Shown here one piece after another: positions 1 through 64,000 of a DNA stretch of 64,000 nt; positions within the stretch are counted from its first letter, which is position 1; every line of letters starts with the position of its first letter. Under the pieces are notes generated by a model, which was not told the origin of the DNA, did not search any database, and was given only the letters and a program-made list of their open reading frames with translations. This DNA is from Agaribacillus aureus (GTDB lineage Bacteria; Bacteroidota; Bacteroidia; Cytophagales; Cyclobacteriaceae). The translations under genes were made by a program, and so were the position numbers. The stretch is taken from contig JAUJEB010000001.1 of NCBI GenBank assembly GCA_030442055.1, positions 3,162,001 to 3,226,000 of the forward strand, in the 5' to 3' direction.

Positions 1-1
1 G

Positions 2-829
2 CTGTGGGAAGCCAGGAAAATATGGGGAGCCATTGTGAATGGTAGCAGGATGTGGGGTGCTAATACCAGGGCCTACGTTAGCAACCAGTTCACCACCGAA
101 AACAAAAGTGAGGCCGAACTTGGGCACTGGCATCAAAAATTGATCTACCGGCACATTGGGTGGTTATACACGCTGAGAAGTCAGCTGCTGATCCCGACGC
201 CATGGGAACACATCAATCAGGGAAAACATGTCAAAAGAGTTACAGAGAAAAGGATGAAGCGATTCGGAGTTGGATTAACCAACGATGAAATCACCGAGAA
301 GGAATTAAAAGAATTTTTACCTCAGGACGAATATGAAAGGCTGATCGCCTATCAAAATACAGCTACCCAGATCATTGACCAGCAATCGCAGGATTTGAAG
401 GAGCTCAGAAAGCTGGACCTTATTGATGATTTCAGGCATATGGAACTTCAAAAGGTCCTCAACGATTTCTATACTTTTCAAGGCCAATGTGAACGTATCA
501 AAAAATTTCCATTTCCCCGACAGTATGGTAGCATGAGCCTTATTTTTGTTGGTATTTTCATTTTTCTACTACCTCTGGGCATGGTTTCCGAGTTTGCCAA
601 ACTCGGAGACTTTGGAGCCTGGCTCTCCATCCCCTTTACGATCCTCATTGGTTGGGTTTTTGTGATGATGGAGCTGGTGGGAGATTACTCGGAAAATCCT
701 TTCGAAGGATTGGGCAACGACGTCCCCATGTTATCCCTGTGCCGGACCATTGAGATTGACCTAAAGCAAATGCTGGGAGAATCGGACCTGCCAGCACCAA
801 TTGAAGCTAAAAATGGTGTATTAATGTAG
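2..829 (+). CDS. Bestrophin-like anion channel, 5' end outside window
   Basis: The frame is open from the first bases of the window to a TAG stop, so the N-terminus is missing; the first in-window ATG (position 35) is probably internal, because the residues before it continue a charged helix without a break. The visible 275 residues fit the bacterial bestrophin (UPF0187, RFP-TM) family of ligand- or calcium-gated chloride channels in the inner membrane. A long helical cytoplasmic stretch is followed by two membrane segments (about residues 178-198 and 205-230), then the family-type motif ENPFEGLGNDVPM and a C-terminal amphipathic helix. Full-length members are about 300 residues, so little is lost. 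It is followed by a 230-base gap before the next possible start and looks like the end of its own unit. Family call by motif and topology; substrate unknown. Confidence 0.8.
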   Translation: MWEARKIWGAIVNGSRMWGANTRAYVSNQFTTENKSEAELGHWHQKLIYRHIGWLYTLRSQLLIPTPWEHINQGKHVKRVTEKRMKRFGVGLTNDEITEKELKEFLPQDEYERLIAYQNTATQIIDQQSQDLKELRKLDLIDDFRHMELQKVLNDFYTFQGQCERIKKFPFPRQYGSMSLIFVGIFIFLLPLGMVSEFAKLGDFGAWLSIPFTILIGWVFVMMELVGDYSENPFEGLGNDVPMLSLCRTIEIDLKQMLGESDLPAPIEAKNGVLM

Positions 830-1161
830 GTTTTATTCTTTTCATCACCAGTCCGGCTTGTGGGAAGTTCGGAAGTACCCCTTACGCCAAAGCCATGTTC
901 TTTCCTGTCCTGGTTATGGTGCTGCTTGCCTCAGACACCGGCGTTTGGCCAGGCCGGCTCCGTAGCTAATTACTTTTGTCAATTTTTAATGTATTTAAAG
1001 CAAAATACATGAAATAACCCTCGTTTCGATGACATAATTTTGATAAAACCATCCGAATTATGTTTTTGAATTTTCACAGGTTATCCTTTGATACGTTTGA
1101 TAAACAGAAGCACTTATTCCCTGCCATCACAGGAGTTTTGATCAAATTATGCAAGAGAAAA
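830..1161. other. Intergenic region with operator-like dyad
   Basis: About 330 bases without a convincing gene, between the bestrophin gene and the secreted glycosidase. The first half is more GC-rich. The second half is AT-rich and contains a dyad with 8-base arms (listed separately). It probably carries the promoter of the downstream two-gene operon. No clear terminator was seen for the bestrophin gene. Confidence 0.5.
989..1010. promoter_or_regulatory. Inverted repeat ATGTATTT-N6-AAATACAT
   Basis: Perfect 8-base arms around a 6-base spacer, in the AT-rich segment 152 bases before the chosen start of the glycosidase operon. Size and spacing suit a dimeric transcription factor. The binding protein is unknown and AT-rich chance similarity is possible. 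Confidence 0.35.
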
Positions 1162-3513
1162 ATGATCCATACAAGTTTTAGACAATGCCTATGGATGGCG
1201 TTGCTGATGATATTCATCAATTGCACACATGTTCCGGCACAAGAAATCAATCTTGCCCGGGCAAACATCCTCATCTCAAAGGACATCCCCGCTCCGGTAC
1301 ATGGAACCTGCATCAAAGTTTTACAGGAAGAAATTGAAAAAAGGACATCTATCAGAATTAAGCAAAAAAGCCAGTGGGATTTGAGTAAAACCACCATTGC
1401 ATTATGCCTTGAAAGTTCTAAGCAATTATTGGGCAGGGACATTCCTCAAATGAAGAATAACGCCACCGGGGGACTGAACCCTGAAGGATTCCACCTCTTA
1501 TATCAAAAGACTGGAAATGAGCATATTTGCTGGGTCATCGGCGCTGATAAAAGAGGAGTACTATTTGGCATTGGTGCGCTGCTGCGAAATGCCAAAATGA
1601 ACAAAAACAGGATTTCTATAACCACATCGCTTGATGTATTCTCAGCACCGGTTTATCCCATTCGTGGGCATCAGATCGGTTACAGAAATACAGCCAATTC
1701 TTATGACGCCTGGAGTGTGGCGCAATATGAACAATACATCAGGGAATTGATGATCTTTGGTACCAATTCCATAGAGAATATTCCTCTTGGCGGTAAAGGT
1801 GACGAAAGTGTGCACATGGGTGTATCCCGTCAACAAATGAATGTTGAAATAAGCAAAATATGCGAAGCTTATGACCTGAATTATTGGGTTTGGACCCCGG
1901 CAACCATTGACCTTTCAGATAAGACGCTTAGGGAAAAAGAAATTCAAAAACACAACGATTTCTACCGAGACACGCCCAGGTTAACCGATGTCTTTTTTCC
2001 GGGTGGCGATCCCGGGCATAACCACCCGAGAGAGGTGATGCCTTTCCTTAAAGAATTACACACTAACCTGATAAAGTATCATCCCGATGCAGGTATATGG
2101 ATCTCCCTGCAGGGTTTTAGCGAAGAACAGATCGATTACTTTTACAAATACCTCGATGATGAAAAACCCACCTGGCTGCGGGGCGTTGTTTCAGGCCCAA
2201 GCAGTCCGCCTATAGCGGAGACGCGTTTTCGTTTACCCAAACAGTATAAGCACCGGCACTATCCCGATATTACCCATAATGTAAGATGCGATTATCCCGC
2301 CCTTAATTTCGATCAGGCGTTCGCACTAACAATAGGACGGGAAGGTATTAATCCGCAGCCGGAATATTATGCAAAGATACATCGGGATTACGCACAGTTC
2401 ACCGATGGGTTTGTCAGTTATTCCGACGGCTGCCACGATGATGTCAACAAGATCATATGGAGTCAACGCGGCTGGGATCCTGAAATACCTGTGCGTGATA
2501 TCCTGGTTGAGTATTGCCGTTTCTTTTTTGACCCCAGGGATGACCAGACGATGGCCGATGGCATTTTGGCTTTGGAAAAGAACTGGTTCGGACCATTGAA
2601 AGCCAATGGAAGTGTTGAGACAACGTTCGCTTATTGGAATGATCTGGAAAAAAAACACCCAGGGCTCGCCAAAGACTGGAGATGGCTTTTGCTGGTGATG
2701 AGAGCAAATTATGACACCTACATCCGCCGAAGATTGCTGCACGAAAAAGATCTCGAAAGAAAGGCCAACAAAATTCTGGAAAGGGTCGACGAATTAGGCA
2801 TAGAAACGGCTATGAAAGCATCGCTTGAAAAAATCAGTGAGGCCGTTTCAAAACCTATCAGTCAGCACATTCATAAACGCATAAAAACATACGCTGAAGA
2901 CCTGTTTAACATAATTGGCCTGCAAACAAGCGTTGAATTATACCAGGCAAGCAACGCGCAAAGGGGATGTATACTGGATTTTGTCAACCATCCGCTAAAC
3001 AACCGCTGGTGGTATGAGGATGAGTATGAAAAGATACGTGCCATGGGTACGGACAAGGAAAAAAAAGAGCGGCTGGAATTGATCCGAACCTGGGAAAATC
3101 CGGGCAAGGGCAGTTATTACGATGATGTTTCCAACATTGCCAACAGTCCTCATGTAACTACAACAGTGTACGACGCCGTGGATTTTGGTTGGTGGGATTC
3201 GGGATATAGCCGGTGGCGTCTCTCTTCTTTGGTATATCAAAATGATCCGGTTTTGGAATATGAAAACCTCGACCCAAATGGCCGGTACCTCATGCGTATT
3301 ACAGGTTCGGGGGAGGCATTATTAAGGATAGACGGGCAACGATTAGAGCCAATAAAATATGATAAAGGGCTCGAAACATTCAAAGAATTTATTGTTCCAC
3401 GAAGCCTTGTGGGAGACGGTAAAATTACCGTCTCCTTTGACCGGCCCGAGGAATCTCATATGAGGTGGCGAAATTATTCGAGAATATCCGATGTCTGGCT
3501 TATTAAAAAATAA
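1162..3513 (+). CDS. Secreted glycoside hydrolase with GH20/GH67-type N-terminal domain
   Basis: About 783 residues. I chose the ATG at 1162 over the one at 1060 because it starts a clean signal peptide (hydrophobic core WMALLMIFI, cut near VPAQ). The upstream extension would bury that peptide. After the signal comes a small alpha/beta domain ending in the motif GADKRGVLFGIGALLR, typical of the GH20b / GH67 N-terminal domain that precedes a TIM barrel. The barrel region has FFPGGDPGHNHP and a motif SYSDGCHDDVNK near residue 450 that may hold acidic catalytic residues. A long helical region follows, and the C-terminus looks like a beta-sandwich. Related proteins are often annotated as GH20-like or alpha-glucuronidase-like, but the exact family and substrate are not clear from sequence alone. 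The stop is two bases before the next ATG, so the two genes are co-transcribed. Confidence 0.65.
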   Translation: MIHTSFRQCLWMALLMIFINCTHVPAQEINLARANILISKDIPAPVHGTCIKVLQEEIEKRTSIRIKQKSQWDLSKTTIALCLESSKQLLGRDIPQMKNNATGGLNPEGFHLLYQKTGNEHICWVIGADKRGVLFGIGALLRNAKMNKNRISITTSLDVFSAPVYPIRGHQIGYRNTANSYDAWSVAQYEQYIRELMIFGTNSIENIPLGGKGDESVHMGVSRQQMNVEISKICEAYDLNYWVWTPATIDLSDKTLREKEIQKHNDFYRDTPRLTDVFFPGGDPGHNHPREVMPFLKELHTNLIKYHPDAGIWISLQGFSEEQIDYFYKYLDDEKPTWLRGVVSGPSSPPIAETRFRLPKQYKHRHYPDITHNVRCDYPALNFDQAFALTIGREGINPQPEYYAKIHRDYAQFTDGFVSYSDGCHDDVNKIIWSQRGWDPEIPVRDILVEYCRFFFDPRDDQTMADGILALEKNWFGPLKANGSVETTFAYWNDLEKKHPGLAKDWRWLLLVMRANYDTYIRRRLLHEKDLERKANKILERVDELGIETAMKASLEKISEAVSKPISQHIHKRIKTYAEDLFNIIGLQTSVELYQASNAQRGCILDFVNHPLNNRWWYEDEYEKIRAMGTDKEKKERLELIRTWENPGKGSYYDDVSNIANSPHVTTTVYDAVDFGWWDSGYSRWRLSSLVYQNDPVLEYENLDPNGRYLMRITGSGEALLRIDGQRLEPIKYDKGLETFKEFIVPRSLVGDGKITVSFDRPEESHMRWRNYSRISDVWLIKK

Positions 3514-3515
3514 CT

Positions 3516-5804
3516 ATGAAATGCATCAAATGGATCTGCCTAATCACTGGTATAACTATCGCAGCAGGTTGCACAAAACAACAGGGAACACCTAAATACA
3601 AACAGCCCGTATATCAGGATGTTCCTTACCTTCAGGATTATGCGATTAAATATAAACTTGCCGACTCCTCTTTTCAGCCCCGGAAAGTAGTAACAGACCG
3701 AAATGGCATCATTCAGATTTTAGCCTCCAATCAATTGTTCCGAGCCCACAACGGACATTTTCAACATCCGGGCAGCCTGACACCCGATAACAACTATGTG
3801 GCCATGGCCGACCGGATAATTACAGACCTGATCACCTTCCGGGATCAGTTTGTATACCTGGATAACCAAGCGGTTTTGAGCAATGCCTGGGCCGGAAAGT
3901 TGCTGTCAAAACATAGGTTGCCTTCGGCAAAAATTCTTTGCGCCGGAGCGCATTTTGACTTCATGATCACCGACAGTACAACGCTGATTTACCAAAAGGA
4001 TTCTCAGCAATTATGGAAAGAACAGGTAGAGGGTCAAAACATCCTATCCATAAAATTTGATAAAACCCGGAACCTGTTTTTTATTCTTGGCGAAAAATCC
4101 GTTTTCTCATTTTCCGTTAAGGAAAAAATACTGACACCGATCCATACAGGAAATAAATTTACCTGTTTTGAAATCTCCAAAACAAATCAGAACCTGGTCA
4201 TTGGCACCAATGAGGGGTATTTCACGCTGGATTTCAACGGTAATCCAAAAACACCACTTTATCCTCAATTACCATGGACGGAACTGACCACTTTAAAAGA
4301 AATTAACGGAAAATTATGGTTTGGATCCACCAAAGGAGCCTTTATGCTTCGGGAGGATGGTAGGTTTAACTATTATCATGGGGCACGTTGGTTACCCGGT
4401 AATCGTGTAGAAGACATCAGCGCCGGCCCTGATAATTCAGTGCTTATACTAACTGATCGTGGACTTGGACAAATATGTTTTAAGAAAATGACACTGGAAG
4501 ACAAAGCCATGGTTTTTGAGGATCAGGTCAGGAAAAGACATATTAGATATGGGATCAACGCCAATGTGACCCAGTTAACAAATCACAATCTGTCGACCAA
4601 CCACCTGAGAAAAGCAGATAGCGATAATTTATGGACTGCCATGTACCTGGGCAGCCAACTTTTCAGGTACCTGGCTACAGGTTCTGAGGAGGCAAAGCAA
4701 AACTGTTACGAGTCATTTGAGGCATTGGAAAGGTTTCATACCATCAACAATGTAAAGGGGCTTTTTGGGCGAACTTTTGAGAGGAGAGGCTACCAGGAAT
4801 TTCGCAACGAATACCGGACCTACGTGGAAAATTATTGGTATCCGGGTTACAATAATGTGACAAGCTGGTATCACGCCAATGAGGATTGGGACTGGCGGGC
4901 TTCAGCAAGCAGTGATCAAACCGTGGGGCAGGTATTTGCCATGACCTTAATCGCAACGTATATTGATGATCCCGAATGGAAGCAAAGAGCCGTGAAAATA
5001 CTGGACGACCTGATGACCTATATCGTGGAAAACGACTTTAACCTGGTGGATAAAAACGGTAAGCCTTCCCTTTGGGGACGGTGGGGGCCGGAGTATGTAA
5101 ATCGTTTTGACAAAATGATTGGTGACCGCAAGGTCTATTCATCCAATATGATCGCTTTTTTGCAAAGTGCCTACCAACACACCGGGAAGGAAATATTCAA
5201 AGAGAAAGCTTTTGAATTGATGGATAAACACGGCTACCTGGAAAACCTCATGCGTCCGTTTAGCGAAATCGGACCGGCGCCGGCGGATGCTGATGAATGG
5301 AGCAAAATGCTTTCGGAAGAATGGAATCACTCCGATGATGAAATGTACTTCCTCGCCTATTGGTCCCTGTTCCCGGATGCGTTTGACGAAGAGTTGAAAG
5401 AACAGTACAGGATCGCTATCAAAGATCATTGGCAATGGGAGCGTCCCGAAAAAAATCCCCTCTGGAACTTTTGTTATGCCATGACCGGTGCCAGGGAGTT
5501 CGACCTGGAAGAATCCATATGGACCTTGAAGGAATGGCCGCTGGACATGATACAATTCGCCGTGGAAAACAGCCATCGCAAAGACATTGAATTGATTAAA
5601 AAGAACTTTTGGGGCCAGATTACCAAAGAAATTTTACCCCCCGATGAACGGCCTGAATTAAAACATAATCGAAATTTATTCAAACTCGATGCCGGCGACA
5701 GGGGTAGCGAGCTCAGTGCAGGGGATACTTTTTTGCTTCCCTACTGGATGGGGAGGTATTTGGGGGTAATCAGCGCGCCAGTAACGGCTGAATATAAAAG
5801 ATAA
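3516..5804 (+). CDS. Lipoprotein with propeller-like N-terminus and alpha/alpha-toroid C-terminus
   Basis: 762 residues, starting two bases after the glycosidase stop, so very likely translationally coupled. The N-terminus is a lipoprotein signal (lipobox IAAGC, Cys at about residue 19), placing it in the outer or periplasmic membrane leaflet. Residues about 60-330 are repetitive beta-rich units with phrases such as GKLWFGSTKGAF and DNSVLILTDRGLG, like the propeller blades of two-component regulator propeller repeats. Residues about 350-740 are helical and Trp/Tyr-rich (YWYPGYNN, EDWDWRASASSDQTVGQ, SLWGRWGPEYVNRFD), resembling an (alpha/alpha)6 six-hairpin glycosidase fold. No exact enzyme family is recognised. 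With the adjacent GH it probably works on a polysaccharide at the cell surface; the substrate is unknown. Confidence 0.55.
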   Translation: MKCIKWICLITGITIAAGCTKQQGTPKYKQPVYQDVPYLQDYAIKYKLADSSFQPRKVVTDRNGIIQILASNQLFRAHNGHFQHPGSLTPDNNYVAMADRIITDLITFRDQFVYLDNQAVLSNAWAGKLLSKHRLPSAKILCAGAHFDFMITDSTTLIYQKDSQQLWKEQVEGQNILSIKFDKTRNLFFILGEKSVFSFSVKEKILTPIHTGNKFTCFEISKTNQNLVIGTNEGYFTLDFNGNPKTPLYPQLPWTELTTLKEINGKLWFGSTKGAFMLREDGRFNYYHGARWLPGNRVEDISAGPDNSVLILTDRGLGQICFKKMTLEDKAMVFEDQVRKRHIRYGINANVTQLTNHNLSTNHLRKADSDNLWTAMYLGSQLFRYLATGSEEAKQNCYESFEALERFHTINNVKGLFGRTFERRGYQEFRNEYRTYVENYWYPGYNNVTSWYHANEDWDWRASASSDQTVGQVFAMTLIATYIDDPEWKQRAVKILDDLMTYIVENDFNLVDKNGKPSLWGRWGPEYVNRFDKMIGDRKVYSSNMIAFLQSAYQHTGKEIFKEKAFELMDKHGYLENLMRPFSEIGPAPADADEWSKMLSEEWNHSDDEMYFLAYWSLFPDAFDEELKEQYRIAIKDHWQWERPEKNPLWNFCYAMTGAREFDLEESIWTLKEWPLDMIQFAVENSHRKDIELIKKNFWGQITKEILPPDERPELKHNRNLFKLDAGDRGSELSAGDTFLLPYWMGRYLGVISAPVTAEYKR

Positions 5805-5854
5805 ATCAAAATTAAGCGACCAATTCTATGGCAGCTGGGTTGGTGTGATCAAAT

Positions 5855-5922
5855 GATCAGCAAAGGCTCAAACGATCTAAGCCAGCGTGAAGTTTTGATC
5901 TCAACTAAGCTTTTTGCTGATC
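5855..5922. repeat. Long-range inverted repeat downstream of lipoprotein gene
   Basis: GATCAGCAAA at 5855-5864 pairs perfectly with TTTGCTGATC at 5913-5922, and the pairing extends inward to about 14 positions (GGCT with AGC). The loop is about 40 bases. No T-run follows, so it is not a classic intrinsic terminator; it could be a 3'-end stabilising structure. Confidence 0.35.
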
Positions 5923-6054
5923 CGTAGACCCGGAAGGAAATAAATGGGAAAATTTCAAAGTAAAATAGATTAAGAAAATACAGTGGAAAAATACGTACTT
6001 TGGTAAACATATTTTTCCGTTATATTTTTTCGATCCAAATAACAAACACCTACC

Positions 6055-8127
6055 ATGATAAAAGATATCAAGCTATCCACTGAGTTTAAAGCACAAACAA
6101 CCAGGGCAGTGGTTTCGATTGCATTTTTTGCTTTGACCTATTTACTGATTTTTATAATGGCTATTGCCCTAACCGCTTTATGTGTATTCGGTGGCATTAT
6201 GATCATTAAGACCATCCCGCGATTCATTACTATAGTTCTTGGGATTGGCCTGGCAAGCCTCGGATTTCTTATTTTAATTTTTTTGTTAAAATTTATTTTT
6301 AAATCACACAAAACAGATCGTTCGCATTTATATGAAATAACAAAGGCCAATGAACCTGAACTATTTGAGTTGATCCATGAAATAGTTTCAGAGGTTGGTA
6401 CTAGTTTTCCAAAAAAGGTTTATCTGTCGATGGATGTAAATGCAGCCGTTTTTTATGACTCCAATTTTTGGAGCATGGTTTTACCGGTTAAAAAGAATTT
6501 GCAGATTGGATTAGGATTGGTAAATACTGTTACCAAAGAAGAGCTTAAAGCTATATTGGCCCACGAATTCGGGCATTTTTCACAGAAAACCATGAAGGTT
6601 GGTAGTTATGTATATAACGTTAACCAGGTAATTTTCAATATGCTTTACGATAATGAGGGTTACGACAAGCTGGTTCAAAGCTGGGCAAACATTAGTAATC
6701 ACATTGCCATATTTGTAGTGGGAGCTGTTAAAATAATTGAAGGCTTGCAGTGGGTTCTGAAAAAAATGTATGAGGTAGTCAATAAGAGTTACATGGGATT
6801 ATCCAGAGAAATGGAATTTCATGCGGATGAGATTGCCGCAAATGTAACCGGCTATGAACCCTTGAAAAACTCGTTACTACGAATGCAACTGGCAGATTAC
6901 GCGTTCAATGCTGTTTTGACATTTTACGAAGGGAAAATAACTGACAACCTAAAAAGTGAAAACATCTACAAAGAGCAAACATTCATACTTAACTTTCTTG
7001 CCAATGATAGTAATATACCAATCTCGAACGGTTTTCCGGAAGTTACTTTAGAAGAATTAAACAAATTCAATAAATCCAAATTGGTAATTAAAGATCAGTG
7101 GGCTTCACATCCTGGTACTGAAGAAAGAATTGAAATGCTGGAAAAAACTAATATTAAATCCAAGCAAGCCGCATACGCCGCCGCCAACACAATATTCAAA
7201 AACATAGAAAAAACCCAAGAGGAACTTACAGTCAGCGTCTTTAAAGAAGTACAATATGAGAAGGAGGCAGCTTCAATGCCGTTTGAGGACTTTCAAATAG
7301 CATATGAGAAAGAATTCCTAAACAACACATTCGCTAAAATCTACAATGGATACTATGACGACAAAAATCCATTACATTTTGAACCCCATAAAACTGACGC
7401 TAATGCCAGGAATGTGGCGTTTGAAGAATTATATTCCAATCAAAAAGTCAATTTAGTTTATACACAGATCGCCTTGCTAAATGACATTGAAACGCTTAAA
7501 CACATAGCTGACAAAACTATTCCCGTCAAAACTTTTGACTATGACGGCAAAAAATATAAAAGGAAGGCGAGCAGAGAACTGATATCGAAGCTTAACCTGG
7601 AATTAGACCAGTTAAATGAGCAAATACAGAAAAATGACATTGAAATTTTTAACTTTTTCAAAACCCGTGAGCAATTACTTCCCGAAACATCCAGATTGGA
7701 AAGTTTATACAAACAATTCTTTGATTTTGATAAAGAATTTGATGGCAAATACCAGATTTACACCAAAATGTCAAATGATCTGCAATTTGTAAATTTTACA
7801 ACTCCCTTTGATCAGATAAGAGCCAATTTTCGAAATCTCGAATCGTTGGAATCTGAACTTAAAAAAGAAATTAAAGCGTTATTGGCAGATACTCAAAACA
7901 AGACAGAAATCACCAAAGACATAGCAGACAACTTTAAATTATATTTATCAAAGCCACTAAGATATTTTGGAAATGAAATATACTTTGATGAAAACTTAGG
8001 GGTTCTATTTACGGCTTTAGCTAATTATGCGTTTTTGTTATCAAGGGCATATTTTCTTCGAAAAAAAGAGCTATTAGACTACCAGGAAGGATTGATTGCG
8101 AAGCCTCTGACAACAAAGGAGGTATAG
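6055..8127 (+). CDS. M48-family membrane metalloprotease
   Basis: 690 residues. Two N-terminal membrane segments (about residues 18-50 and 55-85) precede the zinc-protease core. The catalytic HEFGH is at residues 170-174 (inside LAHEFGHFSQ) and the third ligand is in EFHAD, E254. Both are signature elements of the M48 (HtpX/Ste24-like) family, which cleaves membrane or periplasmic proteins. The remaining 400 residues are long, charged and coiled-coil-rich (about 370-400 and 500-620), much longer than HtpX (about 290), so this is an extended M48 variant. The gene stands alone on the + strand with 250-base and 411-base gaps on either side. Its lower GC content than the flanking glycosidase genes could indicate separate ancestry. 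Protease call is strong; substrate unknown. Confidence 0.85.
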   Translation: MIKDIKLSTEFKAQTTRAVVSIAFFALTYLLIFIMAIALTALCVFGGIMIIKTIPRFITIVLGIGLASLGFLILIFLLKFIFKSHKTDRSHLYEITKANEPELFELIHEIVSEVGTSFPKKVYLSMDVNAAVFYDSNFWSMVLPVKKNLQIGLGLVNTVTKEELKAILAHEFGHFSQKTMKVGSYVYNVNQVIFNMLYDNEGYDKLVQSWANISNHIAIFVVGAVKIIEGLQWVLKKMYEVVNKSYMGLSREMEFHADEIAANVTGYEPLKNSLLRMQLADYAFNAVLTFYEGKITDNLKSENIYKEQTFILNFLANDSNIPISNGFPEVTLEELNKFNKSKLVIKDQWASHPGTEERIEMLEKTNIKSKQAAYAAANTIFKNIEKTQEELTVSVFKEVQYEKEAASMPFEDFQIAYEKEFLNNTFAKIYNGYYDDKNPLHFEPHKTDANARNVAFEELYSNQKVNLVYTQIALLNDIETLKHIADKTIPVKTFDYDGKKYKRKASRELISKLNLELDQLNEQIQKNDIEIFNFFKTREQLLPETSRLESLYKQFFDFDKEFDGKYQIYTKMSNDLQFVNFTTPFDQIRANFRNLESLESELKKEIKALLADTQNKTEITKDIADNFKLYLSKPLRYFGNEIYFDENLGVLFTALANYAFLLSRAYFLRKKELLDYQEGLIAKPLTTKEV

Positions 8128-8538
8128 TAATACGCTCTATTCCTCTTGCTATCTATCCAGGTTGCTGCAAAAGGATAATTCTCATCACCTTATGTGCTTT
8201 ATTTTTTTTAGGGTTTTAGGTGAATGATATTATGGCATTTGCATCTTCACCAAGTTCATTTTTTAAGATCTGAAAACCACAAGATTTCCTATAAATGGCA
8301 AAAGTCTGTGGCAGCATTGTTGGAAATCTGTGATTTAAAGGATCGTGTTTTTTAAACAGAAATTTTAAAATCGGGGCTAATCGAATGGTTACATACCAGA
8401 TCGGATACACCTGCAAACCCGTACTAATTTTTAATTTTCTACCCTGTATTTCATATAGCAATTAAAACAGGTTTACCTTTTAATAATTCAGGTTACTAAG
8501 GTATTAATAATAATTAGGTAAAAAATAGCGCTTGAAGA
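8128..8538. other. 411-base intergenic region, no supported gene
   Basis: AT-rich stretch between the metalloprotease and the glycine-rich lipoprotein. The only sizeable open frame is an 81-codon one on the minus strand (8216-8461) with no recognisable domain, signal peptide or neighbour logic. I could not support it as a gene; it might be a decayed remnant. Confidence 0.4.
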
Positions 8539-10737
8539 ATGCATCCGCCAGGAATTAAGAAATCTTTTGCCTTGAAGCTACTAGCTATTGCCGTTGCAAT
8601 AGCATCATGCCAAAAAGAGGGCGATAAAGATATACCAGCAGGTATCGATACAGGAACAAAACTATTAATAGAAGAGTATATTTTGCCCGAAAGCGAAACA
8701 AAAACGTATCCCGCCGGCTACGAAATTGTTGCGGATAATGGTATGAGGATCGACGGTGATATCGTATGTGACGGCGATTTCACCCTCACCTCATCCAATG
8801 GTGATATCGTTATTGGCGGCAAAATAACTCATTTAGACCAACCCAAGGTCAACGGCGATAAATCGGGAAGAATAAGTCTCCGAACCGCTGCTGAAAAAGC
8901 CGACGACGGATTCTCACGGACTATCACCGCTCAAAATGGAAATATCATTCTCAGAAAAGGTGCCACTATATTTTCAGGCAGAGGGCAACATGCCACCACT
9001 GAAAGTTTGTCAAACTACGCCGGACTATATGAAGGAAAAGGGGGTGGAAATGGCGGGCTGATTATTCTTAATGCCCCCCAGGGTAAAATAATTCTGCCCG
9101 ACCTGGGTGACACAGTCGTTAGGTTTAGAGATGAGGTTTTTGTGTTGGGTAACGGCGGAAATGGCGCCGGTGTTGAAATAATCCCAAACCTGGTCAATGG
9201 CGAGGCAGGTATTGTGGAAGTCCGGGGCGGTTTGGGCGGAAATTCCGGTAAACTAATCATTGACGCACAGGAAATTGTTGGCCTTCCTTCGCCTCAGGAT
9301 ATGGAAAACCAACCCGATTACATTTATGGTGGCGAAGGCGGGCATGGAGGGCACGTAAGCTGGAAGAACGCCGGAGTAGACATAGAATACAGTAATTTGG
9401 TGAAGGTATTATTTCACGGTGGTGACGGCGGTGAAGGAGCCGTGTTGGGAGGATATGGAGGATATGTTGAGTTCAGCTCTGCCTTTGAAAGCAGCATTAA
9501 AATAGGCAAACCAATGCCGCTGGTAAATGGCTACGGTGGACATGGAGGTGATGTATTTGGCTCACCGATACCTTTAACGGAAGTCCAGGCAGGAAATGGC
9601 GGTGAATATACAGTGGACGGCTTTCCAGGTTGGGATGGCGGTGTTGATGAAAACGGAGACATTTACCGGGATGGCGGTATTGGAGGTAGTGTTGTTGGTC
9701 AAGGCGGGAATGGTGGTGATATTCAGCAAGATGTGATGGCGTTCCTTGGTTTTGCAGGTGAGGGTGGTAACAGTGATCAATCGAGGGAAACGTGGCCCGA
9801 ATTACTCGGCCGAGATCTAACCTTCTTATCCAGCGCTTTTGGCGTAGTTGGTGGTGAGGGTGGTAAAGGATATTCCGATTGTGAAGGATGCCCCGGAGGA
9901 AACGGTGGAGGCAATGGTGGTGCGACAGCTATTGGCGGTGATGGCGGAAGCGTCCTGGGAAATGTTATCATGGGATACGGTGGTAACGGAGGGGATACAT
10001 GGGCTGTCCTCTACCGTGCACCTGGTAACGGAGGAGATGGAAATCCGGCCGGATTAGGTGGTAATTGTGTGCTGCCCGTGGAACCCTCACCAGGGAAAGG
10101 AGGTTCCGGTAATTCATTTAACGGTGAAGATGGCGAACATTTGGGAGCAGCACTTGGGAACAATTATACAGTATTTGATGGAGCACTATGCGGCGAAGAC
10201 CTCGAATGCGAAGACCAGGGTGAAGATCCGACGATTAGCTGTCTTGCAGTTGATGCACAGGCCACATATTACCATAAACAGTTATACGCAATTTCAGAAG
10301 ATCGGGCACTATACAGTGAATTAACCGTGTATCAAACGGTCCTGGAAAGAAACCAGATCAATACTTCACCATCTAAATTCCATTATACCATCAGTGGTGT
10401 TTTGTACGGACGTGAACGTGATGGAGAAGGCAGGCCAATAGCAACGTCCGTGAATTTCTCAGGACCTGACGACAGTCCTGATTTTAAAGAATACAATAGC
10501 ATGATCCGGGGGGTTATGAGGCAAGCATCCAGGATGGATTGTTCTGGAGAAGGCACTTTACTCCTGCCGGGAGATTATAACGTTATAAACTGCCCCCACA
10601 TAGAAGGAACCGTGTGTGAAGAATTCCAGGTTACAGGATGCCTTTCTTTCCTGACTGAGGATGTTACCATTCAGCCAGGAACCCATTGTTGTATCCCTCC
10701 CGGACATTCCGATTACACGGTGTGTAGTGGCGGATAA
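8539..10737 (+). CDS. Glycine-rich surface lipoprotein
   Basis: 732 residues. A lipoprotein signal ends in the lipobox AIASC (Cys near residue 24). After a beta-rich leader (about 40-150), residues about 165-545 are dominated by Gly-Gly-x-Gly runs (GGNGGN, GGEGGHGGH, GGYGGY, GGDGGE), about one per 10-20 residues and separated by short hydrophobic strands. This suggests a repetitive beta-solenoid or glycine-rich helix bundle. The last 190 residues are different: non-repetitive and cysteine-rich (about ten Cys, including GTHCCIPPGHSDYTVCSGG), probably disulfide-linked. No enzyme family recognised. It lies 43 bases before a second secreted protein and the two probably form an operon. The lipid anchor suggests an envelope-attached adhesin or matrix protein; that is inference. 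Strong glycine coding bias makes shadow frames common here; they are not genes. Confidence 0.7.
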   Translation: MHPPGIKKSFALKLLAIAVAIASCQKEGDKDIPAGIDTGTKLLIEEYILPESETKTYPAGYEIVADNGMRIDGDIVCDGDFTLTSSNGDIVIGGKITHLDQPKVNGDKSGRISLRTAAEKADDGFSRTITAQNGNIILRKGATIFSGRGQHATTESLSNYAGLYEGKGGGNGGLIILNAPQGKIILPDLGDTVVRFRDEVFVLGNGGNGAGVEIIPNLVNGEAGIVEVRGGLGGNSGKLIIDAQEIVGLPSPQDMENQPDYIYGGEGGHGGHVSWKNAGVDIEYSNLVKVLFHGGDGGEGAVLGGYGGYVEFSSAFESSIKIGKPMPLVNGYGGHGGDVFGSPIPLTEVQAGNGGEYTVDGFPGWDGGVDENGDIYRDGGIGGSVVGQGGNGGDIQQDVMAFLGFAGEGGNSDQSRETWPELLGRDLTFLSSAFGVVGGEGGKGYSDCEGCPGGNGGGNGGATAIGGDGGSVLGNVIMGYGGNGGDTWAVLYRAPGNGGDGNPAGLGGNCVLPVEPSPGKGGSGNSFNGEDGEHLGAALGNNYTVFDGALCGEDLECEDQGEDPTISCLAVDAQATYYHKQLYAISEDRALYSELTVYQTVLERNQINTSPSKFHYTISGVLYGRERDGEGRPIATSVNFSGPDDSPDFKEYNSMIRGVMRQASRMDCSGEGTLLLPGDYNVINCPHIEGTVCEEFQVTGCLSFLTEDVTIQPGTHCCIPPGHSDYTVCSGG

Positions 10738-10780
10738 GTAAAGTATTATTAAAATTGACCCTGTATTTTAAAACACGAAC

Positions 10781-11650
10781 ATGAAAGCTACCATATTTTT
10801 AAAATCTTTTATACTCCTAACTACTATGCCATGGAATTGGAGCAGTGAATCGTTTCAAGCAAAAGCACAACATGCAGATGGGTGGAATATATCATATACT
10901 GTGCCTAAAGATTGGACACTCTACCGCACGGAGGGCCGATTGAAAATGTACATGCACCAGGGAATGGGTTCGGCCTTGTTTATCGCGCCAGCCTTAAACC
11001 AAACACTTCAGGGCATTACCAATGATATTGTCAATCTGGCCGGTGTACTCAACATGCAAGTTCAACCCACAGAGCCTTTGAACGAGCAGACAATAAACGG
11101 AAAAAAAGTAATTGTCGGCGCCGCTGACTTTATCAATAAGGCCACCCACGAAAGGCAGAAATCATATGGCATAACAGTATTCGGCCAAAATAGAACCAGC
11201 CTGGGAATGCTTGTCCTCTCCAGGCCCGAAAACATTGACATCTCCCGTAAAATGTTAGAGGACGTGGTACCAACCGTCAGATTAGGAGACCCCGTTGAAA
11301 ATCAACAGGCCGTCGCCGCATTGGCGGGAACCTGGATCTACTACAGTGGGGCCAATTCACCCAGCATTGCCAGAAGCGGCTCCTGGTCGCACTCCTACGA
11401 GGAAACCGTTTATTTTGATGGCGCCGGCCATTATAACTGGCGTAGTTCGTCGCATGTAGCGGCCACCAGCGATCAGCGCGGGAATTATCAAAGCAGCGCA
11501 TCAAATATTGGTGGCAACAACAGCAAAGGCACCTATACGGTAATTGAAAACACATTGATAGTAAACAATGAACAGAGTTCCTTCGCCTACGATTTTCAGC
11601 TCTTTGGAGGAAAATTAATTTCCGGTGGACGCACATTTTTGAGAGAATAA
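10781..11650 (+). CDS. Secreted two-domain protein of unknown function
   Basis: 289 residues with an N-terminal signal region (cleavage plausible near FQAKAQ). Residues about 35-170 resemble the PsbP/DUF1795-like alpha/beta sandwich fold seen in small secreted proteins (ISYTVPKDWTLYR start, then alternating strands and helices). Residues about 180-289 look like a small beta-barrel of lipocalin type, beginning LAGTWIYYSG and ending in GGKLISGGRTFLRE. It follows the glycine-rich lipoprotein by 43 bases on the same strand, so it is probably a partner. No catalytic motif is visible. The fold suggestions are pattern-based and unverified. Confidence 0.6.
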   Translation: MKATIFLKSFILLTTMPWNWSSESFQAKAQHADGWNISYTVPKDWTLYRTEGRLKMYMHQGMGSALFIAPALNQTLQGITNDIVNLAGVLNMQVQPTEPLNEQTINGKKVIVGAADFINKATHERQKSYGITVFGQNRTSLGMLVLSRPENIDISRKMLEDVVPTVRLGDPVENQQAVAALAGTWIYYSGANSPSIARSGSWSHSYEETVYFDGAGHYNWRSSSHVAATSDQRGNYQSSASNIGGNNSKGTYTVIENTLIVNNEQSSFAYDFQLFGGKLISGGRTFLRE

Positions 11651-12064
11651 TAACCTCTTCTATTTCAAGCAGCTAATCCTGGCTCGTAAAAAGCGAAGGG
11701 TCAGGACTCACCTATAGGTAGTGATTTATGAACTTCCAATTGGAATTTTTTACTATTGCAGCTAATTTTATTGGAAATATTAAAAACTTTTATTCCCAAA
11801 AATGTAACACAAATATCAAACAAGGGGATTAAAAGCTATGTGCAGGCAGCAAATGAAACGCTAACAATGTACCTGTTAATCACAGGAAAACTATGGATGA
11901 GGTAACGTTAAAAACCTGTTAGGGATCAGACATGACCGTAAACGCTTATAGGGCAAGACCATAGGCCCTCCATTTTTTTATTCCAGCGCTTGTTTAGTTT
12001 GATTAAATTAAACTAAAAATCGCGACTTTATGTTTTACATAACAGCAAATGTCCTGTTTATTTC
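11651..12064. other. 414-base regulatory intergenic region
   Basis: No open frame that I can support. It contains a partial dyad around 11708-11724 (core CCTATAGG) and a near-perfect 25-bp palindrome at 11993-12017, 47 bases before the response-regulator start. Otherwise AT-rich, with several T-runs. Confidence 0.5.
11993..12017. promoter_or_regulatory. 25-bp near-perfect palindrome before the response-regulator gene
   Basis: Arms TTTAGTTT and AAACTAAA are joined by the centre GATTAAATT. Of 12 possible pairs around the central base, 11 match; the only break is G12001 against T12009. It sits just upstream of the LytTR regulator gene and could be its autoregulatory operator or the site of another repressor. 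LytTR proteins usually bind direct repeats, so the ligand is uncertain. Confidence 0.5.
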
Positions 12065-12811
12065 ATGAAAACGTCATCAACGAAAATTCTTATCATCGAA
12101 GATGAAATGATCATTGGGGCAAATATCTCTTTACAACTAACAAAGCTGGGGTATGAAGTGATTGGGATCATTCCCCGGGGCGAAGAAGCACTGCTATTTG
12201 TAAGGGAAAACAAGCCGGATGTAATTCTGATGGACATCCGTCTTAAAGGGAAACTCGATGGCATTGAAACCGCACAGCGGATACAGCAAGAATACAATAC
12301 CCCTATCATTTATATCACCGCCAATGCAGATGAAGCACATTTTAATCGCGCCAAATCTACCAGGCCACACGCATTCATTTCCAAACCATTTAAAAAACTT
12401 GATTTGCAACGTGCGATAGAGCTTACCTTAAGTCGAATTGCCGAAGGTGATGACACAAAGAGTAGTGCGAAAAACATAGCAAGCTCTCCCTATAAGTTAA
12501 GTGATGCTATTTTCGTGAGGCATCACGAAAAAATGGTAAAAATTATAATCAGTAATATTCATTATGTTGAAGCAGAGCGCAATTATTGTCGTATCTATTC
12601 CAAGGACAAAAATTATTTACTGGTATTAACCCTGAAAGACCTGGATGAAAAGTTGCCGAAGAAGCATTTCATACGAATACACCGCTCATTTATAGTGAAT
12701 GTTTCCCAAATTGATGAGGTAGGCAATACCCATGTAATCGTAGCAAAAAAGACAATCCCCATAAGTAAAACATATAAAGAAGAATTGCTTAAACGCCTGC
12801 ATACAATTTAA
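12065..12811 (+). CDS. LytTR-family response regulator
   Basis: 248 residues. The N-terminal receiver domain (about 5-125) has the acidic pair E12/D13 in IIEDEM, the phospho-acceptor D57 in ILMDIRLKG, and a conserved Lys in ISKPFKK. A linker rich in Ser/Lys leads to a C-terminal LytTR DNA-binding domain (about 150-248; VEAERNYCRIYSKDKNYLL, FIRIHRSFIVNVSQID). It acts as a cytoplasmic transcription factor activated by phosphorylation. The gene faces the histidine kinase gene tail-to-tail and their stop codons overlap by four bases, a tight but unusual arrangement for a cognate pair. The upstream region contains a 25-bp palindrome. Function call is strong; target genes unknown. Confidence 0.92.
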   Translation: MKTSSTKILIIEDEMIIGANISLQLTKLGYEVIGIIPRGEEALLFVRENKPDVILMDIRLKGKLDGIETAQRIQQEYNTPIIYITANADEAHFNRAKSTRPHAFISKPFKKLDLQRAIELTLSRIAEGDDTKSSAKNIASSPYKLSDAIFVRHHEKMVKIIISNIHYVEAERNYCRIYSKDKNYLLVLTLKDLDEKLPKKHFIRIHRSFIVNVSQIDEVGNTHVIVAKKTIPISKTYKEELLKRLHTI

Positions 12812-14775
12812 TTGTTATGAGGTTCGGTCCTGAACTCAAAGGATATAGAGGTGCCCTGTTGCTGCAAACGGTTCATTTTTCCCTGTAGTTGCTGACATAA
12901 TAAATTAACCAGCTGCATACCAAAGCCAGTCCCTGCCGGCTTTTTATTGACGTTTTGCCCTATGCCATTATCTGAGATTTCAAGATACAGCAACTCATCG
13001 GTTTTTTGTTCCAGGGCTAGCTTTACCTCCCCCTTCCTATTATCGGGAAAAGCGTACTTCAGCGCATTTGTCAGAAGCTCATTAACAATCAGTCCCAGGG
13101 GAATAGCTGTATCTACATCCAACTCCAGGGCCGACATCTCGTAAACAATGTCGACCTGTTGCACCATACCAAACGAGTCCAGCACATGTGTTCCCAGGTT
13201 GTTAAAGTAATCTTTCATTTCAATGGTTGAAAGATTAGTTCCCTGATACAATTTCTGATGAATCATACTCATGGATTGCACCCTGTTCTGACTCTCCTGC
13301 ATCACATTGATGGCATTGTCATCTTTCAATTGGGCTGATTGCAGGGCCAACAACCCGGAAACAATTTCCAGGTTGTTTTTTACCCGGTGATGGATCTCTT
13401 TCAATAAAAACTCCTTCTCCTTGTTTTGCTTTTCCAATAGCGCATTTTTTTCCTTATTGTTTTTATAATTCCTGTATAGTACCAATATAAATAACAATAA
13501 AAAGCCGGCAATGATAAGGATAATTGTTTGCCTGGTGCTTTGTTGTGCCAATTCCGTTTCCTGCAATTTAATGGTGCTTTCTTTGAGCGCGACGTCAAAC
13601 TCGGTTTGAAGCAGAGAGATGCGCTGGTCCGCTTCAGCGGTAAAAATGCTGTTTTTCAGCTTGTCATATTCAATAAATGCCTGATAAGCCTCTTCATATG
13701 CCTGGGTTGCCGCAAAGGCAAATCCCAAAGCTTCATACGCCTGGCTTAGATAATACTCATCTCCAAAATCCTTGGTCGCAACTTCAATGCATTTTTGCAG
13801 ACTTTTTATGGCCTCCTCGCTTTTTCCTTCCAGGTTTTGAAGTTTCCCTATAGATAACCATGAGCGCATGATCATGAAGTCGTTTTCTAAAAGTTCGGCA
13901 TATTTAACGGCGCGAATACCATCGGACGCAGCCGCCTCAAATTGTTTTAAATGAGCATTTAGATCAGCCAAAGCAATATATACATCGCTCAAATTATTAT
14001 AGAAACCATATTGCTCGCCTATTGCAATGGCGCGATTATAATAATCCATGGCTTCTTCGTGCTTTTGAAGATTAAAGTAATTATTACCAACCACATATAA
14101 TGTAAAATCGTAATCCAGGTCTTTGATGCCGCGCTCCTCAAAAATGCCGATAGACTTCAATCCATATTCCAACCCTTTTTCAAATTTCGATTGCTTCCAA
14201 AAAATGTTACTGAGGTCGCTATAGGCCAGTGCAATGGCCTTTTTATCGTTCAGTTTTTCTCCTAATCTCAATGATTCCAACGCATAATCAGCGGCCTTAT
14301 CCAATTCACCTCTGCGTTCGAAAACATATCCCAGCTGTGTGTTTAAAAAGGCGAGATCTTCCTCCTTCACTTTGCTTTCCGCATCTTTAAGCACCATCAA
14401 AGCACTATCCAATTTTTCCATTCGCAACAAAATGGCCCCCTGCGTAATCTGAAACCTGCCCTTCCACAGCAAATTGTTTTTAGAAGCCGACAACGCCAGC
14501 CCCTTTTTAGCAAAGGAAAGGGAAGTATTTAAATTGCGTGTATGCCAATAGTAGGCCAGATCATTTAGCATGGATAGGCTAATGGTGTCATTATTTACCT
14601 TATCCCACGACCCTTCAAGGATGGTTAAATAAGCGTCATCAAAATCATCTGTTTCCACAAATACTTTTTTGTAGGGCTTGGCTCCCTCCAGATCAATAAA
14701 CTGCCCTTCGCAAGTAAACGCATCTATCAATGAAAATATACCTATAAAAACAATCCTCAGAATAGACCCTTTCAT
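12808..14775 (-). CDS. TPR-containing sensor histidine kinase (HisKA_2 type)
   Basis: About 655 residues from the ATG at 14775 (a start at 14802 is also open, but the nearer ATG begins the signal-like segment ILRIVFIGIFSL). The N-terminal 370 residues are TPR-like helical repeats in the periplasm. A membrane helix (IILIIAGFLLLFILVLY) is followed by a coiled-coil linker, the HisKA_2 box with EIHHRVKNNL (His of the HR pair near residue 463), and a HATPase domain with N-box NELLTNALKYAF and the glycine boxes SDNGIGQN and GTGFGMQLV. This layout is common in Bacteroidota and usually pairs with LytTR regulators. The convergent, stop-overlapping LytTR gene is the likely partner. The stimulus is unknown; the TPR domain suggests protein-protein sensing. 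Confidence 0.9.
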   Translation of the reverse strand: MKGSILRIVFIGIFSLIDAFTCEGQFIDLEGAKPYKKVFVETDDFDDAYLTILEGSWDKVNNDTISLSMLNDLAYYWHTRNLNTSLSFAKKGLALSASKNNLLWKGRFQITQGAILLRMEKLDSALMVLKDAESKVKEEDLAFLNTQLGYVFERRGELDKAADYALESLRLGEKLNDKKAIALAYSDLSNIFWKQSKFEKGLEYGLKSIGIFEERGIKDLDYDFTLYVVGNNYFNLQKHEEAMDYYNRAIAIGEQYGFYNNLSDVYIALADLNAHLKQFEAAASDGIRAVKYAELLENDFMIMRSWLSIGKLQNLEGKSEEAIKSLQKCIEVATKDFGDEYYLSQAYEALGFAFAATQAYEEAYQAFIEYDKLKNSIFTAEADQRISLLQTEFDVALKESTIKLQETELAQQSTRQTIILIIAGFLLLFILVLYRNYKNNKEKNALLEKQNKEKEFLLKEIHHRVKNNLEIVSGLLALQSAQLKDDNAINVMQESQNRVQSMSMIHQKLYQGTNLSTIEMKDYFNNLGTHVLDSFGMVQQVDIVYEMSALELDVDTAIPLGLIVNELLTNALKYAFPDNRKGEVKLALEQKTDELLYLEISDNGIGQNVNKKPAGTGFGMQLVNLLCQQLQGKMNRLQQQGTSISFEFRTEPHNN

Positions 14776-15245
14776 CAAAATTGTTCGTTGGTGGTTATTC
14801 AAATATGAAATTACAAATTTTGAGTGGAGATTTTCACCTTACAATCCACAATAACTCGGGCTATCAGGTAATCGCCATTAGCTAGCCAGCAAAACTTTAC
14901 ACCTTTGACTAACAAATTAAGGTTTTGCAAGATATCTCCGATAAATAAAATAGTGCATTCGGACAAAAAATACAGACCTTCATCCTAAGCCCTTTTACAA
15001 TCCCGGAATTGACCTGTATTTTAGAATAAAACCAACTAATGACTACTACATGAAACGGGGTTTTTCATTCCTTTTTATGGTACTTTTTCTTCCTCGGGAA
15101 AGGATTGCCTTTGAGCAAGCATACAATGATACCGGGAGCCTGAAGAGATCGGGCCTCCCGGATGTAGAAAATCAATTACCTCTCATGCGAAAAACACTAT
15201 TTCCAATAACCTTTAAGGTGAGGTTTCTTGAAAATTGATCTTATT
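14776..15245. other. Divergent intergenic region between kinase and cyclase
   Basis: 470 bases between two divergent genes, expected to hold both promoters. It contains one open frame (15050-15238, 62 codons) listed separately as doubtful. A stretch near 15010-15025 (TTGACC, then TAGAAT) is promoter-like but not convincing. No dyad of note. Confidence 0.4.
15050..15238 (+). CDS. Doubtful small ORF or leader peptide
   Basis: 62 codons with an ATG start and a hydrophobic N-terminus (GFSFLFMVLFLP) that could be a signal sequence, ending seven bases before the chosen start of the cyclase gene. No homologous domain recognised, and the second half looks non-coding. It could be a short leader for the cyclase operon or simply chance. 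Kept only because of its position and signal-like start. Confidence 0.2.
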   Translation: MKRGFSFLFMVLFLPRERIAFEQAYNDTGSLKRSGLPDVENQLPLMRKTLFPITFKVRFLEN

Positions 15246-18200
15246 ATGATCTGTTCAAACTGTCATTTTGAGAATCCTGATGGGATAAAATTTTGTGGCA
15301 ATTGTGGTTCGCCGCAACACCTTTTATGCCCATCCTGCGGATTTGAGAACCCTCCCGGATTTAAGTTTTGTGGCAATTGCGGGGTACCCTTGGGGAAACA
15401 AGCTGCCGGCTTATCGCAACCCGCCAAAGTGCGCCAGCGCCGGGAAAAAACAGAGGCTGAGAGAAGACATCTCACGGTATTATTTTGTGATCTGGTCGGA
15501 TCTACCGCGTTGTCCGATGAATTGGATCCGGAAGATTTACGGGTGTTGATTACCGAATATCAGAAAGTATGTGAAAAGGTTGTGGCCCGTTATGAAGGAC
15601 ATGTCGCGCAATATCTGGGTGATGGCATTTTGGTTTACTTCGGTTATCCCACCGCACACGAAAACGATGCACATCGAGCCGTAAGTTCCGGATTAGGCAT
15701 TTTGGAGGCCGTACAAAAATTCAGTAAGCACCTCAGGGAATCTAACCATTCAGGTATTTCGGTCCGAATCGGAATCCATACCGGGCATGTGGTAGTTGGC
15801 GATATGGGAGGCACCGGACAAGCCCAGCAACTCGCCCTCGGTGCAACCCCTAATATTGCGGCCAGGCTGGAGGGGCTTGCGGAGCCTGACACCGTTATCA
15901 TCAGCGCCGATACCTACAAGCTTATACAACGATATTTCTCCTGTGAAAATAAAGGCGCCCAAACGGTCAAGGGAATTTCCTATCCTGTTGAGATCTACCA
16001 GGTGATGGGTGAAAACACCGCGAGAAGCCGTTTTGAAGCCAATCAGGCACACATGGATCAAACGCCTATAGTGGGAAGGGAAAAAGAGATAAACCGCTTG
16101 ATGGAATTGTGGGAAACAGCCAAGCATGGTAACTCTCAAACCATTATGCTAAGCGGTGAGGCCGGAATTGGGAAATCGCGTGTACTGCAGCAAATGATCG
16201 TACATGTAGCGTCAGATTCAAATGCCTGGCTCATGAACCATCAATGCTCCCCCTATCATAAACGCACACCTTATTACGCATTTGTTCAGGCAATTAAAGA
16301 TGTTGCCCTGCAATTTGAGGGAGACGAGCCCGCCAATGAGCAAATCAAACGTCTTGAAGGGTTTCTGCTACAACAGGGATTGCCTTTAGAAGGGATGGTA
16401 CCACTCTTTGCTCAAATTATGGGTATTTCATTGGAGGACAGCAACTATCAACCTACTCCTTTTGGTCTGGATCAACAAAAGGAAAAGCTAACCAAGGCTT
16501 TTCTCAAAATGTTTCTGGGACGGGCGGTCAAACAAAATTTATTAGTAATATTTGAAGATTTGCACTGGGCAGATCCCTATACGATTGATGTTATTGAACA
16601 TCTTATCAATCGACCTCCGGTATACAATATCCTGACTATCCTGAGTTTCAGGCCAGAGTTTGACCCACCCTGGCCCATCCAACCGCATATAGTTCCGTTG
16701 CCCCTAACCAACCTGCCAGGCAGTGCCGTTGAAGAGATCGTCTCAAACGTTGCTGGCGGTAAACTATTGCCGCAGGAGTTAAAGGACCAGATCATACAAA
16801 AGACCGATGGCGTACCACTTTTTACTGAGGAGTTGACCAAAATGGTGCTGGGCTCCGAGATGGTCAAAGAACACGAAGATCGCTATGAACTTACGGGGCC
16901 GTTATCATCCCTTCAAATTCCTTCGAGTCTGCATGATTCCCTGATAGCCCGGTTGGACCGCATGTCCAATACCAAAGAGGTAGCACAGATAGGAGCGGTT
17001 ATTGGCCGCGAGTTTAGCCACGAATTGATTAACGTAGCTTCCCGGATGGAGGCAAATGCCCTGCAAGCCTGTCTCAGTCAGTTGGTTGAATCCGAAATTT
17101 TATTGGAACTTGGTATTCGCCCCCATACAACTTTCAGATTCAGGCATGCACTGATCAGAGATGCGGCCTATGAATCTTTATTGAAAAGCCAAAGAAAAAA
17201 TTATCATCTGCGGATAGCCAATGATCTGACTAACAATTTTCCCGATACGGTGAAAAACAAACCTGAGATGCTGGCTTATCAATTCGAAAAAGCCGGAAGC
17301 CCAGTGGAAGCCAGTGCTCATTGGGTTAAAGCGGGAGAAAGGGCTAAGCAACGTCTGGCTTATGATGAAGCACATAACTTTTTAGAGAGAGGTTTAAGCC
17401 TGATCTATCAAATGTCAACCGGAGAGGAACGTTCGAAACTTGAGCTGAAAGCCCTGTCCATTCAGGTGCCCTTGCTCATGATTACCAAAGGCTGGGTCTC
17501 CATCCCCGCTTTCAAAGCCAGCTGCAGAATGAAAGAGCTGGCTGAAGCACAGGAAGACGCCACCAGCCTTTTTGAGGCGTTGAGAGGGGTAATTACCTAC
17601 CAGTTATTTATAGGCAATCCCGACAAAGCACTGCAACATGCTACCGACGCGCTTGAGATAGCTAAAAAGCTTCAGATCCCTGATCTGATCATAGAAGGCC
17701 ACCGCCTCATCGGGCAATCTTCAATTTATGCCGGCTCCTATCAACAAAGTCTGGAATCTTTTGAAAAGGCCATTGTATTATCCGGATCAAACAGGAATAG
17801 TTCCAAGAACTATTTCATCAGTGCAGATCCCGGTATTTTTAGTTTAATCCAGAGCAGCCATGTGATATTTTGCCTTGGCTATCCCGATCAGGCGCGAGAG
17901 CGGGCCGAAATAGCATTGTTGAAAGCAAATAAAATGAAACAACCTTATGGTCAGGTGCTTTGCAACTTTCTTAGTTCGAACGTGGCATGTCTTGTCGGTG
18001 ATTTTGAAAAGGGGATGGCGTATGGGGAAAAATGTAAAACACTTTGCGAAGAGTACGGTATCACCATGTTTGCCAGTGAATCAATGAATTTTCTTGGCTA
18101 TGTGCTGGTGCAAATGGATGATGCTGAAAAAGGGCTGCAAGCCATGCAGGAATCTTTAAAATGGCGAATTGAGCACAATATAATGGCCGGCATTCATCTG

Positions 18201-18623
18201 CACATGCACAATATAATTTCCGGGTTCCTCTATATCAGGGATTTCGACCGGGGCGTTCAGGCAATCTCACAGGCCGAAGATTTCATAAAAAAATCCGGTG
18301 ACCGATATTTCCTGTCAGAGATTTACCGCCTGAAAGGTGAATTTCTGTTAGCCAGGTATGGAGAGGAGCGCACGGTGGAAATAGAAAAATATTATAAAAA
18401 GAGTAGGCAGATTGCCAAAAAACAGCATGCCAAATCCCTTGAATTGCGGACTGCCATGAGTACAGCAAGGCTATGGAGCAAACAAGGAAAAAATTCCGAG
18501 GCATTGAAGCTTGTTTCTGAGGTATACGATTGGTTCACCGAGGGTTTCACAACACAGGATTTAACGGAGGCAAGGGAACTGATTGAAGCAATATCAGCCA
18601 ACACAACTTTATCGGGTAATTAA
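15246..18623 (+). CDS. Zinc-ribbon / class III nucleotidyl cyclase / AAA-type NTPase / TPR protein
   Basis: About 1125 residues from the ATG at 15246 (a TTG 18 bases upstream is in frame). Two zinc ribbons open the protein: CSNC/CGNC and CPSC/CGNC (residues about 3-45). A class III adenylate/guanylate cyclase domain follows (about 70-255) with metal-binding Asp in FCDLVGST and GDGILVYFG. A large NTPase domain comes next, with Walker A GEAGIGKS (about 303) and Walker B LLVIFEDLHWAD (about 430), then a long helical TPR-like C-terminus (about 640-1120). This domain order is known in cyclase-fused STAND-type regulators, where the NTPase and TPR parts sense a signal and switch the cyclase. It is cytoplasmic. 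The sulfotransferase gene follows by 28 bases, so they probably share an operon. The product (cAMP or cGMP) and the activating signal are not predictable. Confidence 0.9.
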   Translation: MICSNCHFENPDGIKFCGNCGSPQHLLCPSCGFENPPGFKFCGNCGVPLGKQAAGLSQPAKVRQRREKTEAERRHLTVLFCDLVGSTALSDELDPEDLRVLITEYQKVCEKVVARYEGHVAQYLGDGILVYFGYPTAHENDAHRAVSSGLGILEAVQKFSKHLRESNHSGISVRIGIHTGHVVVGDMGGTGQAQQLALGATPNIAARLEGLAEPDTVIISADTYKLIQRYFSCENKGAQTVKGISYPVEIYQVMGENTARSRFEANQAHMDQTPIVGREKEINRLMELWETAKHGNSQTIMLSGEAGIGKSRVLQQMIVHVASDSNAWLMNHQCSPYHKRTPYYAFVQAIKDVALQFEGDEPANEQIKRLEGFLLQQGLPLEGMVPLFAQIMGISLEDSNYQPTPFGLDQQKEKLTKAFLKMFLGRAVKQNLLVIFEDLHWADPYTIDVIEHLINRPPVYNILTILSFRPEFDPPWPIQPHIVPLPLTNLPGSAVEEIVSNVAGGKLLPQELKDQIIQKTDGVPLFTEELTKMVLGSEMVKEHEDRYELTGPLSSLQIPSSLHDSLIARLDRMSNTKEVAQIGAVIGREFSHELINVASRMEANALQACLSQLVESEILLELGIRPHTTFRFRHALIRDAAYESLLKSQRKNYHLRIANDLTNNFPDTVKNKPEMLAYQFEKAGSPVEASAHWVKAGERAKQRLAYDEAHNFLERGLSLIYQMSTGEERSKLELKALSIQVPLLMITKGWVSIPAFKASCRMKELAEAQEDATSLFEALRGVITYQLFIGNPDKALQHATDALEIAKKLQIPDLIIEGHRLIGQSSIYAGSYQQSLESFEKAIVLSGSNRNSSKNYFISADPGIFSLIQSSHVIFCLGYPDQARERAEIALLKANKMKQPYGQVLCNFLSSNVACLVGDFEKGMAYGEKCKTLCEEYGITMFASESMNFLGYVLVQMDDAEKGLQAMQESLKWRIEHNIMAGIHLHMHNIISGFLYIRDFDRGVQAISQAEDFIKKSGDRYFLSEIYRLKGEFLLARYGEERTVEIEKYYKKSRQIAKKQHAKSLELRTAMSTARLWSKQGKNSEALKLVSEVYDWFTEGFTTQDLTEARELIEAISANTTLSGN

Positions 18624-18651
18624 ATCACTTTTCAAATAACCAATTTCAATT

Positions 18652-19581
18652 ATGGAATCAACATCTGAATCAATTGAATCATCTACTAAATGGCCCATAA
18701 AGAGCCGGGAAATGCACAATCATCACTTTGACTCCACTATTTGGAACGACTTTGAATTTCGCGATGATGATATTATCATCGCTACTTATGCAAAATCAGG
18801 GACGACCTGGATGCAACAGATTATCGCACAACTCCTGTTTAACGGAGAAGAGGGGCTGCCAGTAGCCGAAATGTCCCCCTGGATGGATCTCAGGGTACCG
18901 CCAAAAGAAATTAAACTGCCGGCGGTAGAGGCCCAGGAACACCGTCGATTTCTCAAGACACACTTACCTTTGGATAGCCTGGTCTTTTCTCCGAAAGCAA
19001 AGTACATCTACATTGGCCGGGATGGACGAGACGTATTATGGAGCATGCACCATCATCATATGACCGCCAATGAAAACTGGTATGCAGCACTAAATGATAC
19101 CCCCGGGCTCGTGGGACCACCAATCGGGAAACCCGTAGAAGATGTCCGGCAATATTTTCATGGCTGGCTGGAAAAAGATGGCTACCCCTGGTGGTCTCTC
19201 TGGGAAAACATCAACTCATGGTGGGCCTTCCGGAACATGCCCAATGTCATGCTGGTTCACTTTGAAAACCTCAAGCGCGACATGGAGGGTGAAATCAGAA
19301 GCATTGCCGCTTTTCTGGATATACCCATCGACGAATCCAAATGGGCTGCTATCGTTGAACACTGTAGTTTTGACTATATGAAAGCTAACGCGTCAGAAAG
19401 TGTACCGCTTGGAGGAGCATTCTGGGATGGCGGTGCCAAAACTTTTATTCATAAGGGCACCAATGGGAGATGGCGCGACATATTGACCGAAGAGGACTCT
19501 CAAAAATATGAAAAAACAGCGATCGACAAGCTGGGAGCAGCATGTGCCGAATGGTTGCAATCGGGTAAAATAAGCAAGTAA
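18652..19581 (+). CDS. PAPS-dependent sulfotransferase (Sulfotransfer_1)
   Basis: 309 residues, close to the size of cytosolic sulfotransferases. The 5'-phosphosulfate loop is visible as YAKSGTTW (Lys48-Trp53), and the 3'-phosphate binding region as YIGRDGRDVLWSMHHHH near residue 125. A histidine typical of the catalytic base may be in KTHLPLD. The C-terminal stretch ends with WRDILTEED, which resembles the RKGxxGDWK region, including a preceding KGTNGRW. It should transfer sulfate from PAPS to a hydroxyl of a small molecule or glycan. It lies 28 bases after the cyclase gene on the same strand, an association I do not recognise from a known pathway. Acceptor unknown. Confidence 0.88.
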   Translation: MESTSESIESSTKWPIKSREMHNHHFDSTIWNDFEFRDDDIIIATYAKSGTTWMQQIIAQLLFNGEEGLPVAEMSPWMDLRVPPKEIKLPAVEAQEHRRFLKTHLPLDSLVFSPKAKYIYIGRDGRDVLWSMHHHHMTANENWYAALNDTPGLVGPPIGKPVEDVRQYFHGWLEKDGYPWWSLWENINSWWAFRNMPNVMLVHFENLKRDMEGEIRSIAAFLDIPIDESKWAAIVEHCSFDYMKANASESVPLGGAFWDGGAKTFIHKGTNGRWRDILTEEDSQKYEKTAIDKLGAACAEWLQSGKISK

Positions 19582-19692
19582 GACCATTGCCATAAATCTC
19601 GAGAGATCAACTCGCCAAAACGTAGTGTAATCAGATCATTCGTATGCGGCATTTCCCACCAAGGAATGCTATAAAAAATTGAGGAGTAATGA

Positions 19693-20874
19693 ATGCAATT
19701 GCCGATGACCAGAATTAGTTTATCAAAGCTCGCTTTACTTTTTTTAAGCATGCTAACCATTATGGCGGCTGCGATCATTGCTCCTTCAATTCCCACAATG
19801 GCAGATTTCTTCCGGCAAACACCAAATGTAGATCTATTGTCAAAACTGGTAGTAAGTCTACCCACTTTGTTCATAGCTATCTCTGCCACTATCGTGGGCA
19901 GGTATATCGACAGGCATGGAAGGTTAAAATTACTATACATTGGTTTGGTGCTCTATGCCTTGAGTGGAATATCGGGATTTTATCTCAATAATATCTACTA
20001 CATCCTCATAGGCCGCGCACTGCTTGGTATTGCCATTGGCATCACCATGACCATTACCTTTACCTTGATCGGGGATTATTTTAAAGGGGATGACCGCAAA
20101 GATTTTATTGGTTTTCAAACGGCTTTTGTCGGATTTTCCGGTGGTGTGTTTTTGATCCTCGGAGGAGTACTGGCAGACATCAACTGGCGACTACCGTTTC
20201 TTATTTATTTGGTAGCTTTAGTCCTCATCCCGTTGGTCTTAAGGAGTTTGAATGAACCACAGGCAAGCACCCCCCTGAACAGAAATGTAACCGGAGAATC
20301 GAACCTGCTTATTCGCATCATTTTCATCAATGCCATTCTCTTGATGATCCTGTTTTACATTGTTCCGACGCAACTCCCATTTTTACTTTATGAGATTGGC
20401 ATCGACGAGAGCACCTTATCAGGGGCTGCCCTGGCAATCAACGCCTTGGGAATGGTTATTTCTTCCCTGTTATATGCCAGGTTGAAGGGACGGGTCCACT
20501 TTCCTTATATTTATACCATTGCATTTCTGCTCTTGGCCATGGGATATTTTTTGACCGGTATGACTCATTCCTTTTTTGACATATTTATTGCCATGTTCAT
20601 AGCCGGATTGGGCTTCGGCCTATTAATGGCAAATACCAATCTCTGGATCATGGAGCTAAGCCCACATGAACTTAGAGGCAAAAATATTGGCATGCTCACC
20701 ACATGCTTATTCCTGGGTCAGTTTCTGTCGCCTATAATCTTTGAGCCTCTGGTAATAAAGTATGGTGTTTCATTTCTTTTCATATTTACTGCAGCTTTCA
20801 TGGTTTTTATATCCGTAGGATTTTTGACGTTAGGCCAATCACTAATCAAAATGGGAACTTCAGCCGGGTCATGA
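19693..20874 (+). CDS. MFS transporter (DHA1-like)
   Basis: 393 residues with about 12 predicted membrane helices. A GAGGAG purine stretch lies six bases before the ATG, an unusually good Shine-Dalgarno for this genome, and fixes the start. The motif A-like loop GRYIDRHGRLKLL follows helix 2, and the C-terminal half has a matching second bundle. This is the drug/metabolite:proton antiporter type (DHA1), an exporter in the inner membrane. It is 111 bases after the sulfotransferase gene on the same strand and could export a sulfated product, but that is inference. It converges on the GH2 gene, with only 51 bases between the two. Confidence 0.85.
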   Translation: MQLPMTRISLSKLALLFLSMLTIMAAAIIAPSIPTMADFFRQTPNVDLLSKLVVSLPTLFIAISATIVGRYIDRHGRLKLLYIGLVLYALSGISGFYLNNIYYILIGRALLGIAIGITMTITFTLIGDYFKGDDRKDFIGFQTAFVGFSGGVFLILGGVLADINWRLPFLIYLVALVLIPLVLRSLNEPQASTPLNRNVTGESNLLIRIIFINAILLMILFYIVPTQLPFLLYEIGIDESTLSGAALAINALGMVISSLLYARLKGRVHFPYIYTIAFLLLAMGYFLTGMTHSFFDIFIAMFIAGLGFGLLMANTNLWIMELSPHELRGKNIGMLTTCLFLGQFLSPIIFEPLVIKYGVSFLFIFTAAFMVFISVGFLTLGQSLIKMGTSAGS

Positions 20875-20925
20875 TTCTTCCGGATCTAAGTAGTAAATCA
20901 TGGATTTCACGTTATTAAAACCGAT

Positions 20926-23226
20926 CTAACCTCCCATCATATTCGAAATAAAAAATTTCGCCCCAAGTATGAGGAGTGATACAGCTACTAACAGGATAAA
21001 TACTATCCACAGCGTTATTTTCTTCCATTTGGGACCTCTCCGAACTTTTCTAATTCCAAATAGCCAAACTAAAAATGCAGCGATCAATCCCCCAATGACC
21101 ACCTGGTGGGCAATCGTCATAAAATCAAATATTTTAATAAATAAATTTATCCCCTCATAGGGATTTTCGAGCACAAATACACAATCATCGGTAAAGGTTC
21201 GTCCGGATTTAGTCCCTCGAACAATAATCCCATTATTGCCACTTTTAAGCTTAATTCCCTCCCAAATAATGATGCCTTTTTCCGGAGACTTATTTGGAAG
21301 CTCTTCTCCATTTACTGTCAAAGATACGTCGCTTAGGTTGGTATATACTTTAACCTGGGTCTCTGCCTTCTCTCTAAATATATACCTGGATGAGGTTATA
21401 TGAAGCACGGGTTCGTCCGACCAGTTGGCCTTATAAAAATAGAAGGCGTCTTTTTTTATCTTTCGATCATAGGTAACCATGCCCTTATCATTGATTCCAT
21501 AATGGTCCCCCTCTTTCCGGAAATGAGACCCAAAATCAAACATATTCCACACAAAAGTTCCCCAGACAAAAGCGCGATCATCAAATATTTTCAGATTTTC
21601 CTCATGGTAATATGATTGCCATTCTTCAGGATGAGGCGATCCCATGGGATTGGGAGATTCTAACTCATCTGAATGCTGATAAACACTCCCTCCAGCACCA
21701 TATTCACTGATTCCAATCTTGTAGTCGGGGAAGTCCTCATGCAACTGATCAAGGAATAGCCCCATATCTTTTGGTTCTTTATAATACCAGCCAAAGTATC
21801 TGTTCCAGGCAATGGCGTCGGTAATACCATGTAAATCCGGGTGTTCCTGAGGACTGAGCATACTTGCCCCCACGGAGATTCTGTCGGGATCTTCTTTTTT
21901 AACGATAGCATTCAATTCTTCAACAAATTGTATTGGCTTAGCACTTTCCGGGTTTTGAATTTCATTGAAAATACTCCACATCAATATGGAAGGATGATTG
22001 AAATTTTGCCGGATTAATTCATAGAGTTGTTGTTTGGCATTTGTATGAAATGCCTCCGTATTTTCATACCCGTTGGAACCAGGCATGAAACCGCCGGGTA
22101 TACCTACCCAGGGTAGCTCTGCCCACACGACCACCCCGTTTTCATCTGTCATATCATAGACAATTTCTGCATGTTGGTAGTGCGCCAATCGCAAGGCATT
22201 GATTCCCATTTCAAGCATGAGGTCCATATCTTCTCGATGGTCGGCATCGGAAATGGCAGAACCTTTATCCTTCCGGTCCTGATGGCGGCTCACGCCTCGC
22301 AGATCAACCGGTTCCCCATTCAGGAAAAATCCTTCATTGGCGTCAATATGGAAAAACCTTAAGCCTAATGGTTCGGATTTCGAATCAATTACTACCCCGT
22401 CTTTAAGGATTTCAATCCTTACCTGGTATAAGTATGGATCCTTTTTGCCATTCCATAAATGTGGATTTTTAATCTTGAACTCATGGGTTAATGCAACGTC
22501 GCCAACTGGAATTAAGCTTTTGCTTTGCTGGCTTTCAACCACTTCACCCGAAGCATCGATAATTGTTGATTTATATTCAACTTCAGCATCTGCACCGGTT
22601 TTATTGGATATTTTCGTCAACACTTCTACATCCGCACTTTCTTTACTGACATGCTGTTGTCTGATATAAACACCCGGCGATGCAAAATCCAGGGGGGTAA
22701 TACAAACAGGATCAGTAACGATTACAGTTACGGGGCGATATATTCCCCCGTAATTATTAAAATCGCCAACCAACGGAATAACTTCCAGGTTGGTCTCATT
22801 GCTAACGACAACTTCAATGGTATTTTTTTGGCCCAATAAAAGATGATCTGTTATCTCAAAACAAAAGGCAGCGTAACCTCCTTCGTGTGTTCCCAGTTTA
22901 TGCCCGTTTAAAGTCAAAGTGGCCGTAATATTCACACCTTCAAATCGAATAAAAACTCTTCGATTGCTCCATGATTCCTGTCCATCAAAACTTTTTTGAT
23001 ATTTTCCAATACCCCTATAGTACTGCATTCCCTCCTGGGCGTCAGATTTATTCCAGGAATGAGGTAATGAAACCGTTTCGTTAACCAATAACCCTGAAAC
23101 CGATTGCCCCTGGAAAATCCAATGATCATTGAAAGGGATTTCCTGACGCCCCTGAGCTTTTAATTCCGGGGGGGTGTGAAAAAAAATTGGCAGCATGAAT
23201 AGGATGAAAATCAAATGGCATTTCAT
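20926..23226 (-). CDS. Glycoside hydrolase family 2 enzyme with C-terminal membrane helices
   Basis: 766 residues. A signal peptide (LIFILFMLPIFF, cut near LKAQ) is followed by the GH2 sugar-binding jelly roll (SLPHSWNKSDAQ, TLTLNGHKLGTHEGGYAAF), an immunoglobulin-like domain and the TIM barrel (about 300-610). The general acid/base is E422 in WSIFNEIQN and the nucleophile E508 in GISEYGAGG, as in beta-galactosidases, beta-glucuronidases and beta-mannosidases. After the barrel comes another beta domain and then about 70 residues with two hydrophobic helices (QVVIGGLIAAFLVWLFGI and LWIVFILLVAVSLLILGA), unusual for GH2 and suggesting that the enzyme is tethered in a membrane facing the periplasm. 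Substrate not determined. It is transcribed toward the MFS gene. Both catalytic residues are intact. Confidence 0.9.
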   Translation of the reverse strand: MKCHLIFILFMLPIFFHTPPELKAQGRQEIPFNDHWIFQGQSVSGLLVNETVSLPHSWNKSDAQEGMQYYRGIGKYQKSFDGQESWSNRRVFIRFEGVNITATLTLNGHKLGTHEGGYAAFCFEITDHLLLGQKNTIEVVVSNETNLEVIPLVGDFNNYGGIYRPVTVIVTDPVCITPLDFASPGVYIRQQHVSKESADVEVLTKISNKTGADAEVEYKSTIIDASGEVVESQQSKSLIPVGDVALTHEFKIKNPHLWNGKKDPYLYQVRIEILKDGVVIDSKSEPLGLRFFHIDANEGFFLNGEPVDLRGVSRHQDRKDKGSAISDADHREDMDLMLEMGINALRLAHYQHAEIVYDMTDENGVVVWAELPWVGIPGGFMPGSNGYENTEAFHTNAKQQLYELIRQNFNHPSILMWSIFNEIQNPESAKPIQFVEELNAIVKKEDPDRISVGASMLSPQEHPDLHGITDAIAWNRYFGWYYKEPKDMGLFLDQLHEDFPDYKIGISEYGAGGSVYQHSDELESPNPMGSPHPEEWQSYYHEENLKIFDDRAFVWGTFVWNMFDFGSHFRKEGDHYGINDKGMVTYDRKIKKDAFYFYKANWSDEPVLHITSSRYIFREKAETQVKVYTNLSDVSLTVNGEELPNKSPEKGIIIWEGIKLKSGNNGIIVRGTKSGRTFTDDCVFVLENPYEGINLFIKIFDFMTIAHQVVIGGLIAAFLVWLFGIRKVRRGPKWKKITLWIVFILLVAVSLLILGAKFFISNMMGG

Positions 23227-23752
23227 ATTTATATATATTTTTGATTGACATATTTAAAAGCAATCACATCGGCATAATTAAGGTTTGAGACAGCGTCATA
23301 TGTATGCTTTGTTCTAAAACTAAAAAACGTCAGATTGGAATTGCGTTTAAAAACAAAAGCCGGCTCAATTCATAGACCACGTAACCCTTCATTTAAAATT
23401 CACCCAGGCCTCTACGGAAAATAAAGGTAATGGCGGATCACCAGTAATGCACAAACTCGCCCCATGCAGCAACCTGCATTACCTATATGAATTTTGTGCT
23501 TTGAATAATCAATGTAACTCATTAATTTGAATCTTCCAATGGGTGCGAGTTCGGCAAGTGCCGGGATCGTATCAAAAAGCCAGGCAAATGTCAATTTGGA
23601 AAGCTTTAACCGCACGAAGGGCAAAGGAATCTTCATAATTGATGAGGTAGTTCAAAAAGAAGTGGGCGAGGGAATTGATCTGATAAAAGATTTATGGTAC
23701 ATTCCGGATATTGATTTAAACATTGCACCTGGCACCTAGCACAATCTGACTT
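23227..23752. other. 526-base divergent intergenic region
   Basis: Lies between the divergent GH2 and nucleoside hydrolase genes. A 70-codon frame on the + strand (23527-23739, TTG start) ends 13 bases before the nucleoside hydrolase start and has a coding-like composition (GIFIIDEVVQKEVGEGIDL), but I recognise no domain. It may be a remnant. No strong dyad seen. Confidence 0.35.
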
Positions 23753-24763
23753 ATGATAAAGATGAGAGTATTAGCATTCATAATATTATTTTCAGGGTTT
23801 TTAGCATCCTCCTATGCTTCGGCCAACTTAAAGAACCAGATGGCGACCTCAAAAAAGAAGTTGCCGGTTATCTTCGATACCGATACGAACAATGAACTGG
23901 ATGACCAACATGCAATGGCATACCTGTTTTGCAATAGGAATTATTTCGACATAAAAGCGATAACCGTGAATGCCACCAGCAGTGGTGATGATATCGACAG
24001 GCATTTTGATGAAGCCCAACGAATCATGACGCTTTTTAAAGTAAATAATGAAATACCGTTATTAAAAGGAGCCGATAAATCATTTACAGAAATCAAGGGT
24101 GACCTGAGCAATCCGTATTTTGACGGATTCAAAGCAGTGAATTTCATCATATCCGAAGCAAAAAAACATAAACGGCACAAACTGGTGGTAATAGCCGTTG
24201 GCAAGCTCACCAATTTGGCGCTTGCTTTAAAAAAAGATCCATCAATTGCAGCGCACATTCGCCTGGTTTGGCTGGGAGCCAATTACCCTGAGCCCGGAGA
24301 GTATAACCTGGAAAATGATATTGAATCGATGAACTATGTTCTGAAAACGAATATCGAATTCGAAATGGTCACAGTTCGTTATGGAAAACCTTCCGGAACA
24401 GATGCTGTGAGGGTTACCCAACAGGAAGTAAACAAAAACATGCCGGGTATGGGTCCGAAAATTACCAACCCAATCACTGGCAGACATGGCGGTAAATTCG
24501 ACAACTTTGGTGACTACTCGGTAAACCTTTTTACCCACATCGATTATCATGGTGACCCACCTTCGCGAGCGCTTTTTGATATGGCAGCGGTGGCCATCGT
24601 TAAAAACCCAAAATGGGCAGAATCATCAACTATTTCCTGCCCCGCAATGATTGACAAAAAGTGGGTAGAACAACCCGATAACCCGCGAAAAATTGTCCTT
24701 TGGGAAGATTTTGAAAAAGATGAAATAATTTCTGACTTCTACAGTAGTTTAAAGAAGTTTTAA
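23753..24763 (+). CDS. Secreted nucleoside hydrolase (IUNH family)
   Basis: 336 residues with a signal peptide (VLAFIILFSGFLASSYASA). The calcium-binding fingerprint of inosine-uridine preferring nucleoside hydrolases, DTDTNNELDD, is intact near residue 43, and the family-type VVIAVGKLTNLALALKK follows. The C-terminal half has HIDYHGDPPSRALFDMAAVAI, where Asp and His fit the metal/base-recognition loop. The enzyme would cleave the N-glycosidic bond of nucleosides to ribose and free base, here in the periplasm or outside the cell. Exported members are common in Bacteroidota uptake loci. It precedes the sigma/FecR/SusCD genes on the same strand, 312 bases upstream, which suggests a link to a ribosyl-containing substrate. 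That link is inference. Confidence 0.88.
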   Translation: MIKMRVLAFIILFSGFLASSYASANLKNQMATSKKKLPVIFDTDTNNELDDQHAMAYLFCNRNYFDIKAITVNATSSGDDIDRHFDEAQRIMTLFKVNNEIPLLKGADKSFTEIKGDLSNPYFDGFKAVNFIISEAKKHKRHKLVVIAVGKLTNLALALKKDPSIAAHIRLVWLGANYPEPGEYNLENDIESMNYVLKTNIEFEMVTVRYGKPSGTDAVRVTQQEVNKNMPGMGPKITNPITGRHGGKFDNFGDYSVNLFTHIDYHGDPPSRALFDMAAVAIVKNPKWAESSTISCPAMIDKKWVEQPDNPRKIVLWEDFEKDEIISDFYSSLKKF

Positions 24764-25075
24764 ACAAAAGGGGTGCCGTTACCATAATCAAGTGCATCCG
24801 GTAAAATTGATATTTTAGTGGGCAATCCGACTCCTAAAACAGGCCCCTGCCTGGCAACCATTTCTTTACGCTTACGGTAATGTCAGGATGATTTGGAAGT
24901 AGTGTGCGTGTTTTTTTATTAAAGTTTTTTGATCAATATATTGAGAATAATACCTAATTTACCATCACGATTTAATCCCGGACGTCAGAAAAATCGCCTG
25001 AATTGGTTTTTTCAGGAGCGTTCAACTGAATGAATTGAAGAGAGATTGTAAATCCTTAACAGCCAAAAGGGCACA
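24764..25075. other. Intergenic region before the ECF sigma gene
   Basis: 312 bases, AT-rich in its second half, with a T-run near 24910-24930 and a small hairpin-forming CCTGA/TCAGG pair near 25000-25020. Expected to hold the sigma-factor promoter. No gene supported. Confidence 0.4.
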
Positions 25076-25729
25076 ATGAAAGCACTTTCAAAATTAGTTA
25101 TCTCTCCCAAAGAAGAACTAAAAAAGGCAACACCACCTTCAAAAAAATTAACGCACCAGGAAGTACTGAGTGGTCTGGAAAGGGGCGATGAATCCGTATT
25201 GGGTTACGTCTATAACCAGCATGTTCATGACCTGTTTAGATTTGGAAGCCAAATCTCCCGGGACAAGGAAGTAGTAAAGGATTGTATCCAGGATGTTTTT
25301 TTAACACTGATAAAACGTAATAATATCGCGCATGGAAAAATCAACTCCATAAAATCATATCTGTACAAATCACTTTACAGGGCGATAATTGAAAAAGTAC
25401 GGACGGAACGTAAATATCTGCTTGAACATCCTGTATTAGATAATTTGGATGGCTTTGAGATCGAGATCTCAAGCGAATCAAGAATGATAGATGAGGAGGC
25501 CTATCGCCTAAAAGTCATCAAGGTCAATGAAGAATTAAAGCATTTATCAAAGCGTCAGAAACAAGCTATTCTACTGTTTTATTACGACGGATTTTCGCAG
25601 CAGGAAATTGCGGACCTGATGAACCTCAAAAATCAGAACTCAGTTACAAAACTTGTACGAAGAGGTTTGGATTCCATCCGGAAAAATATACTTATATCAC
25701 TATTACCGCTGCTGAACATGGTGAGTTAA
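25076..25729 (+). CDS. ECF RNA polymerase sigma factor for the SusCD locus
   Basis: 217 residues. Region 2 is visible as YVYNQHVHDLFRFGSQ and VVKDCIQDVFLTLI, and region 4 as LSKRQKQAILLFYYDGFSQQEIADLM with the helix-turn-helix NQNSVTKLVRRGLDSIRK. This is the FecI/SigW-like ECF type that Bacteroidota use for outer-membrane-receptor signalling. The FecR-like anti-sigma gene starts 128 bases later and a SusC with an STN signalling domain follows, so the three form a trans-envelope switch: ligand binding at SusC, signal via STN to FecR, release of this sigma factor. The N-terminal 35 residues before region 2 are longer than in most ECF factors. Confidence 0.92.
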   Translation: MKALSKLVISPKEELKKATPPSKKLTHQEVLSGLERGDESVLGYVYNQHVHDLFRFGSQISRDKEVVKDCIQDVFLTLIKRNNIAHGKINSIKSYLYKSLYRAIIEKVRTERKYLLEHPVLDNLDGFEIEISSESRMIDEEAYRLKVIKVNEELKHLSKRQKQAILLFYYDGFSQQEIADLMNLKNQNSVTKLVRRGLDSIRKNILISLLPLLNMVS

Positions 25730-25857
25730 CTTCCTACTGGCTCATGATTTCATAAATTCTTTTCTAAAATTCTTTCAAAATGGGAGGATCTGATTTTGGC
25801 GCCCCTCTTTATTATTAGAGGGTAAACCAAAATCTTACAAACCCTTTGAAAGATGCG

Positions 25858-26892
25858 ATGAAGTACGAGCAATACAACACCATAGATTTTATCAAGGATG
25901 AATATTTTATCCGGTGGGTAAAGGATCCGGACGAGCAATCGGAAAAGTTTTGGAAGATGTGGATAGCAAAACATCCAGAAAAAAGAGAGGAGGTAATGCA
26001 TGCCCGAAATATGATTGCCGATCTTGGCTATAAACACGACCCAAAGCTTAGCGAGCACGATTATCTGGAGATGTTTGAAGGTATACTGAAAAAGAGTCGC
26101 CAGAAGTCTGTGAAAAAACCACCATTGAATGCTCCTGTTTTATCCAGAGCCTTAAAAGTAGCAGCTGTGGTTATCTTGGCCCTCGGATCAGTTTTCACGC
26201 TGATGAAGCTCAAACCAGAGGGTAAACCACCTACCATCACCACAGTTTTCGTGAGTAAGAAAAGCCCGGTTGGCCAGAAAATTATAACCTGGCTCGACGA
26301 TGGCACCAAGGTCCATCTTAATGCAGGGTCAGATATCAGATACGCTGAAAAATTTTCAGACTCACTGCGTTTAATTCACCTACGTGGCGAGGCATATTTT
26401 GAAGTGACCAGAGATACTTCCAGGCCTTTTGTAGTGAAAACCGGCAAGGTTAAAACCACAGTGCTTGGAACAGCATTTAACGTCAAAGCCTATCCGGACG
26501 AAAACAAGATCGATGTAGCCGTGGCAGAGGGGAAGGTAAAGGTGGAAAATGAAAGCAGCCTCACAACTACTTTCCAGCATACCATTACCCAAAATCAAAT
26601 GGCCTCTTTCGATATCTCCAACCAGTTGGCGACAAAGCAGGAATTTGATCCGAATGAAGTCTTCGCATGGACAAAAGGGATTATTCATTTCAATGGTGCC
26701 GACATTAATGAAATTATCACCACGTTGGAAAGATGGTATGGTGTCACCTTTGTAGTAAATCGTCCGCTGAACCTGGACAAGGATTTTACCATTACTTACG
26801 AGAATAAACCGCTGACTGAAATACTAAAAGGCCTGAGTTTTGCCTTTGATTTCAGATTTGAAATAAATGATAAAATTGTCACCCTAAATTAA
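25858..26892 (+). CDS. FecR-family anti-sigma factor
   Basis: About 344 residues from the ATG at 25858 (a TTG four codons upstream is in frame). The cytoplasmic N-terminus (about 1-90) binds the sigma factor. It is followed by one membrane helix (ALKVAAVVILALGSVFTLM), and the periplasmic FecR domain has the family signature WLDDGTKVHLNAGSDIRY and LRGEAYFEVTRDTSRPFVV. The last 70 residues resemble the secretin/TonB short N-terminal-like domain that contacts the receptor (LTEILKGLSFAFDFRFEI). It regulates the adjacent ECF sigma factor. Confidence 0.93.
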   Translation: MKYEQYNTIDFIKDEYFIRWVKDPDEQSEKFWKMWIAKHPEKREEVMHARNMIADLGYKHDPKLSEHDYLEMFEGILKKSRQKSVKKPPLNAPVLSRALKVAAVVILALGSVFTLMKLKPEGKPPTITTVFVSKKSPVGQKIITWLDDGTKVHLNAGSDIRYAEKFSDSLRLIHLRGEAYFEVTRDTSRPFVVKTGKVKTTVLGTAFNVKAYPDENKIDVAVAEGKVKVENESSLTTTFQHTITQNQMASFDISNQLATKQEFDPNEVFAWTKGIIHFNGADINEIITTLERWYGVTFVVNRPLNLDKDFTITYENKPLTEILKGLSFAFDFRFEINDKIVTLN

Positions 26893-27048
26893 TATAGCCT
26901 ATGACCTATAAAAATACGAGCTAACCAATCAAACCAGTTTTCGGATAAAGTACCCCATGCTGCTTGAAGTTCATTGGGGAATGCCTTGTAAGCATGCATG
27001 AGGTACGGGTTCCTGATAATTATTTCTTACCAAAAACCTTTTTTAATT

Positions 27049-30000
27049 ATGGTACTAAAACTACTAAAAAAAATTTTGATTATGTCCAAATACGCGATTT
27101 TTGGCATATTGATACAATGCATACTTTATTCTTTTGTACTTGCCAATTCTACTAAAGCACAAAAAAAGAGCATTGAAGAGATCCACATCACCATTGAACT
27201 GGATAATCTAAGTATTAGAGAAATCTTCAAAAAATTAGAAACACTGACTGACTTTGAATTTGCCTACAAACAAAAAATTTTAAATCCGAGGAAAAGATTA
27301 AATTTTAACAGGCAAAGCACTTCACTTGCCAATTTGCTTCGGAATATTTCCAGGGAAGCAAACCTGGGATTTAAGCGGGTAAATGAGATTATTTACGTAA
27401 ACAAAAAGGAGGGTGAATCAATTGTAGAAGTCTTGAGAAACCCGGTCGTTTACGAAAAAACCATTTCCGGTAAGGTCACCGATGAAAATGGCGTCGGGCT
27501 TCCAGGCGCAAACGTCCTTGCCAAAGAATCAAATATTGGCACCGTTACAGACATCGATGGCAATTATAAATTAAGTATCCCTGGCGAAGCTGGTATATTG
27601 ATCTTTTCCTACGTCGGATATTTAACCGAAGAAGTCGAGATCAACGGCAGAGACGTGGTCGATGTACAATTGGTTCCCGATGTAGAAACGCTTTCGGAGG
27701 TTGTAGTCGTTGGCTACGGTACGGTCCAAAGAAGGGATCTCACCGGAGCTGTTACTTCGGTCGCAGGAGAAGAAATACAAAAAACACCTGCCAATACTTT
27801 TGTACAATCATTGCAGGGAAGGGTAGCAGGTGTTGACATCCGGGCAGCTTCAAACGCACCTGGCGGGGGTATCCGGATCCGGGTAAGGGGAACCAACTCT
27901 ATCAATGCTTCAAGTGAACCACTATATGTGATCGACGGTTTTCCCATCGACAATATCAATTTTACACCCCAAGGGGCAGGTAATAATGCACCCGCCGCCG
28001 ATCCCTTGTCCTCCATCAGCCCAAGTGAAATCGCCTCGATCGAGGTTTTAAAAGATGCATCAGCTACCGCCATATATGGTGCCCGTGGTGCCAATGGTGT
28101 AGTGATCATTACCACCAAGAGGGGAAAACATGGCAAAGCCAGCATCAACTTTGATTACTCGCTAAATGTGGCCAAAGTAAGAAAAAAGCTGGACCTCGCC
28201 AATGCGGAAGAACTGGCTATTCTGACCAATGAATGGGCGGTAAACAATGGCCAGCCCCTTATTTATGACGGCGTCAACAAACCCCTCCCGGAAGAATTGG
28301 GAGAAGGCACGGATTGGCAGGATGTTATCTTCAGGACCGCACTCACTCATACCTATAATCTGTCCATTTCGGGCGGCACCGAAAATACCAAATATCTGCT
28401 GTCGGGAAGCTACCTGGATCAGGACGGGATAATTATAGAATCGAACTTTAAACGGGCCGGTATAAAGTTTAACTTGGACCAAAGGGTCAGTGACCGGATC
28501 AATCTCGGGTTTAACCTTAATGCCAACCGGTCAGTTAATGATGCGGTACCATCCGACGGATCCGGTTTCCAGCACGACAGTCCTTTGTGGAATGCCCTCG
28601 CCACTACACCGGTTATTCCGGTAAGGGATGCAGACGGTAATTTCGTGCACAACCACGATGAAACTGTAAAAATCCTTGAAAACCCTGTTTCGATAGCAGA
28701 AACCAGAACTGATATTGCGTACACTAATCGCATACTGAGCAATGCTTTTGTCGATATTGAGGTAATAGAAGGCCTTACTTTCAGAGGTAATTTCGGTGCG
28801 GACATTATTAATTCCAAACGCAATGTATATATTCCGACCACCGCTGAGACACAGGCTTTACCTAATGTCGGTATTGCCTCAGTTGGTACCGTCCAAAGTG
28901 TTAACTGGTTGGCCGAATATACTTTGACGTATAAAAAAGCATTTGGAACAGATCATCGGTTAACCGCATTGGCCGGCTACACCGTACAAACCCGCCAGAC
29001 CGAAAACGTTTTTAGCCGTTCTGATGAATTTTTCACCGATAAACTTGAATTCAACAACCTGGGGGTTGGGGCCAACCCGAGACCGTCGGGCAGTGGATCG
29101 ACAGAGACCGGTTTATTGTCTTATATCGGAAGGGTAAACTATATCTTTAAAGATAGATACATCTTTACAGGTACCTTGAGGAGAGATGGTTCATCAAAAT
29201 TTGGCGATGACAATAAGTGGGGCGTTTTCCCCTCTGCTGCGCTGGCCTGGAGGATCGGTGATGAAAACTTTATGCAGGGTGCCGGGATATTTAGTGATTT
29301 GAAATTGAGAACCAGCTATGGCTTAACAGGTAACCAAAATATAGGTTCCTACGCTTCCCTGGCACTTTATAATTCCACAAGACCTATCATCGGGGGAGCG
29401 CCGGTGATTGGATTGATACCTAACAGAATACCCAATCCGGACCTGAAGTGGGAAAAAACCTCGCAGTTTAATGCCGGGGTCGATATGGAGTTACTGGATG
29501 GAAAAATCAATTTTTCGGTTGATTACTATATCAAGAGAACCAGTGATCTTTTACTGAATGTATCTATCCCCAACCAATCGGGATATGGCAATAGCATTCA
29601 GAATATAGGAGAAGTAGAGAACAAGGGATTCGAATTTAGTTTGGGATTTAATAGCGCTTTTGGAGAGCTTCAATGGAACTCGAATTTTAACATTTCCATT
29701 AACAGGAACAAACTGGTTTCTTTGCCTGACGGAACGGAAAGACTGATCTTTGGCATTGGAAGAGGAGAGTCTGCTCATGGCCGTTCTATTGCCATACCTG
29801 GAAAGCCACTCGGTTTATTTTACGGATATCGTTTTGGAGGAATATGGCAAACCGAAGAAGAAATTATTGAAGCCGGAAATACGGTTGGAGGTATCAACCG
29901 GCCGGGATTGGTCAGATATGAAGATCTAAATGGAGACGGGTTTAATCGAAATGATGATGACAGAGAGGTGGTTGGCGACCCCAATCCTGATTTTATCTTT

Positions 30001-30486
30001 GGAATTGCCAATGATTTCTCCTACAAAAATTTCGGTCTCAGCATTTTCATCAACGGGAGCTATGGCAACGAGATTGCCGATCTGAACCGGATTGGCTTAT
30101 TGGCACAGCCTCAAAAGCACAATGTCTACCAGCAGGTTTTTAATGAGCGCTGGCAAGGGCCCGGTACTGGCAACACTATTGAAGCACCCTTGACAAACGC
30201 CGGTGAATGGAAAAACTTTAGCGATAGAGATGTGCTGGACGGTTCCTATTTACGGGTAAAGACAATTAACCTTTCATACAACCTGCCTGTCAGCTCGCTC
30301 GGGAAAGAGTGGCTTAGAAATGCCCAGCTCTATGTAGCAGGTGATAACCTCATTACCATTACCAATTACACCGGATTTGATCCCGAAGTGGATCTGTACC
30401 AAAGCCAGAATGTGCAACTAGGCGTAGACAACGGTGCATACCCCGCTGCCAAAAGTATCAGATTTGGCGTCAAATTAGGTTTTTAA
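27049..30486 (+). CDS. susC: SusC-type TonB-dependent receptor with STN signalling domain
   Basis: About 1145 residues. The ATG at 27049 is chosen because it opens directly into the signal peptide (IFGILIQCILYSFVLANSTKAQ); an upstream ATG at 26998 adds 17 residues. Domains in order: STN (about 45-95, ITIELDNLSIREIFKKLE), a carboxypeptidase-like domain (about 137-215, ISGKVTDENGVGLPGANV), a plug with EVVVVGYGTVQRRDLTGAV and VLKDASATAIYGARGANGV, then a 22-strand barrel ending in SIRFGVKLGF. The outer-membrane channel works with SusD as a lid to import oligosaccharides or peptides using TonB energy. The STN domain ties it to the upstream sigma/FecR pair. The next gene, SusD, starts 23 bases later. 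The substrate is not inferable from sequence alone. Confidence 0.95.
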   Translation: MVLKLLKKILIMSKYAIFGILIQCILYSFVLANSTKAQKKSIEEIHITIELDNLSIREIFKKLETLTDFEFAYKQKILNPRKRLNFNRQSTSLANLLRNISREANLGFKRVNEIIYVNKKEGESIVEVLRNPVVYEKTISGKVTDENGVGLPGANVLAKESNIGTVTDIDGNYKLSIPGEAGILIFSYVGYLTEEVEINGRDVVDVQLVPDVETLSEVVVVGYGTVQRRDLTGAVTSVAGEEIQKTPANTFVQSLQGRVAGVDIRAASNAPGGGIRIRVRGTNSINASSEPLYVIDGFPIDNINFTPQGAGNNAPAADPLSSISPSEIASIEVLKDASATAIYGARGANGVVIITTKRGKHGKASINFDYSLNVAKVRKKLDLANAEELAILTNEWAVNNGQPLIYDGVNKPLPEELGEGTDWQDVIFRTALTHTYNLSISGGTENTKYLLSGSYLDQDGIIIESNFKRAGIKFNLDQRVSDRINLGFNLNANRSVNDAVPSDGSGFQHDSPLWNALATTPVIPVRDADGNFVHNHDETVKILENPVSIAETRTDIAYTNRILSNAFVDIEVIEGLTFRGNFGADIINSKRNVYIPTTAETQALPNVGIASVGTVQSVNWLAEYTLTYKKAFGTDHRLTALAGYTVQTRQTENVFSRSDEFFTDKLEFNNLGVGANPRPSGSGSTETGLLSYIGRVNYIFKDRYIFTGTLRRDGSSKFGDDNKWGVFPSAALAWRIGDENFMQGAGIFSDLKLRTSYGLTGNQNIGSYASLALYNSTRPIIGGAPVIGLIPNRIPNPDLKWEKTSQFNAGVDMELLDGKINFSVDYYIKRTSDLLLNVSIPNQSGYGNSIQNIGEVENKGFEFSLGFNSAFGELQWNSNFNISINRNKLVSLPDGTERLIFGIGRGESAHGRSIAIPGKPLGLFYGYRFGGIWQTEEEIIEAGNTVGGINRPGLVRYEDLNGDGFNRNDDDREVVGDPNPDFIFGIANDFSYKNFGLSIFINGSYGNEIADLNRIGLLAQPQKHNVYQQVFNERWQGPGTGNTIEAPLTNAGEWKNFSDRDVLDGSYLRVKTINLSYNLPVSSLGKEWLRNAQLYVAGDNLITITNYTGFDPEVDLYQSQNVQLGVDNGAYPAAKSIRFGVKLGF

Positions 30487-30509
30487 TACAAATCGAAAAG
30501 AATAATACT

Positions 30510-31961
30510 ATGAGAAATATAATAAAAATCTTATTGCTTATACCCGTATTCGTTTTGGGCGCTTGCGAAGATGTGCTGGTTGAGGACCCGCCCAGTAATA
30601 TCAGTATAAACAGTTTTTATCAGTCTGAAAGCGATGCGCTGGCCGGCTTGTTTGGCGCTTACAGTAACATTTATGGCTTTTACGGGAGTAATGGGTTATT
30701 GTATGGAGAAATGAATGCCGACGATATGGTGGTATCACCTATTGTTCCCGACAATTTTATCTGGGATGAATTTACCTATAACAGCGATGTCACCGGAGGG
30801 ATCTGGTCTAATGGTTTCCAGGGCATCAACCGGGCCAATGAGGTGATCTTTTATACAGAGCGCATTGATTTTAATGCAGACAATAAAGCAGACCTGATCT
30901 CAGAGGCAAAAGCTTTACGAGCGTTATACTACTTTCATATGGTAAGGGCAATGGGTGGGGTCCCGCTGTATGAAACGCCCACCCTGGGCTTTGATAACGT
31001 GGATGCGCCAAGAGCTACTGAGGAAGAGATTTACAATTTAGTTATCCGGGATCTGAGTGAGGCTGCTGCCGAGCTCCCCGCCACCAGCGATGCCGGAAGA
31101 ATCAATGCGAACGTGGCCAATGCCTTGCTGGCAAGAATACACTTATACAAAGGAGATTATACTAATGCCCTGACCCATGCCAGGAATGTGATCAATTCCG
31201 GCAGGTATGACCTTTTTAATGACTATGCAGATATCTTCAGACCCGAAAATGATAATGGGATCGAACACATTTTTCAAATTCAATATTTAAGTGGTGAAAG
31301 AAACAATAACGTCCCTGGGCTGTTTGGGCCGAGGGCTCCTTCAGGGCCCTTCGGCAAATCATTCTGGGCAGGTACGGTTGTTCCCGGAAGTTATGCACCA
31401 TCTGCAGAATTTATAGCAGAAAACCCTGCCTCCTACCGCAGATCTGTCACGCTGGCTGATCAATATGAACATATTGATGGCGTCACCGGTACCATCACCA
31501 TGGATGAAGTCTACGGAGGAAATTTCCCCTATTACATCAGCAAATTTGACGATAGGGCGGCAGAGTTACAATCTGGCATTAACTTTACGGTAATCAGGTA
31601 TGCGGATATATTGCTAATCGCTGCCGAAGCATTAAACGAAATCGAACCTGGTAATAACGAAAAGTATGCCTGGATCAACCAAATACGCGAAAGAGCCAGA
31701 AATGGTGTTGCAACCGACCTGCCTGATCTGTCAGGGTTATCACAGGAAGATTTCAGAACGGCGGTTTGGGAAGAACGAAGGTTTGAACTGGCATTTGAAG
31801 GCCAAAGGGCCTGGGATCTGAAAAGGACCAATAGATTTTTAACAAACCTGAGAGCTCAAGGCAAAAACGTCGAGGATTTCATGTTACTTTTTCCTATTCC
31901 GGACGCACAAACTGAATTGAATACAAACCTGGTCCAAAATCCGGGATGGGGTGGGGAATAA
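30510..31961 (+). CDS. susD: SusD/RagB-family substrate-binding lipoprotein
   Basis: 483 residues. The lipoprotein signal ends in LGAC (Cys about residue 19), followed by the typical start of SusD proteins (DVLVEDPPSNISINSFY). Tetratricopeptide-like helices (EAKALRALYYFHMVRAMGG) and the C-terminal WEERRFELAFEGQRAWDLKR, a hallmark of the family, are all present. It sits on the outer-membrane surface as a hinged lid of the SusC channel. The gene starts 23 bases after susC. A strong intrinsic terminator follows at 32002-32034. Ligand unknown. Confidence 0.95.
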   Translation: MRNIIKILLLIPVFVLGACEDVLVEDPPSNISINSFYQSESDALAGLFGAYSNIYGFYGSNGLLYGEMNADDMVVSPIVPDNFIWDEFTYNSDVTGGIWSNGFQGINRANEVIFYTERIDFNADNKADLISEAKALRALYYFHMVRAMGGVPLYETPTLGFDNVDAPRATEEEIYNLVIRDLSEAAAELPATSDAGRINANVANALLARIHLYKGDYTNALTHARNVINSGRYDLFNDYADIFRPENDNGIEHIFQIQYLSGERNNNVPGLFGPRAPSGPFGKSFWAGTVVPGSYAPSAEFIAENPASYRRSVTLADQYEHIDGVTGTITMDEVYGGNFPYYISKFDDRAAELQSGINFTVIRYADILLIAAEALNEIEPGNNEKYAWINQIRERARNGVATDLPDLSGLSQEDFRTAVWEERRFELAFEGQRAWDLKRTNRFLTNLRAQGKNVEDFMLLFPIPDAQTELNTNLVQNPGWGGE

Positions 31962-32001
31962 GATACACCTAGTTCATAATAATTAAGAAGTACCCGTGAT
32001 C

Positions 32002-32034
32002 AAGAAGAGGTAGTAAAATGCCTCTTCTTTTTTA
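32002..32034 (+). terminator. Intrinsic terminator after susD
   Basis: A perfect 9-base stem, AAGAAGAGG (32002-32010) with CCTCTTCTT (32021-32029), with a 10-base loop and an immediate T-run. It ends the sigma/FecR/SusCD transcript, so the following PhoD-like gene has its own promoter or depends on read-through. Confidence 0.85.
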
Positions 32035-32079
32035 ATATTTTAAAATAAATCGCAGAATTAGCATAATTATTCCCTCTTT

Positions 32080-34815
32080 ATGGAAAAACATACTGATAGT
32101 TCAAATGATGGCTTTATCAATAGAAGAGAGTTTGTTAAGAAAGCCTCAATAACAACAGGCACAGCAGCCATCATGCCTTCTCTACCTGGATTTGGCGCTA
32201 AATCTTTAAAAGCGAACACGATAACATTGGATGACTTTCAAAGGCCTGACAGTCTTTACCATGGCATTCAGTGGGAAAGCCTGAATCCCGGCTACTGGCA
32301 GATAAAAAACAATACCCTCAGGCGCCGATTAAAAAATGTGGGAGATAGAGCGCGACAAACCGGTTTTCCATATCACTATGAGACCCACCAGATAAAAGGT
32401 AAAGAAACCGGTGTAATGGAGGTGGCCTATGACCCCTCGCTGCCATTGGGAATAATATGGAATAGAAACTGGAAGCTTACAGGAGGCTATTCTATCACTG
32501 TATCCGGCAGCATACACGAAGTTACTCCTGAACCTTCCCGATCAGATGACAAGGCAGATTGGCTTATGTTTCAAAAGGGTAATGGCATGGCAGGAATTGC
32601 CTTTGGTGGCAAAACACAGTTCGAAAGTTTTTACCCCAATAAGAACGCCAGTTGGATGGCTGTCATAAAAGATGATAACACATTTGGTATAGCAAGACAC
32701 GTAAACTGGTCACTGGAAACTGCCGATAAGGGAGGTATCGTCCAAATAAAACCAATCAAAAAAGGAGATAAATTTAAAATCGAGCTAAAGGTAAAGCCTC
32801 GCCGAAAAGGAAGTGAGGTAACGGCGCGATTGACCATGAATGATATTGACCAATATGAGGTCAAAAGTTTTATTGACGAAATAAAAAAGACTGATGGGTA
32901 TCCGGGAATTGTCGGCCGTGGACTTCTGGATTTCTCCGTAGATGATATACAACTTGAGCACGGGAAAAACAAAGCCTTAAATGCTCTAATTAACGAATGC
33001 CACGGTTGTTATGCCTTAGGCGACACATTGCGACAGGAGAACGGACAATGGAAAGTCCGTTTTATAGCCATATTTCGCAATGATGGCGAAAAAGCGGAAA
33101 TACGGATCAGTGATGAGCCTAAACCTTCACAAGGTTGGCAATCAATGAAACCCGCCGGAAGTGGCTCGATCATCAACAATGATTTCAGAAGAAATACCGC
33201 CATTATTGATGTTATACTTCCTTACAACCCCTCGGAAAAGACGATGTATTATACCGTTTGGAAGGACAATGAAGATGTGACTGCGGATCCCAGGATTGGT
33301 ACTGACGGCGCAGGGCCCGGAACAGGGATGGTTGGTGACATTCCGTCAGACGGAAGATATGTCGGCCGGCTGCCGCAATTAAAAGCACCCTACAAACTAT
33401 GTGGGCTAAGCTGTCATGCCATCAGCGGGGGAGGTCCTAAATTACCAGGCGGTAAACGTTGGGAGGGTTTTTACGTGCATGATCAACCTACTTACGGCGC
33501 ATACAAGCACCTCGACGACTATAACTTTCAGATAATGTTGTGGGAGGACGATATCTGGTACATGGAGTTGCTACTTTATCCGCCAAGCACCGATGATGCC
33601 TATAAAATTGTTACAACCTCCATATGCGGACCCACAAGCCGGTGGCAAATGATGCGTCATTGGAATATACTTAATCCCGGTGACCATGACCATGGCATGG
33701 ATGACGTCAAAGGACCTGAGCAGATAGCTATCCGAAACCATAAAGACCTGGGACAGGATCCCGGCTATATGATCCGTAATTTTCAGATCGTCAGCCATCT
33801 GATGACCGGAAAAGAAAACCCTTCCGGCAAGGATAATCCAAAGCGTTGGCGTAAATGGAAAATGCCCAATAAAGACTTTACGTTGATGATCATGGACTCC
33901 CGCCTCTGGAGGAGCTCACAAGACACAAATATCTGGGACGATGAGGGTTGGGGACACAAGGAAAACCTTTACGACCGGACCGATCCTACCAGGAGTCTCC
34001 TGGGTGAGGAGCAATTTGCATGGCTGCAGGAAAACATACGGACAGATACATCGCCGGTTATTTGTCTCACCGGGATCAATGCGCTTCATACCATTTGGAA
34101 AGGCACCTACTGGGGAAAGCGAGCGGAAGAATTGGGGTCATTTAATGCCCGGGACCGGGTAGCTGCAGACTATGCCGGCTGGGTCGGCGCCGGCGCTGAT
34201 AGAATACTGGAGCTGCTCGGAAGCCGCGATGGCATAGTTACCGTGTACGGAGATGTGCATAATGGCAGCATCATCAAAAATACCAGGCATAATCTTTATG
34301 AATGTTCTTTCGGGCCAATAGGCAGAAGTGGTGGACGCGAAGTAGTTGATGGATTTGGCCCCTTGATGAAAGACTTTGACGGAAGAGAACTGGAGGCCAT
34401 CGCACTTTATCATCAGAAATATGATAACGTCATGCTCAAGAAAGAAGACGGGCCCTATTATTGGAATTTTTTGGAAATGATGTTTGATCCTCGCGACAAC
34501 CATCAAAAAATTGAATTCAAGATACGAAACCTTATTGATGCGCCTTCGGATCGTTATCGCGGTGGCAATTTCGTTTCGGACACCATCTCCAACACCGGCA
34601 GGCCTTACGCCAGCAGCATTCCCAAGATCAAAACTTTGCCGGATGCAGACATTCTTTTTCTACGCGACAACGGTCAGCCCATTCGAGGTTGCCGAAGTAC
34701 TGCCGAGGGAGTGGTACCAGTGAATGGACTGGTTGATGTAATGCCGGGACAGAAAATCTTAATGTTTGCCAATGATGGCAAAAAAGTTGACTCTCAAATA
34801 TTAATTACAGGGTGA
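32080..34815 (+). CDS. Tat-exported multidomain protein with PhoD-like metallophosphatase domain
   Basis: 911 residues. The N-terminus carries a twin-arginine signal (NRREFVKKAS, then a hydrophobic stretch TGTAAIMPSLPGFG), so the folded, probably metal-loaded protein is exported by Tat. Residues about 45-290 look like a concanavalin/laminin-G-type beta-sandwich. A central Ig-like region follows (about 310-420). The C-terminal half resembles alkaline phosphatase D (PhoD): FTLMIMDSRLWRSSQ, then GDVHNGSI as a GDxH-type metal-binding motif, and ECSFGPIGRSGGRE. PhoD enzymes cleave phosphomonoesters or diesters. I do not see the first metal-binding GD motif in its usual place, so the catalytic state is uncertain. 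The gene follows SusCD after a terminator and could supply a phosphate-cleaving step for the imported ligand. Confidence 0.7.
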   Translation: MEKHTDSSNDGFINRREFVKKASITTGTAAIMPSLPGFGAKSLKANTITLDDFQRPDSLYHGIQWESLNPGYWQIKNNTLRRRLKNVGDRARQTGFPYHYETHQIKGKETGVMEVAYDPSLPLGIIWNRNWKLTGGYSITVSGSIHEVTPEPSRSDDKADWLMFQKGNGMAGIAFGGKTQFESFYPNKNASWMAVIKDDNTFGIARHVNWSLETADKGGIVQIKPIKKGDKFKIELKVKPRRKGSEVTARLTMNDIDQYEVKSFIDEIKKTDGYPGIVGRGLLDFSVDDIQLEHGKNKALNALINECHGCYALGDTLRQENGQWKVRFIAIFRNDGEKAEIRISDEPKPSQGWQSMKPAGSGSIINNDFRRNTAIIDVILPYNPSEKTMYYTVWKDNEDVTADPRIGTDGAGPGTGMVGDIPSDGRYVGRLPQLKAPYKLCGLSCHAISGGGPKLPGGKRWEGFYVHDQPTYGAYKHLDDYNFQIMLWEDDIWYMELLLYPPSTDDAYKIVTTSICGPTSRWQMMRHWNILNPGDHDHGMDDVKGPEQIAIRNHKDLGQDPGYMIRNFQIVSHLMTGKENPSGKDNPKRWRKWKMPNKDFTLMIMDSRLWRSSQDTNIWDDEGWGHKENLYDRTDPTRSLLGEEQFAWLQENIRTDTSPVICLTGINALHTIWKGTYWGKRAEELGSFNARDRVAADYAGWVGAGADRILELLGSRDGIVTVYGDVHNGSIIKNTRHNLYECSFGPIGRSGGREVVDGFGPLMKDFDGRELEAIALYHQKYDNVMLKKEDGPYYWNFLEMMFDPRDNHQKIEFKIRNLIDAPSDRYRGGNFVSDTISNTGRPYASSIPKIKTLPDADILFLRDNGQPIRGCRSTAEGVVPVNGLVDVMPGQKILMFANDGKKVDSQILITG

Positions 34816-34840
34816 GATTCCTTATTTTCTAAAAAACACA

Positions 34841-34878
34841 AACGTACCAGCAGCAGAAAATACTGTTGCTGGCACGTT
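34841..34878 (-). terminator. Intrinsic terminator between convergent genes
   Basis: Stem of about 15 bases with two wobble positions: AACGTACCAGCAGCAG at 34841-34856 against CTGTTGCTGGCACGTT at 34863-34878, loop of six bases. On the minus strand it is followed by TGTGTTTTTT, so it best ends the methyltransferase transcript. It may also stop the PhoD-like gene on the + strand. Confidence 0.7.
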
Positions 34879-34885
34879 GTCCTCC

Positions 34886-35731
34886 TTAGCTTTTAGATGC
34901 AACCGTAAAAATTACATTGTCGCCATTCCACAAACCATCTTCGGGTAAAATATCATCTCTATGCAGGATGCTATTAAAACCAGCGGCTTTCAATAACAAT
35001 TCTAAATCTTTCTGATTGAAGAAATGCGTCCAAAAACGATATATTTCAATGTTTTCGTTAGAATCAATTATGTGATGCTGGTATAATATTACCTTTTGTT
35101 CTTTGTATATAAATGATTCGGAAAGCGCCAAATAGGGTTTGTTCTTCCAAAAACCACTATCGCACACCTCCCAATTTTTCGGTGTTTTTTTCTGCTCAAT
35201 GTTGTTATCTTTTAGCACATCAAATATAAGTTTTCCATTTGGCTTCAAGCTTTCATGGATCTTTTGCAGAAGACTTATTCTTTCTTGTGGAAGCAGTACA
35301 CCAAAGTCGGCATATATGAGCAAAACTAAATCGTACCTCTCCTTTGGTAATTCAAGTTCCAGGTAACTGGCGTTGATATACGCTATCTCCAGTTCTTTTG
35401 TTTGGGCTGAATTGCGGGCATGATCAATGGAGTTTTTTGAAATATCCACACCGGTAACTTTATGACCCTTTTGGGCAAATATCTCAGAATAAATGCCCGG
35501 ACCGCAACCCAGATCAAGAATACTCAATTTATTCAGTTTAGCATGTAAGTCTAAAATCCATTCAATTGTAATCAAGATACTTGTTCTCATTCTACTGGCA
35601 AGGTCCACATCAGGATCAAGGTGAATACGCAATAATTGTTCAGAAATGTGTGGGTCTGTCCACATAAAGGATGTTCCTTTTTCATAAATGGCTGGCTTCT
35701 CAGACTTTAATAATATATCTGTAATTTTCAT
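34886..35731 (-). CDS. Class I SAM-dependent methyltransferase
   Basis: 281 residues. The SAM-binding core is clear: motif I LDLGCGPGIYSEIF near residue 75, the acidic loop GVDISKNSIDHAR, motif II-like YDLVLLIYADFGVL, and motif III KPNGKLIFDVL. The N-terminal 60 residues and the C-terminal beta region (VILYQHHIIDSNENIEIYRFW) would define the substrate, which I cannot identify. Single gene, converging on the PhoD-like gene across a shared terminator. GC content is lower than in the flanking SusCD locus. Confidence 0.85.
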   Translation of the reverse strand: MKITDILLKSEKPAIYEKGTSFMWTDPHISEQLLRIHLDPDVDLASRMRTSILITIEWILDLHAKLNKLSILDLGCGPGIYSEIFAQKGHKVTGVDISKNSIDHARNSAQTKELEIAYINASYLELELPKERYDLVLLIYADFGVLLPQERISLLQKIHESLKPNGKLIFDVLKDNNIEQKKTPKNWEVCDSGFWKNKPYLALSESFIYKEQKVILYQHHIIDSNENIEIYRFWTHFFNQKDLELLLKAAGFNSILHRDDILPEDGLWNGDNVIFTVASKS

Positions 35732-35992
35732 TGTATTTTGTTTTAATTAACAATCTCCTTATTAGAGATGTATGAAATTTCATTTGCTAAAAATGTACGC
35801 ACAGAAACAAAAATCAACGATTTTCTTACCGATGACTTAGCGTATTTTCCCAGAGTTGGGATTCAGATATGTATTATAAAGTTTTCAAAGCACTGTAAAT
35901 GTAAAAAAACAGTTTTGAATTTTGAGAAATTTATCAAAAATTGAAGCTGATTATTTTCAGCCCAGCGCAAAAGGATAACACCGGAATTTCTC

Positions 35993-36370
35993 TCAACATT
36001 TACTGGAGAGACCGTGTTTTAAATCCATGTAAATCAGTTCTAAATTTGATATTTGAGCCCATTTTCTGAAGCTGGATGTAGTAGCAACGCCAACATCTGC
36101 CTTTTCCTCATGTTTGTGATAATACTTGACGATAATAATATTAGATTGTTTGCAGGCATATTCAAATGTAAACTGGTTATCTTTTGCGATTCCAGATAAA
36201 ATGTCAGTGTATTGGGCATCATTCATTTCAGGTATTTTAATGATCACCATACTTTGGTTTCCAACTTCCTGCCCCGTCGCCAAGGTGATGTTTGCAAAGG
36301 TAAATAGCAGAGGAATGAATACATAGGTGCACAATCTTGTTTGGATGTATTGATAATTGGAGATGGTCAT
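35993..36370 (-). CDS. Small secreted protein of unknown function
   Basis: 125 residues with a signal peptide (TYVFIPLLFTFANITLATG). The mature part is about 90 residues, with alternating strands and helices (SMVIIKIPEMNDAQYTDIL, then FTFEYACKQSNIIIVKYYH) and one internal plus one terminal cysteine. The pattern recalls small periplasmic ferredoxin-like or HMA-like folds, but no metal-binding CxxC is present. A possible 41-residue membrane-protein frame ends 20 bases upstream on the same strand. No function assigned. Confidence 0.5.
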   Translation of the reverse strand: MTISNYQYIQTRLCTYVFIPLLFTFANITLATGQEVGNQSMVIIKIPEMNDAQYTDILSGIAKDNQFTFEYACKQSNIIIVKYYHKHEEKADVGVATTSSFRKWAQISNLELIYMDLKHGLSSKC

Positions 36371-36885
36371 GGATCTGGAGTTTAAATTATTCAGGTTAAT
36401 ACAAATAAGCGTGATGATGTACTATACCAACCAATCACACTCATAACCACCAAAGCTACATACAATGAATCGAAAAGATATTGCTTGAAATCAGGTCTTA
36501 GTATGATCTTCATCATTCTAATTTCTTTAAGGTACCATTTTCAGGATCCTTTAAAAATACCCAAGCCGGGGAATTGCCTATTTAAACCTTCGGAAAAATA
36601 AGGGTAAGTCGCTGAGCAAGCGGGAATAGTAGCAACAGTTTGAGCAACAGCAACAGTTTCTTTATGCTTGCTGCCTGGTAACGGGGACTGGTATTGTGAA
36701 CTTGTTCGCCTGGCATTTGGAAGATATCAGCGTATTCTTCTCCCATTATTTAAACCTTTCTGGTCATCTTCCGGCATTTTATCAAATCAGTAAATCGTAT
36801 ATTTATAGGAAAGAGCTTTACGAGTGCCAAAAGAGCAATGCCGGTACCCTTATTCACAGAAGTTAGATGCTACACGCAATAGATT
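36371..36885. other. 515-base region with a short ORF and micro-repeats
   Basis: Between two divergently oriented small secreted-protein genes. It holds a 41-codon minus-strand frame (36391-36516, listed separately) and short direct repeats of AGCAACAGTTT (36631-36641 and 36649-36659). The rest contains nothing I can assign. Confidence 0.4.
36391..36516 (-). CDS. Possible 41-residue single-helix membrane protein
   Basis: Reading the minus strand from the double ATG at 36516/36513 gives a 41-codon frame with a charged start (MMKIILRPDFKQ) and one hydrophobic helix (SLYVALVVMSVIGWYSTS), stopping 20 bases before the ATG of the small secreted protein. Placement and topology are those of a real small membrane protein, but the frame is short and I have no family match. 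It is included as a candidate only. Confidence 0.3.
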   Translation of the reverse strand: MMKIILRPDFKQYLFDSLYVALVVMSVIGWYSTSSRLFVLT

Positions 36886-37356
36886 ATGAAAATGAAATCC
36901 TCACCAATCCATTTTAAAGTGAAATCGCTAAAACCCTATCTATTTTTAATTGCATTATTTTTCAGCCTAAGCATTTATGCCCAGGAGCATAAGTTTAAAC
37001 GGTTTCAACAATATTGCCTGTGTGAAAGTGAGCTATATCAGGAAATAGAACAGGACAGTATATTAAATATAAACATCACAGGTGACAATGTTCTAACTAT
37101 TGACGTCGTCAGTTATAGCACCTGTTACACCCCACATTTTGGAGCCGTTAAATTTTTGAATGATACCCTGGCATTGCGCTATGGACACGAAAAATTTGAT
37201 CCTCCTTCTGGTTTCCAGGTTATCGGCCATGTAGATAATCCAAGTGGAATTGTGGAAATTCTTGATTGTGGTAGCAACTTTTTATTTGGCTTCACCATTG
37301 CAGGAATAACTGAGATACCCAATGCAATTCTGCTGAATGGGAAAAGAATAAGATGA
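36886..37356 (+). CDS. Secreted hypothetical protein
   Basis: 156 residues with a signal peptide (LFLIALFFSLSIYAQ). The mature protein is beta-rich and has four Cys (YCLCESE, YSTCYTP, ILDCGSN), possibly two disulfides. The TonB-box-like end LNGKRIR is probably coincidental. I recognise no family. It is followed after 130 bases by a second gene on the same strand. Confidence 0.55.
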   Translation: MKMKSSPIHFKVKSLKPYLFLIALFFSLSIYAQEHKFKRFQQYCLCESELYQEIEQDSILNINITGDNVLTIDVVSYSTCYTPHFGAVKFLNDTLALRYGHEKFDPPSGFQVIGHVDNPSGIVEILDCGSNFLFGFTIAGITEIPNAILLNGKRIR

Positions 37357-37486
37357 GCCTGACAATATCTGCTGATAGCTTTCCCCAGAAAGATAGTATT
37401 AATTAAGTATGCATTGAAAACAGGTATTGCAAATTGTTTTATTTCTGCTTTTATTACTTAAATAATTCAGCTTTAACATTTTTATT

Positions 37487-38137
37487 ATGAGTGAAAAGGC
37501 GCCCACAAATACAGATGAAGTTATAGATCTTCACGCATCCGAAAAGAATCCTAAAAAGAAAAAAAACTTCAAAGCGGTTTTAGGCAAGATCGGTTTGGAT
37601 ATGATCCCAGTGGTGTTCGGAATACTCATTGCTTTGTTCATTAATAATTTACGGGAAAATTACCAGGACAGAAAATTGCTTGAAGCCACTTTATCGTCCT
37701 TGTCCAAGGAATTCCAAAAAAATATAGAAGGTATCGAAAGTAACCGCCAGCGTTTAACGCAGCTGTCGGATACGCTTCGGCATTACAGAGAGGAAGAGAT
37801 GTACAGTATTTTTGATCTTGCCGCAAAAGCCGATGGTGTAGGTTTGGCGGAAATTTATTCTATCAACTGGCAGATTTCCCTTAATAACAACAGCCTTCGA
37901 CTTTTAAATGTCCAGACCATCCATCTCTTATCAAAAATTGACGAGAAACACAAGGAATTAAATGAGCAGGCATCAATCATTTATCCGATCGTTTACGGTC
38001 CCCCTTTCTTCCAAAAAGGAAAAGAGGGATTAGCATACAGAAAGGGCTTTGAGATTTGGCTCACGGCCTACATTGGGAATGAAAAGGAGCTGCTGACCCT
38101 TTATGAAGATTTTGAGAAAGCTGTGGCTGATCAATAG
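37487..38137 (+). CDS. Single-pass membrane protein, DUF6090-like
   Basis: 216 residues. A basic N-terminal tail (about 1-35, Lys-rich) precedes one membrane helix (MIPVVFGILIALFINNLREN), followed by a helical, Gln/Lys-rich periplasmic or cytoplasmic domain (about 65-216) with coiled-coil potential. This recalls the Bacteroidota DUF6090 family, small one-helix proteins of unknown role with a helix followed by NN(W/L)xE. The match is by eye. It converges on the GNAT gene, 53 bases away. Confidence 0.5.
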   Translation: MSEKAPTNTDEVIDLHASEKNPKKKKNFKAVLGKIGLDMIPVVFGILIALFINNLRENYQDRKLLEATLSSLSKEFQKNIEGIESNRQRLTQLSDTLRHYREEEMYSIFDLAAKADGVGLAEIYSINWQISLNNNSLRLLNVQTIHLLSKIDEKHKELNEQASIIYPIVYGPPFFQKGKEGLAYRKGFEIWLTAYIGNEKELLTLYEDFEKAVADQ

Positions 38138-38190
38138 TGATATGCAGTATTCCCATCTTTGCCCGGATCTTTAAATGCAAATCGCCTCGC

Positions 38191-38619
38191 TTAAGTTTTG
38201 TCCCTTTTCATTCGCAATACTTTTTGGTTGGTATCTTCCTGAACATATGTCTTGATCACCGAAAAGTTATGCTTCTGATAAAATGGCTTGCCAAGGCCAT
38301 TTTTGTCGAAGACCTCCACCTCTAATGTCTCATGAAATTGACTCATATGATGAACCAACGACGTTCCAATGCCCTTTGAATGGTAATCCGGATGCACAAA
38401 TAAGCCCCCTATTTCATTGTTCACCATAGAAATGAATCCAACAACCCTGCCGGATACTTCATAAACCCAGGTATCTGAGTCGGGTAAGTAAATCTCGGTC
38501 ATGGCTTTTTTCACCTTGGCATTAAAATCATCATCCAGAAAAGGGTGGGCAATGGCAGCCGACATTTCCCAAATACTGATCAATTCAGGGATCTCATCCT
38601 CCTTGTATTTTCTTATCAT
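38191..38619 (-). CDS. GNAT-family N-acetyltransferase
   Basis: 142 residues, the usual GNAT length. Motif A is clear as GGLFVHPDYHSKGIGTSLVHH (acetyl-CoA pyrophosphate loop), with the preceding beta strand VGFISMVNNEIG and the later motif B region FYQKHNFSVIKTY. It would transfer an acetyl group from acetyl-CoA to an unknown amine. The gene follows the TetR gene by 25 bases on the same strand, so it probably belongs to the TetR regulon and may serve a resistance or tailoring role. Confidence 0.85.
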   Translation of the reverse strand: MIRKYKEDEIPELISIWEMSAAIAHPFLDDDFNAKVKKAMTEIYLPDSDTWVYEVSGRVVGFISMVNNEIGGLFVHPDYHSKGIGTSLVHHMSQFHETLEVEVFDKNGLGKPFYQKHNFSVIKTYVQEDTNQKVLRMKRDKT

Positions 38620-38644
38620 ATGTTTTACCAGCTTTAGGTATTTT

Positions 38645-39187
38645 CTAAATGTTTTTATACTTGTTGATTAGATGTTCTTTTAACGCTTTAAGTGGATAGT
38701 TTTCATATACCGATAAGTAATCAAGAGATACACCGTCAATTTCTGCAATAAACATGAAACTTAGTTTGGTACTTTGATCCGGATCAATGCCATCGAAAAT
38801 TTTTTTAACAGAATCCAACAACGCAGCTGACCGCTCCTTTATATGATGACTCAACAGCTTCCTGGTCGAGGGTTGAAACATGAGGTTCAGATTCAATTGA
38901 AAGAATAATTTGTCATGCTCCAGTTGGGAAAATATGTTCTCAATCAGCTTTACTAATTGATTTTCAGGCGGCTCATTGGGTACGGACTTGTTCATCTCCA
39001 ACATACTTTTGGTAGTTTGGACAAATATCTCCTGTAAAATTTCATCCTTTGAATTGAAATGGTGATATACCAATCCCTTTGATACGCCGGCAGCCTTACA
39101 AATATTATCGACGGAAGTCTTGTCGAAACCCTGCTCGGCAAAAAGCCTGGTGGCTACTTCAATCACCGTACTCTTTTTATCTTTCAT
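38645..39187 (-). CDS. TetR-family transcriptional repressor
   Basis: 180 residues. The N-terminal helix-turn-helix is typical (AEQGFDKTSVDNICKAAGV, then KGLVYHHFNSKDEIL). The C-terminal ligand domain is helical and unassigned. A 38-bp palindrome begins seven bases upstream of the start codon, suggesting autoregulation. It leads into the GNAT gene 25 bases later. Strong family call; ligand unknown. Confidence 0.92.
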   Translation of the reverse strand: MKDKKSTVIEVATRLFAEQGFDKTSVDNICKAAGVSKGLVYHHFNSKDEILQEIFVQTTKSMLEMNKSVPNEPPENQLVKLIENIFSQLEHDKLFFQLNLNLMFQPSTRKLLSHHIKERSAALLDSVKKIFDGIDPDQSTKLSFMFIAEIDGVSLDYLSVYENYPLKALKEHLINKYKNI

Positions 39188-39193
39188 TGTTAA

Positions 39194-39231
39194 ATATATT
39201 TACAGACTGACTAGTCGGTCTGTAAATATAT
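39194..39231. promoter_or_regulatory. 38-bp near-perfect palindrome, likely TetR operator
   Basis: Arms ATATATTTACAGAC and GTCTGTAAATATAT surround the centre TGACTAGTCG. All positions pair over 19 base pairs except one (T39208 against G39217). It lies 7 bases before the TetR gene start and no other gene start is near, so it is best read as the autoregulatory TetR operator and core promoter. Confidence 0.8.
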
Positions 39232-39271
39232 GTTTTTTTTTGAACAGATAAAATGCCCGGGAGATAAATGG

Positions 39272-39295
39272 GCCGGATATTATTGAATATCCGGC
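39272..39295 (-). terminator. Hairpin after the anti-sigma gene
   Basis: A perfect 9-base stem, GCCGGATAT (39272-39280) with ATATCCGGC (39287-39295), with loop TATTGA. It lies 43 bases after the stop of the minus-strand anti-sigma gene and is a good terminator stem, although the T-tract is weak (CCCATTTAT). Confidence 0.55.
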
Positions 39296-39338
39296 ACCGA
39301 CCCATTGATGCAGTGTAGTTTTATCACAGAAAACATGC

Positions 39339-39788
39339 TCAAACCTGTTTCCTCCGCTTTCTTCCCAACCAATGGTCAAAAAAGTACAATAACCAAAAAC
39401 CTGCTGCCATCGCAAGAAATGTCAGATTCCATTGATTAATCATTAACCGGTAACTGTTGTTTTCTTCAAAGGACGAGGTATACCAATAAACTATCATAAC
39501 CAAAGCCATGGAAACCGCCACCAGCAATCCTCCACTAATAACCCGTGTCCAGAACAGGCTTGTCCGGTCTAATTTTTTGTTTCGTTCAATGATTTCAACT
39601 ATATTTTTGGCAAACCGCATGGAAGGGCGTTTGTACTCAAGTGATTTTAATTGTTCATGCATCCTAAGCGCCTGGTTATATCGCAGCTGACAGGATTCAC
39701 ACACTTTCAGGTGATTGATTTCTTCCAGATTTTGTTTGTTTGGATCGTACAATAATCCGGAGATCTGTTCGTCTGTGAGATGTTCCAT
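39339..39788 (-). CDS. Zinc-finger anti-sigma factor
   Basis: About 149 residues from the ATG at 39788, which lies one base past the sigma stop; an ATG at 39803, overlapping the sigma gene by 14 bases, is an alternative. The N-terminus has the anti-sigma zinc-binding pattern H-x3-C-x2-C (NHLKVCESCQLRY) and two membrane helices follow in the second half (VISGGLLVAVSMALVMIVYW and LTFLAMAAGFWLLYFFDHWL). It should hold the upstream sigma factor at the membrane and release it on an envelope signal. A hairpin terminator follows at 39272-39295. Confidence 0.8.
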   Translation of the reverse strand: MEHLTDEQISGLLYDPNKQNLEEINHLKVCESCQLRYNQALRMHEQLKSLEYKRPSMRFAKNIVEIIERNKKLDRTSLFWTRVISGGLLVAVSMALVMIVYWYTSSFEENNSYRLMINQWNLTFLAMAAGFWLLYFFDHWLGRKRRKQV

Positions 39789-39789
39789 T

Positions 39790-40347
39790 TTATAGCTTTT
39801 CATTAGGCTTCACATTTTGTTTTAATGCCAACACTCTTCGCATTTCTATTCTGGACCTGTGAAGTTGAATTTTCACATTACTTTCCGATAAATCCAGCAA
39901 AGCTGCAATTTCCTTCACAGGCATGTCTTCCTGATAATAAAGATTAATGATGGCCCGCGATTGAGGTGGCAATATTTGCAGCGACTTTTCCAGTAATTCC
40001 GATGCTTCCAAATCTCCTGCCCCGGTACTATTGACATCTCCGGGCATTTCTTTTACCTCATCGAACCCTACCTGAATGACTTTTTTCTTTCTTACATAAT
40101 CAATTGCCCTCAAATAAGCTATTTTCATCAACCACTGGGGGAATTTCGACTCATCCTTTAGGTTGTGAAGCCCCCTGTAACATTTTAGAAAAACATCCTG
40201 GGAAGCCTCCTCCGCCTCTTCGCGATTGCCTATTATCCGAAAGCACATAGTAAACACCTTGTGCTCAAATAATTGAATTAAACTTTGAAAGTGAGTAGAT
40301 GACCCATTTTTTTTAATGGCCGAAATATGATCCCGAAAGTCAGTCAT
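39790..40347 (-). CDS. ECF RNA polymerase sigma factor
   Basis: 185 residues. Region 2 is visible as FEHKVFTMCFRIIGNREEAEEASQDVFLKC and region 4 as LPPQSRAIINLYYQEDMPVKEIAALLDLSES with NVKIQLHRSRIEMRR. It is a RpoE-like ECF factor in an operon with the zinc-finger anti-sigma gene. The divergent small membrane protein gene at 40484 is a likely target. The intergenic region contains two dyads, including GTTACAA-N19-TTGTAAC. Confidence 0.92.
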   Translation of the reverse strand: MTDFRDHISAIKKNGSSTHFQSLIQLFEHKVFTMCFRIIGNREEAEEASQDVFLKCYRGLHNLKDESKFPQWLMKIAYLRAIDYVRKKKVIQVGFDEVKEMPGDVNSTGAGDLEASELLEKSLQILPPQSRAIINLYYQEDMPVKEIAALLDLSESNVKIQLHRSRIEMRRVLALKQNVKPNEKL

Positions 40348-40380
40348 ATATATACATAGACGCGCGGCGACCTTTTGTTA

Positions 40381-40447
40381 GTTACAACACGATAAAATTT
40401 AACGCATTGTAACCGATGGCATTAAGGCACCCGTCAATATAATTGAC
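40381..40447. promoter_or_regulatory. Two dyads in the divergent sigma / DUF6249 intergenic region
   Basis: GTTACAA (40381-40387) and TTGTAAC (40407-40413) form a perfect 7-base inverted repeat. A second dyad, GTCAAT-ATA-ATTGAC, lies at 40433-40447. They lie between the ECF sigma start and the small membrane protein start and probably belong to the shared promoter. The second might contain a sigma-recognition element. Confidence 0.35.
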
Positions 40448-40483
40448 AGCGCAATAAACATTTTAAAACTGAAAACATTTATT

Positions 40484-40825
40484 ATGACACTAATAGCATT
40501 CCCATTGATATTTTTAACAGCGGTGATACTGGTTGTGTCACTTATTTACATCATCTCCACCAACCGGAGTAAGGAAAAACTTGCCTTAATAGAAAAGGGG
40601 CTGGATCCTAATGAATATATAAAAGACCGGTTTTTTCTTAATGCCGTAAAAGTGGGAATGACCATGGTTGGCATTGGGCTGGGCTTTCTAATCGCGGTTT
40701 TGGTCGATGAATATCTACTCGTGGATATCGACAATCCCGGAATCTATCCCGCCGCTATCTTTTCGATGGCCGGGATCAGTTTGATTATTTACTACGTCGT
40801 TTTCAAGTCAAAGGAAGCCAGCTAA
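40484..40825 (+). CDS. DUF6249-like small membrane protein
   Basis: 113 residues with three membrane helices (IFLTAVILVVSLIYIIS, VGMTMVGIGLGFLIAVLVD and AIFSMAGISLIIYYVVF) and the short motif KEKLALIEKGLDPNEY between helices 1 and 2, as in DUF6249 proteins that Bacteroidota carry next to ECF sigma/anti-sigma pairs. It is transcribed divergently from that pair and probably forms part of its regulon. Function unknown. Confidence 0.7.
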   Translation: MTLIAFPLIFLTAVILVVSLIYIISTNRSKEKLALIEKGLDPNEYIKDRFFLNAVKVGMTMVGIGLGFLIAVLVDEYLLVDIDNPGIYPAAIFSMAGISLIIYYVVFKSKEAS

Positions 40826-40928
40826 GAACTCGCTTAAGTCATCAACTATTAATAGATCTTCTCCCGTCAAATCCAATTGGTCGGGTTGATGGGAGTGGTC
40901 TGCCCACACCAAATAAAAATCTGACACT

Positions 40929-42305
40929 ATGATCATCAAACGATTAAAAAACTTTCGATCGATATTACTTTATCTTGGCGCTTTGTACGCCGTGAATGTC
41001 TCTGCTCAATCAAATTTTAAAAATAAAAACTGGAAACAATACACAGATGTGGCGGAAGTTGGATTTTCTGCTAACGCATTGAACCTCCTGCGAAAAAAAT
41101 TAGACAGCAGTCAAACCGCCTCGTTTCTCGTGGTTTTTCAAGGCCATATTCTTTTCTCACACGGCGAGAATACCAGGAAGTTCATGCTCCATTCTATTCG
41201 AAAGAGCATTATGAATGCCATGATCGGTATTGCGATTGAAAATGGAACAATGCGTCTCGATCAAACACTCAAAGCGTTAGGTATTAATGACATCGGCCAA
41301 CTGTCAGATCTCGAAAGAGAAGCCACGCTAAAAGACTTGCTTTCTGCACGGTCGGGCGTTTATCATCCATCTGCCTACGCAACCAGGGGAATGATCAAAA
41401 ACCTGCCGGAACGGGGAAGTCATGATCCGGGCACATTTTGGTATTACAATAATTGGGATTTTAATGTATTGCTTACGATTTACGAGCAGCAAACCGGCAA
41501 GAAATTTTTTGAAGCCTTTTATGAAGAGATCGCCAAGCCCATAGGCATGGAAGATTTTGAACTTTCAGATGGCTACTACAGATTGGAAGCAGATAAATCA
41601 ATGCATCCGGCTTATTTGTTTAGAATGTCGACCAGAGACATGGCAAGATTTGGTCAGCTGTATCTTCAAAAAGGAAGGTGGAACAACCAGCAGTTAATAG
41701 CTGCGGATTGGATTGAACAAAGTACCCAACCTGTCACAACCGACCTCCGTGATTTTAGTGTCAGGGGCGGCTACGGTTTCTTGTGGTGGGTGTCAACCAT
41801 CAATCATCAAAAAATGTACAATGCCAGCGGATCCGGAGGCCACAAGATCATTGTCCTTCCTGAAAGCGGCATGGTGATAGTACACAGGGTAAATACGTAT
41901 GAAAATAAAAAGGTATCCGAAGATCATATCCATGAATTGGTATCGCTGGTACTAAATGCACGGACCCGTTCGGAAAAGATCAACACCGGGCCCAGGTTAT
42001 ATACTTATACGCCTCCGGCAAAAGTTTTCAAAACTTCCTACCACCAGTCAATGGACCGGTACCTGGGAACCTATAAACATAAATTTCTGGGAAAGATGAC
42101 TATCAAAAAGGAGCCTGCCGGATATGTGCTGGAGAATGGTGTGGGCATTTTTAAATTGTATCCGGCATCGGATAGTACTTTTATTCCTGGAGACATTGAA
42201 AATTTGATTGTAATGGAAAAAGCACTGGAAACTACCAAAAGATACACTATTGAAGCCAAATTTGGCTCGGGTAATCCTATGAGCCGCATTATTTTTTATT
42301 ATTGA
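40929..42305 (+). CDS. Secreted serine hydrolase, beta-lactamase family class C-like
   Basis: 458 residues with a signal region (ILLYLGALYAVNVSAQ). The catalytic S-x-x-K is SIRK in LHSIRKSIMN and the Tyr motif is YYNN (FWYYNNWDFN). A GSGGHKI motif near residue 300 fits the third KTG-type box with His replacing Lys. This is the broad class C beta-lactamase/esterase/DD-peptidase superfamily; true beta-lactamase activity is not implied. About 100 C-terminal residues form a beta domain of unknown role. Monocistronic. Confidence 0.82.
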   Translation: MIIKRLKNFRSILLYLGALYAVNVSAQSNFKNKNWKQYTDVAEVGFSANALNLLRKKLDSSQTASFLVVFQGHILFSHGENTRKFMLHSIRKSIMNAMIGIAIENGTMRLDQTLKALGINDIGQLSDLEREATLKDLLSARSGVYHPSAYATRGMIKNLPERGSHDPGTFWYYNNWDFNVLLTIYEQQTGKKFFEAFYEEIAKPIGMEDFELSDGYYRLEADKSMHPAYLFRMSTRDMARFGQLYLQKGRWNNQQLIAADWIEQSTQPVTTDLRDFSVRGGYGFLWWVSTINHQKMYNASGSGGHKIIVLPESGMVIVHRVNTYENKKVSEDHIHELVSLVLNARTRSEKINTGPRLYTYTPPAKVFKTSYHQSMDRYLGTYKHKFLGKMTIKKEPAGYVLENGVGIFKLYPASDSTFIPGDIENLIVMEKALETTKRYTIEAKFGSGNPMSRIIFYY

Positions 42306-42424
42306 AGGCTAGTCTCAAAGCTGGAACTCCTTTTTCAAAGAATTACTGTTTGAATAAGGCTTTCATGTCGGGGGCTCACAAGCTTTCCTTGCAAGATTTA
42401 CTTTTACGTTTTTACAAATAGTTA

Positions 42425-43270
42425 TTATTCAATTTCTATATTGGTGGCACTCGTTAAATATCCTAGTGATTGTAAAAACTTATCAGCTTCTAAAACGGTT
42501 TTCTTGTAATATTCAATATTCTTATAATTGAAGAATCCATGGCTCTCTCCTTCATATAATCTGAGCTCACATCTACTTCCGATTTTTTCCATCACTTTTT
42601 TATAATATTCGGCAGTTTCAACGGGTATCAAAACATCATTGGTTCCAAGAAAGACAATTGTTGGTGGTGCTCCTTTATCTAAATTATGAAGTGGTGAAAA
42701 ATTTTTGTATTCATCGCCAATTCTCTCAAAACCATAACCGCCAGGGCCATTATCAATAACTGGATTGAAAAGCACCAATGCATTTGGGATACAACTTAAG
42801 GACAAATCATCAGTAGGGTCATTGTAGCCTTTGATAAATGCAGTTGCCGCAGCAAGATGTCCACCGGCTGAGCCACCGGAAGCTATAATTTTAGTTTTGT
42901 CAATATTAAAATTCGCAGCATTTTTCCTGATAAATCTAATGGCAGATTTGGCATCCTCGAGTGACTCAAAGGGAGTTGTTTTGTGCTTGCTTTCAGTTCG
43001 ATAATCAGCAAGAAAACAAACAAGGCCTCTTTTGGAAAAATATTTCGCATGATTCAGGAAGTGATATCTATTTCCTCCTTTCCAGCCTCCACCAAAAAAG
43101 AAAACCATGGCTGGATAAGTTTTTGAGGAATCAAGCTGTTTGGGATAATATACTTCCAGGAATAATTTTGTCGTATCAAGCTGTTTATATAAAAACTGTT
43201 CTTGTGCGGCACAAATGAAATTACTTAAAATAATACCTGTTATTAAAGTAATTAGTTTTTTTGAAATCAT
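42425..43270 (-). CDS. Secreted alpha/beta hydrolase (esterase/BD-FAE-like)
   Basis: About 281 residues. The ATG at 43270 is preferred to 43342 because it opens a signal peptide (LITLITGIILSNFICAAQ). The oxyanion motif is FFFGGGWKGG, the nucleophile elbow is GGSAGG (Ser near residue 145), an acid is in LGTNDVLIP and a His in ESHGFFNY, giving a complete triad. The BD-FAE/esterase-lipase family is typical of acetyl or feruloyl esterases. The gene lies in a low-GC segment and stands without an obvious operon partner. Confidence 0.82.
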   Translation of the reverse strand: MISKKLITLITGIILSNFICAAQEQFLYKQLDTTKLFLEVYYPKQLDSSKTYPAMVFFFGGGWKGGNRYHFLNHAKYFSKRGLVCFLADYRTESKHKTTPFESLEDAKSAIRFIRKNAANFNIDKTKIIASGGSAGGHLAAATAFIKGYNDPTDDLSLSCIPNALVLFNPVIDNGPGGYGFERIGDEYKNFSPLHNLDKGAPPTIVFLGTNDVLIPVETAEYYKKVMEKIGSRCELRLYEGESHGFFNYKNIEYYKKTVLEADKFLQSLGYLTSATNIEIE

Positions 43271-43474
43271 TGGCTGTTTCCTGATTTTCCTGATGACATT
43301 AATAAAAACGCAGGGAATAAATGGTCCCTTGCTTTTCTTCACCCACCGGCGGCAGCGTTTTTTAAATTTATTAATAATAGCTGACTTTCCTAAGACTTGA
43401 AATGTTTCATGACCGATATTACAATTTCCCAGGTCAAATTGAAGCTAAATCACAGCCCACAAAAATTTCAGAAA

Positions 43475-44140
43475 TTAATGAAAGAAATATGTCACATTCA
43501 ACTTTAAGACAGTATGCCTCCATTCATATTTATCAGTAGGATGATTATCCGGCCGAACAGTAGAAATGCTTGCGTTTACTCCCAGGTCAACGATTACATC
43601 ATCCAGTTTGTATCCTATCAATGCAATATAACCAAAATCAGATCCCTTCATTTGAAATCCTGGTTCTCCTGGATTATAAGCGCTGCCAAATACAATTGAT
43701 TGACTAGTTTCCGGATCACCGCTGTCCTTGTGCACAGACTTTCCTGAAAGCGCCTGGCCATAGTAGATGCCACCGGTTAAAATAAACCCGTTATCATCAC
43801 CAAAATCGAGACTAAAGGCTATGGGCACTTCTACGAATGATAATTTAAATGTCTGTTGACCAGTAGTTATGTCCCTAAATCCGTCCCAATATTGAAAATT
43901 TTTTTGAGTGCCTTTTCTAGTGTATCTCAAACCAATTCTGGCATTAAGATGCTCCGTTAATTTAGTTTCTGAAAGAACGCCAAGGCCGTATGAAGGTTTC
44001 AACACATGATCCATGTTTTCAGCAAGAGGTATGACCATCTCACTCACGCCAAGACTTGAGCTAATACCCCATCTGAATTCCTGGGCAGATCCGTTGAAAA
44101 TGAGAATTAACTGGATAAAAAAGGTTAAAAAGTATTTCAT
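43475..44140 (-). CDS. Outer-membrane beta-barrel protein (PorT-like)
   Basis: 221 residues with a signal peptide (FLTFFIQLILIFNGSAQ). The mature protein is made of amphipathic beta strands and ends with an aromatic residue pattern (LKLNVTYFFH), typical of 8-stranded outer-membrane barrels in Bacteroidota (OmpA/PorT-like, DUF3575-like). No loop motif indicates a substrate. Confidence 0.7.
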   Translation of the reverse strand: MKYFLTFFIQLILIFNGSAQEFRWGISSSLGVSEMVIPLAENMDHVLKPSYGLGVLSETKLTEHLNARIGLRYTRKGTQKNFQYWDGFRDITTGQQTFKLSFVEVPIAFSLDFGDDNGFILTGGIYYGQALSGKSVHKDSGDPETSQSIVFGSAYNPGEPGFQMKGSDFGYIALIGYKLDDVIVDLGVNASISTVRPDNHPTDKYEWRHTVLKLNVTYFFH

Positions 44141-44905
44141 CAGGAGAAAAAATTACAAATTTTGAAAATAATAATTTATGCTACCGTCATCAATATCTCA
44201 CAAGACAGGCCGCCAGTATTGCGATACTGACCTGCTTACACACTGGATATAAAAAATTTATTGAAACAATTAAAAAATAATTCCAAATTAACCCGAAACT
44301 CCATTTTAGCATTACCAACACTTCGGGACTTTGAAATCTTAAATATCGGGTCTGTTAAGGACGGTTTTACATAATATCTTGGTTTTTTTTGACTTGGCTT
44401 GGAAACTTTACAATTATGCACCATGCCTTCATCAATCACCAAGCCTTTATACAAAAGTAAGGTTACCAATTATCTCCTTTCTGCGGCCTATTAGATTTTT
44501 ATGCCAGATCTTTTTAGCGTATGGTATGTTACAGGAAGACCTCAAAAGCCCCCAATTCAAAAAAATAATGCTAAAAATTATAGGCAATTATTGATAAATA
44601 AGCATTATGGTACATATTGGAAACGCATATCATTATTTTGAATTGATCATGGTAAATAGAAATAGCATTTGAAATAAGCATCAGGGAGTACAATCCATAG
44701 TATCGAGTCCAGGAAGACAAATGGCGTATTTAAATTAAACCTTCCATACCGACAGCAAGCATAAGGACACCGGCGCTGTTAGTATTGCTGTACCGAAATA
44801 CGAAAGAACTTTCCCGCAAAATCAAACCAGGAAAAACATCAACCGTTTTGAATAAGACAAAAATCGGCCTCTAACAACATTTTCTCTGAACTGTTAACCT
44901 CAATA
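44141..44905. other. 765-base region without supported gene
   Basis: The longest gap in the window. Two open frames (44236-44469 minus and 44379-44594 plus) are AT-rich, overlap each other and match no pattern. A compact hairpin sits at 44214-44229 (CAGTAT-TGCG-ATACTG), with further CAGG/CCTG pairing outside. It might hold a structured RNA or remnant sequence; I cannot assign it. Confidence 0.45.
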
Positions 44906-45385
44906 CTATCGATTACTGTCAGATAGCTTATTCAAGACATGTGTCAGATCGGAGGCAGACATGAACTGATTATACTGAAAGACGATTTCATTCCTGGCAT
45001 TCAGGAAACAGAGTGTCGGATAAGATACTTTATTGTCAACTGTGCCGAGTTGTTCTGCTAATTCGTGAATGCCGGTATTGTTGCCCGAGGGTTTATAGCT
45101 AAATATATGTCCCCCTATTTCAATGTTCCGCTTTTCCTCTGCATTCAAATCAATAAAATAATATTTATCATTTAATAAAGCAGCTACCTTTTTATTGGTA
45201 AATGTGGTATTTTCCATAGCTGCACAATATTTACACCAATCGGTATGAATAAAAACGGCTACCAGCCTTTGGTTTTCATGCTGGAGACTATCCAACTGCT
45301 CGAACTGGAAGGTTTTAAGCTGGCCGTATCCCTGCTGAATACCTAATACCAGGATCAATAACATCAATTGTATAAATCTGTTCAT
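44906..45385 (-). CDS. Periplasmic thioredoxin-fold protein
   Basis: 159 residues with a signal peptide (LMLLILVLGIQQGYGQ). The redox centre is CKYC in HTDWCKYCAAMENTTF, and the cis-Pro region is SYPTLCFLN. The fold is a thioredoxin domain of the DUF255-like/TlpA type. Its ATGA start overlaps the stop of the TonB receptor gene, so the two are co-translated. It may keep the receptor, or an imported metal carrier protein, in the right redox state. Direction (reductase or isomerase) unknown. Confidence 0.85.
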   Translation of the reverse strand: MNRFIQLMLLILVLGIQQGYGQLKTFQFEQLDSLQHENQRLVAVFIHTDWCKYCAAMENTTFTNKKVAALLNDKYYFIDLNAEEKRNIEIGGHIFSYKPSGNNTGIHELAEQLGTVDNKVSYPTLCFLNARNEIVFQYNQFMSASDLTHVLNKLSDSNR

Positions 45386-47673
45386 CTGATAAGGGATTGC
45401 AAATTATATCGAAAGCCGAGAAATGCCCTGATGCCCTGGTTGGCAGCGTAAACATAGGACGGATCAAAAGTGAGCGCGTTAGGGTTTTCGGCAGTTGGCA
45501 CAACCTGACCTTCGGCGTCGAAAACCACATTCTCATCAAAGGGATCAAACGGGCGGGCGATACTGTTGGCTGCAGGTGTAAAATTCAGCAGGTTTTTAAC
45601 ACCACCGTATATTTCCCATTGGGTTCCAAACCGCTTTGTCAACTGAATATTTTGAACACTCCACCAAGGTGAATATTCCGCCCGGTCATCCAGCTCTCCT
45701 AAAAGAGGCAATCGCATAGGTCCGTACAAGTTGCCGGTGTAATCAACCGTCAGGTTAAGGTGCCTGAAAGTATAACTTACGGTCCATACGGTTTGTACCG
45801 ATTCTGTGAGTAACTGACGAAATCTTTCTCCGTTTTCCTTCACCGACACATCCATAACTGTTACACCAACCAGCGCTTTCAGACCACTCTGCCACGAGAT
45901 ATCCGTATTCAGGGAAACCCCTTTAGAAACCGACGAGCCATCGAGGTTGCCGTAAATAATCTTGTTGGGGTCAGTCTCGTAATCCGGTAAAATACGATTG
46001 GTAAAGTAGGTATAGAATGCCGAAGCATCCAACCCGATAAAGGTACCACCGGCAGTATAAAGCTTTTTGACAAAATTAATGTTAGCATTCCAGGAGGTTT
46101 CCGGCTGCAGTTCGCCATCAAACACAACTTCACGGGCGCCGGTGAGGGCTGCGTGATCTTCGGTAAATACGTTAGCTACCCGGTAACCATTGCCTACACT
46201 TACCCGAAATATGTTCTTTTTATCCGGAGAGTTCCACTTGTAATTGATCCGCGGTGTAAAAATACTGCCGTGGAGACTGTTATAATCATAACGACCGCCG
46301 AGGAGTAACTTATTAGTTTCGTTGAGGCTAATCTCATCCTGCAAGAAAAGGCCAGGCAATTGCGTTATGGATGGCTTATTGTCAAGACCATCACCGCTGC
46401 GAGTGGCGGGAGTATTATCATCGTAGTAGGTATACCGGTAAGCTGCCCCTAACAGCAGATCGTGTTTTCCATAGTATTTGTTCCAAGTAAGTTGCCCAAA
46501 GCCAATGTATTGATCGGCGATATACCAACTATCGCCATACACTGAGTTCTGCCTGTGGCCATTGGCACTAAACTGAAAGTTGATATTTTCTTTCACCGGC
46601 AGCTGGTAAACACCAAAAGTCTCCCATCGTTTGGTATAAATACTTTCCCCATAGACCTCATCTCCTCCCCGGAATTCCCTGGACCAGTTCATATCCCCGC
46701 CCCAGCGATCTTCATATACATAGCGGCCGGCAATAGAGAATGTTCTGTTTTCCTTTCGCTCAAAGCTAATCTTGTTAAAAACGGAAATTCGGTCTTGCAA
46801 GGTGAGATCGGTAAAACCATCATTATTTTTGTCAATTGGATTTTGATAGTTAAAGTAGTTGACACCAAGCAAGGCCTGCACTTTATTGCCCAATTTATAT
46901 TTCAACCCCAGGTCGGTGTTGATTTCGCCCCAATCTGTGGCAAAAACGTCTACCGAAGCCAGGGGAGCCGAGGACGGCTGCTTGGTGATGATGTTGACAA
47001 GGCCTCCCACCGCTTCAGAGCCATAGAGGGTAGAGGCAGGTCCCTTCACAATCTCTACGCGTTCAATAAGCGACCGTGGAATTCCCGTCAATCCATAAAC
47101 AGTGGACAGGCCACTGACTATGGGCATGCCATCAATTAAAACCATGGTATAGGGTCCTTCCAGGCCATTGATATGGATATCTCCAGTATTACAGACATTG
47201 CAGTTAAGCTGTGGGCGCACGCCATTCACATTTTGCAGCGATTCGAATATTGACGGTGCCGGGTTGGTTTTGAAGAAAGTCTGATTATAAACCTCCACCG
47301 GAACCGGACTTTCCAGCTTGGAAACCTCCTTCATCGTCGCGGTGACCACTACCTCATCGAGTGATCCGGCCACTTCCACCAGTTCAAAGTCGATAATCCT
47401 GGATTCCGCAGCTGAAAGTGTTACTTTTCTTTTTTGCGATTCATATCCAATGAGTGACACCACCAATGTATATTCTCCGGCAGGAATGTTCGTGATGTGG
47501 TAGGCTCCGTCGGCATCAGTAGCATTGCCAAATGAGGTGCCCACCAATCCAACATTCGCCAATTCCAGCGTCACCCCCTTGGAGGTTACTTTTCCGGAAA
47601 TACTTCCGGATTGAGCCAATAGTAGATTACTGTAAAAACCAGCTAATGCGGTCAAAAAAATTAAGCGAATCAT
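45382..47673 (-). CDS. TonB-dependent receptor, likely metal-related
   Basis: About 763 residues from the ATG at 47673. A signal peptide and a carboxypeptidase-like domain (ISGKVTSKGVTLELANVGLV) are followed by the plug with LDEVVVTATMKEVSKLESPV and VEIVKGPASTLYGSEAVGG, and a long beta barrel. Two Cys pairs in LNCNVCNTGDIHING at the plug are reminiscent of iron-related receptors of this phylum. The divergent DtxR-type repressor gene and the 16-bp palindrome between them argue for metal-regulated expression, so the ligand is probably a siderophore or metal complex. The thioredoxin-like gene follows by overlap. Confidence 0.9.
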   Translation of the reverse strand: MIRLIFLTALAGFYSNLLLAQSGSISGKVTSKGVTLELANVGLVGTSFGNATDADGAYHITNIPAGEYTLVVSLIGYESQKRKVTLSAAESRIIDFELVEVAGSLDEVVVTATMKEVSKLESPVPVEVYNQTFFKTNPAPSIFESLQNVNGVRPQLNCNVCNTGDIHINGLEGPYTMVLIDGMPIVSGLSTVYGLTGIPRSLIERVEIVKGPASTLYGSEAVGGLVNIITKQPSSAPLASVDVFATDWGEINTDLGLKYKLGNKVQALLGVNYFNYQNPIDKNNDGFTDLTLQDRISVFNKISFERKENRTFSIAGRYVYEDRWGGDMNWSREFRGGDEVYGESIYTKRWETFGVYQLPVKENINFQFSANGHRQNSVYGDSWYIADQYIGFGQLTWNKYYGKHDLLLGAAYRYTYYDDNTPATRSGDGLDNKPSITQLPGLFLQDEISLNETNKLLLGGRYDYNSLHGSIFTPRINYKWNSPDKKNIFRVSVGNGYRVANVFTEDHAALTGAREVVFDGELQPETSWNANINFVKKLYTAGGTFIGLDASAFYTYFTNRILPDYETDPNKIIYGNLDGSSVSKGVSLNTDISWQSGLKALVGVTVMDVSVKENGERFRQLLTESVQTVWTVSYTFRHLNLTVDYTGNLYGPMRLPLLGELDDRAEYSPWWSVQNIQLTKRFGTQWEIYGGVKNLLNFTPAANSIARPFDPFDENVVFDAEGQVVPTAENPNALTFDPSYVYAANQGIRAFLGFRYNLQSLIR

Positions 47674-47726
47674 GAAATAAATTTTAAACAAACCATTTTT
47701 AATAATTAGATATGTAAAATTAATAA

Positions 47727-47742
47727 GTTAGATTAATCTAAC
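47727..47742. promoter_or_regulatory. Perfect 16-bp palindrome, DtxR-type operator
   Basis: GTTAGATTAATCTAAC, a perfect inverted repeat, sits in the 112-base divergent region between the TonB receptor (start 47673) and the DtxR gene (start 47786). It resembles the TTAGGTTAGCCTAACC-type boxes of DtxR-family repressors. It should control both genes. Confidence 0.75.
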
Positions 47743-47785
47743 AAATTTATTTCGATCTTTTTTTTAACTTTACAAGAAAAAATCA

Positions 47786-48442
47786 GTGAGATCTCCGACA
47801 GAAGAAAATTACCTGAAAGCGCTGTTCCATTTATCCAATGATAAGGCGGAGGCCAATATTTCAGAACTCAGCGCCCTCCTGCAGGTAAGTAAGCCCACGG
47901 TCAACAGCATGGTTAAAAATCTTAAAAAGCAAGGGTTGGTTAATTATGAAAAATATAAACCCCTTAAGCTTACCGAAAAGGGAAGAAAAGCCGCTGCTTT
48001 GGTGTTACGAAAACACCGATTGACCGAAATGTACCTGGTCGATAAAATGGGTTTTGGCTGGGAAGAGGTCCACGATATCGCCGAGCAGATAGAGCATATT
48101 GATTCCCCCGTTTTTTTTGAGCGAATGGATGAATTACTTGGCTATCCACGCGTGGACCCCCATGGTTCACCAATTCCCGATAAGGAAGGTACCGTGGAAG
48201 TTCAGACTTATCAAAGTCTCAGTAATTGCAAACCAGGTGACAAGGTCAAATTAGCTGCTTTGATGCATTCTTCTGCGGACTTTCTGGCATTTCTCAATAG
48301 TCGTGAACTTTCATTGGGGCATGAGTTGCACGTGGTATCTTTGGAGTCTTACGATGGCAGCATGGTCGTTAACTACCACAACCACCAGGCTGAAACGTTG
48401 AGCAAAACGGTTTGCGACAGACTTCTTGTAGAGCCCATCTGA
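47786..48442 (+). CDS. DtxR-family metal-dependent repressor
   Basis: 218 residues, GTG start. The winged-helix N-terminus (ENYLKALFHLSNDKAEANISELSALLQ and KPTVNSMVKNLKKQGLVNYEKY) is classical for DtxR/MntR, followed by the metal-sensing dimerisation domain (LTEMYLVDKMGFGWEEVHDIAEQIEH, then RVDPHGSPIPDKEG). The C-terminus is an SH3-like FeoA-type domain (about 145-215). It would bind DNA when loaded with iron or manganese. The 16-bp palindrome lies 44 bases upstream, and the divergent TonB receptor is a likely target. Confidence 0.92.
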   Translation: MRSPTEENYLKALFHLSNDKAEANISELSALLQVSKPTVNSMVKNLKKQGLVNYEKYKPLKLTEKGRKAAALVLRKHRLTEMYLVDKMGFGWEEVHDIAEQIEHIDSPVFFERMDELLGYPRVDPHGSPIPDKEGTVEVQTYQSLSNCKPGDKVKLAALMHSSADFLAFLNSRELSLGHELHVVSLESYDGSMVVNYHNHQAETLSKTVCDRLLVEPI

Positions 48443-48515
48443 TTGGTTGATCGCATTTAGAAAGCCGGGCTTATCGCCCCGCCCGTTTCGGATAAATTCC
48501 TAAATCAATTTGGTG

Positions 48516-50276
48516 CTAGTCTCCGGAATCCGGGTTTTTTACGGCTTCACCAAAAATTGCTACTTCGGATAAACTAAAACTTGTATTTCCGGGCTTTACC
48601 CGGTCAAATACTATTTTAACCCAGTCTACCTTTTCCCTGTTGCCCCAACTAATGTCAAGCCCATCCAACGCCGTGTTCGGAAGCGGGACCCTGATGGGAA
48701 TTTTACGTCCATTACTAAATTCAACATAGCCGAATTTCTCAATATCCTTTTTATTTAAACAATTAAATAAGCGCAATGATCGAATAATCTGTGGTCTATC
48801 CCATGCTAATTTTACCCATGCTGCCCCGTCTTTACTTTCGGAGATCCAGCGATCGCTAATGCCTTGCTCAGGCTGACATACCTTGCCGTTAATCAAGTAA
48901 CCCGCGGACGAGCCGGCCGACTGCGAACTTGCGGAGATGGTGGCTTTAGTTGCCACATTTTTCGGGTCACTCCACGCCTGACTTGCCTGAAACTGCTGTT
49001 TATCATCGCTCAGCAATTTAACTTCATAAAGACAAAGACCATACCTGCCATTTGGTGGATTCCGAGGCAGTTTTTTATGCTCACCATAATTACCCGAATA
49101 GCAAAGCCACATGGTTTTCCCATCATCACTGATAAATTTTGATGGAAAATTCAGGAAATATGCTTGCGTGCCAAATTCCTGCATGTATGTAACCATTTTC
49201 CATGGACCGGTAATTTTATCGGCTTCTAAAATATACGAGTCCATATTTGACCGTGTGCGCCAGCCATCTGTTACACACATAAAATACTTCTTCAATGGCG
49301 CATTATAGGTTACAGTTACGCACCCCATGTGGTTATTCCAATCGAGCAAAGGTTTAATCTTCTCAAAGTCGTTTGTCCAAATAGGTTCACCATTGGCGTC
49401 GTGACCAGCAAAAAACTCGTATGCTTTAATATCATTGATGTTTTCGATCGTTGGCGTAACCCTGGTCAAATAAACCTGATCGGCTGATACCCAACTTAGG
49501 TTGCCGAATCGCGGCATCGGATCGTCATCTTCCGCGCCCATACAAACCATATAGGCTTTCCCGTCAGGAGAGTGTTCCATGTTTTTTCCAAAATCAACAA
49601 AGTGAGGAGCACCCATTTTTACAGCACCAAAAAGTTCCGTGGGTTCAGGAAAAAGTGGTTTCTCGGTGGTTAAGGGAGAAGGTGTCCAGGTTTTTCCATA
49701 GTCTTCTGAAATTCGGAACCCGGGCATCGGCCCTAATATTGGCCATCCATAACGATAACCATCATCAACGGTGTTAACAGTAACGCCCAGCAAATAAGTG
49801 CCATAATACCAGACACCATTATACAAAAGGCTGCCGCAAGGGTAGCGTCCACCATAAGGATAAGCTCTGGCGATCTGGGTTCCAGATGTATTTTTAATTT
49901 CAAGATCCAGGGGATCATCACCTATCATAACAACATTACCCGTAGTCGAGGATGGGTCGGCAGAGTAACTGTTAATACCATCGGTGGTTCCATCGGTAAA
50001 AGGAGAATAGAGGTTACCGTCGGATGCCCATGACGGGTAAAAAGTATCACCGCAATAATAATCACTGTTCTTTCCTGTAAAGTAAATCCCATTTATCTCT
50101 TTCGATTGGGCAAAAGGACATTCTCCAGGCGTTTGATTGGGCCATAAAAACCCTTTAAAAGACATTTTGGACGGATCTTTACCCGCTTGGGCAAAAGATA
50201 TGTGGCCAGATATTAACGTCAAAAATAGCAGACCGGCTACTGTAAAAATCTTGTTTCCCTGAACAACACTTTTCAT
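48516..50276 (-). CDS. Secreted five-bladed-propeller-like hydrolase with discoidin-like C-terminus (paralogue of the 59912 gene)
   Basis: 586 residues with a signal peptide (VAGLLFLTLISGHISFAQ). The N-terminal 420 residues have repeated blade-like phrases and motifs shared with the protein at 59912-61648: YPSWASDGNLYSPFTDG, MGAPHFVDFGKNMEHSPDGK, NLSWVSADQVYLTRVTP and KYFMCVTDGW. The overall style (GDTF at a blade end, many Asp/Trp) recalls DUF4185-type propellers, a family now known to include GH183 endo-D-arabinanases, but I have not verified this. The last 140 residues look like a galactose-binding/discoidin fold (SAGSSAGYLINGKV and RSLRLFNCLNKKDIE), probably a carbohydrate-binding module. 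It is the last gene of the sugar-oxidation cluster and is 114 bases from the transporter gene. Confidence 0.6.
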   Translation of the reverse strand: MKSVVQGNKIFTVAGLLFLTLISGHISFAQAGKDPSKMSFKGFLWPNQTPGECPFAQSKEINGIYFTGKNSDYYCGDTFYPSWASDGNLYSPFTDGTTDGINSYSADPSSTTGNVVMIGDDPLDLEIKNTSGTQIARAYPYGGRYPCGSLLYNGVWYYGTYLLGVTVNTVDDGYRYGWPILGPMPGFRISEDYGKTWTPSPLTTEKPLFPEPTELFGAVKMGAPHFVDFGKNMEHSPDGKAYMVCMGAEDDDPMPRFGNLSWVSADQVYLTRVTPTIENINDIKAYEFFAGHDANGEPIWTNDFEKIKPLLDWNNHMGCVTVTYNAPLKKYFMCVTDGWRTRSNMDSYILEADKITGPWKMVTYMQEFGTQAYFLNFPSKFISDDGKTMWLCYSGNYGEHKKLPRNPPNGRYGLCLYEVKLLSDDKQQFQASQAWSDPKNVATKATISASSQSAGSSAGYLINGKVCQPEQGISDRWISESKDGAAWVKLAWDRPQIIRSLRLFNCLNKKDIEKFGYVEFSNGRKIPIRVPLPNTALDGLDISWGNREKVDWVKIVFDRVKPGNTSFSLSEVAIFGEAVKNPDSGD

Positions 50277-50390
50277 GGTATTAAATATTTTGTGTTAAAG
50301 CTATTTCAAAATTGTTTATACTATATTCCGTTTCAGGACAACGGGACCCGATGGAAGCCGCTGCCGCCAATGGCCATTTTAAGCTTATCT

Positions 50391-51851
50391 TCAGTTGCCA
50401 TGAAGTGTTTTGCTTGCATTGGTTTGTTCATTCTTGTCAGACAATGAGGACACTTTCCAAATTTCCCTTATCGACTCCAGGGATTTATTTTTTGTTTCGG
50501 GCACATAGCGCCAAACAAAAAATAAGGCAGCTCCGCAAAGGATACCGTAAATTATAAAGGGAAAGCCATGATTAAATGTGCTGACTAACCATGCATGGCC
50601 GTCCATCATGGGAAATGTCTGTGATACCATAAAATTGGTCATCCATAAAAATATGGTAGCAATGGCCATAGCCCTGCCCCTCATTTTGGTAGGGAAAATT
50701 TCAGCCAGTATAACCCAGGTTACCGGCCCCACAGAAAAGGCAAAACAGGCCACATAGCCAAGTATAAATAGCAAAGTGCCTACCCCCTGCAGCTGTAGTG
50801 TAGCACCAATCCCCAGTGCCAGTAATGAAATGCCCATTCCCGAATATCCCCAGAGCATTAAGGGCCTCCTTCCCACCTTGTCAACCGCCAATATGCCAAC
50901 GACAGTAAAAGCCAGGTTTACCGCCCCTATTATAATAGTCTGTAACAAGGCTACATCCATTCCCTGCTTTGAGATACCTTTCAGAATTTCCGGGGCAAAA
51001 TACAGAATGACATTAATACCGGTACTCTGTTGAAAAAAGGCCAGGCCCAGCCCCACAATAAGGGCCATTCTCAGCCCAGGTTTAACCAGCTGATCCAATG
51101 TAGCAGATTCTTCAGAAAGTGACTCCTTGATTTCCCGCATCTTCACCTCGGCATTACCAGCCCCTTCTACCAGGCCGATAATGGTCATGGCATTTTTCTC
51201 CCGGTTTCGCTTTAAGAGCCACCTGGGGCTGTCTGGCACAAAAAACAGTAAAACCAGCAGCAGTAAAGCCGGAATGGCTTCCGAACCAAACATCCAACGC
51301 CATCCACTCACCACATTCCAGCTATCGACTGAGTCCTCCGCCACGCCCATCGACGCGTTAAACCCTGCACCGTAACCGGCGATAAAATAATTGGCAAAAT
51401 AAACGATCAACATACCGGCGATGATAGCCAGTTGGTTCAGAGATACCAGACTACCCCGATACCTGGCCGGGCTAAGTTCAGCAATATACATGGGGCTGGC
51501 CATGGAGGCAGCCCCTACGCCAATACCACCCAGTATCCTGAAAAGTATAAACTGTGAAAAGGTTTTGGGCAGGGCAGTACCAAGGGCAGAGATAAGAAAA
51601 AAGACGGCAGCCAGTAAAAGTACATTCTTTCTTCCTAGCCGATCGCTCAACACACCGGACAATAAAGCGCCAAATACACACCCCAAAAGCGCACATGACG
51701 CCGCCCAGCCAACTAATTCGGGCGAAAGCTCAAAATGTATCCGGAGATATCCTATCGCCCCTGCAATGACTGCTGTATCATAACCAAATAACAGCCCGCC
51801 CAGGGTAGCGACCAGTGATACGCGGACAACGTAGATCAGATTTGATTGCAT
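50391..51851 (-). CDS. Sugar:proton symporter (MFS sugar porter)
   Basis: 486 residues with 12 membrane helices. Classical sugar-porter signatures are present: GGLLFGYDTAVIAGA, DRLGRKNVLL, PDSPRWLLKR, QQSTGINVILYFAPEI, DKVGRRPLMLWG and PETKNKSLESI. It belongs to the XylE/AraE/GalP group of monosaccharide importers. It lies directly after the aldose epimerase gene in the catabolic operon, so it should import the pentose or related sugar that the pathway oxidises. Start fixed by the conserved first helix. Confidence 0.92.
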   Translation of the reverse strand: MQSNLIYVVRVSLVATLGGLLFGYDTAVIAGAIGYLRIHFELSPELVGWAASCALLGCVFGALLSGVLSDRLGRKNVLLLAAVFFLISALGTALPKTFSQFILFRILGGIGVGAASMASPMYIAELSPARYRGSLVSLNQLAIIAGMLIVYFANYFIAGYGAGFNASMGVAEDSVDSWNVVSGWRWMFGSEAIPALLLLVLLFFVPDSPRWLLKRNREKNAMTIIGLVEGAGNAEVKMREIKESLSEESATLDQLVKPGLRMALIVGLGLAFFQQSTGINVILYFAPEILKGISKQGMDVALLQTIIIGAVNLAFTVVGILAVDKVGRRPLMLWGYSGMGISLLALGIGATLQLQGVGTLLFILGYVACFAFSVGPVTWVILAEIFPTKMRGRAMAIATIFLWMTNFMVSQTFPMMDGHAWLVSTFNHGFPFIIYGILCGAALFFVWRYVPETKNKSLESIREIWKVSSLSDKNEQTNASKTLHGN

Positions 51852-51907
51852 AAGTTTTTGTTATTTTATACTATGCCCAAGGTTTTCTAAATTCACACGC
51901 ATCATTT

Positions 51908-52852
51908 TCATCTCTCATTTATTCTCAGGCTAAACGCCAGTTCTATCGCCTCCCCTTCGGCCAGGGTAATAAGCCCATGACCATTATTAAATGCATCGGG
52001 CGCGGCAGTCATAGGCTCTATGGCCAGACAATCCCGGTCCGGGGGTGTGAAATACATACAATAATTGTAGCCGCCCGGTCCCGTTTGCTGATCAATGAAT
52101 ATTTCCAGATCCTTGTCAGGATCGTAGAGGCTGGTACGACCTGGCTTGTTCACCTGGTAGCAGTCGTTCATAAAATCATTGGAGATAGCCGCATACTCCC
52201 GGAATTTCGGGTTGTTCTTTATAGTACCGATTGGGATGTATTGGGTGTCTTGTTCAAAGGTCTTTTCTCCGGGGATTTTGAGTTGCAGCTTGTCTATAGG
52301 TGTGCCTGTGGCAATGTAGGGGTGCCAGCCCATTCCAAAAGGGATTTTTGTTCCCGATTCATTGCACGCATACGACCTGATACGCAATTCATTCTCTGAT
52401 AATTGATACGTATTCCTGAAAAAAACTTTGAATGGATAACCGATATCACCATGAAATGAGCATTCCAACGCCAGTCGGCCTGCTTCCTGGTCAGGTGAAG
52501 ACACCTTAAAAGGTGTTTTGTACAGAAAACCATGCAAGGCATTTGGAAGTCCGGGGTCAGTGTGGTCTAGTAAGTAAGTGGTACCATTAAACTCGTAACG
52601 ACCGTTGGCCACCCGGTTGGGAAATGGTGCCAGAAAAGTCCCGGCATACAATGGAATGGATACGGCGTTAAAAGCATCGAGACTTTTGGCTGCCTTATGA
52701 ATGGGATGCAGGTCGTTATTCTTTTTTAAAACAACCTCATTGATGGCTCCGCCATATCGCGGAACAATGTTAACATATTCACCGGTTTGAAGGTTTTTAA
52801 TTTCCACCACATCCAGGCCATCCATCAATTTGTCTTCTATTTGAAAACTCAC
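51908..52852 (-). CDS. Aldose 1-epimerase
   Basis: About 314 residues, taking the GTG at 52852, which overlaps the previous stop as GTGA; an upstream frame open to 52936 would overlap it by 88 bases and adds nonsense residues. The galactose-mutarotase fold is visible: TGEYVNIVPRYGGAINEV, LPNALHGFLYKTPF (His), CSFHGDIGYPF, and MGWHPYIATG. It interconverts the alpha and beta anomers of the sugar before dehydrogenation. It is in tandem with the FAH-family gene and the transporter. Catalytic Glu likely near SLRINE, not certain. Confidence 0.85.
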   Translation of the reverse strand: MSFQIEDKLMDGLDVVEIKNLQTGEYVNIVPRYGGAINEVVLKKNNDLHPIHKAAKSLDAFNAVSIPLYAGTFLAPFPNRVANGRYEFNGTTYLLDHTDPGLPNALHGFLYKTPFKVSSPDQEAGRLALECSFHGDIGYPFKVFFRNTYQLSENELRIRSYACNESGTKIPFGMGWHPYIATGTPIDKLQLKIPGEKTFEQDTQYIPIGTIKNNPKFREYAAISNDFMNDCYQVNKPGRTSLYDPDKDLEIFIDQQTGPGGYNYCMYFTPPDRDCLAIEPMTAAPDAFNNGHGLITLAEGEAIELAFSLRINER

Positions 52853-54048
52853 CCCATTCTCCTTTCCAATATAAAATCTACAAAGGCGCCAATGCCAAAT
52901 TCCCATTTGGGTAACTTGTGGCAATGGTTTACCCAATTGACTTGTTTACCGAGGTGGGTGGAATATATCGCTACCTGATCCCCAATTTTATGTGTAAACC
53001 CGTGACCGGGGTTATCGCGGTCTTTGGTGGGGGCAAACATTGTTCCGCAGAATAGAACCAGACCATCCGGATATTGGTGGTTGGGACCGATGGCCTGCGC
53101 CACAAGGCTTTCCGGCGCCCTGCTGATTTTGTCCATGCGGGAAGAAGCATCCAACAAAAACGCATCCTCGCCATGGATGTTTAAATTAATCACTTCATTT
53201 TTAACATCATCAAGATTGAAAGTTTCATCAAAAAGACGAAACAACGGCCCGACGGCGCAAGATCCATTCTGGTCTTTTGCCTCACCCAGCAACAAGGCGC
53301 TGCGCCCTTCATAATCCCTTAAATTAACATCGTTACCCAACGTAGCACCTACAATTTGTCCGCGATCTGATACGGCCAGTACCACTTCCGGCTCCGGATT
53401 ATTCCAGTTAGAGTCTTCCAGCACACCTATTTCGGCTCCAAAGCCCACAGCAGAGAAAGGTTGACCTTTGGTAAAAATCTCAGCGTCTTTTCCAATGCCC
53501 ACTTCCAGGTATTGCGACCACACCCCCTGCTCCTGCAGCTCCGCCTTTAATTTCATGGCATGGGCCGAACCAGGTTCCACACTGTGCAAATCGGTGCCAA
53601 TTTTATCGGTGACCACTTTTCTTATCTCCATGGCCTTGCTTAAGTCTCCTTTAGCCTTTTCTTCGATCACCCTTTCCAGAAGGCTTTGGATAAAGGTGAC
53701 ACCACAGGCCTTTATCGCCTGCATGTCGTTGGGTGAGAGGAAATACGGAATGGTTTGATCAAGATCGGAAAAAACTGAGTTTTGAAGAATCTCGGACAAA
53801 GTCCCTAATAATGGCAGGTCCGAAAGACCTTTAATGACCTGAACCGGATCCTGTGTGTTTATTAACTGGCTCGTAGTGTCAAAATGCTCCGAAAGGTCGT
53901 AAACAGCACCGTTTTTCACCAGTACCACATGTGGCCCGGCCACCCCTTTGTACGCTAGACGCTCTGGCACCTGGCAGCGCCCGACCCATGTCCCTACTTT
54001 TCCCTGTTGAGGAATTACCTCATTAATATCAAGTTGTCTCGTTTTCAT
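52849..54048 (-). CDS. FAH-family 2-keto-3-deoxy-aldonate dehydratase (XylX-like)
   Basis: 399 residues, longer than most fumarylacetoacetate hydrolases, similar in size to the FAH-family 2-keto-3-deoxy-pentonate dehydratases of non-phosphorylative sugar pathways (Caulobacter XylX, archaeal KdaD). The metal-binding acid pattern is visible in FGAEIGVLED and PEPEVVLAVSDRGQIVG, followed by GNDVNLRDYEGRSALLLGEAKD. It should dehydrate 2-keto-3-deoxy-pentonate to 2,5-dioxovalerate. ATGA overlap with the aldehyde dehydrogenase gene upstream and GTGA overlap with the epimerase gene downstream show tight operon structure. Substrate stereochemistry (xylo or arabino) is not determined. Confidence 0.82.
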   Translation of the reverse strand: MKTRQLDINEVIPQQGKVGTWVGRCQVPERLAYKGVAGPHVVLVKNGAVYDLSEHFDTTSQLINTQDPVQVIKGLSDLPLLGTLSEILQNSVFSDLDQTIPYFLSPNDMQAIKACGVTFIQSLLERVIEEKAKGDLSKAMEIRKVVTDKIGTDLHSVEPGSAHAMKLKAELQEQGVWSQYLEVGIGKDAEIFTKGQPFSAVGFGAEIGVLEDSNWNNPEPEVVLAVSDRGQIVGATLGNDVNLRDYEGRSALLLGEAKDQNGSCAVGPLFRLFDETFNLDDVKNEVINLNIHGEDAFLLDASSRMDKISRAPESLVAQAIGPNHQYPDGLVLFCGTMFAPTKDRDNPGHGFTHKIGDQVAIYSTHLGKQVNWVNHCHKLPKWEFGIGAFVDFILERRMG

Positions 54049-55607
54049 GCGTTAATTTTATTAGTGGTGAATTCCCCGTTGACAAGGCGATTGACGCCCA
54101 TCGGATTATCGTCTTTCAAGGCCAGGGGCAAGTGAGTTTGTGGAGCATCCTGGTAGCACACTACCTTGCAAAACCGCTCAATGGCCGCTGTGCCTACCGA
54201 GGTGGCAGTCGCAAATGTGGTAGAAGGGTATGGCCCGCCGTGGTGCATGGATGGACATACCTCCACCCCTGTAGGGAAACCATTAAAAATAATTCGCCCC
54301 ACTTTTTCCTCAAGGGCCAGCTTAATGGCTCCTGCTTCCGCATCCTCATTGCTATGGATAGTACCGGTTAAATGCCCACCTAATTGATCGATTGCCTGCA
54401 TCATTTCCTCCTGGTTTTCACATTCTATAAGCAGGGCTGCCGGGCCAAAGACTTCTTCTTCCAGGCCCGGGTTGGCATTGAAATCGGCAGCCTTTACCGT
54501 AAACAATGTAGCGCTGGCCATATCGGTACCAGCCAAGGCGGTCAATGCTGGATTGTTAACATAGGCACTGATTTTTTCTTTGTAACCGGAAGTAATACCT
54601 GCGTTGAGCAAGTTGCCAATCTGTATTTTGCCGATAGCCTCGACAAGTGCTTGCTTAAAGGCTTCCTGATCAGGTGTTTTCAACATGAAGACCAGCCCGG
54701 GCTTTGTGCAAAACTGCCCAGCTCCCAGCGTAATGGAGCCAGCTAGCCCGGTAGCAATTTCGTTTCCCCGATTTTCCAATGCCTTCGGCAATATAAATAC
54801 CGGATTGGTGCTGCCCATCTCCGCATAAACCGGTATGGGTCTTGGTCTGGCGGCACCGGCATCAAACAATATCCTTCCTACGCGGGAGCTTCCCGTAAAC
54901 CCCACTGCCTCTAATTTCGGATGTTTTACAAGATGAGTGCTTACCTCCGGATCCCCTCCCTGAAGCAGACTAAAAACGCCGGCGGGCATGCTGTGTTTTT
55001 TAATGGCATTGGTTATGGCCACTGCACACAATTCAGAGGTAGCGGGATGACTTGGGTGACCTTTCACTACCACCGTATTGCCTGCAGCCAGGGCTGAAGC
55101 CGTGTCTCCTCCCAAAGTCGAAAATGCCAGGGGAAAGTTAGAAGCGGAAAAAACGGCTACAGGACCAATTGGCTGCAATACGCTGCGGATATCCGGTTTG
55201 GGTATCGGCTTACGGTGGGGTATGGCCGTATCGATCCTTGCCTGCTGCCAGCTGCCCTCTCTTATGAGTGATGCAAACGCTCTCAATTGACCACAGGTTC
55301 GGCCCCGCTCACCGGTAAGTCGGGGAATGCCCAGCCCGGTCTCTTTATTGCAGGTTTCTAACAACTCGTCACCAAGAGCTTCAATTTCACTGGCAATTTC
55401 ATCGATAAATGCAGCTCTTTGTTCAAATCCAAATGATTTGAAAATCCTGTAGGCCTCATAGGAACCATGCACGGCCTCATCAATTTGAGAAAGGCCTACT
55501 CCTCTAAAGTCATTTAGTTTTTCATTAGTAGCCGGGTTGTAAGATGAAAATGGCGTCCCGGATCCATCGGCCCAGGTCCCGACGATTAAGCTTTTTCCAG
55601 ATATCAT
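54045..55607 (-). CDS. 2,5-dioxovalerate (alpha-ketoglutaric semialdehyde) dehydrogenase
   Basis: 520 residues. Aldehyde dehydrogenase signatures are intact: NAD(P)-binding GNTVVVKGHPSHPATSE, VGFTGSSRVGRILFDAGA, catalytic Glu in AEMGSTNPVF and the nucleophile Cys in GAGQFCTKPGLVF. The sequence style matches the type III alpha-ketoglutaric semialdehyde dehydrogenases found with sugar-acid and hydroxyproline pathways. It produces 2-oxoglutarate for the TCA cycle, the last step of the Weimberg-type route. ATGA overlaps connect it to both neighbours. Confidence 0.9.
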   Translation of the reverse strand: MISGKSLIVGTWADGSGTPFSSYNPATNEKLNDFRGVGLSQIDEAVHGSYEAYRIFKSFGFEQRAAFIDEIASEIEALGDELLETCNKETGLGIPRLTGERGRTCGQLRAFASLIREGSWQQARIDTAIPHRKPIPKPDIRSVLQPIGPVAVFSASNFPLAFSTLGGDTASALAAGNTVVVKGHPSHPATSELCAVAITNAIKKHSMPAGVFSLLQGGDPEVSTHLVKHPKLEAVGFTGSSRVGRILFDAGAARPRPIPVYAEMGSTNPVFILPKALENRGNEIATGLAGSITLGAGQFCTKPGLVFMLKTPDQEAFKQALVEAIGKIQIGNLLNAGITSGYKEKISAYVNNPALTALAGTDMASATLFTVKAADFNANPGLEEEVFGPAALLIECENQEEMMQAIDQLGGHLTGTIHSNEDAEAGAIKLALEEKVGRIIFNGFPTGVEVCPSMHHGGPYPSTTFATATSVGTAAIERFCKVVCYQDAPQTHLPLALKDDNPMGVNRLVNGEFTTNKINA

Positions 55608-56500
55608 GAGTTAGTGTTTAGATCATTCATTTTATATGGTAAAACACCCTTGTAGGGCAGCTTGACCTTAAATAAGGAACCTGACAGAGGATACTTGTCT
55701 AATTGATCAGCATCCATCAGGTAACACGCGGTAGTGATGTATAATTCATCTAGATCGGAACCCCCAAACGCACAGGATGTGACCTTGGGTACCGGCAATA
55801 CGACTTGAAAAACTATCTCCCCGTTTTGTGGGTTTACTCTTACCACTTTACTCCCGTCAAATAATGCTACCCACAAAAAATCCTCTGCATCGATCGCCAT
55901 CCCATCGGGTAGCCCCATTGCTTTATCGATGCAGGCAACGACCTTCTTATTTTGAATATTTCCGGTTTTTGAATCATAGTCATAGCAATGCACCTCGTAG
56001 GTCATGGAGTCTATGAAGTAGAACTTTGTACCATCGCCATTCCACACCAGGCCATTGGAGATGGTGGTGTTGGTGATCTTTTCCTTTACCCCACCAGAGG
56101 CGTCAAATTCATATAAAATACCGGCGCCTTCCCGGCAGTCGTAGGCCATCGTCCCTGCCCAAAACGTTCCCCGGGGGTCACATTTTCCGTCATTAAAGCG
56201 TATGTGTGGATTAGCCAGTTCGGGTTTGGGACCTTCCGTGCGCTTCCCGGTTTCAGGATCCAGAAATCCTACACCATTTTGATCTGCGTAAGCCCACAGC
56301 CCCGATTCGGTCAGCACGACGGTACCGATATCCTGTCCCAGATCAAATCCTGAATTGCGGCCGGTTTTTGGATCAAAAGAAAATATTTTATGATCGAGAA
56401 TGTCTACCCAAAGCAGACATTGATTGGCGTGATCCCAGAGGCTGCCTTCACCTACGATTGCCCTGATGGGATACGCCAGTTGCGCTTCTATACTTTTCAT
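55604..56500 (-). CDS. SMP-30/gluconolactonase-family sugar lactonase
   Basis: 298 residues, the typical family length. Metal-binding and substrate loops are recognisable as GEGSLWD, TISNGLVWNGDGTKFYFIDS, and LPDGMAID, in a six-bladed propeller. It opens the aldono-lactone made by the SDR dehydrogenase to the free acid. It belongs to the same operon by a 4-base overlap with the aldehyde dehydrogenase gene; the dehydratase gene lies 34 bases upstream. No signal peptide, so cytoplasmic. Confidence 0.9.
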   Translation of the reverse strand: MKSIEAQLAYPIRAIVGEGSLWDHANQCLLWVDILDHKIFSFDPKTGRNSGFDLGQDIGTVVLTESGLWAYADQNGVGFLDPETGKRTEGPKPELANPHIRFNDGKCDPRGTFWAGTMAYDCREGAGILYEFDASGGVKEKITNTTISNGLVWNGDGTKFYFIDSMTYEVHCYDYDSKTGNIQNKKVVACIDKAMGLPDGMAIDAEDFLWVALFDGSKVVRVNPQNGEIVFQVVLPVPKVTSCAFGGSDLDELYITTACYLMDADQLDKYPLSGSLFKVKLPYKGVLPYKMNDLNTNS

Positions 56501-56534
56501 TTATCTCGAATAGTTTAATTGCCGTTTTTATTCA

Positions 56535-57704
56535 TTACCAATCCAATATGGCATTGTCATCGTCTCTGATTGTATTTGAATGCATTATTTCCTGCTTAAA
56601 AGGATGTTTTTTGGCTTCCTTTTCATTGATTTCAATGCCGAGGCCGGGCCTGGTTGGCACCGCCCAAAAGCCTTTTTCAGAAGATATTTCGGTTTCTACT
56701 ACATCCCATCGCCAGGGCACATCTGTCAGCATATCCTCCTGGATCAAAAAGTTTGGGGTAGACAAGGCAAAGTGAAGCGCCACGGCATTGGCCACAGGTC
56801 CCAGGGGATTATGTGGTGCCACCCCCATATTGTATACTTCTGCCATAGCCGCAATTTTTCTGGCGGCCCAAAGCCCTCCACAATGGCATAAGTCAGGCTG
56901 AATTACATGTACCGCATTTTTCTCAAAAATCTCCTTGAAATGATAGATAGAAACATGCCTTTCGCCGGTTGCAATTGGCACCTTGGTATGGTCGGTTACC
57001 ATTTTGATGGTGTCAATGTTTTCCGGCCTTACCGGCTCTTCGCAAAAGAAGGGATGAAACTCTTCGATGGCATTGATGTATTGAATGGCCATGGCAGGAG
57101 TGGTACGCCCATGAAAGTCCACCATGATGTCGATATCGGGACCAACAGCCTCTCGAAGTTGTCCGAACATGCTGGCGAATTGTGTGACTTTCCCTCTCCC
57201 TTCAATGGTTTTTGAATAGGGAACAAACACTACTTTTAAGGCGGTGTACCCTTTGTCGATCACATCGTGGGCTAACGCAATGAGCGGCTCTACCGAGAAG
57301 GTTTCATACACAGCTTTCATATCGCCACCACCCAGGTGGGTATACATCCGCACCCGGTCCCTTACCTTCCCCCCTAACAGATGATACACCGGCACGCCCA
57401 GTTCTTTTCCTTTAATATCCCAAAGCGCCTGTTCTATGGCCGAGATGGCCGACATGCCAATCACGCCCAGTGCCCAAAACGACTGACGATACATCTTTTG
57501 ATACAGATGCTCGATGTTTAATGGGTTTTCTCCAGTCAGCATGGCTTCAAAGTCTTCTATAGCCCCTACTACTGCCCTGGTTTTCCACTCAAGGGAGGCC
57601 TCTCCCCAGCCGAAAACACCGGGTTGGCTGGTCTCTACTTTCACAAATACCCAATTCCGCATTTGCGCATTAACCACGAGTGTTTTGAGTCCTGTGATTT
57701 TCAT
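56535..57704 (-). CDS. Enolase-superfamily sugar-acid dehydratase (DgoD-like)
   Basis: About 389 residues from the ATG at 57704; longer frames overlap the SDR gene and add residues without sense. It resembles the galactonate-dehydratase type of the mandelate racemase group: SAISAIEQALWDIKGKELGVP, metal ligands in MVDFHGR (Asp), FFCEEPV (Glu) and ATGERHV (Glu), and the catalytic His region APHNPLGPVA. It removes water from an aldonate to a 2-keto-3-deoxy acid. D-galactonate itself is unlikely here because the next steps lack an aldolase and match a pentonate route. This enzyme replaces the IlvD-type dehydratase of Caulobacter xylose operons. Confidence 0.85.
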   Translation of the reverse strand: MKITGLKTLVVNAQMRNWVFVKVETSQPGVFGWGEASLEWKTRAVVGAIEDFEAMLTGENPLNIEHLYQKMYRQSFWALGVIGMSAISAIEQALWDIKGKELGVPVYHLLGGKVRDRVRMYTHLGGGDMKAVYETFSVEPLIALAHDVIDKGYTALKVVFVPYSKTIEGRGKVTQFASMFGQLREAVGPDIDIMVDFHGRTTPAMAIQYINAIEEFHPFFCEEPVRPENIDTIKMVTDHTKVPIATGERHVSIYHFKEIFEKNAVHVIQPDLCHCGGLWAARKIAAMAEVYNMGVAPHNPLGPVANAVALHFALSTPNFLIQEDMLTDVPWRWDVVETEISSEKGFWAVPTRPGLGIEINEKEAKKHPFKQEIMHSNTIRDDDNAILDW

Positions 57705-57717
57705 AGTTGTAAATTTT

Positions 57718-58497
57718 TCATTTTGGTTGGACACCTTGTACACAATAGCCGCCGTCACACCTGATATCGGTTGCTGTGATATTGGCTGAATCATCACTGG
57801 CAAGAAATACACATACATTGGCAATTTCCCGGATCGACGCTATGGTTCCTCTCGGATGTATTTGATCAAATTCCCGAAGGGCCAAGGCGGGATCATCTGC
57901 GTTTTCTTCCACAAACCGATGAAGCATCGGAGAATCTACTGTCCCTGGCGACACGGAGTTTACCCTTATGTTGTGCGGCGCCAGCTCCATCGCATGGCCG
58001 CGGGCCAGGGCCATGAGTCCACCTTTGGTGGCACCATAAATGGCTACCTCGGGAAACCCGTTGTGACCTGTTACACTGGACATATGAATAATAGACCCTC
58101 CTCCCGATTTTTTCATCTCGGGAAACACCTGTCTGGTAAACAGGATCGGCGCTTTTAAATTAACAGCTAAAACGTGATCAATGGTTTCTTCGGTCAGTAT
58201 TTCCAGCCTGGAACCCGGCATCACAGCTGCATTATTCACCAGCACATCAACACCTCCCAAAGCATGGGCAGCATCTCTGACAAACGCTGTAATGGCATTA
58301 ACATCGCGAATGTCAATGGCCTTTGAAAAAGTTTTTGCACCGGTTTTTTCAACCAGCCCATGGGTTGCTTCCAACGCTTCACTGTTGATATCACAGATGG
58401 CAACAGCTGCCCCTTCATCCGCAAAGGCAAGGGCAATTCCCCGGCCTATACCGTCTCCGGCTCCGGTGATTATACAGCATTTACCGTCAAGTTTCAT
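57718..58497 (-). CDS. SDR-family sugar dehydrogenase
   Basis: About 259 residues from the ATG at 58497. Classical SDR features: cofactor loop TGAGDGIGRG, Asp in AICDINSE favouring NAD, NNAAV, catalytic S-Y-K (SSVTGHNGFPEVAIYGATK), and the PGTVDSPM loop. It should oxidise the aldose at C1 to a lactone, the entry step of the pathway. It ends 13 bases before the dehydratase gene start. The 137 bases upstream, to the regulator gene, contain a 10-bp palindrome (GTGATATCAC, 58583-58592). Confidence 0.88.
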   Translation of the reverse strand: MKLDGKCCIITGAGDGIGRGIALAFADEGAAVAICDINSEALEATHGLVEKTGAKTFSKAIDIRDVNAITAFVRDAAHALGGVDVLVNNAAVMPGSRLEILTEETIDHVLAVNLKAPILFTRQVFPEMKKSGGGSIIHMSSVTGHNGFPEVAIYGATKGGLMALARGHAMELAPHNIRVNSVSPGTVDSPMLHRFVEENADDPALALREFDQIHPRGTIASIREIANVCVFLASDDSANITATDIRCDGGYCVQGVQPK

Positions 58498-58582
58498 ATG
58501 TTTAGGATTTTCATCGGACACGATTGGCAATCTTAATTTTTCGCGAGGTCAAATACCGTCCGGGACAGTGGTGGCTCAAGCC

Positions 58583-58592
58583 GTGATATCAC
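58583..58592. promoter_or_regulatory. GTGATATCAC palindrome before the sugar-oxidation operon
   Basis: Perfect 10-bp palindrome in the 137-base gap between the regulator gene and the SDR gene. Short, so chance is possible, but its position suits an operator for the catabolic operon. Confidence 0.3.
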
Positions 58593-58634
58593 AGATTTTA
58601 TGTAGTAATCGTCCATCATTAAACTGGTTATCTA

Positions 58635-59666
58635 TTATAGTGAATCCCTCATAATCAGTTTTGTTTCTACCTCTTCCTTCATTTCCTGAGGGCCATCAAG
58701 TATGTATGAAACGGCTTTGCGGCCGAGTTGCTCAAAGTCCGTCGATATGACTGTAATACCATCAGCTACCACCCGCTTTATGGGTGAATCATTATAAGAA
58801 ATAAGCCCACAGTCTTTTCCCAGTTTGAGGCCAGTATCCCTGGCTAGTGTGATAATTTCTACCATATCCAGGTCATCGATCACAAAAAATGCCTCTCCGC
58901 TATTTACCTTTTCGACGTTAGACACGATTTCATGGGTTATGCCATTTTCTTTGCAAAAGCGGGTAAACCCTTTCTTAATTTCGCGAGGGGCCTTGGCAGC
59001 ATTGGAAGCGATAAGTTTGGTATCGGAAAATACCAGGGTAAATTTTTCGTAGTTACGGATACGGTCTTTAGCCAATTGCAAACAATCATAAACTGCTTCA
59101 TCAAAATTCTGAACAATGTAATTGCCAAAGTCCGTCGGAAAATATTCTTTCCTATCCAGGGCAAGTACATTCCTGCCTTTTAGTTTTGCCAGTATTGAGG
59201 AAACCTTAGCATGATTGAAGGGCATAACTACAAACACATTGTAGCGATCGATGTTATTGAGAATCAAGGATTCAAACACTTCGATGTTACAGTGATGGAA
59301 GTAAACATCTACATTGGCTACTTTTTTATCCAGGCCCTGTAGCAATGTATTGTAAAGTATTTTTTTGTACTCGGAAAGTTCATCAAAAAGCAAGAATACA
59401 TTTTTTGTGCGACCCACTTTATCATTGGCAACGAAGTATCCCTTGCGCAGCTCAGACCGGATTATGCCAAGTTCTTTTAATTCATTGTATGCCTTGATAA
59501 CCGTCTCCTGGGCCAGGTTATGCTGCAGGCATATTTCCCGGATCGCCGGCAATGGATCACCTATTGACAGGCCTTCACTACGAATCATTTCTTTCACACC
59601 ATTTACAATCTGAATGTATTTGGGAACGGCGCTCTCGTCTTTTATGCTTAATTTTTCTTTGACCAA
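58635..59666 (-). CDS. GntR/LacI-type hybrid transcription regulator
   Basis: About 343 residues from the TTG at 59666, chosen because the wing-helix begins about 16 residues later and family members are about 340 long; a longer open frame to 59882 lacks family similarity. The N-terminus is GntR-type (VNGVKEMIRSEGLSIGDPLP, then QETVIKAYNELKELGIIRSE), and the C-terminus is a periplasmic-binding-like ligand domain, as in LacI proteins (NVFLLFDELSEYKKI, NVFVVMPFNHAKV, and GLISYNDSPIKRVV). Such hybrids are the usual sugar regulators in Bacteroidota. It heads the oxidative-sugar operon and is divergent from the second propeller gene. Dyads and repeats at 59683-59802 are its likely targets. Confidence 0.88.
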   Translation of the reverse strand: MVKEKLSIKDESAVPKYIQIVNGVKEMIRSEGLSIGDPLPAIREICLQHNLAQETVIKAYNELKELGIIRSELRKGYFVANDKVGRTKNVFLLFDELSEYKKILYNTLLQGLDKKVANVDVYFHHCNIEVFESLILNNIDRYNVFVVMPFNHAKVSSILAKLKGRNVLALDRKEYFPTDFGNYIVQNFDEAVYDCLQLAKDRIRNYEKFTLVFSDTKLIASNAAKAPREIKKGFTRFCKENGITHEIVSNVEKVNSGEAFFVIDDLDMVEIITLARDTGLKLGKDCGLISYNDSPIKRVVADGITVISTDFEQLGRKAVSYILDGPQEMKEEVETKLIMRDSL

Positions 59667-59682
59667 AACTATTATTTTGTAA

Positions 59683-59722
59683 ATTTGAACTGCTCTGCTT
59701 TGCTCTGCTCCATAGTTCAAAT
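59683..59722. promoter_or_regulatory. Inverted repeat enclosing a direct repeat, upstream of the GntR gene
   Basis: Arms ATTTGAACT (59683-59691) and AGTTCAAAT (59714-59722) are perfect complements. Between them the direct repeat TGCTCTGCT occurs at 59691-59699 and 59701-59709, a 10-base period of one helix turn. It sits 17 bases before the chosen start. Probable operator or promoter region of the regulator. Confidence 0.5.
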
Positions 59723-59776
59723 AAACAAAAATTAAAATTTGTTTCCAACTATTCCGTGGCGGATCTGAAAATGGTG

Positions 59777-59802
59777 CCATCATTGGGTTCCCAATGTGAT
59801 GG
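59777..59802. promoter_or_regulatory. Second dyad in the divergent GntR / propeller-hydrolase region
   Basis: CCATCATTGGG (59777-59787) faces CCCAATGTGATGG (59790-59802). The inner seven bases CATTGGG/CCCAATG pair perfectly and the outer CCATCA/TGATGG pair across a two-base bulge. A likely regulator-binding site 110 bases before the 59912 gene start. Confidence 0.5.
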
Positions 59803-59911
59803 ATAAACGATGGTTTGGCGTCATACTGCGGTAATAGGGTGAGGCTACTAAAAATACCCTTGCTACAAACATGGCAGCACAAGGTGGCAAGGCGTAAAAA
59901 TGCTACAAACT

Positions 59912-61648
59912 ATGAAAACGAAAATGCTTCTGTTAGGCTGCGTCATATATACACCATTGGTGTTTGGTCAGTTTTCTGAATCAGTCATCCATTTAAAACC
60001 AAAGCCATGGGGACCAATGATCTGGGAATCGAAGCCACCGGCGGGTTGTCCGGTAGAAAATTCGGAAGAACTTGTGGCTGTGATGTTCACCGGACAGCAT
60101 GCCGATTATACTTACGCAGATACCTGGTACCCCAGCTGGGCAGCCGACGACAATCTTTACTCCCCCTATACCGATGGTGTGAGTGGTATATGGAGGTTAT
60201 CGCGTTCCAACACCGGCAAAGACGCTGTAACCGGCCAGGCAAAAATAGTTGGCGATGATCCGATGAATTTGAAGATTACCTCACTCGGGGCTTTTCCCGG
60301 ATCGGCCGCACCATACGTGGGAAGGTATCCATGTGGAAGCCTAGTTCACAATGGTATATGGTACTATGGGACCTATTGCCTGGATCAAAGGCCGGCGGGG
60401 TACAACCTGGGAACGTTAGGCCCTTTCGTTGGCTTTCGCGTATCGACAGATAAGGGCATAACCTGGCAAGACGGTCCTTTCTCATGCGAAAATTCACTCT
60501 TTAATGAATCCGGGAAAGACGGATCAGTGGTCAAAATAGGCGCTCCGCACTTTGTGGACTTCGGTAGAAATATGGAACATTCGCCGGATGGTAAAGCCTA
60601 TCTTGTGGGACATGGCGCTATGCCAAATGATCCTGAACCACGACCTGCCAATTTGAGTTGGGTTAGCGGAGATCAAATATATTTAACAAGGGTAAAACCC
60701 ACTGTAGAAAATATTAATGACCCGTCGAAGTATGAATATTTTTGTGGTTTTGGCAAAAAAAATACGGCCATCTGGTCTTACGATTTTTCTAAAATCAAGC
60801 CAATATTCGAATGGAATAATCATACCGGATGCGTGACCATGACTTACAACGCGGCTTTAAAAAAATACATCATGTGCATTACCGACGGCTGGCCCACCTT
60901 AAAATTTATGGATACTTACTTTTTGGAATCAGATCATATTGAAGGCCCGTGGAAGTTAATCACGTATATGGAAAACTTTGGAGAGCAAGGTTATTTCGTA
61001 AATATCCCAACCAAATTTATATCAGATGACGGGTTCACCTCCTGGTTAAGTTATTCGGGTAACTTTGCGCCATTTACCGACCTGAAAGTAAATCCACCTG
61101 GCGGGCGTTACGGGTTTATCTTGCAGGAAATGAAGTTTTTAGCCAGGTCGGCGTATGCAAAATATCAGCGGGAAGATAACAGTTTACAACTCAAAAAAGC
61201 TATTGAAAAATGGGCGCGTGAAAATCCTTTGACCGGTAGCTTGAATTTAGTGCGTCAAGCCAGCGTGACTGCTTCCTCGGTACTTTCCGGTTATAGCGCT
61301 AAAGCGGTCATTGACGGCGTTGTAGATGGATTCCCTAATAATCCACAATATGAATGGGCATCAAATGACCAAACGGTAAACGCCAAAATTCGCTTATCCT
61401 GGGACAAAAAAATAAAGGTCAGTAAGATCTGGCTGTTTGACCGCCCTTCTCACAACGAACATATTGTTGCAGGAGGCATAAACATGAGTGACGGCTCCAC
61501 ATTTTATTTAGGCGAATTGCCAAATGCCCAGTTGGCCGGAAAAGAAATAAGCTTTCCTTCCAAAGAGATAGAATGGATAGAATTTGTGGTGTTAGGCGTT
61601 GGCAGAGGCAAAAATATCGGATTGGCTGAAATCGCAGTATTTGAATAG
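59912..61648 (+). CDS. Secreted five-bladed-propeller-like hydrolase with discoidin-like C-terminus (second paralogue)
   Basis: About 578 residues from the ATG at 59912, which opens the signal peptide (MLLLGCVIYTPLVFGQ). It shares the propeller motifs of the 48516-50276 protein in the same order: ADTWYPSWAADDNLYSPYTDG-like start, MEHSPDGKAYLVGHG, NLSWVSGDQIYLTRVKP and KYIMCITDGW. The C-terminal 140 residues again look like a galactose-binding domain (SGYSAKAVIDGVVDG, KVSKIWLFDRP). Both paralogues lie at the edges of the sugar-oxidation cluster, and this one is divergent from the GntR-type regulator. An extracellular glycan-cleaving role is likely; DUF4185/GH183 membership is a hypothesis. Confidence 0.6.
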   Translation: MKTKMLLLGCVIYTPLVFGQFSESVIHLKPKPWGPMIWESKPPAGCPVENSEELVAVMFTGQHADYTYADTWYPSWAADDNLYSPYTDGVSGIWRLSRSNTGKDAVTGQAKIVGDDPMNLKITSLGAFPGSAAPYVGRYPCGSLVHNGIWYYGTYCLDQRPAGYNLGTLGPFVGFRVSTDKGITWQDGPFSCENSLFNESGKDGSVVKIGAPHFVDFGRNMEHSPDGKAYLVGHGAMPNDPEPRPANLSWVSGDQIYLTRVKPTVENINDPSKYEYFCGFGKKNTAIWSYDFSKIKPIFEWNNHTGCVTMTYNAALKKYIMCITDGWPTLKFMDTYFLESDHIEGPWKLITYMENFGEQGYFVNIPTKFISDDGFTSWLSYSGNFAPFTDLKVNPPGGRYGFILQEMKFLARSAYAKYQREDNSLQLKKAIEKWARENPLTGSLNLVRQASVTASSVLSGYSAKAVIDGVVDGFPNNPQYEWASNDQTVNAKIRLSWDKKIKVSKIWLFDRPSHNEHIVAGGINMSDGSTFYLGELPNAQLAGKEISFPSKEIEWIEFVVLGVGRGKNIGLAEIAVFE

Positions 61649-61922
61649 ATAAGATGTACAGGTATAGTTCTAGAAATTTAATCCAGTTAACCAATATTCA
61701 TTTCAAAACCATGAATACAACTTATGCGGGCCAAATGTTCTGCGTCGTCCCGGCTCGCAACTGCAGCCGTACCCTTTCTACAGACAAAAAATCCAGGCGG
61801 GAAATGGCTTCCAAAGACGGAGATAAAAATTATGGATCTCTAACCACTAACTTTTCAGCGGTAAATGTCACTTCGATTAGGGATTGGCATCGTTACTTTT
61901 TACATATTTCTTTGGCTTAGTT

Positions 61923-62387
61923 TTATAGCCAACGTCTGACTTTTGTTTTATAAGTCAGGTATTCGCTACCAAATGTTTGTTCCATCATTCGCTCTTCATA
62001 AGGAATATACCAAAGGTTGGCGATCACAACAAAAACCAGGCATCCAATGACAGGCAAGAGCGTTCCCAAAAGTACCCAAACACCCACCAGCATTATCGCA
62101 AAACCGAGATAGATAGGATTTCTGCTGATTTTAAACAAGCCATCTGTCACAAGTCTTCTCGGTTTCCTGAACGTATGAATTTCCGTATTAACCTTGTTAA
62201 ATATTTTGCTGACAACCATCATCATCAACGCGCCTATAACTACCGGTACGATTCCAAGGTAATTGAACGGTTGCGGAATAATTTCTTTGAAAACAACCAG
62301 CGATTTTATGACTATCATGGAAATAATGCAGATTAAAAACAGCATTGGCGGAATTAATTTTTTCATGTGTTTATAATTTACTTTCAT
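61923..62387 (-). CDS. Isoprenylcysteine carboxyl methyltransferase-like membrane protein
   Basis: 154 residues with four membrane helices (LFLICIISMIVIKSLVVF, YLGIVPVVIGALMMMVV, IYLGFAIMLVGVWVLLG, and LLPVIGCLVFVVIANLWYIPY). The region RNPIYLGF followed by YEERMMEQTFGSEYLTYKTKVRRWL matches the SAM-binding C-terminus of bacterial ICMT/PEMT-like proteins. A shorter start at 62366 is possible. The methylated acceptor in bacteria is unknown. The Crp-type gene ends 196 bases upstream on the same strand. Confidence 0.82.
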   Translation of the reverse strand: MKVNYKHMKKLIPPMLFLICIISMIVIKSLVVFKEIIPQPFNYLGIVPVVIGALMMMVVSKIFNKVNTEIHTFRKPRRLVTDGLFKISRNPIYLGFAIMLVGVWVLLGTLLPVIGCLVFVVIANLWYIPYEERMMEQTFGSEYLTYKTKVRRWL

Positions 62388-62583
62388 TGGTCACATGGAA
62401 CCTCGCCTTTTATAATCATTCCCTTGCGCCTCGGCTAAAGCTTTCTCCGGTGGCCGAAGCCTCTGGCGAAGGACTCAGCGACACGCGGTGTTTGTCGATT
62501 ACGTCATGCTCGGTTTCATCCTTATATCATTTTAAATTTCCACAAAGCTACTCAGCCGTGAATGCAATTGCATTAACATAGGT

Positions 62584-63159
62584 TTATCCATTGATTTTTT
62601 TTCTTATCCGGCTCAATGCAACAGGTGTAATCCCAAGGTAAGAAGCAATCATAAATTGCCTGACTCTCTTTTCCAAATCCGGATATTCTTCCAGAAAAAT
62701 TTTATATCTGGTTTCGCTGTCCAATAACAAAAACTCTCTTTCTCTCTTTTCTTTTACAGCATACCCTTTTTCCAATAATTTTACGAGTAATAAGTTCCAT
62801 TTTGGGTTTGTTCTTCTCAACTTTTCCCAATCCTCATAGGCGATGACAAGCACCTCGGAAGGCTCTAAGGATTCAATAAAAAAATAAGAAGGTTTTTTTG
62901 AGATCATAGCGGAATAGGAGCTAATAAAGCTTTTTTCCGGCATAAAGACCTTGGTAAATTCTTTGCCTTCTTCGGACATATAAACGTATCTGAAAAGCCC
63001 GCTGATAACAAATCCAAATTTAGCCGGAACCTGACCTGCCCTCAAAAAATAAGCGGTGGGCTTATAGGTTTTAATCGTTCCAATTTCAAGCAGCTCAGCG
63101 ATGTCCAACGCCGCAAAATTGGTTAGTTTTGCTATTGTATTTTGAATTTCCGGTATCAT
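62584..63159 (-). CDS. Crp/Fnr-family regulator
   Basis: 191 residues. The cyclic-nucleotide-binding beta-roll is recognisable (YKPTAYFLRAGQVPAKFGFVISG, EGKEFTKVFMPEKSF), with a C-terminal winged helix (VRQFMIASYLGITPVALSRIRKK). The beta-roll lacks an obvious cAMP phosphate-binding R-S pair, as is usual in the short Bacteroidota Crp-like group, so the ligand is unknown. A GGCT-GAC-AGCC-type hairpin lies just upstream at 63170-63184. Confidence 0.88.
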   Translation of the reverse strand: MIPEIQNTIAKLTNFAALDIAELLEIGTIKTYKPTAYFLRAGQVPAKFGFVISGLFRYVYMSEEGKEFTKVFMPEKSFISSYSAMISKKPSYFFIESLEPSEVLVIAYEDWEKLRRTNPKWNLLLVKLLEKGYAVKEKREREFLLLDSETRYKIFLEEYPDLEKRVRQFMIASYLGITPVALSRIRKKING

Positions 63160-63169
63160 TATTCTAATT

Positions 63170-63184
63170 ACGGCTGACAGCCGT
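63170..63184. promoter_or_regulatory. Small inverted repeat ACGGCT-GAC-AGCCGT upstream of the Crp-type gene
   Basis: Perfect 6-base arms, 11 bases from the Crp-type start codon. It could be an operator or a leader hairpin; short, so weak evidence. Confidence 0.3.
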
Positions 63185-63300
63185 TCATGGTGAAAAGGAT
63201 CAGTGTGTATTAATAGGGCCCCGCTTTGCTAAGCCACTTTGACGATTGAACTCACCGGCCTTTGTTTTCAAACCCGGTCCGCCGTTGGGTTTATACGTTG

Positions 63301-64000
63301 CTAGCCGTTGCTTTTCTTTTTATTCAGCCTTTCAATCTCCTTGGTCAGGGTTTGTTTTTCGGTTTTGGATTTTGTCAGCTTAATGGCCTGTTCATAATGG
63401 TCAATCGCCTTGTCAATATCGTTGTCTGCGTACAAATAACCTAACAATTCGTGATAGTAATTGCTTTCCGTCAGGTTTAATTTTTCCGCTTCGGGAATGG
63501 CTTTTTCGCACCCGTGAACTTTAGCAAAAGCAAATGTTCTGTTCATGGCTGTTACCGGCGAATATTCCATAAGGATAAGCTGATTGTATAATTCCAAAAT
63601 GTGCTGCCATTTGTTTTCGTCTGTCGATGTTGTGTGCCAATAGGCAATCCCCGCCTCCAAATGATATTTTGATAATTCGTTTCCACTACAGGCGTTCACG
63701 AAATAGTAATTGCCTTTTTCAATCAGCGATTTATCCCACAAGGTTTTGTCCTGTTTGTCAAAAAGAATGGTTTCGCCCTTATCATTGGTTCTCGCTTCCA
63801 GCCGCGAACTTTGAAAACACATTAAAGCAAGCAAAGCGTTGGTTTGTGGTGTATCGGTTAACGGGTTTTCTGTCAGAAACAAAGCCAGCCTGACAGCTTC
63901 CGAACACAGCTCTTTTCTGATTACCTGATTGTTTGTTTTAGAAAAATAGCCCTCATTAAATAACAGGTACAAAGTTTTCAACACGGTGTCCAATCTCAAT
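63301..64000 (-). CDS. ECF sigma factor with DUF6596-type C-terminus, 5' end outside window
   Basis: About 233 residues visible to the window edge; the apparent TTG start at 63999 is internal. The segment TVLKTLYLLFNEGYF, the following ENPLTDTPQTNALLALMCFQSSR, and TPR-like C-terminal helices (YYHELLGYLYADNDIDKAIDHYEQ) are typical of the long C-terminal extension of ECF sigma factors with DUF6596. The RNA polymerase binding regions 2 and 4 lie outside the window. Strand and neighbours give no operon link. Confidence 0.8.
   Translation of the reverse strand, partial: LRLDTVLKTLYLLFNEGYFSKTNNQVIRKELCSEAVRLALFLTENPLTDTPQTNALLALMCFQSSRLEARTNDKGETILFDKQDKTLWDKSLIEKGNYYFVNACSGNELSKYHLEAGIAYWHTTSTDENKWQHILELYNQLILMEYSPVTAMNRTFAFAKVHGCEKAIPEAEKLNLTESNYYHELLGYLYADNDIDKAIDHYEQAIKLTKSKTEKQTLTKEIERLNKKKSNG

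Follow-up and report, generated by a model that had tools for sequence, protein, structure and literature searches.

Analysis of the window, a 64,000-nucleotide stretch of Agaribacillus aureus DNA, revealed at 48516..61648 a ten-gene locus that we read, with about even confidence, as a Weimberg-type non-phosphorylative operon for a D-pentose, likeliest D-xylose, which has an enolase-type dehydratase and is fed by secreted propeller proteins of a GH183 sister clade (Table 1). All ten ORFs were uninterrupted, and the ORFs and their Pfam families agree with the minus-strand pentose-oxidation operon and gene list proposed in a first-pass annotation. That annotation also had two propellers bracketing the operon; two paralogues do flank it, but propeller 2 lies on the plus strand, divergent from the regulator, and therefore outside the operon. 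SGL/ALDH and ALDH/FAH each overlap by 4 bases, and the remaining gaps from the regulator to propeller 1 are ~13 to 140 bases with start codons picked by eye; with longest-ORF starts instead, SDR/MR_MLE and FAH/epimerase would overlap. The start codon of the regulator is uncertain, perhaps near 59668 by eye. The 10 ORFs of the locus have a GC content of 46.2% and the window's other 33 ORFs one of 42.8%, a contrast too small for a claim of horizontal origin.

Table 1 Features of the pentose-oxidation locus
Feature	Position	Strand	Remarks
Propeller 1, secreted GH183-like five-bladed propeller with C-terminal DUF7402	48516..50276	-	final operon gene
Sugar porter MFS, XylE-like	50391..51851	-	Pfam Sugar_tr 384.5 bits
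Aldose 1-epimerase	51908..52936	-	Aldose_epim 131.5 bits; true start probably ~52825 (by eye)
FAH-family protein, probable 2-keto-3-deoxy-D-pentonate dehydratase (XylX-like)	52849..54048	-	Pfam FAA_hydrolase
Aldehyde dehydrogenase, probable 2-oxoglutarate semialdehyde dehydrogenase	54045..55607	-	Pfam Aldedh
SMP-30/gluconolactonase-type lactonase	55604..56500	-	Pfam SGL 257.6 bits
Enolase-superfamily aldonate dehydratase, DgoD-like	56535..57824	-	MR_MLE_N/C; likely start Met 57704
SDR, probable aldose 1-dehydrogenase	57718..58530	-	Pfam adh_short_C2
GntR / LacI-effector-domain hybrid regulator	58635..59882	-	GntR 89-151, Peripla_BP_3 293-414 (Pfam)
Candidate operator, 17-nt inverted repeat between the divergent genes	59675..59730		arms 59675-59691 / 59714-59730, 88% complementary
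Propeller 2, secreted GH183-like five-bladed propeller with C-terminal DUF7402	59900..61648	+	divergent from regulator

Homology and context placed genes for an aldose dehydrogenase, a lactonase, an FAH dehydratase and a 2-oxoglutarate semialdehyde dehydrogenase side by side, so that the Weimberg-type set, called complete in the first-pass annotation, appears so at the level of protein family. The FAH protein matched PDB entries 9kkt (390 bits) and 2q18 (74 bits) and shares 49% identity with its equivalent in a Sphingomonas Weimberg cluster and 54% with that of genome G491; among 295 genomes of the class, just G491 and the window's own contained it at E <= 1e-40. The aldehyde dehydrogenase matched 3v4c (450 bits), is 44% identical to its counterpart in the Sphingomonas cluster and reached no equivalog cut-off among the 25 NCBIfam matches listed; the lactonase matched PDB regucalcins (180 bits) and 7plb (132 bits). 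In NCBIfam, the SDR passed the glucose 1-dehydrogenase subfamily model (217.8 bits, cut-off 215) and met no D-xylose dehydrogenase cut-off, scoring 162 bits against 400 for the D-xylose 1-dehydrogenase equivalog, and the porter passed sugar-porter TIGR00879 and fell under the XylE model (527 bits, cut-off 608). The genome also encodes a xylose isomerase (668 bits, cut-off 533) and therefore has a second D-xylose route.

Judged from family and gene order, the porter and mutarotase would import and equilibrate the sugar, the SDR would oxidise it to a lactone and the SMP-30 protein would open the ring; the DgoD-like enzyme would then yield 2-keto-3-deoxy-D-pentonate, which the FAH protein would convert to 2-oxoglutarate semialdehyde and the aldehyde dehydrogenase to 2-oxoglutarate. 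The GntR/LacI-type sensor would act at the divergent promoter region, and the secreted propellers, tethered to glycan by the discoidin-like DUF7402, would free sugar or oligosaccharides for the operon.

Comparison with Weimberg D-xylose operons (Caulobacter xylXABCD; a Sphingomonas parapaucimobilis plasmid cluster, L087, with epimerase, IlvD/Edd, FAH, SDR, SMP-30, FadR/GntR, ALDH(NADP+) and sugar MFS genes) revealed a shared SDR, SMP-30 lactonase, FAH dehydratase, aldehyde dehydrogenase, epimerase, sugar MFS and GntR-type regulator. The present locus differs in gene order, in the LacI-type effector domain of its regulator, in its flanking secreted propellers and in its dehydratase, which belongs to the enolase superfamily whereas theirs are IlvD/EDD proteins. 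An enolase-superfamily pentonate dehydratase is, in the available text on archaeal pentose oxidation, common to Haloferax (D-xylose) and Sulfolobus (D-arabinose), the latter also having an FAH-type dehydratase; here, however, the host is bacterial, the dehydrogenase is an SDR and not the MDR of Sulfolobus, and by score the dehydratase fits the galactonate model much better than the archaeal arabinonate one.

The dehydratase exceeded the cut-off of the NCBIfam galactonate dehydratase model (367 bits, cut-off 311), and scored 279 bits against the bifunctional gluconate/galactonate dehydratase model (cut-off 750) and 150 bits against the archaeal arabinonate dehydratase model. Its D196, H198, E222, E248 and H298 (counted from Met 57704) equal the E. 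coli DgoD residues at five columns, which we take to be the catalytic ones, and no K-x-K motif was found in the alignment with E. coli DgoD. In the mandelate racemase group, 2R acids lose their proton to a His and 2S acids to the Lys of K-x-K. Because the DgoD residues are present and K-x-K is not, we infer that the enzyme suits D-xylonate-type acids and not D-arabinonate. Gene context argues for a pentonate as the likely substrate despite the galactonate name, which is commonly over-assigned (PMC2781113, in its available text, for another protein). As far as the text of PMC9795676 goes, the Sulfolobus gluconate/galactonate dehydratase does not accept pentonates, and Sso2665 serves D-xylonate and L-arabinonate while Sso3124 serves D-arabinose, so the C2/C3 configuration may separate such enzymes. 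Pfam found no IlvD/EDD-type D-xylonate dehydratase, the bacterial Weimberg form, in the locus, which has MR_MLE instead; two IlvD matches lie elsewhere in the genome, the better (46%) at G000:C4 adjoining kinase-like and aldolase-like genes. By eye, that set resembles a De Ley-Doudoroff pathway.

The propellers are paralogues (45% identity). By eye, both begin with a signal-like segment, and Pfam places at the C-terminal end of each a DUF7402, a domain found in just 6 of 27 propeller-family members. For both AF2 models the nearest solved structure was EndoMA1 (GH183), ahead by ~6 to 8 Z units at 14-16% identity, with Foldseek global TM-scores of just 0.39/0.47, both domains included; GH43 xylosidases/arabinofuranosidases were clearly less similar. 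D74 and D92 (propeller 2 numbering; D77 and D95 in propeller 1), 18 residues apart, are invariant in 27/27 family sequences and correspond to the Asp pairs D33/D51 of EndoMA1 and D170/D188 of DgGH4185b (accessible text of PMC10509167, PMC10115798); this mapping comes from alignment and from the VIA range starts (model 42 to chain 2; 45 to 2-3), not from superposed coordinates, and the range starts place D33/D51 within 1-2 residues of D74/D92. Cys311, likewise invariant (27/27), aligns, by eye in a gapped alignment, with the third acid of EndoMA1, Glu243, whose mutant in DgGH4185b broadly retained activity according to the same sources. Because the GH183 fold and the Asp pair are kept, the propellers are probably retaining glycosidases and, judged from models and alignments, probably a sister clade of GH183.

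The resemblance to DUF4185/GH183 noted in the first-pass annotation thus held for the five-bladed fold, the top structural match and the Asp pair of the endo-D-arabinanases (EndoMA1, DgGH4185a/b) but not for PF13810 (DUF4185), the check it had suggested, which neither propeller matched at E <= 0.01. At E <= 10, 3 of 27 family members matched PF13810 (best 1.8e-5). One protein, L080:2790-4043, bridges the two families, with 61.8 bits to PF13810 (cut-off 39.5) and an hhalign match to the propeller family (99.1%, E 9.6e-19), and the family profile matched a canonical DUF4185 protein weakly (hhalign prob. 5.2%, E 0.0075). An hmmsearch of PDB sequences with this profile found nothing at E <= 10. 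A phmmer search with propeller 1 gave four matches at E <= 1, the best being polymerase basic protein 2 (E 0.04), which we judged to be chance. PF13810 itself was found in 3 of 247 genomes of the class at E <= 1e-10, the window's own counted.

One scan revealed propeller relatives in 30 loci, 23 of which bear a title naming Planctomycetota, Verrucomicrobia, Lentisphaerae or one of their subgroups; the family alignment used 25 of the 30 (L034, L047, L049, L051 and L053, over-long or cut, were omitted) and a second, smaller one 23 (L035 and L037 omitted as well). In the phylum, the profile at E <= 1e-50 hit 1 of 395 genomes, the window's own. In the order sample, 9 of 291 genomes matched at E <= 0.001; besides the own genome, only G110 had a close propeller match (54%, partial, at a contig end; its E of 9.8e-34 would be missed at the 1e-50 cut-off), and the others matched in the C-terminal domain or weakly (E 1e-5 to 1e-8). 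Five plasmid records, all partial, carried relatives of propeller 2, three from Novosphingobium in the propeller and two others in the C-terminal domain.

That the propellers are functionally unrelated to the operon, being secreted enzymes or lectins for another glycan that ended up next to a pentose operon, is in our view unlikely. Homologues of the other operon proteins were near propeller relatives in 0 of 30 loci (flanking DNA examined, short in many), so the link between propellers and operon rests on this one genome. Among 91 of 121 neighbour ORFs, chosen by a crude longest-ORF rule, the best 25 of 118 families included SASA esterase (7), sulfatase (5), GH127 (2) and GH2 (2); a relative from Flavicella, whose catalytic domain shares 78% identity with that of propeller 1, neighbours GH29 and GH88 genes, and one in an Odoribacter MAG GH43/GH97. 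Against this reading, a paralogue pair flanks exactly this operon, one copy 114 bases behind the porter and the other sharing a divergent promoter region with the regulator.

We hold it quite unlikely that the operon's sugar is L-arabinose or a hexose/6-deoxyhexose (for example D-galactose or D-fucose) and that the DgoD-like enzyme takes L-arabinonate, D-galactonate or D-fuconate. The above-cut-off galactonate dehydratase match favours this, as does stereochemistry, since L-arabinonate and D-galactonate have the same C2/C3 configuration as D-xylonate. However, the operon has no aldolase or kinase by Pfam, a separate De Ley-Doudoroff-like set (by eye) lies at G000:C4, and FAH-type dehydratases take the D-form whereas L-pentose pathways use DHDPS-type enzymes, which take the L-form (available text of PMC7374468, PMC9795676).

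The first-pass annotation's substrate, D-arabinan cut by the propellers and oxidised as D-arabinose to 2-oxoglutarate in a Sulfolobus-like way (enolase-type D-arabinonate dehydratase plus FAH), is improbable, given a DgoD-like dehydratase that favours the galactonate over the arabinonate model and lacks the K-x-K Lys for a 2S acid, the apparent loss of the Glu243 equivalent, the 0/30 co-occurrence, the GH29/GH88 setting of the Flavicella relative, and no GH172, GH116, SusC or SusD among the ten locus proteins by Pfam, with correspondences for GH172/GH116 that we partly presume. The 11 GH172 matches in the genome all lie beyond the window. In its favour are the GH183 endo-D-arabinanase as nearest structure and two plasmids in which an FAH relative adjoins a D-arabinonate-type dehydratase family; in the available text, all D-pentoses share the FAH step (PMC9795676) and Sulfolobus joins enolase- and FAH-type dehydratases for D-arabinose (PMC9795676, PMC6336799), but the bacterial D-arabinonate dehydratase described is UxaA/GarD-type (PMC6336799).

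On the D-pentose reading, the locus may encode a pentonate dehydratase of the enolase superfamily in a bacterium, which would be unusual, as a 2022 review (PMC9795676, available text) gives IlvD/EDD enzymes for many bacteria and the enolase type for archaea. Earlier work used an oxidative-pathway xylA taken from a 'Bacteroidetes bacterium' (PMC11775059, available text), so Weimberg genes in Bacteroidota are not wholly new; the literature searched contained no paper pairing Weimberg with Bacteroidota by that name, or joining D-arabinan to an oxidative D-arabinonate route to 2-oxoglutarate.

A more tentative possibility is that the propellers form an undescribed family of retaining glycosidases, a sister of GH183 in which Cys replaces the third acid, occurring mainly in Planctomycetota and Verrucomicrobiota and cutting a pentose-containing glycan. 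Two of its members would here be coupled to a bacterial pentose-oxidation operon whose enolase-type pentonate dehydratase is of archaeal style. If true, a single locus would turn extracellular glycan into 2-oxoglutarate with no phosphorylation step. The operon may oxidise a five-carbon sugar, likeliest D-xylose, straight to 2-oxoglutarate, and the flanking propellers look like distant relatives of mycobacterial D-arabinan-cutting enzymes, their own glycan probably being another. The locus draws attention to GH183-like proteins, as yet uncharacterised, in 30 loci, and because a sugar-sensing operon is attached to two further members of the family, the propeller substrate becomes testable.

The ten proteins of the locus bore out the parts list of the first-pass annotation, which had named a regulator, the pathway genes, a porter and two secreted propeller proteins. 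On the minus strand, the regulator gene is followed by those for an SDR, an enolase-superfamily dehydratase (MR_MLE), an SMP-30 lactonase, an aldehyde dehydrogenase (ALDH), a FAH-family dehydratase (FAH), an aldose 1-epimerase, a sugar porter and propeller 1. Since two gene pairs overlap by 4 bases and the remaining gaps are small with the chosen starts, a single transcript from the SDR to propeller 1 is likely. The propellers had been described as bracketing the operon; both flank it, but propeller 2 is transcribed divergently from the regulator, and a 17-nt inverted repeat in the stretch that separates propeller 2 from the likely start of the regulator is a candidate operator.

Positions of features in the window
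Feature	Position	Orientation	Remark
Regulator	58635-59882	minus	first in gene series
Secreted propeller 1	48516-50276	minus	last of minus-strand series
Propeller 2	59900-61648	divergent from regulator	45% identical to propeller 1
SusC/SusD-type pair, then PhoD-like protein	26998-34815		outside the operon
GH2 protein	20926-23226		outside the operon

Of the readings weighed, the likeliest makes the locus a Weimberg operon of D-xylose type whose dehydratase is enolase-type, accompanied by two GH183-like secreted proteins. The canonical Weimberg set on a Sphingomonas parapaucimobilis plasmid (epimerase, IlvD/Edd, FAH, SDR, SMP-30, FadR/GntR, NADP+ ALDH and sugar MFS) has every kind of part represented in the window bar one, MR_MLE standing in place of IlvD/Edd. 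Identities were 49% for FAH, 44% for ALDH, 32% for the SDR, 27% for the lactonase and 31% over 163 residues for the epimerase, and the porters gave no match at E ≤ 1e-5. The ALDH is closest to PDB 3v4c (450 bits) and 1eyy (424 bits); because none of the NCBIfam matches listed reached an equivalog cut-off, it is by context that the protein is probably a 2-oxoglutarate semialdehyde dehydrogenase.

FAH genes of the window type are rare in the class (2/295 genomes at E ≤ 1e-40, including the window's own). The second genome (G491) carries a Weimberg-like set of ALDH, FAH, lactonase and SDR genes at L070:7628-12392, and neither an MR_MLE homologue nor another gene for that dehydratase step was found in the 20 kb taken there. 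In two of the best three plasmid relatives, from Variovorax (L077:5328-8176) and Paraburkholderia (L078:5344-8182), the FAH gene adjoins an altronate-dehydratase-family gene, the arrangement of the bacterial D-arabinose pathway described in PMC6336799. The window's own genome has a second FAH-family protein at G000:C1:42000-60000 (L075:7694-10132). It is shorter and adjoins a second ALDH, 48% identical to that of the window; genes that look SusC/SusD-like by eye are close by.

The FAH protein points to a D-pentose as substrate class, leaving the dehydratase to decide which one. The dehydratase scored above the cut-off of the NCBIfam galactonate dehydratase model (367 bits; cut-off 311) and below those of the gluconate/galactonate (279; 750) and archaeal arabinonate dehydratase (150; 650) models. 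Identity is 54% with a Bosea plasmid protein, 43% with a dgoD-annotated protein of Halorussus and 35% with E. coli DgoD, whose residues the dehydratase shares at D196, H198, E222, E248 and H298; its second strand reads K-V-V, and K-x-K is missing. In mandelate-racemase-group chemistry this pattern suits 2R acids, and D-arabinonate is 2S,3R. If the dehydratase sets 2R,3S and the FAH step 4R, the sole aldopentose to fit would be D-xylose. Against D-xylose stand the NCBIfam name of the protein, a hexonate dehydratase, the presence of a xylose isomerase in the same genome, and the Sulfolobus gluconate/galactonate enzyme, which does not accept pentonates according to PMC9795676.

The proposed link of the locus to D-arabinan fared poorly, both on this configuration and on gene content: clusters described for D-arabinan combine GH183 with GH172 and GH116, and Pfam detected none of the three among the ten locus proteins. 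The genome's eleven GH172 matches, two within one 685-aa frame, all lie outside the window, and two PF13810 (DUF4185) matches over cut-off lie elsewhere in the genome, so D-arabinan use by the organism is possible, but through other loci. Four of the GH172 (DUF2961) matches span three neighbouring frames at G000:C10:8032-12448. A SusC/SusD-like cluster (by eye) at G000:C5:40000-59900 and 60000-79900 (L071, L072) encodes a GH92+DUF7402 protein, a 405-aa DUF4185 protein, a XylE-like MFS, which scores 446 bits against the window porter, and a DgoD-like protein lying further along; here DUF4185, DUF7402 and a XylE-like porter come together a second time.

The superfamily proposed for the propellers from sequence alone was correct. 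Two tandem genes in another genome (G306, L080:1477-4043) encode a canonical DUF4185 protein (107 bits) and a divergent one (2790-4043), which exceeds the PF13810 cut-off (61.8 bits), aligns with the 27-member window family (hhalign, 99.1%, E 9.6e-19) and is, at the sequence level, a bridge from DUF4185 to that family. Given this bridge and weak PF13810 matches by 3/27 members on their own (best 1.8e-5), set against a canonical neighbour that barely matches the family (hhalign probability 5.2%), the family appears to be a sister clade to GH183 rather than a detected member. A C-terminal DUF7402 was found in six of the 27; that of the window proteins is similar to F5/8-type and CBM32 domains, which makes glycan binding by these two likely. 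On a Novosphingobium plasmid (L083:9446-10801), a propeller-like protein scored 36.9 bits to PF13810, slightly below the 39.5 cut-off; by eye, it begins with an RR signal-like stretch and shares the 18-residue Asp spacing of the window family.

A general link between propeller and operon is not supported on present evidence. At none of 30 loci, whose flanks were often short, did a non-propeller ORF match any of the ten window proteins (phmmer E ≤ 1e-5). The 91 neighbour ORFs scanned included seven matches to SASA esterases, five to sulfatases, two to GH127 and two to GH2 (among the best 25 of 118 families). The relative in Flavicella, which shares 78% identity with propeller 1 across the catalytic domain, lies near two GH29, one GH88 and beta-helix proteins, and an Odoribacter relative near GH43 and GH97; at E ≤ 1e-50 the family occurred in 1/395 genomes of the phylum sample, the window's own. 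The tie to pentose oxidation thus rests on synteny in a single genome, where a paralogue pair flanks the operon and shares a regulatory region with it. The propeller clade is the part of the locus most worth an assay.
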